Shown here piece after piece: positions 1 through 30,183 of a stretch of DNA of 30,183 bases; position 1 is the first letter of the stretch, and each line of letters starts with the position of its first letter. The stretch is taken from positions 1 through 30,183 of the IMG/VR virus record IMGVR_UViG_3300031825_000058; one strand, written 5' to 3'. The stretch comes from a virus. The notes under the pieces were generated by a model. It was given only the letters and a program-made list of their open reading frames with translations. It was not told the DNA's origin and did no database searches. Position numbers and translations under genes: made by a program.

Positions 1-1
1 T

Positions 2-97
2 GCTTGGGCTGCTAGGGCTGCTGAGGCTGCTGAGGCTGCTGCTGAGGCTGCTTGGGCTGCTAGGGCTGCTGAGGCTGCTGAGGCTGCTGCTAGGGCT
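2..97 (+). repeat. Two tandem 48-bp coding repeats
   Basis: The 16-codon unit starting at the Trp codon (TGG at 5-7) recurs exactly 48 bases later (TGG at 53-55). The second unit differs from the first near its end, where AGG replaces GAG. More units may lie left of the window. The unit is itself built from GCT-GCT-NNN triplets, so slippage could change copy number. Confidence 0.8.
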
Positions 98-169
98 GCT
101 CTAATTAAAAAAATAATCGTTTGGATGGATAAAAGAGTTAAAAAGTTGGAAAAATACAATAAATCTTAA
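2..169 (+). CDS. C-terminal end of an Ala-rich repeat protein (5' truncated by window)
   Basis: The open frame enters from the left edge and stops with TAA at 167-169, leaving the last 55 residues. About 33 residues are a low-complexity pattern of Ala with periodic Trp, Arg and Glu (AWAARAAEAAEAAAEAA type), encoded almost wholly by GCT, GAG, AGG and TGG codons. A basic tail (LIKKIIVWMDKRVKKLEKY) follows. Such a sequence should be strongly helical, probably a coiled-coil or surface rod. Ala-rich WAA/RAA/EAA repeats are known in scattered phage and host proteins of unknown role. The N-terminal domain, which would identify the protein, lies outside the window. The small genes downstream run in the same direction and may be co-transcribed. 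Confidence 0.7.
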   Translation, partial: AWAARAAEAAEAAAEAAWAARAAEAAEAAARAALIKKIIVWMDKRVKKLEKYNKS

Positions 170-175
170 AGAGAT

Positions 176-343
176 ATGAGAAATTTAGATATTTTAAATA
201 TTTTATTTGCTATAGTTTTGGCATTAATAACGGGAGTTGTTGGACTTTGGGATTTAATAATAGCTGGTAAGACATTTGAAGGACTTATTTTAATTGTTTT
301 ATCAAAACTGTTTATAAATGATGAAGTCAGAGAACTCAAATAA
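176..343 (+). CDS. Small two-helix membrane protein (55 aa)
   Basis: ATG at 176 opens a 55-codon frame ending TAA at 341-343. Two hydrophobic stretches are visible, roughly residues 6-30 (LNILFAIVLALITGVVGLW) and 35-47 (FEGLILIVLSKLF), with a charged end (NDEVRELK). It resembles a small phage membrane protein, but no family is recognised. It begins 7 bases after the previous stop and has no strong SD, so translation by coupling is possible. Length and composition would suit a holin or superinfection-exclusion peptide, but this is only a guess. Confidence 0.5.
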   Translation: MRNLDILNILFAIVLALITGVVGLWDLIIAGKTFEGLILIVLSKLFINDEVRELK

Positions 344-403
344 GGAAGTTGAAAACAATAATTGAAGCTAAATCTAGGAAGTCTCTAGGAGGTTTTAGGT
401 AGA

Positions 404-544
404 ATGAATAAAATTGAAAAATATACAATCTCGGAAATGTTAGTAAAGATAGAAATTCAACGTCTTAAAGATAACGAAGAAGAATTAAAAAAGTTAAAAG
501 AAGAATATTTTAGCTCCCCCAAGGGAGAAGAAAGGAAAGGATGA
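404..544 (+). CDS. Small charged helical protein (46 aa)
   Basis: The frame starts at ATG 404, preceded by TAGGAGG about 12 bases upstream (a slightly distant SD), and ends TGA at 542-544, overlapping the next ATG in an ATGA junction. Residues 5-35 (EKYTISEMLVKIEIQRLKDN and onward) are Glu/Lys/Leu-rich with heptad character, suggesting a short coiled coil. No known family is recognised. The overlap with the next gene and the upstream SD support real translation. Confidence 0.5.
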   Translation: MNKIEKYTISEMLVKIEIQRLKDNEEELKKLKEEYFSSPKGEERKG

Positions 545-684
545 AGAATAACCCAATAGCACAAATAGTTATAGCAGTCTTCCTTGCTTTATTTTGGGCA
601 GGAATATCTTGGATAACAAATTCAAATATTGGCATTTATGCTGGATTGGCATGTATTTATGTAATGTTAACAATTAAGGAATAA
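541..684 (+). CDS. Small membrane protein (47 aa)
   Basis: ATG 541 overlaps the previous stop (ATGA), with AGGAAAGG just upstream as an SD. The product has two hydrophobic segments, about residues 6-24 (IAQIVIAVFLALFWAGISW) and 30-44 (IGIYAGLACIYVMLT), joined by a short Asn/Ser turn. It is a helical hairpin with no recognised family. It sits in a run of tiny genes just upstream of the packaging genes. Confidence 0.55.
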   Translation: MKNNPIAQIVIAVFLALFWAGISWITNSNIGIYAGLACIYVMLTIKE

Positions 685-685
685 T

Positions 686-1189
686 ATGACCCAGAATATA
701 AAAAAGACTATGGAAGAACGATTTAAAGAAAATATAGATATGCAATTAATAATCACATTGTTAAAATCTATCGGTATATTTTTTGGCAAACCCGATGAGC
801 ATAATTCTTTTGAAACAGTTATAAAACAATTTATCCGCTCAGAAATCGCTCTCCACGATCAAGAGCTACGGGGACAGATTGAAGGTAAAAAAATAAAATG
901 GATCAAAGGCGTAAGATTGGATCAAGAAGAACAATGGAAACACTTAGTTAATGCAGTACTTGATGACGTTCTTAAATATGTAGCTCCTCCACCTAAGCCT
1001 ATGAAAAGCGTGGAGGAAATAAAACTAATTTACATCGGCATGAATGAGAGAGGTCAATTCATTGTTGATGAAGATACGGGTAAGGGCAAATACACAATTG
1101 AGGAAAAAATATCGCAGTTACAATACAAAATCAACGAACTCGTCACAGAGTTAAATAAAGTTAAACAGAAAGTAGGTGATGGAGAATGA
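686..1189 (+). CDS. Unknown phage protein with C-terminal coiled coil (167 aa)
   Basis: The frame starts at ATG 686, one base after the previous stop, and ends TGA at 1187-1189 in an ATGA overlap with the next start. The protein is soluble and mixed-charge. It has a Pro-rich hinge near residues 100-105 (APPPKP) and ends in a predicted coiled coil (about 137-163, EEKISQLQYKINELVTEL and onward). I recognise no family. Its place immediately before the terminase genes suggests a packaging or morphogenesis accessory, which is inference only. Confidence 0.6.
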   Translation: MTQNIKKTMEERFKENIDMQLIITLLKSIGIFFGKPDEHNSFETVIKQFIRSEIALHDQELRGQIEGKKIKWIKGVRLDQEEQWKHLVNAVLDDVLKYVAPPPKPMKSVEEIKLIYIGMNERGQFIVDEDTGKGKYTIEEKISQLQYKINELVTELNKVKQKVGDGE

Positions 1190-1296
1190 AATACAGAAAA
1201 AAACCAGTTGTGATTGAGGCTGTACAATGGACAGGTGGCAATATTACTGAAATTTTATTGCTCGCAAAAAACACTACGGAGAAAACGGACTATTAA
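1186..1296 (+). pseudogene. Truncated remnant of the phage MKYRKKPVVIEAVQW small-protein family
   Basis: ATG 1186 overlaps the previous stop (ATGA), and the first 22 residues (MKYRKKPVVIEAVQWTGGN, then ITE) match the very common N-terminus of a small phage protein of unknown function that is usually about 80-100 residues long. The frame then goes astray and stops at residue 36. Two frames over, the same DNA reads FIARKKHYGENGLLII before a stop, which looks like the continuation of the original protein. A frameshift near 1252-1258 plus loss of the 3' half, replaced by the small-terminase gene, explains this. A functional 36-residue peptide cannot be excluded. Confidence 0.6.
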
Positions 1297-1300
1297 TTAT

Positions 1301-1768
1301 ATGAGTAAAATAGACAAAATCATTGCAAAAGTTAAGGAAAAAAAGGTCGTGTTGACCGAGAAAAAGAATCAACAAAATTCGACACTTTCAACGAAAAAGT
1401 TTATTCCGACACCGGCAATGAAAAAATGGTTGGCGGCAGCAATGGAGTTAGGGGTTACAGCTTCAGTTTCCGAAATTTCTGAGAAATCAAAAGTAGATCG
1501 AACAACGTGGTATACCTGGATTGGGAAATTAAACTTTGTCGAATGGTGGGATAAGGAATGGAAAATGTATATAAAAACCCAACGTCACAAGCTCGACCTC
1601 ATCGGATTAAAACAAGCAGAGACCAATCATGATTGGTGGCGCGACATGAAAAAAGTTGTTGGCGAACCGGTGCCAAGTGATCCAATTCCTGGGATGCCAC
1701 CGATTCAGGTAAATACGCAAGTCAATGTCGATAAATATATGGAGGAGGTGCCAGGTGCAAAGAATTAA
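1301..1768 (+). CDS. terS: Putative terminase small subunit (155 aa)
   Basis: I place the start at ATG 1301 (MSKIDKIIAKVKEKK). The longer frame from TTG 1214 would read out of frame through the preceding remnant. After a Lys-rich N-terminus, residues about 47-80 hold a helix-turn-helix (SVSEISEKSKVDRTTWYTWI) followed by FVEWWDKEW. This resembles the HTH of phBC6A51-type small terminases, which bind the packaging initiation site and recruit TerL. The acidic/Pro tail ends inside the start of the large-subunit gene (14-nt overlap). No clear SD precedes 1301. Position directly before TerL is the strongest support. Confidence 0.65.
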   Translation: MSKIDKIIAKVKEKKVVLTEKKNQQNSTLSTKKFIPTPAMKKWLAAAMELGVTASVSEISEKSKVDRTTWYTWIGKLNFVEWWDKEWKMYIKTQRHKLDLIGLKQAETNHDWWRDMKKVVGEPVPSDPIPGMPPIQVNTQVNVDKYMEEVPGAKN

Positions 1769-2741
1769 CTACAAAGCAGTCATTGAAGATAATTTTTTAA
1801 TCATCAATAAAAGGGGTGAGATAGTTCCTTTTGTTTTTAACGATACACAAAACTATTATTACAGCTTATTACTCAATGAGTATCCATCCCTTCAGGGGAT
1901 TAGAGAGAATATTTTGAAATTTCGACAACCTGGCTTCTCTTCACTTATCGACGCAATTTTTACCGTTGATTTCCTTTGGTCTGAATTTGGTCGGATACCT
2001 GTAACGTTTTCGGACATTTATTCACATAAAGATAAGGAGACGATGATACTTTTTAAGCGAGTTGATTTTTTTATCGATTCTTTTTGCGATAAGAACAAAC
2101 CGGCTGGTATGACAAAAGAGCAATATCGTAAATCATTACTTGAAGTTGATACAGCGGGGAAAATCGAAGGTAAAAGAAGATCAGAAATACAGGTTATGAC
2201 AGCAAATGCAAAAGTTTCAGGTCGTGGTGGTACAAAACAGAATATGCATTTTTCAGAAGCAGCATTCTATCCTAACACTGATATTCTTAATGCCAATGAT
2301 TTGGTACTTTCAGCAGAACAACAGGTACTTGATGGAGTTGGAAAGATATTTCGTGAATCAACCGGAAATATGATTGGAGACTTTTTTAATGAAGAATACG
2401 AGTTTGGTAAATTACCAGGAGCAAAATTTAAATCACGATTCTTAGGTTGGTGGTTGCATAAAGAATATCAATTACAAGCTCCTGCCGATTGGGTTCCTCA
2501 AGAAAAATATCTTAAATTAATGCAAGTACACAGAGCATCCATTAATGCCTGTTATTGGCACTACAACAAAGTAATGTCTTCAAAACCACAAGATAGAGAC
2601 AGGATTGCTCGTGAGTATCCTTGTGACGACATTGAAGCATTTATGCAGCAGGGTAAATTGTATTTCGATATAAATGCCTTACGTTATTACAAAGATGTGC
2701 TCAAGAGAGATGCAATCATGGAGGGTCTGATTTATGTTTAA
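1755..2741 (+). CDS. terL: Terminase large subunit, N-terminal ATPase half (split gene)
   Basis: The start is taken as GTG 1755 because GGAGGAGG lies 6 bases upstream. Residues 55-63 (KFRQPGFSS) form the atypical Walker A of TerL proteins. SGRGGT (155-160) precedes a Walker B-like MHFSEAAF (164-171) with the catalytic Glu at 168. The 328 residues cover only the ATPase motor and end IMEGLIYV just before the nuclease domain, which is encoded by the next frame. Joined, the halves total about 557 residues, a normal TerL length. The motor would pump DNA through the portal encoded at 4025. The junction is an ATGTTTAA overlap in which the second gene has its own SD. Confidence 0.9.
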   Translation: MQRINYKAVIEDNFLIINKRGEIVPFVFNDTQNYYYSLLLNEYPSLQGIRENILKFRQPGFSSLIDAIFTVDFLWSEFGRIPVTFSDIYSHKDKETMILFKRVDFFIDSFCDKNKPAGMTKEQYRKSLLEVDTAGKIEGKRRSEIQVMTANAKVSGRGGTKQNMHFSEAAFYPNTDILNANDLVLSAEQQVLDGVGKIFRESTGNMIGDFFNEEYEFGKLPGAKFKSRFLGWWLHKEYQLQAPADWVPQEKYLKLMQVHRASINACYWHYNKVMSSKPQDRDRIAREYPCDDIEAFMQQGKLYFDINALRYYKDVLKRDAIMEGLIYV

Positions 2742-3423
2742 ACAATTTCGAAAATTTGAACGAGGAGAATTTTTTATCGTTGGTGGTGACTGTTCGCAAG
2801 GCGGAGAGGATTCTAATTGTTGCCAATTTTATTCCAAAACAAAGCAAGATGTGCCTCTTCACTATCACAAGCAAGGAGTAGCAACAACGATGACAACTGA
2901 GATATATCCTGTTCTTAATAAAATATTTGATGTTACCGGTATACCTCCTGTTGTAGGATTTGAGCGACAAAATGGTGGAGCAAGCGAGATGGAAAGACTT
3001 AGACTGATGAACCGGTATCAAAAATATACAATTTTTGTTATGCCTAAAGTTGGTAAAAATGATAAAAGTTTAGATGAAAATACAAATAATAAGGAGGATT
3101 TGACCAATGATTTAGGTTACAATACCTCTGACATTACTCGCCCGACACTTGTTGGAGATCTTAAAAATTTTATAGATCTTCGAGCATTTAAAGTGTATGA
3201 CGAAACAACAATCCAACAACTTTTCTGGTTTATTTTAAGTAGAACCGGAAAACCTCAAGCAATGAGGGGAAAGCATGATGATTGTGTCATGGCACTTGGT
3301 ATTACCCAACAAATAGCACAGATCGTTATTCCACCGGCACCACAGGAACTAGTGCAACAAAAAACCGACCAGGCGCGAAACGTAGCACGAAACATTGTCA
3401 AGCAAATGAAAGGATTTTATTGA
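2734..3423 (+). CDS. terL: Terminase large subunit, C-terminal nuclease half (split gene)
   Basis: ATG 2734 overlaps the end of the ATPase frame by 8 bases and has GGAGGG about 8 bases upstream, so it can be translated as a separate 229-residue chain. It has the RNase H-fold signature of TerL nucleases: Asp19 in VGGDCSQGG, Glu77 in VGFERQNGG, and Asp182/Asp183 in KHDDCVMALGI. These would bind two metal ions and cut concatemeric DNA at packaging start and headful completion. The C-terminus is basic and Gln-rich. Whether it acts as a separate subunit or reflects a recent frameshift cannot be decided from one sequence. Confidence 0.9.
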   Translation: MFKQFRKFERGEFFIVGGDCSQGGEDSNCCQFYSKTKQDVPLHYHKQGVATTMTTEIYPVLNKIFDVTGIPPVVGFERQNGGASEMERLRLMNRYQKYTIFVMPKVGKNDKSLDENTNNKEDLTNDLGYNTSDITRPTLVGDLKNFIDLRAFKVYDETTIQQLFWFILSRTGKPQAMRGKHDDCVMALGITQQIAQIVIPPAPQELVQQKTDQARNVARNIVKQMKGFY

Positions 3424-3428
3424 TTGGT

Positions 3429-3743
3429 ATGAGTAATGGAAATTTAGCAAAATTTATATCGCTTGAAAAGCTCTTTACAGCCATAAAACATGGTAGAGTT
3501 GAGCTTGAGATACATCTAAGAAATGGTGAGATTGCCAGCGTAATAACAAAAGGTAATAAGAAATTACTTTTTAATTCGTCTGAGAAAGACATTAATAACA
3601 ATCAGGCAGCATTGGAATATATAGTCAAAAGAGTAGGACAACAGTTAGAAAAGAAGATTTCAAGTGAGCTTATTTTCAAAGTGAGAAACGTTGGTGACCA
3701 AATAAAAAGCGTTGAGCTAGAAAGTACACAAACAATAAAATGA
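3429..3743 (+). CDS. Unknown small protein (104 aa)
   Basis: I choose ATG 3429 (MSNGNLAKFISLEKL). The longer frame from 3282 overlaps the TerL nuclease coding sequence and reads as low-complexity nonsense there. The product is a mixed alpha/beta, charged, soluble protein with no recognised family. It ends TGA at 3741-3743, overlapping the next ATG (ATGA). The position between terminase and portal suggests a packaging or head accessory, unproven. Confidence 0.6.
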   Translation: MSNGNLAKFISLEKLFTAIKHGRVELEIHLRNGEIASVITKGNKKLLFNSSEKDINNNQAALEYIVKRVGQQLEKKISSELIFKVRNVGDQIKSVELESTQTIK

Positions 3744-3928
3744 GCACAATAAACCCAGTAGAAGCAATCAAACAAGGTGCGTTACGCACCGAGTTAATGA
3801 AAAAGTGGATAGATGATAATAAGGAGTATCTCGCGCACGCTCTTATTACTGAACGAGTTGAGATCACTCTTTCCATGAAAGGTTCATCAATGATAGCGAA
3901 GGTTACTCAGTTTCCGGACACAAAATGA
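3740..3928 (+). CDS. Unknown small protein (62 aa)
   Basis: ATG 3740 overlaps the preceding stop codon by the ATGA pattern, implying translational coupling, and no SD is apparent. The protein begins MSTINPVEAIKQGALRTELM and ends in a short beta-like stretch (EITLSMKGSSMIAKVTQF). No family is recognised. It is the last gene of the terminase unit. The promoter for the portal gene starts 5 bases after its stop. Confidence 0.6.
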   Translation: MSTINPVEAIKQGALRTELMKKWIDDNKEYLAHALITERVEITLSMKGSSMIAKVTQFPDTK

Positions 3929-3932
3929 GTCC

Positions 3933-3960
3933 TTGAGCAACGGAAGTAGTGTGCTATAAT
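3933..3960 (+). promoter_or_regulatory. Sigma-70-type promoter P1 for the portal unit
   Basis: TTGAGC (3933-3938), a 16-bp spacer and a perfect TATAAT (3955-3960), with an extended -10 TGC just before it. The transcript should start near 3967, just upstream of the class A leader. Confidence 0.75.
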
Positions 3961-3975
3961 AAATTTAAGTTACAG

Positions 3976-4024
3976 TCGTTACCAAACACAAGGGCGACCC
4001 CAAATAGGGGTGCGCCTTTTTTTT
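3976..4024 (+). promoter_or_regulatory. Class A leader element A1 with terminator-like hairpin abutting the portal start codon
   Basis: The 24-nt class A block (begins TCGTTACCAAA, ends GGGCGACC, 3976-3999) is followed by a GC-rich hairpin: GGCG-A-CCCC (3993-4001) pairs with GGGG-T-(G)-CGCC (4007-4016), with one bulged G. Eight T residues (4017-4024) follow, and the portal ATG begins at the next base. There is no SD between hairpin and start codon. It looks like an intrinsic terminator placed between promoter and gene, so expression should need read-through. Homologous copies lie at 6548 and 8867. Confidence 0.75.
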
Positions 4025-5932
4025 ATGGCAAAAACAGAAAAATCACGAGTCGAATCAATACTTGATGATTACCGGAATGATCTGGGTGCAATGGAATTGA
4101 CCTATGCCTCTTTTGACGAAAAAGAGAAAATCCTCATGAGCACCCCCATCGATCAGATCACGAAAAAAGAAACACGCTCAAAAGTTACCGATCCTACTCT
4201 ACTCTCAGCAGTGCTTAAGCAAAATAACTCAGTCATGGCTCAAATGCCATCCGGTAAAGTGACAGCGCTTACACAAGAAAATCGTGGCAAATCTCTTTTC
4301 ATGGACGTGATTCTTCGCGAACATATTCTTCCTCACGCTACCAGTCAATTTGACGCCTATACAAAATTATGGATGCTTTCTCTTTACAGAAAAATGTATG
4401 GATCTTTTGGTGTGTTGGTGGATTTTGTGCAGAATAAAGGATATATTGGTCCCGATTTTACTCTTCTTCCCGCGCGTTCTATCGTTCCTCAATCCGGCAA
4501 GACAACTGTTGAAGACTCTGATCGTATTTGGGTGCGATCCCGTGTCAGCAAGAAGTGGCTTGAGTCTCTCCCTAAAGGTGTTTGGAAAAATGTTGATAAA
4601 GTATTGGAAACAGAAGGCGGTGCTCCTTCAGATGTTAATTCTCAAAGTTATGTTGAACGCCAAAACAGTGGGATGCAAAAGGCAAAAAATGAATATGAAC
4701 TCGTTAGTTGCTACGAAGGTGATCGTTGGAGAACGTTTTATCCCGATTTAAACTTGGAGATGAGGGAGATTGATAATCCGCAAAAAAATGACCAGATCCC
4801 CGTTATTATGTGTCATGCGTATCCTCTTCTTGATCGTTTCTTTGGTCTTGGGGACTTTGAACGAGGAGCAACGCTTCACGCATCGGCAGGGAGTCTTATT
4901 AATCTTTACATGGATGGTGTGAAGATGAGTATCTTCCCACCATTTAAGATCGATCCACTTCACATTGACAACTGGGAGGACTTCAAAGACGGGATAGGTC
5001 CTGGACAAATCTGGCTTATGAAGCGTGGCTTCTTCGATGCAATTCAACGCATGGAAGTAAGTCCTGCCGGTATCGAATCATTCCAGTCAACCTATGGGTT
5101 TCTAAAAGCTGCAATACTAACCCTGACCAATACGTCAGACACTGGTGTCTCTCAAGCAACAGATCCAGGATTTGGTAAAACTCCACAGGCTCTCAAGATG
5201 CAGGCATTTACTCAAGGAATGCAAACACAATTTGATAGAAGAATGCTTGAGATCGCAACAGAAAAGATCTTTGACCGAATGATTGATCTTCTTGCCAAAC
5301 GTCAGGAAAAACCAATGCCTCTCTATCTTAAAGGAAGAGATTTGGAACGGGTAGCAGAAGTCGCACCAGATGTCGTAGAGATGTTTGAGGTAGGAAATAT
5401 GGGGAAGGTTGTTATTAAACCACAACAAATTTCTAATTGTGACTACCGATATGAAATCGATCAAGGATCAACGGTTAAGAAAGACGATGTGATGGAAAAT
5501 GAGGCACTTAAAGAGGTAACAGGCTTCATTTTAAAAACGATTCCTAATGCAGTTAGTGCTCTTAGTGGTGATGGGTTGGTGCCAATTGGCTCGAAAAAAT
5601 TTGATCTTGGTGAGGCAATCAAGCGTATTACAATTTCGTCCGGTGTTACTGATTGGGATAAAATTGTTGTTGAAAACGAACAGAATGAAACAGAAGAAAA
5701 TGCTCTCAATACAGAAGATCCAAAAACAATGGAATCATTTAGTCAGGCGTTTAATCCACAGCAACAGCCACAACCTCAGCCTGGACAGACTCCGGTTGTT
5801 GAGGCACCACAAGCACCAACGCCCGCACCTCAAGGACAGGCAACAGAACCAGGATTTGAAGACCCAGCTATTGCAGACGTTTTTTCGCATCTGACGGGCA
5901 TACATCAAGGAGGTGGCGCAAATGACAGGTAA
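4025..5932 (+). CDS. Portal protein (635 aa)
   Basis: I choose ATG 4025 (MAKTEKSRVESILDDYRNDL). The frame can be extended to GTG 4010, but that codon lies inside the leader hairpin. Length and composition suit a podovirus portal: an N-terminal helical part, a central wing/stem region (YGSFGVLVDFV, then beta strands), a conserved Asn/Asp-rich stretch (LTLTNTSDTGVSQATDPGFG) and a long Gln/Pro-rich C-terminal tail from about residue 575 (PQQQPQPQPGQTP). The dodecameric portal would sit at one capsid vertex, acting with TerL during packaging and with the adaptor and nozzle (21947-24601) afterwards. Position after terminase and before scaffold and coat genes supports the call. No SD is visible. 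Confidence 0.85.
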   Translation: MAKTEKSRVESILDDYRNDLGAMELTYASFDEKEKILMSTPIDQITKKETRSKVTDPTLLSAVLKQNNSVMAQMPSGKVTALTQENRGKSLFMDVILREHILPHATSQFDAYTKLWMLSLYRKMYGSFGVLVDFVQNKGYIGPDFTLLPARSIVPQSGKTTVEDSDRIWVRSRVSKKWLESLPKGVWKNVDKVLETEGGAPSDVNSQSYVERQNSGMQKAKNEYELVSCYEGDRWRTFYPDLNLEMREIDNPQKNDQIPVIMCHAYPLLDRFFGLGDFERGATLHASAGSLINLYMDGVKMSIFPPFKIDPLHIDNWEDFKDGIGPGQIWLMKRGFFDAIQRMEVSPAGIESFQSTYGFLKAAILTLTNTSDTGVSQATDPGFGKTPQALKMQAFTQGMQTQFDRRMLEIATEKIFDRMIDLLAKRQEKPMPLYLKGRDLERVAEVAPDVVEMFEVGNMGKVVIKPQQISNCDYRYEIDQGSTVKKDDVMENEALKEVTGFILKTIPNAVSALSGDGLVPIGSKKFDLGEAIKRITISSGVTDWDKIVVENEQNETEENALNTEDPKTMESFSQAFNPQQQPQPQPGQTPVVEAPQAPTPAPQGQATEPGFEDPAIADVFSHLTGIHQGGGANDR

Positions 5933-6263
5933 TGAACAAGAGGCAATTCACGCAGGAAGCGATGCAATTTTTGCGAGTTATCACAAAATGCGTGAGAGAC
6001 CGGAAGTAAAACAGGTAATCAGCAAAAGAGAACGTCTTGCCAGGCTTGCAAATTCTCATAACTGGAAGGCAGTAAAAGAGGTTATTGACGAATACATTCA
6101 AGTGCTTAAAGAGCTTCGATCTATCACGCCAAGCGATACTGTGGAGGCTGTTGGATTCCGTTTTCTTGCCTCACAAATTGCCATTGAATATCTTGAAGAC
6201 ATACGAGATTTACCGGAAAGGGCAAGAAAGGTGATGGAAAATGCAGAAAGAGCAGAAGAATAA
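5922..6263 (+). CDS. Unknown head-module protein (113 aa)
   Basis: ATG 5922 is chosen because AAGGAGG (5908-5914) lies 7 bases upstream. The GTG at 5913 overlaps that SD and is unlikely. The gene overlaps the portal end by 11 bases. The product is largely alpha-helical and charged (RERPEVKQVISKRERLARL; KAVKEVIDEYIQVLKEL), with no recognised family. Small helical proteins here in P22-like clusters are often assembly factors, which is inference only. Confidence 0.65.
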   Translation: MTGNEQEAIHAGSDAIFASYHKMRERPEVKQVISKRERLARLANSHNWKAVKEVIDEYIQVLKELRSITPSDTVEAVGFRFLASQIAIEYLEDIRDLPERARKVMENAERAEE

Positions 6264-6525
6264 CACTACAGAAATCCGCGAAGAAAAAGAAGAGCAGCAA
6301 TTTGAGACAGTTGAACCTGGTGTTTCCACAAGAGAGTTAGATCGAATCCGTACTGAAGCACACGAAAAAGCAAAAGCCACTCGTCATACCTGGAGACAAA
6401 AGGGGTTTTGGATTATTTGTAAATCATGCGAGTTTCATCATGCTGCATTTGTTGGTAGCAAAAACATGATAGGTGAGAAGGAAGACGGTACGCCTATTTT
6501 CGCGATACTTGACAAAGTATCCTGA
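6241..6525 (+). CDS. Small protein with Cys/His cluster (94 aa)
   Basis: ATG 6241 lies within the end of the preceding gene (23-nt overlap). After a Glu/Lys-rich N-terminal 55 residues come TWRQKGFWIICKSCEFHHAA and FVGSKNMIG. The CKSC pair with adjacent HH may bind one zinc ion, but a full four-ligand site is not obvious. No family is recognised. It is the last gene of the portal unit, and the next promoter's -35 overlaps its 3' end. Confidence 0.6.
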   Translation: MQKEQKNNTTEIREEKEEQQFETVEPGVSTRELDRIRTEAHEKAKATRHTWRQKGFWIICKSCEFHHAAFVGSKNMIGEKEDGTPIFAILDKVS

Positions 6526-6538
6526 TCTGTAGTACATT
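6509..6538 (+). promoter_or_regulatory. Sigma-70-type promoter P2 for the scaffold/coat unit
   Basis: TTGACA (6509-6514), 18-bp spacer, TACATT (6533-6538). The -35 lies inside the 3' end of the preceding gene. A transcript would begin near 6545, at the class A leader. Confidence 0.7.
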
Positions 6539-6547
6539 TATGTCAGA

Positions 6548-6590
6548 TCGTAACCAAACACAAGGGCGACCAGAGATGGTCGCTATTTTT
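6548..6590 (+). promoter_or_regulatory. Class A leader element A2
   Basis: The 24-nt block (TCGTAACCAAA to GGGCGACC, 6548-6571) matches A1 and A3 without gaps. The hairpin GCGACCA (6566-6572) / TGGTCGC (6577-6583) closes a GAGA loop, which fits the stable GNRA tetraloop class. T5 (6586-6590) follows after TA. The structure is a weaker terminator than A1 or A3. The scaffold gene starts 64 bases further on, after short upstream ORFs. Confidence 0.7.
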
Positions 6591-6612
6591 GTGGGAAAAA
6601 AATGAGGTTACT

Positions 6613-6651
6613 ATGAGTGGTCGACCCCTCTATAAGTGTGGTCAGATTTAA
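6613..6651 (+). CDS. Possible 12-codon upstream ORF (leader peptide) before the scaffold gene
   Basis: ATG 6613 has GAGG (6605-6608) at a usable distance, encodes MSGRPLYKCGQI, and stops 3 bases before the scaffold ATG (6655), which has no SD of its own. A still shorter frame (MRLL, 6602-6616) overlaps its start by ATGA. Translation may reach the scaffold gene by reinitiation. At this length the ORF could be chance. Confidence 0.3.
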   Translation: MSGRPLYKCGQI

Positions 6652-6654
6652 ATT

Positions 6655-7452
6655 ATGGCTGATGCAAATGAAGAGGTCATGCAGACCTCGCAGGGTACGC
6701 CACCTGCTGAAGGGAGTGAATCGACTCCTCAGGAGCAACCTTCTCAAGAGGGAAGTGAACAACAACCTTCTGAACAAGGAAGCGAGCAGGGAGACGGTCA
6801 ACAACCAGAGCACTCGGAGGAAACTCAGGGTGAAAGTTCTGAGGGTCAACCGGAACAGCAAGGGGCAAAGCCTACGAGAGCTGAAAAACGTGTAGAGCAA
6901 CTATTAAACAAACTGAGGGAGTCTCGTGGGACACCTTCAGAGGAACCTGGAGTACCAGGGCAATCTCGTTCAAAGTTTTTTACTGAAGAAGAGATTGCAG
7001 AAGGAGCAATTGATCCAGACGTTCTTGAAAAAAGAATGAGGGAAACAGTCAAGAATGAAGTGCAACAAGCGCTTGAGATGGATAGGATCAATCAGCAATA
7101 CACGTCAGCAGTTAAGGAGCACGAAGCCGATTTAGAGAGTGTAAAAGATCTTGATCCCAAGATTGAAGAACTGGCAGTCAAGCAATATGAAGCGATCAAC
7201 TACCAGATCCATCCTCTCACAGGGGAAAAGATGTTTATCCCCGCGGTAAAAATGTCTGAGATTGTTAAAAAACTCACAGACGTAATTAACAGCGCGGCAG
7301 AAGTAGTAGCCCAAGGTAATAGGCAATACGCTGAAAACGTATCGCAAAACCAAGCTGTTCCCACAAATGGTAGTGTAATTTCTTCAAAGCCGGTTCGTCC
7401 AGAGACGCCTAATTTTGAAGATTTTGAAAAAGCCTACTCTCCGAGAGCCTAA
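6655..7452 (+). CDS. Putative scaffolding protein (265 aa)
   Basis: ATG 6655 opens MADANEEVMQTSQGTPP. Residues about 1-75 are disordered and very rich in Gln, Glu, Ser and Pro. They are followed by a charged helical region with coiled-coil character (about 76-170, EKRVEQLLNKLRESRG; EKRMRETVKNEVQQALEM) and a short C-terminal part (VRPETPNFEDFEKAYSPRA). This composition and the position immediately before the coat gene are typical of tailed-phage scaffolds, which assemble the procapsid and leave. Sequence alone does not prove it. Transcription would come from P2 through leader A2. Confidence 0.7.
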   Translation: MADANEEVMQTSQGTPPAEGSESTPQEQPSQEGSEQQPSEQGSEQGDGQQPEHSEETQGESSEGQPEQQGAKPTRAEKRVEQLLNKLRESRGTPSEEPGVPGQSRSKFFTEEEIAEGAIDPDVLEKRMRETVKNEVQQALEMDRINQQYTSAVKEHEADLESVKDLDPKIEELAVKQYEAINYQIHPLTGEKMFIPAVKMSEIVKKLTDVINSAAEVVAQGNRQYAENVSQNQAVPTNGSVISSKPVRPETPNFEDFEKAYSPRA

Positions 7453-7514
7453 GTACAATCATCAGGCTAATTGATTTCAGATTTATGACAAATACGTGAA
7501 AGGGGGTGATATTT

Positions 7515-8759
7515 ATGGCAAATGTATTTGATGTTCAGCAAAAAATAACTAACGCATTTCTTTTACTCCTAAAAAACGAGTTGGTTATGGGGAAGCTCGT
7601 AACTACGGATTTTGATAAAGAGTTCCGAAACGAAGAAGTAGCCGTTGGTGATACCGTTAAGGTTAGACGACCTCCGGAATTCACTGTTCGTGATGGTGCA
7701 GTCGCATCAGCACAGGATATTAAAACCGGTACTGTCGATGTAACAATCGATAAGCAAAAAGGAGTTGATGTTAATCTCACTTCGAAAGAATTGACGCTTA
7801 ATGTTGACAAACTTTTGGAAAATCAAACCCTTAAAGCAAAAGCTGCTGTTCTTGCGCAACAAATCGATGCTGATTTGATGGGTAAGACTTTGGAATTCCC
7901 TCATTGGGTTGGAACTCCAGGACAGCTTATTAATAGCGCACCTGACTTCTTTGTAGGAGTTCAAAGAGCTATGGAGCTAGGTATTCCAATGGATGATCTG
8001 AATGCGGTTTTATCCCCAGCAGATCATTTTGCATTAGCAGGATCTTTCACTGCTCTTGCTGCTTCTGATGCTACCGTTAAACTTGCCATTGAGAAAGCAA
8101 AACTTCCAATGGTCGGAGGTGTTCAACCTTATGTCAGCCAAAACGTACTTAACTTAACCGTTGGTACGCGTGCTGCAGCAGGTGCTGCTCTTATCAATGG
8201 AGCGAACCAGAACGTTACTTACGACAGCGTAAGAGGAACCTATAAACAAACTTTGGTAATCGATGGCTTGGCCGCCGGCGCAACTATTAAAGCAGGCGAA
8301 GTTTTCACTATTGCTGGTGTTAACACAGTTAATCCTCGATCCAAAGCTGATCTAGGCTACTTACAAAAGTTTGTAGTTCTGGCTGACGCCACGGCTGATG
8401 GCCTTGGTGCGATTGCGGCTCTTAGTGTTGCATGTCCGATCATCACATCGGGTGCATACCAAACCGTAACCGCTGCTCCTGCAGATAATGCAGCGATAAC
8501 CTTTATGGGTACGGCGTCAACGGCTTACGCCCAAAACGCTATCTTCCATAAGAGCGCGATTGGTCTTGTTGGGGCTAAACTTGTAGACCCTAAGAGTGGT
8601 GTATGTAGTTTCGCTTCTGATCCAAAGACAGGACTATCTATTCGTACATGGTCGCAGTCGGACATTACTAACGACACGCACATGACTAGAGTTGACGTAC
8701 TCTACGGAGTCGTTAATTTGGATCGTCGTCTCGGTGTCAGACTCAGTGGTACTGCTTAA
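7515..8759 (+). CDS. Major capsid protein, P22 coat-like (414 aa)
   Basis: ATG 7515 is chosen because AGGGGGTGAT (7501-7510) is a strong SD, unlike most unit-first genes here. The N-terminal half has the pattern of P22 gp5-type coat proteins: a helical start, GDTVKVRRPPEFTVRDG (about 43-59), a KGVDVNLTSKELTL strand-turn (about 81-94), and later YGVVNLDRRLGVRL at the end. The central Ala/Gly/Val-rich part (about 215-330) may be the inserted domain. It would form the icosahedral shell (HK97 fold). A dedicated terminator follows the stop codon. Confidence 0.85.
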   Translation: MANVFDVQQKITNAFLLLLKNELVMGKLVTTDFDKEFRNEEVAVGDTVKVRRPPEFTVRDGAVASAQDIKTGTVDVTIDKQKGVDVNLTSKELTLNVDKLLENQTLKAKAAVLAQQIDADLMGKTLEFPHWVGTPGQLINSAPDFFVGVQRAMELGIPMDDLNAVLSPADHFALAGSFTALAASDATVKLAIEKAKLPMVGGVQPYVSQNVLNLTVGTRAAAGAALINGANQNVTYDSVRGTYKQTLVIDGLAAGATIKAGEVFTIAGVNTVNPRSKADLGYLQKFVVLADATADGLGAIAALSVACPIITSGAYQTVTAAPADNAAITFMGTASTAYAQNAIFHKSAIGLVGAKLVDPKSGVCSFASDPKTGLSIRTWSQSDITNDTHMTRVDVLYGVVNLDRRLGVRLSGTA

Positions 8760-8781
8760 CCCTGAGTTGGTTTCGAGTTTA

Positions 8782-8810
8782 AAGAGCGGTCAGCAATGGC
8801 CGCTCTTTTC
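8782..8810 (+). terminator. Intrinsic terminator after the coat gene
   Basis: AAGAGCGG (8782-8789) pairs with CCGCTCTT (8800-8807), loop about 10 bases, followed by TTTTC and TTATTT. It lies 22 bases after the coat stop and before promoter P3, so the hairpin in leader A3 is not needed to end the coat transcript. Confidence 0.8.
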
Positions 8811-8827
8811 TTATTTAGTCACAAAAC

Positions 8828-8856
8828 TTGACAAAAAAGAAATGCGGTGATAGTAT
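8828..8856 (+). promoter_or_regulatory. Sigma-70-type promoter P3
   Basis: TTGACA (8828-8833), 17-bp spacer, TAGTAT (8851-8856). An overlapping TATAAA at 8854 would have a 20-bp spacer. It is placed between the coat terminator and leader A3. Confidence 0.75.
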
Positions 8857-8866
8857 AAATACATAA

Positions 8867-8909
8867 TCGTAACCGAATATAAGGGCGACCCGCAGGGGTC
8901 GTTTTTTTT
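8867..8909 (+). promoter_or_regulatory. Class A leader element A3
   Basis: The block TCGTAACCGAA to GGGCGACC (8867-8890) aligns with A1 and A2. CGACCC (8886-8891) pairs with GGGTCG (8896-8901) over a 4-base loop, and T8 (8902-8909) follows. The likely start codon is ATG 8920, with no SD between. It lies downstream of P3 and before the gene, as an attenuator would. Confidence 0.75.
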
Positions 8910-8919
8910 GTGTAAATTT

Positions 8920-9486
8920 ATGTCAAATTCATTCGCACATCATCCACAAGAACCAGTCACACCGGAAGGCTTCCAGTCATTTCCCTCATGGCGCTATGGA
9001 CCAAATGGTGAAGCAAAAATCTTTGAGCGTGAAGAGGATATTCCTGAGGGATGGGTAGATCATCCAAGTAAATTACAGGAAAGCACAGAAGAGCCAAAAG
9101 TTGAAGAGGCACCACAAAGCCAGCCAAATCCTGAAACAGTAGATTCAGAACCACAGCTCGAACCAGAACCTGTCACTGCAGAGGTTGCCGAACCACAAGA
9201 ACCAGTAGCACCTCAAGTTGAGAATCCAGATCAGCCAGCGGCATCAGAAGATTCAACAAGCGTTCAAGGTGGCGTTCCAGAAGTTGCACCATCTGAACCA
9301 GAAAGCATTGAGCCTCTGTCTCTTGATGAAATTAAGGCGGATCTTGAGCAAAAACCAATGAATGATCTGTATAAAATTGCCGGAGATCTCGGACTTGAAA
9401 AAGCCGGTAAAAAACCAGAGTTAATTGACCGCATAGCCCAAAAACTACATGAGGAAAGTACGTCCTCACCGGAACCAACAGAATAA
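8920..9486 (+). CDS. Pro/Glu-rich protein with C-terminal SAP/Rho-N-like domain (188 aa)
   Basis: ATG 8920 (MSNSFAHHPQEPVTPEGFQS) is chosen over an in-frame TTG at 8908 that overlaps the U tract. The N-terminal ~45 residues resemble the short conserved start of small phage head proteins (FPSWRYGPNGEAKIFEREED; VPEGW-type IPEGWVDHP). A disordered Glu/Pro/Val linker (about 50-135) follows. The last 50 residues (LYKIAGDLGLEKAGKKPELI, then DRIAQKL) fit a SAP/Rho-N/HeH two-helix fold, which binds nucleic acid or mediates docking. In phages such proteins often occur beside the coat gene. Confidence 0.65.
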   Translation: MSNSFAHHPQEPVTPEGFQSFPSWRYGPNGEAKIFEREEDIPEGWVDHPSKLQESTEEPKVEEAPQSQPNPETVDSEPQLEPEPVTAEVAEPQEPVAPQVENPDQPAASEDSTSVQGGVPEVAPSEPESIEPLSLDEIKADLEQKPMNDLYKIAGDLGLEKAGKKPELIDRIAQKLHEESTSSPEPTE

Positions 9487-9491
9487 TCGTC

Positions 9492-9659
9492 ATGATTAAG
9501 AAACGTTTCGAACTTGTCTTTACCACCGATGGTAGCGAAAAAGAGCAAAAACTTATAGAGGAAGCAGTAGCTCTTGTCTTAGGTGTAGTAACCGTAACAA
9601 ATCGTGAAACCGCAAAACAAAAAATACCACTGAAAGTTAAATTAAAGGAGAAAATATAA
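9492..9659 (+). CDS. Small protein of unknown function (55 aa)
   Basis: ATG 9492 to TAA 9657-9659, sharing TAATG with the next gene. It encodes MIKKRFELVFTTDGSEKEQK, then a helix (LIEEAVALVLGVVTV), and ends in AAGGAG, which supplies the SD for the next gene. The product looks like a compact alpha/beta miniprotein, and no family is recognised. Overlap with the neighbour and the frame-specific SD support it as a real gene. Confidence 0.5.
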   Translation: MIKKRFELVFTTDGSEKEQKLIEEAVALVLGVVTVTNRETAKQKIPLKVKLKEKI

Positions 9660-9853
9660 TGACAAACGTCAAAAGAGTATTTTTTATAACCAAAGAAGAA
9701 CGGCAGGAGCTAAATAAGATAGATGGTTATATTCTCCATGACCTTCCCCATTTTGAGTTGGAAGACGGAAGAGTGCTTTATGGCAAAATGGGATGGCCGG
9801 ATGCTCTTGCTTGGTGGGATGAATTCGGTAAAGGAAGGAACTTTGATAAATGA
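9659..9853 (+). CDS. Small protein of unknown function (64 aa)
   Basis: ATG 9659 with SD AAGGAG at 9645-9650. The product has many aromatic and acidic residues (YILHDLPHFELEDGRVLYGK; WPDALAWWDEFGKG). No family is recognised. Its stop overlaps the next ATG (ATGA), so it is probably translationally coupled to the 2H phosphoesterase. Confidence 0.6.
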   Translation: MTNVKRVFFITKEERQELNKIDGYILHDLPHFELEDGRVLYGKMGWPDALAWWDEFGKGRNFDK

Positions 9854-10431
9854 GCAACTTGAATTCACATAACTTTGAAGAAGTTTATAAAGATTTAGGT
9901 ATAAATCTCGATAAACTCGGTTGTATTATGCTTGATCTTGAACCCCTCAGCAACATGTATTCTATAGAGGTAGAAGGAGCAGGAATAGCACTTTATTATG
10001 CAAAAAATAAAGAGAGATTTTGGATTGATGGGTGGGTAGTTGGTAAGGTAGCTCACGTTACTCTTCTCTACGGGCTTCTTAAAACGGGACCCGAATGGAA
10101 GGAATACGTTGATGCTGTATTAAAAGATTGGGATCTTCCGGAAGTTGAAATTGAAAAAATCGGTTATTTTGATTCTCCTTACTCAGATGAGCCGTATTAT
10201 TGTATCGTTGCTCATCTGAAAGTGACAGATAAATTATTGGAAGGTCATCAAAGATTGTCATTCTTACCCCACATTAACACTTTCCCAGGCTACAAGGCAC
10301 ATATGACGATTTGTTATTTAAAGAAAAATCAGGGGGAGAAATATCGAGATATAATGATTGAGCAATTTAATAAAATGTGGGCAGGAAAGAAGCTGAAAGT
10401 GAAAGGAATAAATTACGGTGGCAATAAATAA
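9850..10431 (+). CDS. 2H phosphoesterase-superfamily protein (193 aa)
   Basis: The two signature motifs are present and well spaced: His69-Val-Thr71 in VAHVTLLYGLL and His151-Met-Thr153 in KAHMTICYLKK. The paired HxT/S motifs form the active site of 2H phosphoesterases, a fold that includes RNA 2',3'-cyclic phosphodiesterases, 2',5'-phosphodiesterases and the phage anti-CBASS nuclease Acb1, which cleaves cyclic oligonucleotide alarms. The order and length fit a single-domain member. It is the last gene of its unit, just before promoter P4. A counter-defence role is plausible, as is RNA-end processing. Substrate cannot be told from sequence. Confidence 0.75.
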   Translation: MSNLNSHNFEEVYKDLGINLDKLGCIMLDLEPLSNMYSIEVEGAGIALYYAKNKERFWIDGWVVGKVAHVTLLYGLLKTGPEWKEYVDAVLKDWDLPEVEIEKIGYFDSPYSDEPYYCIVAHLKVTDKLLEGHQRLSFLPHINTFPGYKAHMTICYLKKNQGEKYRDIMIEQFNKMWAGKKLKVKGINYGGNK

Positions 10432-10449
10432 ATACAATTAATGACGTAG

Positions 10450-10478
10450 TTGACTGAGGGACGTGGTTTTGATACAGT
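10450..10478 (+). promoter_or_regulatory. Sigma-70-type promoter P4
   Basis: TTGACT (10450-10455), 17-bp spacer, TACAGT (10473-10478). The transcript would start near 10485, in TTAATTAA just before the class B leader. Confidence 0.7.
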
Positions 10479-10491
10479 ATAGTTAATTAAT

Positions 10492-10558
10492 GTTCTTCGT
10501 CCGATTGTCGGACTCTGAACCGCTAAGCCGTCTACGTGACGGTGGGAGCGGTTTTTTT
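10492..10558 (+). promoter_or_regulatory. Class B leader element B1
   Basis: Stem P1: GTTC (10492-10495) pairs with GAAC (10517-10520). Inside lies a 3x3 internal loop (TTC/TCT) and a stem GTCCGA (10499-10504)/TCGGAC (10508-10513). The terminator-like stem P2 is AACCGCT/AGCGGTT with an inner CCGTC-TACGT-GACGG hairpin, then T7 (10552-10558). GAAC and AACC share bases, so P1 and P2 cannot both form completely. The gene start (ATG 10566) is 7 bases after the U tract, without a normally spaced SD. Confidence 0.8.
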
Positions 10559-10565
10559 ATTGTTT

Positions 10566-10991
10566 ATGGCAGACGTAATATTTAATTCATTTAAAAAAGA
10601 TATAGCGAATGGTAACATTGACCTTGATACTGACACTATTAAAGTCATGCTGGTTGCCTCTGCATATACGCCGGATCAGGATTTACATACAAAAAGATCG
10701 GACATCACAAATGAGATTGCTGGTACTGGGTATTCAGCCGGGGGAGCTGCACTCGCAAACAAAACTGTTACCCAAGATAATACTAATAATAAAGGTATAT
10801 TTGATGCTGACGATCTTGTTTGGGCAGCATCAACTCTTACTGCAAGAGGAGCTGTGCTCTATAAAAGTCGGGGAGGATTGGCAAGTGCAGACGAGCTTAT
10901 TTGTTATATCGACTTTGGAGCAGACAAAATATCCGACAATGGAAATTTTACTTTGCAATGGAATGCAGCGGGAATATTGAATTTGAGCTAG
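10566..10991 (+). CDS. Probable virion decoration/structural protein (141 aa)
   Basis: ATG 10566 (MADVIFNSFKKDIANGNIDL) is chosen. An in-frame GTG at 10536 lies inside the leader terminator. The sequence follows a common small phage protein pattern: an N-terminal strand with TIKVMLVASAYTPDQDLH, then SDITNEIAGTGYSAGGAAL, then a beta-rich C-terminus ending in FTLQWNAAGIL. Members with the (N)E(V/I)xGTGYxxGG motif are encoded near phage coat genes and are thought to be structural. The exact role is unknown. Confidence 0.7.
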   Translation: MADVIFNSFKKDIANGNIDLDTDTIKVMLVASAYTPDQDLHTKRSDITNEIAGTGYSAGGAALANKTVTQDNTNNKGIFDADDLVWAASTLTARGAVLYKSRGGLASADELICYIDFGADKISDNGNFTLQWNAAGILNLS

Positions 10992-10993
10992 AT

Positions 10994-11182
10994 ATGTTAA
11001 TCGCAAAAAAAGACATAAATCACAATGGTGAGCTTATAAAAGCTGGTGAAACACTACCGGAAGTTTTTAGTGAAGAAGAAAAACAAGAAATGATTTCAAA
11101 AGAGCAAGCGGAGGAAAAAGTAGGCGCGACAGTGTATGAGAAAAAATGTCGAACGTGTCATCAAGTAATAAAGAATAAATAA
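10994..11182 (+). CDS. Small protein with C-terminal Cys pair (62 aa)
   Basis: ATG 10994, two bases after the preceding stop, opens MLIAKKDINHNGELIKAGET. The earlier in-frame start at 10901 overlaps the upstream gene and is rejected. The N-terminal part resembles short phage head proteins with an INHNGELIKAG-type motif. The C-terminus has ATVYEKKCRTCHQVIKNK, where CxxCH is unlikely to be a haem site in this cytoplasmic context but may bind metal with another chain. No family is firmly recognised. Confidence 0.6.
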   Translation: MLIAKKDINHNGELIKAGETLPEVFSEEEKQEMISKEQAEEKVGATVYEKKCRTCHQVIKNK

Positions 11183-11183
11183 T

Positions 11184-11636
11184 ATGAGATATGCAGCAAC
11201 AGGAAGACGAGCTTATGCAGCGAATAAAACAATCCTCACGATAGGAAATCCTGGGTCTGGTGTTCTTCGTAGGCCAAGGCTTTATTATGTAGGCTTATCT
11301 TCACGAGACGTACCCATTGATCATTCACTTAACTATGACATTCGAAGGTGTACTGCACTTGGTACGTCAACCGCTGTTACACCAGCACCTCTCGACTCAA
11401 ATGATCCTGCATCTGTTGCTGTAGCCGGTGAAAACCATTCTGTAGAACCTACCTACGCATCTGCTACTGAATTTCACGATCAGGCATTTAACTTGAAAGC
11501 TACCGATAAATGGCAAACAGCACCGGAATGGGGAATTATTATACCGGCAACTGCATCAAATGGTTTGGGAATTGAATTGTTAGCTGCTTCGGGGGGTACT
11601 CCAAACATTGAAGCTACTGTTCATTTTGACGAATAA
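11184..11636 (+). CDS. Putative virion structural protein (150 aa)
   Basis: ATG 11184 follows the previous stop by one base. The product begins MRYAATGRRAYAANKTILTI and is rich in Ala, Thr, Ser and Pro with alternating beta-like segments (EWGIIIPATASNGLGIELLA). No enzyme motif, signal peptide or membrane segment is seen. Composition and position between two structural-type genes suggest a capsid surface or connector component. The family is not recognised. Its stop/start junction with the next gene is identical to that before the giant protein at 16974. Confidence 0.55.
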   Translation: MRYAATGRRAYAANKTILTIGNPGSGVLRRPRLYYVGLSSRDVPIDHSLNYDIRRCTALGTSTAVTPAPLDSNDPASVAVAGENHSVEPTYASATEFHDQAFNLKATDKWQTAPEWGIIIPATASNGLGIELLAASGGTPNIEATVHFDE

Positions 11637-11644
11637 ACCTATGT

Positions 11645-11923
11645 ATGTATGGCCGAGACATCAAAAAATCACATGGAGCAATACTCAACGAAAATAACGA
11701 GGTAATTGCAGAAACCCTCATGTGTCCCCATTGTGGACTTCCCTTCATTAAGAAATTTAATAAACAGAAATTCAAGTTAGTTAATCCTGGGGGCCATGTT
11801 AAATCACTATGTCTTATTTGCGGCGGTGAGATTTGCGGAAGAAAACGATGTAGCTTTACTGTTGGTCAGCATATCGCTTTTGAACAAAGACAGGAAATAC
11901 TGGAGAAGGGAGTAGTCGTATGA
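11645..11923 (+). CDS. Small zinc-ribbon-like protein (92 aa)
   Basis: ATG 11645 (MYGRDIKKSHGAILNENNEV) is used. Another ATG at 11641 is in a different frame. Cysteines form CPHC (residues about 28-31), then LCLICGGEICGRKRC (about 57-71). The CxxC...CxxC arrangement is typical of a zinc ribbon. Many phages carry such small proteins in structural operons with unknown function. It is followed by an overlapping ATGA start for the next gene. Confidence 0.65.
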   Translation: MYGRDIKKSHGAILNENNEVIAETLMCPHCGLPFIKKFNKQKFKLVNPGGHVKSLCLICGGEICGRKRCSFTVGQHIAFEQRQEILEKGVVV

Positions 11924-13158
11924 TTTGTAAAATGTTTGGTGGCGACAATACTGCCCCTTCAACAACAGTAGCACAATTTAATTTTATTAACCCTTGTTTT
12001 CAATCATCATGGAGCAGTACCGAAAGTCAACGGCGCAATCCCTTATCAGACGACATGATTTTAACTGGCTGGTCAATTCAGCTTGATGCAGCACCCGGAG
12101 CAGGAAAATCATACACATTTGCTATAAGAGACGATGGAGTAGATGTTGCAACTATAACAATATCAGATACCGCAACCACAGGCAGTTGGTCTGGAAATGT
12201 AAGTATTGCAGCCGGCAGTTTAGTTTGTGTTTCCGCAACTCCATCTGGAACGCCGACTGCATCTACAAATCAATATTGGCAAATCAATTATTCAACAAAT
12301 GGAAATTATTTCCTTATGATGGGTGCATCTTCAGTGCAGCAAGATACTGTAAATACTAAATATCAAAATCCAAATGGCGGACAGGGCATTTTAGGATCTT
12401 CAACTTACACTGATTTTGATTTTCCATGTCCTACAAACATGACTGTGAATAAAATTACTGCCTCCGCAGATGCGGCACCTGGAGCAGCAGCCTCAGGAAA
12501 AAAATGGGATGTAGCGATAGCTCAAAATAATACTAATTTTTTAACAGCCACTATTTTTGAGACGGAAACACAGCATACAACCTCTGGTTCGTTATCTTTT
12601 ACGCCTGGCGACAGCATGGTAATGAGATACCTTCCAACCGCGGGGCCAGCAGCAGCAAGAATAGGCTGGTGTATGTCTATTACCCCTGATGTATCCGGAG
12701 AATGTGTTTTTGGTTTTGGAAACTTTGCTGCTATTGTTTCAGACGCAACTACTCGTTACGAACAAATGTTAAGCATGGGAAATAACGGATGGAATAGTTC
12801 AGAAAATGTTAGATATTTGCATCCACCAGCTGGAGATTACAAAAAGATGTATGTAAGGGTTGGAACGGCACCAGGAGGGACAACTTCCAGAGTTGTAACA
12901 CTTATGGACAATGGTTCTCCAACATCTTTGGCGGCAACAATAACAGGAGCATCGACAACAGGAAGTGACACTACAAATACGGCTACAGTTAGTGGTGGAG
13001 GTAATACCGGTACGCTAAGAATGACAGAGCCGTCAGGGGCGCCAGCTGCATTATCAGGTGTTCATGTAGGCTATGTATTATTTGTTCCACAGCCAACAAA
13101 TCCGCCCCAAATTGAAATGCCAAATATTTTTCCGGTTACTAGACTAATGACAATATGA
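11920..13158 (+). CDS. Repeat-containing beta-rich surface/adhesin-like protein (412 aa)
   Basis: ATG 11920 overlaps the previous stop. Three diverged internal repeats start at an APG motif: around residues 54 (DAAPGAGKSYTFAIRDDG, then VATITISDTATTGSW), 187 (DAAPGAAASGKKWDVAIAQN, then TATIFETETQHTTSGS) and 314 (GTAPGGTTSRVVTLMDNGSP, then AATITGASTTGSDT). Each looks like a jelly-roll or Ig-like beta sandwich about 130 residues long. It is rich in Thr, Ser, Ala, Gly and Asn, with no membrane segment. It is probably a head fibre or other virion surface protein for host or sugar binding, based on composition and context only. Confidence 0.6.
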   Translation: MICKMFGGDNTAPSTTVAQFNFINPCFQSSWSSTESQRRNPLSDDMILTGWSIQLDAAPGAGKSYTFAIRDDGVDVATITISDTATTGSWSGNVSIAAGSLVCVSATPSGTPTASTNQYWQINYSTNGNYFLMMGASSVQQDTVNTKYQNPNGGQGILGSSTYTDFDFPCPTNMTVNKITASADAAPGAAASGKKWDVAIAQNNTNFLTATIFETETQHTTSGSLSFTPGDSMVMRYLPTAGPAAARIGWCMSITPDVSGECVFGFGNFAAIVSDATTRYEQMLSMGNNGWNSSENVRYLHPPAGDYKKMYVRVGTAPGGTTSRVVTLMDNGSPTSLAATITGASTTGSDTTNTATVSGGGNTGTLRMTEPSGAPAALSGVHVGYVLFVPQPTNPPQIEMPNIFPVTRLMTI

Positions 13159-13913
13159 TAATAATTCCATATATCAGACGAGTTTTTTTTTCTAAAGGTA
13201 CTACCCCGCCTTTTATTGTTGCTGGCGGGAGTACTGATGTTGTTGTTAATCCCGCAGTCCAAACAGCCACTTTTTCAATACCCGCAATAACTGTATCGGC
13301 GATCAGAAACCCAACGATTACGCCAGTAGTTCAGTCTATTTCGGTAAGTATTTCCCCAGTTACAGTCTCTGCAATTCGAAATCCCTCGATTGCCGTCGGG
13401 GTGCAAGTTGCAACTTTTTTACAGCCAGCAGCAACGGTCTCTGCGATAAGAAATCCTACTATCCAACCAGCAGTCCAGGGCGTGACTATCTCAATTCCAA
13501 GCGTCACCATCTCAACGGTCAGAAATACGACTATAGCCGCTACTGTCCAAACAGGAACAATATCTCTGCCACCAGTGATAGTCAATGCAATTAGGAGTCC
13601 TGTTGTTCAACCATCGGTAAAGACGATCACCCTTTCAATTTCTTTAGTCAGTGTTCTTGCTGTCAGGAATATTGTTGTTTTACCTCAAGCAAAAAATATC
13701 ACTTTTTCAATTCCTGCAGTAACGGTAAGAATTATAGTTGAGCATACGCTTACAGATCCTGTATTTTACAACAGCTCAATGGCTGAAGGAGCATCAACCG
13801 AGCATCAGCTTGTCAATCCGGCTGTAAATTTGGGGGATCTGGCCGACCCTGCAGTAACTGCGTATTCATTGGCCGACCCTGCAGTAACGCCAGAGGTGAT
13901 TCCAAGTGATTAA
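13155..13913 (+). CDS. Protein of seven tandem 24-residue repeats (252 aa)
   Basis: ATG 13155 overlaps the previous stop (ATGA). After a hydrophobic start (MIIIPYIRRVFFSKG), residues 28-195 are seven repeats of exactly 24 residues, with a consensus of NPxIxPxVQ followed by SIPxxTVSAIR. The strict period and alternating hydrophobic residues suggest a beta-solenoid or beta-prism fibre shaft. The C-terminal 40 residues carry a second short duplication (LADPAVT twice). No homologue is recognised. It is likely a virion fibre or surface appendage co-expressed with the preceding protein. Repeat number could vary by recombination between units. Confidence 0.6.
   Translation: MIIIPYIRRVFFSKGTTPPFIVAGGSTDVVVNPAVQTATFSIPAITVSAIRNPTITPVVQSISVSISPVTVSAIRNPSIAVGVQVATFLQPAATVSAIRNPTIQPAVQGVTISIPSVTISTVRNTTIAATVQTGTISLPPVIVNAIRSPVVQPSVKTITLSISLVSVLAVRNIVVLPQAKNITFSIPAVTVRIIVEHTLTDPVFYNSSMAEGASTEHQLVNPAVNLGDLADPAVTAYSLADPAVTPEVIPSD
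13236..13739 (+). repeat. Seven tandem 72-bp coding repeats
   Basis: The units encode 24 residues each (residues 28-51, 52-75, 76-99, 100-123, 124-147, 148-171 and 172-195 of the gene at 13155). DNA identity between units is moderate, with short perfect pieces such as the AATCCCGCAG and ATCAGAAA types around each NP boundary. A separate perfect duplicate, TGGCCGACCCTGCAGTAAC, occurs at about 13841 and 13871. Confidence 0.8.
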
Positions 13914-13950
13914 TTTATCGTTAAAGCAGTATTGACATTTATAGATTGGG

Positions 13951-13980
13951 TTGTAAAAATGGAGACAGGTATGCTACAAT
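13951..13980 (+). promoter_or_regulatory. Probable promoter for the accessory protease gene
   Basis: TTGTAA (13951-13956), 18-bp spacer and TACAAT (13975-13980) with extended -10 TGC. A TTGACA at 13932 has no good -10 at a normal distance. The following leader (TTCTTACCAAATG) slightly resembles the start of class A leaders but has no U-tract terminator. Confidence 0.5.
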
Positions 13981-14038
13981 TTCTTACCAAATGTTTATGG
14001 AAATTTGTTGGCACTTGGGCGGAAAGGAGCGATAAATT

Positions 14039-14572
14039 GTGGACGCAGTAAAATCATACGAATTAGTAAATAGGGCAATAGGCCTGAGTGAGGGAGTAGG
14101 ATACGTTGATGTAATAAAGCTCGCGAACAACCTCGGTGTTGATGTCTTCTTAAGTACCAATGAGAGCGAAAATTTTAATGCTTGTATTGAAAAAGACTCC
14201 GAAACAAACCGCTATAACATTGTCATCAACCCAGCACAACCATACGAAAGGCAACGATTTTCTATTGCCCACGAGCTTGCACATTTTACCCTTCATAAAA
14301 ACAAACTAGATGAACTTGGTAAACTCAACAGGGACCCAGACGATGTTGTAACAAAAACAGAGGAATCGCACGCCGACCATTTAGCAGCAGAAATTCTCAT
14401 GCCTACACAATTGGTTGAAAAATATACGGAAGAAATTGGATTAAATAAAGACCAGGAGGTCAAGCGTGTAGTAATTGAAAAAATAGCATCATTTTTTAAG
14501 GTTTCGAAGACTGTAGCGGCAATAAAACTTCGAGAGTTGAAGTATTTTGTCCCCTATACTTCTTTTGCATAA
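14039..14572 (+). CDS. ImmA/IrrE-family metallopeptidase (177 aa)
   Basis: The start is GTG 14039 with AAGGAG 9 bases upstream. Residues 76-88 (IAHELAHFTLHKN) hold the zinc motif HELAH (His78, Glu79, His82), and residues 109-122 (ESHADHLAAEILMP) form the helix that supplies the third ligand in this family. These proteases (DUF955) cleave phage or ICE repressors, as ImmA does for ICEBs1, or stress regulators (IrrE). There is no N-terminal HTH fusion and no adjacent repressor gene, so the target must be elsewhere. It has its own promoter and a good SD and sits at the start of an accessory island inside the structural genes. Confidence 0.85.
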   Translation: MDAVKSYELVNRAIGLSEGVGYVDVIKLANNLGVDVFLSTNESENFNACIEKDSETNRYNIVINPAQPYERQRFSIAHELAHFTLHKNKLDELGKLNRDPDDVVTKTEESHADHLAAEILMPTQLVEKYTEEIGLNKDQEVKRVVIEKIASFFKVSKTVAAIKLRELKYFVPYTSFA

Positions 14573-14580
14573 TTCCTGCT

Positions 14581-14847
14581 ATGAAAAAAGGCCTCAAACT
14601 AACTGATGATAAAGATCTACAATCCAGACGAGATAAGGATGATTACCACGTAGAGAGGATAGTAAAATTTACCTGTGCGATTGCTTTTGTAATTGTTGTT
14701 ACTGGTCTTTTGATATTCTTTATGGTTCGCGTTGCTGAAGACCAGGTATTTAGAGATGGCGTCATGGACATCATGAAGCAAAATCTGAGTGGTATTGTCT
14801 TTATGGGTATTTCTATACTTGGTTTAAATAAGTTTTATAAAAAATAA
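14581..14847 (+). CDS. Small two-helix membrane protein (88 aa)
   Basis: ATG 14581 lies 8 bases after the protease stop. A charged N-terminal 30 residues (KLTDDKDLQSRRDKDDYHVE) precede two hydrophobic spans, about 31-52 (FTCAIAFVIVVTGLLIFFMV) and 68-84 (LSGIVFMGISILGLNKF). No family is recognised. Co-transcription with the metalloprotease suggests a linked job such as membrane sensing or immunity, but this is inference from the 8-base spacing only. Confidence 0.6.
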   Translation: MKKGLKLTDDKDLQSRRDKDDYHVERIVKFTCAIAFVIVVTGLLIFFMVRVAEDQVFRDGVMDIMKQNLSGIVFMGISILGLNKFYKK

Positions 14848-14852
14848 AGAGG

Positions 14853-15152
14853 TTACTCATCGTTCCTATCATAATCTTCTCTTACAGTTCTCCAGCGTCC
14901 ATGTTTATGAAAAAATTCATTTTCTCTTTCAGAATCTGAAAAATATTGCCCAACTCGGTGAATAACGTTAAGAGTTGCTACAAATCCGATCAGTATAATA
15001 AAAAATTTTATATCTGAAATAAGTTCAGGAAAAATGTGTAAATTAACCCCTAAAATTATAAAAAAGATGAGACCAAAGTATCCAAGGTACAGCAAGCCAG
15101 CATTTTGCCAATAACGTTTTATATATCCTGGCATTGCATGCTTTTTCCTCAT
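14853..15152 (-). CDS. Small two-helix membrane protein, minus strand (99 aa)
   Basis: The start codon is at 15152 (complement), with MRKKHAMPGYIKRYWQNAGL. Hydrophobic spans lie at about residues 18-37 (AGLLYLGYFGLIFFIILGV) and 47-64 (IKFFIILIGFVATLNVIH). A charged C-terminal tail is rich in Glu, Arg and Asp. No family is recognised. The minus-strand promoter ends so close to the ATG that the mRNA is probably leaderless. Convergent with the preceding plus-strand gene, it belongs to the accessory island. Confidence 0.6.
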   Translation of the reverse strand: MRKKHAMPGYIKRYWQNAGLLYLGYFGLIFFIILGVNLHIFPELISDIKFFIILIGFVATLNVIHRVGQYFSDSERENEFFHKHGRWRTVREDYDRNDE

Positions 15153-15160
15153 TTGAAAAG

Positions 15161-15190
15161 AGTATACCAGATTTTCCTATATCTCTACAA
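15161..15190 (-). promoter_or_regulatory. Minus-strand promoter, probably giving a leaderless mRNA
   Basis: Read on the minus strand: TTGTAG (complement of 15185-15190), 18-bp spacer, extended -10 TGG-TATACT (-10 at 15161-15166). The expected start, about 15154, is only 2 bases from the ATG ending at 15152, leaving no room for an SD. Confidence 0.6.
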
Positions 15191-15199
15191 AACAAATAA

Positions 15200-15228
15200 T
15201 TGACTTTTGTCAGAGGATTTGATTTAAT
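15200..15228 (+). promoter_or_regulatory. Sigma-70-type promoter P5
   Basis: TTGACT (15200-15205), 17-bp spacer, TTTAAT (15223-15228). The following GGTTAATTAATGTTCTT closely matches the segment after P4 (AGTTAATTAATGTTCTT). Confidence 0.7.
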
Positions 15229-15241
15229 AGGGTTAATTAAT

Positions 15242-15308
15242 GTTCTTACTCGGATCTTCCGAGGCTGAACCGCAAACAAGCAAAATATGCTTGGGAGGCG
15301 GTTTTTTT
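15242..15308 (+). promoter_or_regulatory. Class B leader element B2
   Basis: GTTC (15242-15245)/GAAC (15267-15270) enclose a TTA/GCT internal loop and the stem CTCGGA/TCCGAG. P2: AACCGC/GCGGTT outer stem with inner CAAGC-GCTTG hairpin, then T7 (15302-15308). Compared with B1 both inner stems have changed on both sides and still pair. The leader is separated from the structural genes it should serve (15877 on) by the opposing CAP-domain gene. Confidence 0.8.
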
Positions 15309-15350
15309 GTGGGAAAGTCGCTCTTTGAAAATTTAATGGGTAGAAATTAA
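15309..15350 (+). CDS. Possible 13-codon ORF directly after leader B2
   Basis: GTG at 15309, the first base after the U tract, opens MGKSLFENLMGRN and stops at TAA 15348-15350. It sits where the other leaders have their first gene. It may be a leader peptide or the stub of a gene cut by insertion of the minus-strand gene. It is too short to support by composition. Confidence 0.25.
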   Translation: MGKSLFENLMGRN

Positions 15351-15374
15351 TTAGAAGCAAACAATTTAAATTTA

Positions 15375-15860
15375 TCATCCGCCATTTTCTAGATTTGAGA
15401 AGATCTGTAAAGCGTTTCGGCCATCAGTAACGGTACAGGAATACTTATAAAACTTTTTAAGATTTTCAAGATGTACTGGCGAATGAAGCCAACCATTAAG
15501 TGCGTCATTTTCATCAAATGCGTTCCAAATGGAGTTTTCAGAAATCACAGAGGGGTAATTTGAATAATCCCGATAAAAACCAGCGTGGTTATCCTTACCA
15601 ACTTTAATTCTTTTTTGAGCTATCTCACATAAAGTTTCACTTTTTACATAGGGTTGAAAGCCTTGCGAGACTCGCCATTCATTGACGAGTGCCGTAAGTT
15701 TTTCAGCAGAGAGAGGTGGGGCAATAGGATTATACGGATTACTTTTGGGAGTCGGAGTTGGTACAGCGACAGCTTTATCTTTCGGAAGACTTAGGTTTAC
15801 AAAAAAGTAAGCCAAAGACACAAAAACAATTAGGATCAATAGTCCTATAAGTTTATTCAT
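15375..15860 (-). CDS. Membrane-anchored CAP/SCP-domain protein (161 aa)
   Basis: Translation starts at 15860 on the minus strand. Residues 3-24 (KLIGLLILIVFVSLAYFFVNL) form one N-terminal membrane anchor or uncleaved signal. A Pro/Thr linker (about 33-48, VPTPTPKSNPYNPIAPP) follows. Residues 51-155 fit a CAP (SCP/PR-1/CRISP) domain: a first helix LTALVNEWRVSQGFQPY, a core CEIAQKRI, DNHAGFY, then SEN and NGWLHSPVHLENL, which carry the usual conserved His/Glu positions. CAP proteins are extracellular with varied binding or peptidase-like roles. On a phage it is a moron-type cargo gene that could alter the lysogen surface. Orientation against the structural genes supports separate acquisition. 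Confidence 0.75.
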   Translation of the reverse strand: MNKLIGLLILIVFVSLAYFFVNLSLPKDKAVAVPTPTPKSNPYNPIAPPLSAEKLTALVNEWRVSQGFQPYVKSETLCEIAQKRIKVGKDNHAGFYRDYSNYPSVISENSIWNAFDENDALNGWLHSPVHLENLKKFYKYSCTVTDGRNALQIFSNLENGG

Positions 15861-15876
15861 AAGGAGATTATATCAT
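15861..15876. promoter_or_regulatory. Two-way start region: plus-strand SD and minus-strand -10
   Basis: On the plus strand AAGGAG (15861-15866) is the SD for ATG 15877. On the minus strand the same 16 bases hold an extended -10 (TGA-TATAAT, -10 at 15867-15872) whose expected start base is the A of the CAP-gene ATG (15860), implying a leaderless transcript. A weak -35 (GACTTG, complement of 15890-15895) lies inside the plus-strand gene. Confidence 0.55.
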
Positions 15877-16965
15877 ATGATTTACGGTTCAAGTCCAACA
15901 GATCCAAGATACGCAAACTATAAAGGAAGTCAAACATACGCTCCGGTATCACGTCCGGGTGTCAATGTGCCTTTTATAGGAACAGGTAAAACAGCAACTG
16001 GAGCTACAACAGGTGGGGGACAAGTCTTAGGTGCTCAAGCGCCAGCACCTACTCCACAACCAACCAATAACGATAATGGTACCCAAGCGGCGACTGATGA
16101 AGCAGCACGTCGTGAGCAGGAAGTGAGAAGCGCAATTAATACAGGTTATGATGATTATGAAGGTAGACTGCGAGGAATTGAAACTGCAGATAATACATCA
16201 CGTGATGACGAGTTGTTATCGGCCAGTAAAACCTACGATACTATTTTTGGCGGTTTGAATACCCAAAAACAAGTAAATCTTGATAAGCTCGAAGCAAACA
16301 GAGGAGAAGTCAAGACTCGTGAAGCTCGTTCTATCCAGGATCTTAAGCAAAATCTTGGAAATGTTGTCCGAGGTACCTCTATGCAGTTGGGAGCTATGGG
16401 TGCTGGTGATACATCGGCAGCAAATGTGGTAATGCCCTATGCTTACACTAAACTTGCAGGAACACAGGAGGGCACCATAAGAAGACAATCAAATGATCAA
16501 CAGTTTCAAATAGATCAATCCGAGAAAGATACAGAGTTAGAGTTTTCCAAGATGTGGACTCAAACTGAAACAGAAAAAGAGGCAAAGCTGCAAGATATTA
16601 AAACATATTATGGAGATCGAATTCGAAATGTTCAACTTGCTTTGGCTAGTGCTCCTACTGAACGCCAGCAACAGCTTTCAAATTTGAGCCTTGGATTGCT
16701 ACAAGAAGCACGAGCTAAATTATCAGCTATTGAAGCCGAAGATAGACAACGAAAGAGCGATATTAAGGTTTGGGCGACCAACCGTATGTCAGCACTTGAT
16801 GATATGAAGTTGAAACTTGGAGGCAATGCTAATTTTAATCCTAGGGATATAACTTTCCAGGAGCTTAAAATGATGGGGGGCAATGAGGTTGCCAGCTCTG
16901 GTAACGATGCATTTGTTAATCCTATGGCTCTTGCAAAACAAAGACGAGATGAATTTTTTGCATAA
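15877..16965 (+). CDS. Coiled-coil virion/ejection-associated protein (362 aa)
   Basis: ATG 15877 has AAGGAG 10 bases upstream. The first 90 residues are disordered, rich in Gly, Thr, Pro and Gln (TGATTGGGQVLGAQAPAPTP). Residues about 85-310 are long charged helices (EQEVRSAINTGYDDYEGRLR; RQQQLSNLSLGLLQEARAKL) interrupted by a Gly/Ala segment (MQLGAMGAGDTSAANVVMPY). No family is recognised. Its place immediately before the giant protein, with an 8-base gap, resembles P22 gp7/gp20-gp16 pairs of internal ejection proteins. That link is by position and composition only. Transcription from P5/B2 would have to pass the antisense CAP gene. Confidence 0.6.
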   Translation: MIYGSSPTDPRYANYKGSQTYAPVSRPGVNVPFIGTGKTATGATTGGGQVLGAQAPAPTPQPTNNDNGTQAATDEAARREQEVRSAINTGYDDYEGRLRGIETADNTSRDDELLSASKTYDTIFGGLNTQKQVNLDKLEANRGEVKTREARSIQDLKQNLGNVVRGTSMQLGAMGAGDTSAANVVMPYAYTKLAGTQEGTIRRQSNDQQFQIDQSEKDTELEFSKMWTQTETEKEAKLQDIKTYYGDRIRNVQLALASAPTERQQQLSNLSLGLLQEARAKLSAIEAEDRQRKSDIKVWATNRMSALDDMKLKLGGNANFNPRDITFQELKMMGGNEVASSGNDAFVNPMALAKQRRDEFFA

Positions 16966-16973
16966 ACCTATGT

Positions 16974-19900
16974 ATGGCAGCCTTTTTAGATCAACTCAAG
17001 AAAAAAGTTAAAAAGTCGCTCGATGACTTCAATTATGGTGTCAATAATATAAACCCCGCAGGAGACACAAATCCTAATGAAATAGGAAATCAAAACCTTT
17101 GGACCACTCAAGCGGCACCAACGGCGCAAAAAATGATAACGACCGTAAGGAATGCAGGTAATGATGTCGTACAGAAATATACACTGTTTGCTGACCCTAC
17201 ATCTAATAACGGAAGCAATTTTTGGTCTTCTCCAGCTGCAAGCGTTATGGCTGGCAATACGCAACTACCCAAAATACGTTTGAAGCCATTATCAGATGCG
17301 GCAGAAACAATAAAGAATCCAGTTCTTAAATTTGGTGCTGACACTGGCATTGGGATGACAGAGGATCTTCTTAATACACCGCGTAATCTTTTACAAGCTC
17401 CTATTAACATTGCTCGGGACGTTAATACCGGTGAAACTGATCCTAGAAAGTATGCTGGAGATGTAGCGCCCTTTGCTGAGGGGGTGCTTAATATTGGGAC
17501 GCTTGGAGGAGGAACGGTTGCCAAAGGAGTCATAAAACAAGGGTTCAAGCAAGGCTTAAAAGAAGGAGTAAAGCGGGGCGCTATCGAAGGCGTAAAGTAT
17601 GGTGGGGCGTATGGTGCTCTTTCCGGACTCGAATCTGGAAGGAATATCGAAGACTCAGGATCTTATGCCGGCAACCTTGCGATGAATACTGGGACTGGCA
17701 TGGTGGGTGGAGCTGTCATTGGTGGACTTACTGGAGGTATATCTGGTGCGGCAAAGGAAGGATTGCAAAAAACGATTAAAAGTCTTTTTCCCCATGCTTC
17801 AGATGGGCAAGTAGCCCAAATGACAGATGAATATGTCAAAACAGCGCCACAAAGAATATACGCCCGAACAAAAAGTGGTCAATTTTCAACAGGTGATGCA
17901 AAACCTTTTATTCCCGCTGGACGAGACTATGCAGTCCCACGATCAACCCCTATGAAGGTAACTCATTGGATGGATCGGGTAGATCAGGAGTTATTAAATA
18001 ACGTACCTCAACCAGGACTTTCTATAAAAGTGGTTAATAGATCGCCAGTTCAGAGGTCATTATCTGAAGCATTAGGAGCTAATGATCCTCAAAAAGTTCA
18101 CTTTGGAACACTATCCCAAAGTAAATTTGATCAGATTAATAAGTTGTTGACCGAGCAAGGAAAACTTCCTCTAGAAAGCAAAGATATTTATGTGTACCCA
18201 AATGTAATCAAAAAATTACAAGACAAAAGATTATCAGCATCACTTAACCCCGATACCTTGGCAGATATTGCCTACAGCGCGGTACATGGCGATTCTAAGG
18301 TATTACAGAGTAAGTATCCGCAAAATGTGAAAATGATCAAAATCAAAGCAAATAAAGGAATGGTAAATACTGCAATTGTTGGGGAACATAAAGGAGCAGG
18401 ATCACTAAAAACTGTGTATCCAGACTCTGGAATGAAAAAAGCTCTTATGGAAGGCGGAACAAGTAATCCTTCATCGGGTCTTATTGAAGATGCCCCGCAG
18501 AGTCCCGTTTCTGCTGCTCAAAAGAGTTCTGTAGGTAGTATACCACAAAGCACAACCGATGCTCAAATGATGAATGATTTTATGCAGGGAAAGGTTAAAG
18601 ATACTATGACAACAAAACCAGTAACAGGAAAGTTGCCTGTTACTAAGGATGGGAAGATTCTTCTTACTAAGACGGCATTACCAGAAGATGTGTCCAAGCA
18701 AAACATTGATGAATTTTTTAATAATTTGCCTACTTCAGCTATTCAAAAGATCAAAAATTATGCTCGCAACTCTGAGCTTGAGAAGAAAGATTTTATGACA
18801 AAGCAACGCGAGAAGATGGACAATCTTATGAACTATAATCGTATGCTTGCAAAACAAGGCTATTCCTCAGAGCAGATTAGCACAATTAATGCGGGACAGG
18901 CAAGGAAGATACTTGAAAATAAGGTTAGACCAGAAGATTATACTCCCGAGCTTAGGAGTAAGTTCCAATCGGAACTTGACGCGCAATATAATGCAGAAAA
19001 TTTAAACCATGATTTACCTAAACAGCAATGGAACCAAGAAATGGCGGATCTCCGCAAGAGAGCAAGTGAGGAAATGGGTCAAAAAGCTCAAAAAACAACA
19101 GACTCAACACCTAGTGAGGATCCTTCTTGGATTACCGACAATTCCCCTCTTACCCCTGTTAGAGACGTTTTGCAAAAGCAAAATGAAGCCGGAAAGATTG
19201 GGTCAACTTTACCAAGCAGTAAAGATTTACAGGCATTTGACAGGGAAATTAGCAAAAAAGGTATTGATGTAAAGACAAAGGTGGGTGTTCTTGACAAATT
19301 CAGAACGCCTGACCGAGTTTTGCGGAAAATAGGGCTTGGTAAAGAAGCGGACGAACTAAGAGGTGCATATGATAATTATTTGAAGGAGTTGCCGGTTGAA
19401 CTAGATAGAATAACAGAGTGGTCAAAACGCGTTGATAGTAAGGATTCTGCCCGAACAATTTTTCAATATCTCGATGGACAGAAAGTAAATCTGAGCGCCA
19501 ATGACCATGCAATAGCAGAAGAAATAAAAGGTTATCTTAAAAATTGGGCCGATAGACTAGGATTGCCTGAGGATGGGCGTGTGTCTAATTATATTACCCA
19601 TATTTTTGAACAGGATTTTTTACAGAAGGAGTTTGATCCCGAATTAGCAAAACTTATCCGCGATAAAGTTGCAGGATCAGTTTATGATCCTTTTACCCAG
19701 GAACGACTTGGAAAGCAAGGATATATTGAAGATGTGTGGCAAGCATTGGATGCGTATGTCAAAAGGGGAACAAGAAAGGCAAATCTTGACCCAACGCTAA
19801 CTAAAATTAAAGATATTTCAGAAAACTTAGAAGATTCACAATTTAAGTATGTTAAAAACTATATAGATAAGGTAAACATGCGTCCAACAGAAATGGATAA

Positions 19901-21848
19901 CGCAATTGATATTTCTATCAAGCAATCACCAATTGGATATAAATTTGGTCAAAGACCAGTAACAGCTATTACAAGAGGGCTTCGCCAGATGGGTTATCGA
20001 GGTGCGCTTGGTCTAAACATCGGCTCTGCTCTTCGTAATTTATCACAAGGTGCAAATACTTATGCAAAATTGGGAGAAAAATATACAGTATTGGGGTATA
20101 TGAAGATGCTTTCATCTGGCAAACAAGAATTAGAAAAGGTTGGTGTACTTCGAGATGAGCTTATTCAAGATCGTACAATTAATGCAACAAAGAAATTTTG
20201 GGAGAAAACAGATAAGAGATTGTTTTACTTTTTTGAGGGAGCTGAAAGAATCAACAGAGGCGCTGCATACTTCGGAGCAAAACTTAAAGCATTGGATCAA
20301 GGTATGTCTGAAGAACAGGCGATTGAATACGGAAAGAAAATTGTACGAGATACACAATTTACTTTCGGATCAGTAGATACGCCACAGGTTCTACAAAGCG
20401 ATCTGGCAAAAACAATTCTACAATTTCAATCATATAATTTAAAGCAAGCCGAATTTTTGGCTGAGATGGTAAAAAATAAAGAATTTGCTGGACTTGCAAG
20501 ATGGACTGTTGCCAGCCTTGCGTTTACCTACACACTCGGTCAGTTGATTGGTATGAAGCCTGCCGATATAATTCCATTTAGTGGTATTTGGACCGGACAG
20601 ACAAAAATTGGTGAAACTCCAGCAATTCAAGCAGTTGGAAAGCTAAAAGATGCTGCGTTTGGTGGTAAGGATAAGTATGGTAACGATCTAACATTGCAAG
20701 ATCGGGCAGGAAAGGCGATCGATGCTGTAACTCCGATGTTTCCTGGAGGAGTGCAGTTCAAAAAAACCCTACAGGGACTTGATGCCGTGAGAAAGGGGTA
20801 TTCAGAATCTGCGTCAGGTAGAGTGCAGTACATGGTACCTGAAGACCCTGGAACTGCTATAAGAGCGGGTGTGTTTGGGAAAAGTAATCTACCACAAGCA
20901 CAGGAATATTTTAATAAAGATAGAACGCCATTAAGCGATAAGCAAACAGCTGCATTTAAGGCACTTTCTACAGACGAAAAACAATCATATATGGATTCTA
21001 TTTATGGGCAACGGGAATCATCGAAGTTGCTTGATGAAATTAAAAAAAGATTGGAAAAAGGTGAAAATGCTGATGATCTGATTAAAAAAGCAAGTGCAGC
21101 TGAAACGACACCAGTTGAGAACACGGTAAAGTTAAAAGCTCAGGAAGATATTGCAAAACAGAAAGTTGATACACTTGGTGGTGTTCAGACAGTAGGCAAC
21201 AAAATCTTTTTCAATGATAAAGGCTCTGTCAAAACGATTGATCTTTCTGCTCCTACAAAGGGTGAAGGGATAGATGCGTTCGCAAACCAAAATTGGAATA
21301 TAAATAAAGCATTAGAAGTGTATGGGGCTAATCTACCATCAGATAAGAAAGAGGAAGTATATAAAAAATTGGGAGTGGATGGAAGTAGTCTTGAGTATGC
21401 CTATAAAGCTCGAAAGAGTGTTGATATAAAGACTCAATATACAATCAGTCAGGCAAAAACACTTACGCATGACCAGCTACTGGAAAGAATGAAAACAGGA
21501 AGGGTTGAGAGCGTGGCCGGAGATATGTTCATTACCGATAAGGTGCTTGATAACTTAAGGGGTGTCAATTTGCTTTCGGATACAGAAGTAAAGCTGCTTA
21601 AAAAAATGAAGTTTGATAAAAACGGTAACCCGATTGCTAAAAAAACTGGCAGCAAAGGCATAATTATTAAAGAGACAAAGATGGGAAAACGAGTGGTAAT
21701 TAAGCCTGCCAAGGTGCAATTTACACCAATTAAGCTGACAAGAAATGGGAAAATAAATCTTCAAGCTCCAGCGAGAAAAAAACAGGCAAAGATCAAGATT
21801 AAAACACTAACAATGCCAAAAACTAAAATAGCAGCATCGTATAGATAA
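16974..21848 (+). CDS. Giant internal virion/DNA-ejection polyvalent protein (1,624 aa)
   Basis: ATG 16974 follows a TAA-ACCTATGT-ATG junction. Regions in order: amphipathic N-terminus (1-30); Gly-rich stretch at about 160-262 (AYGALSGLESG; VGGAVIGGLTGGISG), like a membrane-inserting glycine zipper; about 352-485 (VHFGTLSQSKFDQI; VKMIKIKANKG; AIVGEHKGAGSLKTVYPDS), which resembles the phage Barnase-EndoU-ColicinE5/D-RelE-like nuclease (PBECR) domains; linker; a long helical region about 740-1290 including GLNIGSALRNLSQGANTYAK, typical of large polyvalent phage proteins; and a very basic C-terminus (KKQAKIKIKTLTMPKTKIA). Such proteins are packed in the capsid and ejected with the DNA. Domain assignments are by eye. 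Confidence 0.7.
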   Translation: MAAFLDQLKKKVKKSLDDFNYGVNNINPAGDTNPNEIGNQNLWTTQAAPTAQKMITTVRNAGNDVVQKYTLFADPTSNNGSNFWSSPAASVMAGNTQLPKIRLKPLSDAAETIKNPVLKFGADTGIGMTEDLLNTPRNLLQAPINIARDVNTGETDPRKYAGDVAPFAEGVLNIGTLGGGTVAKGVIKQGFKQGLKEGVKRGAIEGVKYGGAYGALSGLESGRNIEDSGSYAGNLAMNTGTGMVGGAVIGGLTGGISGAAKEGLQKTIKSLFPHASDGQVAQMTDEYVKTAPQRIYARTKSGQFSTGDAKPFIPAGRDYAVPRSTPMKVTHWMDRVDQELLNNVPQPGLSIKVVNRSPVQRSLSEALGANDPQKVHFGTLSQSKFDQINKLLTEQGKLPLESKDIYVYPNVIKKLQDKRLSASLNPDTLADIAYSAVHGDSKVLQSKYPQNVKMIKIKANKGMVNTAIVGEHKGAGSLKTVYPDSGMKKALMEGGTSNPSSGLIEDAPQSPVSAAQKSSVGSIPQSTTDAQMMNDFMQGKVKDTMTTKPVTGKLPVTKDGKILLTKTALPEDVSKQNIDEFFNNLPTSAIQKIKNYARNSELEKKDFMTKQREKMDNLMNYNRMLAKQGYSSEQISTINAGQARKILENKVRPEDYTPELRSKFQSELDAQYNAENLNHDLPKQQWNQEMADLRKRASEEMGQKAQKTTDSTPSEDPSWITDNSPLTPVRDVLQKQNEAGKIGSTLPSSKDLQAFDREISKKGIDVKTKVGVLDKFRTPDRVLRKIGLGKEADELRGAYDNYLKELPVELDRITEWSKRVDSKDSARTIFQYLDGQKVNLSANDHAIAEEIKGYLKNWADRLGLPEDGRVSNYITHIFEQDFLQKEFDPELAKLIRDKVAGSVYDPFTQERLGKQGYIEDVWQALDAYVKRGTRKANLDPTLTKIKDISENLEDSQFKYVKNYIDKVNMRPTEMDNAIDISIKQSPIGYKFGQRPVTAITRGLRQMGYRGALGLNIGSALRNLSQGANTYAKLGEKYTVLGYMKMLSSGKQELEKVGVLRDELIQDRTINATKKFWEKTDKRLFYFFEGAERINRGAAYFGAKLKALDQGMSEEQAIEYGKKIVRDTQFTFGSVDTPQVLQSDLAKTILQFQSYNLKQAEFLAEMVKNKEFAGLARWTVASLAFTYTLGQLIGMKPADIIPFSGIWTGQTKIGETPAIQAVGKLKDAAFGGKDKYGNDLTLQDRAGKAIDAVTPMFPGGVQFKKTLQGLDAVRKGYSESASGRVQYMVPEDPGTAIRAGVFGKSNLPQAQEYFNKDRTPLSDKQTAAFKALSTDEKQSYMDSIYGQRESSKLLDEIKKRLEKGENADDLIKKASAAETTPVENTVKLKAQEDIAKQKVDTLGGVQTVGNKIFFNDKGSVKTIDLSAPTKGEGIDAFANQNWNINKALEVYGANLPSDKKEEVYKKLGVDGSSLEYAYKARKSVDIKTQYTISQAKTLTHDQLLERMKTGRVESVAGDMFITDKVLDNLRGVNLLSDTEVKLLKKMKFDKNGNPIAKKTGSKGIIIKETKMGKRVVIKPAKVQFTPIKLTRNGKINLQAPARKKQAKIKIKTLTMPKTKIAASYR

Positions 21849-21853
21849 CGATG

Positions 21854-21862
21854 TGCTATACT
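21854..21862 (+). promoter_or_regulatory. Extended -10 promoter P6
   Basis: TGC-TATACT (21854-21862) begins 6 bases after the stop of the giant gene. No good -35 is visible 17 bases upstream, so the extended -10 would have to suffice. It is placed just before leader B3, as in the other units. Confidence 0.55.
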
Positions 21863-21873
21863 ATAAAAAAGAC

Positions 21874-21927
21874 GTTCTTCGCCAGTTAGGCTGGCTCTGA
21901 ACCACGACAGTATTGTCGTGGTTTTTT
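21874..21927 (+). promoter_or_regulatory. Class B leader element B3
   Basis: GTTC (21874-21877)/GAAC (21899-21902) enclose TTC/TCT and a stem GCCAG/CTGGC with a TTAGG loop. P2 is a single, simpler stem, ACCACGAC/GTCGTGGT, followed by T6 (21922-21927). The inner P1 stem again differs from all other copies yet pairs. Unlike B1 and B4, a strong SD (AGGGGG) lies between the U tract and ATG 21947. Confidence 0.8.
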
Positions 21928-21946
21928 GCGTGTTTAGGGGGTAATT

Positions 21947-22621
21947 ATGGATTTAACAGTTGATCAAGCACTAAAACAAATTCATCGAGAATATGAGGGA
22001 GACATTAACTACCCTGATTTTAATGATGACGAAACACAGTTAAGAGTTGGTTATTTAAAAGACTCAATTCGGGAATGGGGCGATAGATTTCCTAAATTTC
22101 GAGAGCTTTTTGCTCTCCTTTCCGATGCTCCTGATGGAACAAAACAAACAAGCGCAGGAGTAACAAAATATAGTTGTCCTACGAATTTTATACGCCCCTC
22201 CACATGGGTTAAAATAGGCGACAAGCGCTTAAGCTACGTTCCTCCAGAAGATATGGAGAAAAAACTGGCAGCAAATGTTAGCGATGAATGGTTTTCAGTA
22301 ATTGGCAGTCCAAGTAAGTATAAAATTGTAATCAATCCGGCTCCCTCAGGAACGAGCACGATTGAATATCCATATTGGAGGATTCCAACGCAGCCAGCGT
22401 TAACTACAGATATTCTTGAAATTTCCCGACCTCTTTTTTGCATATATTATGTTTTATCAAAATTATTTAGAGATGATGATCCAGACCGGGCAAAAGAATT
22501 TGAAAACAAAATGGATGATCAAGAGCGGAAAGAACGCGTTGCACTCGTACAAACCCCAGGTCAATCAAATAGAGTGAACACGCCAGGATATGGTTTTGGA
22601 CAAAAAGCACCTAATGAATAG
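21947..22621 (+). CDS. Putative tail adaptor / head-completion protein (224 aa)
   Basis: ATG 21947 has AGGGGG about 8 bases upstream. The N-terminal helical part (MDLTVDQALKQIHREYEGDI; SIREWGDRFPKFRELFALLS), a central beta region (CPTNFIRPSTWVKIGDKRLS) and a C-terminal helix (AKEFENKMDDQERKERVALV) match the pattern of podovirus portal-adaptor proteins (gp4/gp11-like, tail tubular protein A type). These form a ring under the portal. The call relies on size, the helix-beta-helix layout, and the following gene being nozzle-like. Direct homology is not certain. Confidence 0.6.
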   Translation: MDLTVDQALKQIHREYEGDINYPDFNDDETQLRVGYLKDSIREWGDRFPKFRELFALLSDAPDGTKQTSAGVTKYSCPTNFIRPSTWVKIGDKRLSYVPPEDMEKKLAANVSDEWFSVIGSPSKYKIVINPAPSGTSTIEYPYWRIPTQPALTTDILEISRPLFCIYYVLSKLFRDDDPDRAKEFENKMDDQERKERVALVQTPGQSNRVNTPGYGFGQKAPNE

Positions 22622-22624
22622 ACT

Positions 22625-24601
22625 ATGTCGAGAAAACGAAGTAATTTTAGCCACAACTTAGATGTCTTTAATGGCGGTTCGATGACCATCATTTCAGATG
22701 CAAGACTTGGGAAGCGTTCTGCAAACACTAAATACGCAGTTGAGGCAACTAATATTATGCAGTATGAAGATGGGGTTTGGGGACCCCGCCCGGGAACCGC
22801 GTATTATGGTAAAGCAATCTCTGGCGTTGGCGGCATCGATCATCTAGCTGAGTATACCAAGGTTGATAAATCTCGTGAATTAATCGCTCTTGCTTCAGAT
22901 GGAAAAGGTTACAAAAGCACAGATAATGGAAACTCATGGACACAGATAACAGGAGCAACATGGACGCCGGGAAATCAATTTATATCCATTCAATTCAAAG
23001 GACAATTATGGATTTCAAATGGCGTAGATCCACTTGTTTACTATAACGGAACTCAGTTTAATAGCTTCTCGGCAATTGCAGACCCATCAAATGCTCCTAC
23101 ACTTAGTCGAGGTGCTGGTCTTTCTGCAGGATCCTATACCTACTACTTGCGGTATACTGCGAATAATAATGTAGGTTATACTAATCCATCCCCTGCTTTA
23201 ACGGTTACTGCTAATAAGCCAAGATCGTCATGGAATAAAACTTCAAATGAATATATAGACTATACTATTACTGCTGTTCCCGGTGCTACATCTTATGATT
23301 TGTGGCTTGGTGACATATCAGGACAGGAGTATTACCTTGGGTCAACAACAGACCTAACCTTTCGTGACTTTGGAGATCCTGTCAATTCATTCAGAGAGGC
23401 TCCTGACGATAATACAACAGCAGCACCCAAAATTACTTCAATGGAGCTATCGGGGAACCGTATGTGGGCAACAAAAGATAACGATAATCCCTGGAGGGTT
23501 TATGGAACTGGCACAGGACAGTATCTTGGATATTTTTCTCCATTTTACGGAGGATTTTGGATCGATCTTGAAAAAGGCGGACGCTTTTACCCGACTGCTG
23601 TTGTTCACTATAGAACCGGTAAAGGAGATCCTGTTGCAACAGTACTTTGTTCGTCGGCTGATGGCAACGGAGCAATCTTCCAAATAGATCTAACAACTAT
23701 TACTATAGGAGATGTAAACGCCACTGTTCCAGTAGCCTATAAGTTGGTAGGTTCTAAAGGAGCTGATGCCGTAGGGTCAGTTGTTAAGTTTGGTGATAAT
23801 GTCGGGTTTCTTAATAAGAAGGGTGCATTTTTCTTGAGAAATAAGGAGCAGTTATTTAACGTACTTGCAACTGACGATATGACATCTCCAATCCGCAATA
23901 AGTATGTAAGCTTAAATCAAAAAATGCTTCATAAAGCCGTTGCCTATTTTTCACTTCCCAGAATTTATTTTTGTGTACCAAGCGGAGATGAGAACGATAC
24001 TACGTTTGTTTGGGACGATGAACGAAGAAATTGGACATGGGGGTGGACGATCGGTTTTAAGCAGATAATGGAATATACCGACTCTGATGGCACTACTCAC
24101 CTTTTTGGAATTAGAGGTAATGATAGTCAAATCATTGAGATTTCTGAAAATTTCCTTTCAGATCTTGGACAACCAATAGTTGCTCAGTATAGTTCCCCAC
24201 TTATTCCAGTAGACGCAAAAGACCACAGAACACAAGTGAGAATGAAAGAGTCGATTTTTGAATTTGGAGAACTTCGCGGTTCAGTAAACTGCGCAGTTCT
24301 TGGGAGAACTAAAACAACGGATATTGGTGTATTTGGTTCGGGAACAATATCTTCGTCATTTTCAAATTCTGGTGTAGGAGATGACTATGCCTCTGATGAG
24401 CTAGCTTCCGATACCGGCGATATGCCTAAGACTTTTTCAAGTTCTTCAAGAAAAAAGACAATACGGCCAAAGAAGAGATTTTATGCTTTTAAATATCGTG
24501 TATCAAGTAATGGAGTAAACAATTATTGGAGGTTGTTGAGTATTCAATCTCATGGGGCTTATGTATTTCAGAAGTCCCCCGGGGTCTGGAAAAAAGACTA
24601 G
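22625..24601 (+). CDS. Tail nozzle / DNA-stabilisation-like beta protein (658 aa)
   Basis: ATG 22625 follows the adaptor stop by 3 bases. The N-terminus (NGGSMTIISDARLGKRSANT; VWGPRPGTAYYG) matches the conserved start of podovirus nozzle/stabilisation proteins (P22 gp10, T7 gp12 type), with an RPG turn. Beta-blade-like repeats follow (LIALASDGKGYKSTDNGNSW; FKGQLWISNGVDPLVYYNGT), a fibronectin/Ig-like insert at about 157-260 (LSAGSYTYYLRYTANNNVGY), and more beta structure to the end. The protein would form a hexameric propeller-like nozzle attached to the adaptor and close the DNA channel. Confidence 0.75.
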   Translation: MSRKRSNFSHNLDVFNGGSMTIISDARLGKRSANTKYAVEATNIMQYEDGVWGPRPGTAYYGKAISGVGGIDHLAEYTKVDKSRELIALASDGKGYKSTDNGNSWTQITGATWTPGNQFISIQFKGQLWISNGVDPLVYYNGTQFNSFSAIADPSNAPTLSRGAGLSAGSYTYYLRYTANNNVGYTNPSPALTVTANKPRSSWNKTSNEYIDYTITAVPGATSYDLWLGDISGQEYYLGSTTDLTFRDFGDPVNSFREAPDDNTTAAPKITSMELSGNRMWATKDNDNPWRVYGTGTGQYLGYFSPFYGGFWIDLEKGGRFYPTAVVHYRTGKGDPVATVLCSSADGNGAIFQIDLTTITIGDVNATVPVAYKLVGSKGADAVGSVVKFGDNVGFLNKKGAFFLRNKEQLFNVLATDDMTSPIRNKYVSLNQKMLHKAVAYFSLPRIYFCVPSGDENDTTFVWDDERRNWTWGWTIGFKQIMEYTDSDGTTHLFGIRGNDSQIIEISENFLSDLGQPIVAQYSSPLIPVDAKDHRTQVRMKESIFEFGELRGSVNCAVLGRTKTTDIGVFGSGTISSSFSNSGVGDDYASDELASDTGDMPKTFSSSSRKKTIRPKKRFYAFKYRVSSNGVNNYWRLLSIQSHGAYVFQKSPGVWKKD

Positions 24602-24606
24602 AAGAG

Positions 24607-24615
24607 TGTTATACT
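24607..24615 (+). promoter_or_regulatory. Extended -10 promoter P7
   Basis: TGT-TATACT (24607-24615) begins 5 bases after the nozzle stop, without a good -35. The arrangement closely matches P6 upstream of B3. Confidence 0.5.
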
Positions 24616-24631
24616 GGGGTTAAGTTAAAAA

Positions 24632-24699
24632 GTTCTTCCCTCGCAAGGCGAGGTCTGAACCGCTAAGCCGTCTACGTGACGGTGGGAGCGGTTTTTTTT
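24632..24699 (+). promoter_or_regulatory. Class B leader element B4
   Basis: GTTC (24632-24635)/GAAC (24657-24660) enclose TTC/TCT and the stem CCTCGC/GCGAGG. From TCTGAACC (24654) through the seventh T (24698), 45 bases are identical to B1 (10514-10558). T8 follows (24692-24699), and GTG 24700 or ATG 24709 starts the gene without an SD. Confidence 0.8.
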
Positions 24700-24708
24700 G
24701 TGGAAAAT

Positions 24709-24978
24709 ATGACAAAAAATCAAGGAATACCAGTACCAGATATGAAACCAACTATCTTTCTGTCAGAGAAAGATTTTCCTGAAGTGAAAAATTGGGAAGT
24801 AGGTAGTGAATATAAATTACTTGTTACTGTTAAACAAACTAGTAAGTCTATAGATCAATACGATAAAAAACAACAAGTTAGCGCACGATTTGAAATAGTA
24901 AACGTGAAAGTAGTCGATGGCAGTGATTCTTCAAAAGATTTTAACGAGTTTGAAGAAAAATACTCAAAAAAGGAGTAG
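24709..24978 (+). CDS. Small protein of unknown function (89 aa)
   Basis: I use ATG 24709 (MTKNQGIPVPDMKPTIFLSE). GTG 24700, directly after the U tract and in frame, is an alternative that adds three residues. The product has a beta-barrel-like pattern of alternating strands (SEYKLLVTVKQTSKS; VSARFEIVNVKVVDG) and an acidic C-terminus. No family is recognised. It is the first gene of the fibre/lysis unit and has SD AGGAG in its tail for the next gene. Confidence 0.6.
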   Translation: MTKNQGIPVPDMKPTIFLSEKDFPEVKNWEVGSEYKLLVTVKQTSKSIDQYDKKQQVSARFEIVNVKVVDGSDSSKDFNEFEEKYSKKE

Positions 24979-24981
24979 TCT

Positions 24982-25962
24982 ATGCCAGCAACAGATGCAG
25001 CTAACCATAAATTTATTGAAATGAAGCCACTTTGGGTTGGTAAAGTTGGAGCTGCTGGAGTGGCATCAGCGGGAGCTACTACCATTCCTCTAGCATCAGC
25101 AGCAGGACTTACAAATGGAAATGTTTATGTAGTTACGGCGAACCGCACAAATGCGTCTGGAACCACTAAAAATCCAGCCAGCCAGAGGGAAACCTTTATT
25201 GCTAAATTATCCGGAACTGATCTGATAAACGCTATAAGACAGGTTGAGGGTACCGCTCAAGCGTGGCCGACAGATACCGTGCTTGAAATTTTAGTAAATG
25301 CGACAACTTGGAATAAGATGATTGAGGGAATTGAGCTGGAGCATAACCAAGATGGAACGCATAAAAATACCATACTCGCTCTTCTTGCCGGTGCGCAAAC
25401 CTTTACAGGTATAAAGACTTTTACCACAGGACTTCTCAAAGCTGCGGATATTATTGACACTGTTCAGGCATTAAAGGTACTCGTATTTGCCGGTGTTGCC
25501 TCAGCTGTAAATTGGGTAAAAATGACGAGCGCAGCGACTGGTAATGGTCCAATCATAGAACCCGATGGATCAGATACCAATATTCAGCTTGAGCTTAAGG
25601 GCAAAGGTAATAAAGGAGTTAGGATACAAGATATAGTTCCCAAGGTATCTGCTCTTGCAGATGGAGCAAATATTCCAACTGATGCATCATTTGGCAACTA
25701 CTTTACAGTAACAATTGCGGGAAATAGAACAATAGACCCTCCTACTAATCTAGCTGATGGTCAGACAATAACGTATGAAATAAAGCAGGATGCAACAGGA
25801 AGTAGACTAATTACTTGGTCCTCTGCTGCAGGTGGTTTTTCATTCGGTTCTAGCTCGGCCCCTGTCCTTTCAACTGCACCCGGGAAGGTAGACCTGGTAG
25901 CGTTTAGATATAGCGCTACGGTTGGCAAGTTATGTTTCTTGGGAATAAAGTCAGGATATTAG
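24982..25962 (+). CDS. Tail fibre / receptor-binding-like protein (326 aa)
   Basis: ATG 24982 with AGGAG 6 bases upstream. N-terminal 45 residues (MPATDAANHKFIEMKPLWVG) lead into Ala/Gly/Thr-rich beta segments, then residues about 130-160 hold a typical fibre motif (LLAGAQTFTGIKTFTTGLLK) found where trimeric fibre shafts begin. The C-terminal domain (about 245-326, FTVTIAGNRTIDPPTNLADG; GSRLITWSSAAGGFSFGSSS) resembles a beta-sandwich tip. No enzyme motif is seen. It probably forms a trimeric tail fibre attached to the nozzle and contacts the host surface. Confidence 0.65.
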   Translation: MPATDAANHKFIEMKPLWVGKVGAAGVASAGATTIPLASAAGLTNGNVYVVTANRTNASGTTKNPASQRETFIAKLSGTDLINAIRQVEGTAQAWPTDTVLEILVNATTWNKMIEGIELEHNQDGTHKNTILALLAGAQTFTGIKTFTTGLLKAADIIDTVQALKVLVFAGVASAVNWVKMTSAATGNGPIIEPDGSDTNIQLELKGKGNKGVRIQDIVPKVSALADGANIPTDASFGNYFTVTIAGNRTIDPPTNLADGQTITYEIKQDATGSRLITWSSAAGGFSFGSSSAPVLSTAPGKVDLVAFRYSATVGKLCFLGIKSGY

Positions 25963-25972
25963 TTTTATTCAT

Positions 25973-27019
25973 ATGGAACTTTGTTATTCCAATAATCAAA
26001 AGAGTTTATTTCGTAAATATGCCCATCTTGTAACGTGGTTTTCAAATACTAGAGATGGAAGAGCATATTTAGGTGATAATTTTAAAGATGAATTTGGGTT
26101 AAAATTTAACGATCACATAGGACTTTTCCTTCCAAACGGATTTATTAAGCATAACGGTGGCAAAAAAGCACAGTTAGTCGTCACTACCCGGGCTATTTAT
26201 GCCCCAAAATTATATGAGATACTTCGTAAAATAGATTATTTTTCAAATATAGCTACTTTTGATGAATTACAAAAATTACTGCTCTACGAAACAGATTTAG
26301 TAAAGCCTTACTCTAAGCTCGCTCCTCGCTATGACATCAAGAAGATAATGCAAAGAGTGATGTGGGAGTCAGTAGTTATAAATCCTGATGCAAATCCTGA
26401 AACTACGAGTGTTGATGGAAATGTTGCTAGAAGCGGAGTTGATGAAACGTTTGCAACAATTAGGTCCGGAGCCGGGAACGGATCAAGCGATACAAGTGGG
26501 AGCGGGGGCGGGGTGCCGCGTATTACGGCCACAGTCACGAATAATCAATATTCATTATTAACGAGGGGAATTTTTTTGTTTGATACAAGTGCTTTGTCTC
26601 CTGATGATGAACTAGCTTCAGGTATTTTTTCTTTATATTTAGATGGTGCAGCTCAGCAATTAGGGCAATCATTGAATATTTCTTCATCTAATCCAGCCTC
26701 TAATACCGCTTTGGTAAATAACGATTATGCAGTAGGGAATTTTGGAGCTACAAAATTTGCAAGCGATATAGCAATTACTGCTGTTACTATAAATCAATAT
26801 TCTGATTGGACGTTGAATGCTTCTGGGAAAAGCGCGATTGCCGTAGATGGTATTACAAAGTTTGGTTTTCGGGTCTCCGGAGATATTGACAATTCTGCGC
26901 CTACCTGGGTTTCTAGTGGAGACGATTTTGTTACTCCAATTTTTGCAGAATTTGGATCAAATAAGCCGAAGTTAACAATTAATTACTCAGCCGGAATGCT
27001 AATGGGGACTGAAGTTTAA
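25973..27019 (+). CDS. Virion-associated protein with unusual N-terminus and beta-sandwich C-terminus (348 aa)
   Basis: ATG 25973 (MELCYSNNQKSLFRKYAHLV) is used, with no SD. Residues 1-130 are a distinct alpha/beta domain of no recognised family. After that comes a DNRLRE-like beta-sandwich layout (about 130-348): DETFATIRSGAGN, then TRGIFLFDTSALSPDDELAS, then LTINYSAG near the end. A Ser/Gly-rich linker (SGAGNGSSDTSGSGGG) carries an unusually G-rich stretch. DNRLRE-type domains occur in phage fibres and surface proteins of many bacteria. This is probably a fibre component working with the protein before it. Confidence 0.55.
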   Translation: MELCYSNNQKSLFRKYAHLVTWFSNTRDGRAYLGDNFKDEFGLKFNDHIGLFLPNGFIKHNGGKKAQLVVTTRAIYAPKLYEILRKIDYFSNIATFDELQKLLLYETDLVKPYSKLAPRYDIKKIMQRVMWESVVINPDANPETTSVDGNVARSGVDETFATIRSGAGNGSSDTSGSGGGVPRITATVTNNQYSLLTRGIFLFDTSALSPDDELASGIFSLYLDGAAQQLGQSLNISSSNPASNTALVNNDYAVGNFGATKFASDIAITAVTINQYSDWTLNASGKSAIAVDGITKFGFRVSGDIDNSAPTWVSSGDDFVTPIFAEFGSNKPKLTINYSAGMLMGTEV

Positions 27020-27021
27020 AT

Positions 27022-27273
27022 ATGGAAGACGCAAGAAATCAACAACAAATATTGATGTTGGAAAAGCTTTTTGACGCAAAGCTTAAGCCGTTGGCGGATG
27101 ATATTACAGCGGTTAAAACAACGCTTAATGGCGTAGATGGTCGCCCAGGCATTGTAGAAGAAGTAAGAGCAATAAAGCAAAAGTTTGGATATATCATGGC
27201 CGGTCTTAGTTTTGGGGTAAGTATATTGACTATGATGGTGCAGGAATTTTTAAAAGGGAGGTTTAAAGCATGA
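27022..27273 (+). CDS. Small membrane protein with coiled coil, XhlA-like (83 aa)
   Basis: ATG 27022, two bases after the previous stop. An amphipathic helical N-terminus (QQQILMLEKLFDAKLKPLAD) is followed by a VEEVRAIKQKFGYI helix and a single C-terminal membrane span (about 58-76, IMAGLSFGVSILTMMVQEFL). This topology matches XhlA-type lysis accessory proteins. The gene ends in an ATGA overlap with the amidase, supporting a lysis role. Family assignment is by topology only. Confidence 0.55.
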   Translation: MEDARNQQQILMLEKLFDAKLKPLADDITAVKTTLNGVDGRPGIVEEVRAIKQKFGYIMAGLSFGVSILTMMVQEFLKGRFKA

Positions 27274-28016
27274 AGCCATTTATTGGAATACAAGCTGGTC
27301 ATCAAAATATAGAAAGCAATTGCGCATTTGCTTTAAGGGGTGGAACGGGTGCGCCTGGGGAAAAGGATAATAATATCCGGATCCGCGATCGTCTTGGACA
27401 AATTTTAATTTCTAAAGGGTTTCAAGTTCAACTTGATGACGCTAATGCTAACTGCCAAAAGAATACCATTGGTAAGGACTTTGATTTTTATATAGCCCTT
27501 CATTGTGAAGCCAATACTCACGGTAAGGGAGGAGGGTTTTTAGCAGCTCCGGATCCGGCATTTGATAGTGTCAATATTGAATCTAAAAGGATTGTCAAAG
27601 CAATAAAAGATGAATATTTTAAAAATACAGGAATTGAAGAGCATGAGGAATGGATTACTACAGCAATGACCCAATATTATATGTGGTCATCGTTAACAGC
27701 AAAAACTCCTTGCGGAATTATAGAAATGGGCGTTGCCCAAGATGCCCACGATAAAGTAATCCTCGCCGACACAGATAGAGTTGCCAATGCAATTGCACGA
27801 GGTATTTGTAAAGCATTTAATATACCTTTTGATGCTCCACAGTCGCCACAGGAAGACCCACGAGATAGGAGAATTAAAGAGCTTGAGAAAGAGGTTGAGG
27901 ATCTGAAAAAACAAATAGTAGAGTTGCAAAAGAGACCTGTCTCGTGTCCCCCCGCAGCTGATCCACGAAAAGAACAAGCCTTGATAGATATTCAACATAT
28001 TATAAACAATCTTTAA
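27270..28016 (+). CDS. N-acetylmuramoyl-L-alanine amidase (endolysin), Amidase_3 type (248 aa)
   Basis: ATG 27270 has GGGAGG upstream and overlaps the previous stop. The zinc ligands of Amidase_3 are present: His11 (IQAGHQ), Glu31 (GAPGEKD) and His78 (IALHCEAN), with catalytic Glu152 (GIIEMG). The fold spans about residues 1-190. It cleaves the bond between muramic acid and the peptide stem. The C-terminal 60 residues are a charged coiled coil (RRIKELEKEVEDLKKQIVEL) ending in SCPPAADPRKEQ, a possible multimerisation or wall-targeting part. No signal peptide is seen, so export needs the holin candidates downstream. Confidence 0.9.
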   Translation: MKPFIGIQAGHQNIESNCAFALRGGTGAPGEKDNNIRIRDRLGQILISKGFQVQLDDANANCQKNTIGKDFDFYIALHCEANTHGKGGGFLAAPDPAFDSVNIESKRIVKAIKDEYFKNTGIEEHEEWITTAMTQYYMWSSLTAKTPCGIIEMGVAQDAHDKVILADTDRVANAIARGICKAFNIPFDAPQSPQEDPRDRRIKELEKEVEDLKKQIVELQKRPVSCPPAADPRKEQALIDIQHIINNL

Positions 28017-28029
28017 TTAGGAAAATTTT

Positions 28030-28200
28030 ATGACAAGTCAAAATCTTGTATTTAAGTATTTTTTACTTAAACCAAGTTTAAAACAATTCATAAAAGAAAA
28101 AGATCAGGAGGTAGAAAGCAAGGAATCGTTACTCTGGACAGCAAGTAGTTGTATTCTATTTGCAATTTTTTTGCTATTTATAGCTGTGATAAGGGGGTGA
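28030..28200 (+). CDS. Small single-span membrane protein (56 aa)
   Basis: ATG 28030 to TGA 28198-28200. The first 30 residues are charged (MTSQNLVFKYFLLKPSLKQF, then KEKDQEVESKES), followed by one hydrophobic span (about 36-54, WTASSCILFAIFLLFIAVI). The stop overlaps the AAGGGGGTGA SD of the next gene. The position between endolysin and a two-span protein makes it a lysis-cassette candidate. Confidence 0.5.
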   Translation: MTSQNLVFKYFLLKPSLKQFIKEKDQEVESKESLLWTASSCILFAIFLLFIAVIRG

Positions 28201-28205
28201 TTTTT

Positions 28206-28400
28206 ATGATAGATAAAATAGGTGGTAGAAAATTTACTTTTGGCTTAGTCCTCGTTGTTATTTCTGCTGGCTTTGTTATGACAGGTAAATTGACGGCTGA
28301 AAATTGGACCAGCTTTGCTGTTTTGATTGGAGGAATTTATGTTGCAGGTAATTTAGGTGCGGATGCTATTGCAAAAAAGAATCCAGAGCAAACAGTATAA
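28206..28400 (+). CDS. Probable holin (64 aa, two membrane helices)
   Basis: ATG 28206 is chosen because AAGGGGGTGA lies about 8 bases upstream. A longer reading from 28149 runs through the preceding gene. Two hydrophobic spans lie at about 12-29 (GLVLVVISAGFVMTGKL) and 36-52 (FAVLIGGIYVAGNLGAD), followed by a charged tail. Size, two spans and location after the endolysin fit a class II holin, which would release the amidase. The layout also resembles general small phage membrane proteins. Confidence 0.6.
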   Translation: MIDKIGGRKFTFGLVLVVISAGFVMTGKLTAENWTSFAVLIGGIYVAGNLGADAIAKKNPEQTV

Positions 28401-28435
28401 TAGCTTTATTTACGAATACATTTACAAATATATTG

Positions 28436-28822
28436 TCAATTATGTTTCTTTTTTAAGAGACTTGTGTACTTAGTAAGTACTTTTTGAAATTGACGATAAA
28501 TATCGAGGTTTGCATCATCCAGGAAGCGTAAATATTCGTGAGTTTTTTCAATTGGTTTGATTCTTGCATCGATTTTTTTATCAAGATCGTCAATTTTCTC
28601 ATCGACTCTAACCTCAAGTGCTTTTATCTCCCTTCGGCAAACCATAAGATGGACAAACCAACTAAGTAGTAAAATGACAGAGAGGATATACAACGCAATC
28701 AGTGAGAGTTTTTGGTCAAAAAAGAAGATAATACTTATGGCTAATAAGCATATTCCTACCAGGACACCCATGATGAAATGATAGTTTTTCATGAAAAAGT
28801 CCCTACTCATATCAATACACAT
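28436..28822 (-). CDS. Membrane protein with coiled-coil tail, minus strand (128 aa)
   Basis: The longest start is 28822 (complement). Met at 28810 (MSRDFFMKNYHFIM) and 28792 are plausible alternatives, and no clear SD decides. Two membrane spans (about 14-33, FIMGVLVGICLLAISIIFFF; 38-58, LSLIALYILSVILLLSWFVH) are followed by a charged coiled coil (IKALEVRVDEKIDDLDKKID, then RFLDDANLDIYRQF). No family is recognised. It lies downstream of integrase on the same strand and may be expressed in the lysogen, for example as an exclusion protein, which is a guess. Confidence 0.6.
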   Translation of the reverse strand: MCIDMSRDFFMKNYHFIMGVLVGICLLAISIIFFFDQKLSLIALYILSVILLLSWFVHLMVCRREIKALEVRVDEKIDDLDKKIDARIKPIEKTHEYLRFLDDANLDIYRQFQKVLTKYTSLLKKKHN

Positions 28823-28859
28823 TTTTGCAAGAAATGCAACTTATTAAGAAAAGATTAAA

Positions 28860-29873
28860 TTACCGTTCGATCAGTTCGATTATTGTTCTTTTCTTTTTAT
28901 TTTCCATAACTGTTGTTGAGTATGAGTAATCGCATACTCTTGGGTTAATCCAATTCTCTGCATGGGTTTTTACAGCGTCTACGTTGCCCAGATAGGTCTG
29001 ATCATCTTTAAATGCTGGGTCATACTTACGGAGAGATTGTGCCAGTTTTTTAGCCTGGATACGCGTATAGTAGCGAAATGTTGTTTCGATGTTAACGTGC
29101 CCGTGGTATTCTGCGACCTCTTGAATTGGCATACCGGCTGTTAATTTATTATTGATTGAGGAATCGCGAAATGTATGTGGTGTTACACGAAAGGGAATTT
29201 TGCATAATTCGCCTCTTAATACTAAATCTTCTCGAAACCGCCACAGATCTACACTGAAGATTTTTTCATTATCTCTAGGAAGCTTACTAATCATTTTAAG
29301 AAGCCATTTGGGAATAGCGCAAAATCTCTCTTTTTTTGTTTTGGTTATTTCTTTCCGGAAATGTATCATAGGTATATCATCGTAAATAATATCTCGCCAC
29401 TCAAGCTTTAACGTTTCATCAATTCTTGATCCTACATGACCTAAGAAATATATTAGCGCTTTATTTTTGTATTTTTTATTTTTATAGCGAAAATATTTAA
29501 TTCTTGTCTCAGCAAGTCTTGCGATTTGGGCATGAGTGAGATAATTTGTAGGTTGGACCGGATCATCTTCAAAATATGTGTAGTCTTTGAATTGGTCGTA
29601 TAATTCATTAATTTGGTATTTGTTGCTGACGTATTTTGCAAGGTGTTTTACAAACTTAATGCAATTGTTCAGCGTTGGATTTTTATCTCCGTTAATTTTT
29701 TCTCTGTCTTCCAAAAAAAGAGTAAAATTACTCCTCGTAAAATCTTTTTCTTGAAACCACAATTGAAGCTGTCTAAATTTTCCTCGGTGTGATGGCAGAG
29801 ATCCTTTAGACTGCTTACAATCTTTGGACAGGAATGGTTCTAATTCTTCCCAAGTAATATTGTCGATCCCCAT
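28860..29873 (-). CDS. int: Tyrosine recombinase / phage integrase (337 aa)
   Basis: ATG at 29873 (complement) opens MGIDNITWEELEPFLSKDCK. Residues about 1-110 are a core-binding-like helical domain. The catalytic domain carries the signature residues: Arg in GSRIDETLKLEW (about 168), the Lys strand KTKKERFCAIPK (about 198), His-x-x-Arg in TPHTFRDSS (about 253-256), His in YHGHVNIETT (about 279), and the nucleophile Tyr in FRYYTR (288 or 289). It would integrate and excise the phage by Holliday-junction recombination at attP/attB. The gene points toward the lysis genes, with the control region upstream. Confidence 0.92.
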   Translation of the reverse strand: MGIDNITWEELEPFLSKDCKQSKGSLPSHRGKFRQLQLWFQEKDFTRSNFTLFLEDREKINGDKNPTLNNCIKFVKHLAKYVSNKYQINELYDQFKDYTYFEDDPVQPTNYLTHAQIARLAETRIKYFRYKNKKYKNKALIYFLGHVGSRIDETLKLEWRDIIYDDIPMIHFRKEITKTKKERFCAIPKWLLKMISKLPRDNEKIFSVDLWRFREDLVLRGELCKIPFRVTPHTFRDSSINNKLTAGMPIQEVAEYHGHVNIETTFRYYTRIQAKKLAQSLRKYDPAFKDDQTYLGNVDAVKTHAENWINPRVCDYSYSTTVMENKKKRTIIELIER

Positions 29874-29897
29874 ATTGGTAACTCATGGTTATTGGGC

Positions 29898-29909
29898 AGA
29901 GGATCCTCT
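29898..29909. promoter_or_regulatory. 12-bp perfect palindrome AGAGGATCCTCT upstream of integrase
   Basis: Perfect dyad with no spacer, 25 bases upstream of the integrase start codon. It could be an operator or part of a recombinase arm or core site. No second copy was noticed. Confidence 0.4.
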
Positions 29910-30010
29910 TGGAAAACGTGCGAGCAGGGGCAGGAAAAAGCTCTACAATAAATGGATCATACCACGAAAATATTAAATAATCATTAATTCATGAGATTAT
30001 AAAAAAGGTC

Positions 30011-30048
30011 TTGACAGGGGGTCAGTGATGTGGTAAAAATTGATTACC
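30011..30048 (+). promoter_or_regulatory. Rightward promoter with overlapping inverted repeat (operator candidate)
   Basis: TTGACA (30011-30016), 17-bp spacer, TAAAAA (30034-30039, a weak -10). GGTAA (30032-30036) and TTACC (30044-30048) form a dyad with 7 bases between, covering the -10, as a repressor site would. Confidence 0.5.
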
Positions 30049-30132
30049 TCTACATTTTTAGCCTCGGTTATGCCTTTAGACGATGGGGCCTAATTGCGTA
30101 ACAAGGCAAAACTTGTAGACACAAGTCAAGCC

Positions 30133-30183
30133 ATGAGCAATTATACTACATCGGGTGCTAAAATTGAAGTTTTGTTGAAGGAA
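30133..30183 (+). CDS. Start of a gene running off the window (17 codons seen)
   Basis: ATG 30133 opens MSNYTTSGAKIEVLLKE, in frame to the last base. It follows the rightward promoter and a set of inverted repeats, and has no clear SD. The position divergent from integrase suggests the phage early or lysogeny region, or host sequence if the phage is integrated here. The product cannot be identified from 17 residues. Confidence 0.4.
   Translation, partial: MSNYTTSGAKIEVLLKE

Follow-up and report, generated by a model that had tools for sequence, protein, structure and literature searches.

Late-gene control by antitermination is best known from lambdoid phages. The PR' - 6S RNA - tR' unit of phage lambda consists of a strong promoter, a short default transcript and an intrinsic terminator, with the virion genes downstream and Q as the antiterminator. 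Q acts via a DNA site and a sigma-dependent pause, and the late leader of lambda is about 190 nt long. Q and sigma-dependent pausing are mentioned in PMC9378689 and PMC7171158. The put element of phage HK022 is about 70 nt long, folds into two stem-loops close to the 5' end of phage (early) transcripts and acts without a protein, through the beta' zinc-binding domain (PMC9378689).

Here we analyzed a window of 30,183 bases, which is the whole of a virus record and possibly a fragment of a larger genome. It contains genes for a terminase, an SU10-like portal, a P22-type coat protein, an amidase and an integrase, together with probable internal virion proteins and probable tail proteins. Short leaders of two families, class A and class B, are found in this window, and we consider it somewhat more probable than the opposite that they are conditional transcription attenuators which head virion operons and are read through when some factor acts. 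All promoters and terminators in this analysis are sequence predictions (Table 1).

Compared with lambda PR'/tR', the layout is the same in that promoter, short RNA, terminator and late genes follow one another, but there are seven short leaders in one genome instead of one leader, the leader RNA is structured and conserved, and there is no recognised Q homologue. A class B leader matches HK022 put in its size and two-stem form. Unlike put, it has an intrinsic terminator followed by a U-tract as its second stem, and several copies precede virion operons, whereas put has two copies, on early transcripts. With respect to lambda nut (boxA and boxB, with N and Nus factors), a GUUCUU/GUCUUU-like stretch lies beside a hairpin, and one subgroup of leaders has a conserved loop over covarying stems, as in boxB. 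By contrast with nut, no N homologue was recognised, the element directly adjoins a terminator and the loops of class B are variable; the likeness to boxA is post hoc. Predicted mutually exclusive pairing at the base of the class B terminator, with states about 2-3 kcal/mol apart, resembles protein- or ligand-controlled bacterial attenuators, but here the operons are phage virion operons, there are multiple copies per genome, the leader sequence is swapped between lineages at a kept position, and the overlap is 3-4 bp.

A first-pass annotation of the window had read class B as a phage-wide attenuation or put-like processive antitermination system, or as a family of short stable RNAs, with a layout not known from any described RNA family. 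The attenuation layout at virion operons across the phage and the competing pairings were borne out. So was the statement on RNA families, since comparison of the window and seven relatives with Rfam gave no match above the gathering score and one chance match below the threshold. Membership in HK022 put was not upheld: the stems of put do not terminate, whereas every class B copy has as its second stem a hairpin that resembles an intrinsic terminator and is followed by 6-8 U. Class B is thus not HK022 put, because its second stem is itself an intrinsic terminator.

Table 1. Predicted leader elements and adjoining features in the window, by position
Feature	Position	Strand	Details
A1	3955..4024	+	TATAAT, CGUUACC at 3977, terminator hairpin, U8 abutting portal ATG (4025)
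A2	6509..6592	+	TTGACA-18-TACATT, CGUAACC at 6549, terminator; precedes gene 6655-7452
Ordinary terminator of major-capsid operon	8781..8808	+	Upstream of A3 promoter
A3	8828..8912	+	TTGACA-17-TAGTAT, CGUAACC at 8868, second terminator; precedes gene 8920-9486 (8908 gene)
B1 promoter	10450..10478	+	TTGACT, 17 nt, TACAGT; preceding TG gives an extended -10
B1 stem 1	10492..10520	+	GUUC 10492-10495 / GAAC 10517-10520 enclosing 3x3 internal loop and 6-bp inner stem with 3-nt loop
B1 intrinsic terminator hairpin and U-tract	10518..10558	+	ATG about 8 nt further on, gene 10566-10991
B2 promoter	15200..15228	+	TTGACT, 17 nt, TTTAAT; TG precedes
B2 stem 1 and terminator	15242..15308	+	Antisense CAP-domain gene next; + strand virion gene from 15877
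B3 extended -10 (TGCTATACT)	21857..21862	+	11 nt upstream of GUUC
B3 stem 1 and short terminator	21874..21927	+	Precedes tail adaptor gene 21947-22621
B4 extended -10 (TGTTATACT)	24610..24615	+	
B4 stem 1 and terminator	24632..24699	+	Terminator half same as in B1; gene ATG at 24709 downstream

Each of the four class B copies consists, in order, of GUUC, a 3x3 internal loop, an inner stem of 6 bp capped by a 3-nt loop, GAACC, and then a strong hairpin followed by 6-8 U. When the record was searched for exact matches to GTTCTT-N-KCTGAACC, exactly four were obtained, all on the plus strand (at 10492, 15242, 21874 and 24632), and the backwards control gave 0. The four two-hairpin copies described in the first-pass annotation are therefore present, with no others. 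The terminator halves of copies 1 and 4 are identical over about 44 nt. The copies had been placed between a promoter-like sequence and the first gene of a virion module. A promoter-like sequence indeed lies upstream of each copy, with a U-tract at each 3' end, but copy 2 first faces the antisense CAP-domain gene (15375-15860, minus strand), and the plus-strand gene at 15877 is about 570 nt away. A reading of the B2-side terminators as minus-strand terminators of antisense genes was ruled out, as there is no U-tract in that direction. By prediction, the same intrinsic terminator is preceded by a promoter and followed by a gene, the arrangement expected of an attenuator.

Two further class B copies are present in the related contig G001 (IMGVR_UViG_3300008255_004732), in tandem and 72 nt apart. 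They are syntenic with copy 2 and, like it, precede an antisense gene. G001 also has flanking bacterial genes, ppsA and rsmI. Homologues with covariation support before phage genes elsewhere, which the element as first described was expected to have, are thus represented by these two copies, and dozens of contigs have the layout with leaders of different sequence. When the six copies (four from the window and two from G001) were aligned, 6/6 pairs of the inner stem changed on both sides, 96.7% of the inner-stem cells paired (compared with 78.4% in shuffles and 18-53% with the partner slid), and the covariation score was 0.65 versus 0.26. The strong covariation claimed earlier accordingly applies to the inner stem but not to the outer GUUC/GAAC helix, which is invariant apart from one change of U-A to U-G; its sequence is conserved, and its pairing is without independent covariation support. 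Covariation of the inner hairpin of the terminator was likewise found as claimed, but, the terminator halves of copies 1 and 4 being identical, it derives from copy 2 against copies 1 and 4 plus the short forms. In copy a of G001, GAAC is replaced by GAGC, which preserves both the stem-1 pair (as U-G) and the terminator pair (as G-U).

A repeat search identified the second leader family, class A, of which the window contains three leaders (motif positions in Table 1). Their order is promoter, CGUAACC (CGUUACC in A1), a short spacer, an AGGGCG hairpin and a U-tract. Class A leaders occupy the same three gene positions (portal, 6655 and 8908 genes) in G001 and in a further contig, L059, with hairpin sequences that differ yet pair. 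In both the window and G001, the class A leaders lie towards the head genes and those of class B towards the tail genes. Site A3 has the same order in the window, G001 and L059: the terminator of the capsid operon comes first, a promoter follows, and the class A leader, which carries a terminator of its own, is last. Because the capsid operon is already terminated upstream of the A3 promoter, the second terminator would act on the RNA from that promoter, or on residual read-through. The possibility that the hairpins simply terminate the preceding operon at its 3' end was rejected on the basis of the separate terminator at this site.

For comparison we used a family set of 41 podovirus-like contigs, which are the matches to the portal or the 15877-type protein among viral contigs; they are mostly fragments, some of them overlapping or near-duplicate, and were recruited by homology to the window phage, so that they are not independent draws. 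Portal identity within the family is as low as about 31%. This divergence, together with the altered leader sequences, argues against simple inheritance of a single leader. A collection of named phages contained no isolated relative of the window portal and none of the window tail protein, and the tail proteins of relatives gave at most one partial match to named phages. Searching bacterial genomes with the portal gave no match; the capsid identified only distant loci, mostly proteobacterial, which we reused as controls.

The layout was scored where an intergenic terminator had a good promoter 15-75 nt before it and the ATG of a gene at most 70 nt after it. Of the 41 family contigs, 27 contained such cases, 44 in total and without exception on the coding strand, compared with 1 case in 32 random viral contigs and 0 in 35 related-coat-gene loci (mostly proteobacterial). 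Of 54 such terminators, 35 had an upstream promoter scoring at least 10.5, versus 1.0% in dinucleotide shuffles. Leader terminators mark the heads of operons: they precede 14/19 portal genes, 18/26 adaptor genes (22/26 have such a leader when counted by eye) and 10/37 15877-type genes, a total of 42/82, as opposed to 0/44 for capsid, internal virion and tail genes that lie within an operon (Fisher p 9e-11). A terminator near an ATG is not diagnostic alone, given 13/28 in the coat-gene control loci, but the promoter criterion eliminates these. Promoters without a leader terminator are located, for example, at 13955/13975 in the window (before a non-virion gene) and at 31690/32470 in the relative G002. 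No leader terminator follows the portal and 6655-type promoters of G002, which indicates that the device is not universal.

Leader sequences differ between lineages, whereas the operon-head position is kept across very divergent phages. Models of class A and class B identified nothing convincing outside their few phages. Pattern scans of 2.9 million viral contigs placed class B beyond the window only in G001, and class A only in G001 and L059. None of 108 further pattern matches that were read had both the inner stem and the terminator arm, and most of the 33 matches of one pattern scan look like chance. Class B is known from two phages and class A from three, so that the idea of a switch is built on few sequences.

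Between start site and terminator, 41 leaders had a mean folding energy of -6.2 kcal/mol, compared with -3.3 kcal/mol in shuffles (Wilcoxon p 4e-7), and a hairpin immediately upstream of the terminator is frequent. One subgroup, of seven leaders in six contigs, has a stem with changes at 6/6 pairs under a constant NNRAGUG loop, in rows cut by hand to line up the loops, which favours that structure. From the sequences, this pattern is as expected of a hairpin recognised by its loop. Class B shows the opposite, with invariant flanks and variable loops. Six-mers of the GTTCTT/GTCTTT type occur in 10/40 leaders versus 0.9 in shuffles, a lead only, as the pattern was chosen after inspection. The same holds for a UCUU stretch ahead of stem 1 that is reminiscent of boxA.

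We infer from the sequences, structures, covariation, synteny and layout statistics that termination occurs at these hairpins and is conditional, that a factor relieves it, and that class B contains a switch. By default, RNA polymerase would start at the strong promoter, make a leader of about 55-75 nt and stop at the intrinsic terminator. A regulator, phage-encoded or from the host, would act on the nascent leader and bring about read-through into portal, capsid or tail genes. Class A, with its invariant CGUAACC-type motif close to the 5' end of the RNA, would serve head genes and class B tail-side genes, as two target sets. The leader thus looks like a built-in brake, to be released before particle production.

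In class B, GUUC/GAAC overlaps the base of the terminator, with 1.9-2.7 kcal/mol between the two states in six of six copies. Closing the outer helix removes the last 3-4 base pairs of the terminator, those nearest the U-tract. The stems would hence compete, as had been proposed from the bases shared by GAAC and the terminator arm, although the overlap is limited to these 3-4 bp. The likely switch would be the outer part of stem 1: a factor stabilising GUUC/GAAC with the invariant 3x3 internal loop would deprive the terminator of the pairs beside its U-tract, and the terminator would fail. Since the outer helix costs so little energy and removes terminator base pairs, a factor bound to this internal loop, which is invariant, would keep the terminator from working. 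In class B and, by eye, in G002 and another relative, L128, stem 1 and the terminator arm overlap; most other leaders show adjacency only. For leaders with adjacency rather than overlap, a factor acting on the polymerase is equally likely.

No NusG-family match was obtained in four records (G000-G003), which may be incomplete, and no early regulator common to the class A and class B phages was found. Among the proteins scanned, from records that may be incomplete, there was no Q-like PHROG or Pfam match, and no phage-encoded arginine-rich N protein was recognised. A basic 80-aa protein is encoded at 14396-14638 of G001; it is not shared, and an N-like role is unproven.

If the leaders worked without any factor, as throttles in which constitutively leaky terminators fix the low output of strong promoters and stem 1 is a spacer or 5' stabiliser, the missing factor would be accounted for, as would the weakness or absence of stem 1 in several leaders, class A among them. 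We regard this as unlikely. The NNRAGUG loop over covarying stems, the invariant flanks of class B and the CGUAACC-type motif of class A are hard to explain without recognition, and strong terminators (about -10 to -25 kcal/mol) behind near-consensus promoters would be wasteful. An ATG is located at most 15 nt from the hairpin in 27 of 54 cases, and Shine-Dalgarno sequences are rare at these starts (7/33 versus 167/444 elsewhere, by a loose criterion), as would suit a translation or mRNA-stability element beside the AUG in place of a terminator. We consider such an element improbable, given that a stable hairpin at about -8 should impede ribosome binding and that copy B2 has no plus-strand virion gene within the distance given above. 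Moreover, where the ATG is distant (the contigs L112, L118, L122 and L130, B3 of the window, and A3 of G001), the U-tract stays with the hairpin rather than the ATG, a feature that the caller required.

Processive antitermination by RNA only, in which the folded leader would bind RNA polymerase and confer resistance to the adjacent and later terminators without a protein, is brought to mind by the size, the two stems and the promoter-proximal position, which resemble HK022 putL (PMC9378689), and by the placement of stem 1 directly before the terminator, a position at which it would already have emerged from the RNA exit channel. We give this little credence: both stems of put form the active element, whereas here the second is the terminator, an always-on antitermination in cis would make the adjacent terminator pointless, and stem sequences vary widely between lineages. 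Finally, a promoter and a terminator bound a complete transcript, and copy B2 and the tandem copies of G001 precede an antisense gene, which would be in line with genes for short stable RNAs (about 60-75 nt) acting in trans, their location before virion genes being secondary. This is very improbable in our judgement, because the position at operon heads is conserved and the RNA sequence is not, whereas an RNA acting in trans would be expected to keep its sequence instead.

In conclusion, the reading as conditional attenuators predicts short leader RNAs and read-through at a late stage. We report a layout analogous to that of lambda, which recurs at several operon heads within a genome and belongs to phages without isolated relatives in the collection searched. 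A broader and more tentative proposal, which we consider possible but would not yet favour, is that this whole lineage of uncultivated, podovirus-like phages regulates its virion genes by operon-head attenuators in which the RNA recognition element has been exchanged and the position kept, each being read by a phage-specific antitermination factor of an undescribed type, so that one genome may run two codes, class A for the head and class B for the tail side. The leaders described here provide exact target sites for seeking an antitermination factor, and a comparative set from which a recognition code could be read.

The four class B copies of the window each combine a stem 1 with a terminator hairpin and U-tract. 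B1 and B4 have exactly the same terminator half (10517-10558 and 24657-24698, respectively) but different inner sequences in stem 1 (5/15 positions match), which suggests a recent exchange with a break falling between the two stems. Copy B2 lies between two opposite-strand genes, the second of which codes for a protein with a CAP domain (PF00188 in Pfam, E 0.0012). This gene is on the minus strand in six related contigs and, in the window and the related phage G001, directly upstream of the 15877-type virion gene.

The second leader family, class A, comprises nine copies in total, with synteny kept across the window, G001 and the related contig L059, and its CGUAACC-type motif is close to the predicted start site. 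An additional conserved hairpin element separates leader A2 from the 6655 gene; its version in a further related contig, G002, is GACCC...GGGUC, and it is possibly a translational or autoregulatory site. The position of the -10 elements relative to ATG in G002 suggests that these phages have leaderless mRNAs.

Locations of leaders, genes, hairpin elements and promoters
Feature	Location	Description
Class A leaders	window 3977-4024, 6549-6592, 8868-8912	promoter, CGUAACC-type motif, AGGGCG terminator hairpin
Opposite-strand genes on either side of copy B2	window 14853-15152 and 15375-15860	
GGUCGACCCC...GGUC hairpin element	window 6615-6645; G001 about 19690-19740; L059 just after 11278; G002 about 7715-7745	
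Strong predicted promoters	G002 5326-5345, 15376-15390, 32470-32490	-10 only about 6-9 nt upstream of ATG

Between the portal and scaffold-like genes, window 6241-6525 encodes a small protein with a Cys-Cys-His-His stretch, kept in 19 related contigs. Next to the coat gene, 8920-9483 encodes a proline/glutamate-rich protein whose C-terminal domain is Rho_N/SAP-like (E 2.5e-5). The left contig end (1-105) is a TGCTTGGGCTGCTAGGGCTGCTGAGGC-type tandem repeat.

At the left end of G001 (L050 1-3900), bacterial genes for phosphoenolpyruvate synthase, RsmI and a HolA-like ORF adjoin the phage, and G001 therefore appears to be an integrated prophage. These bacterial genes could identify the host.
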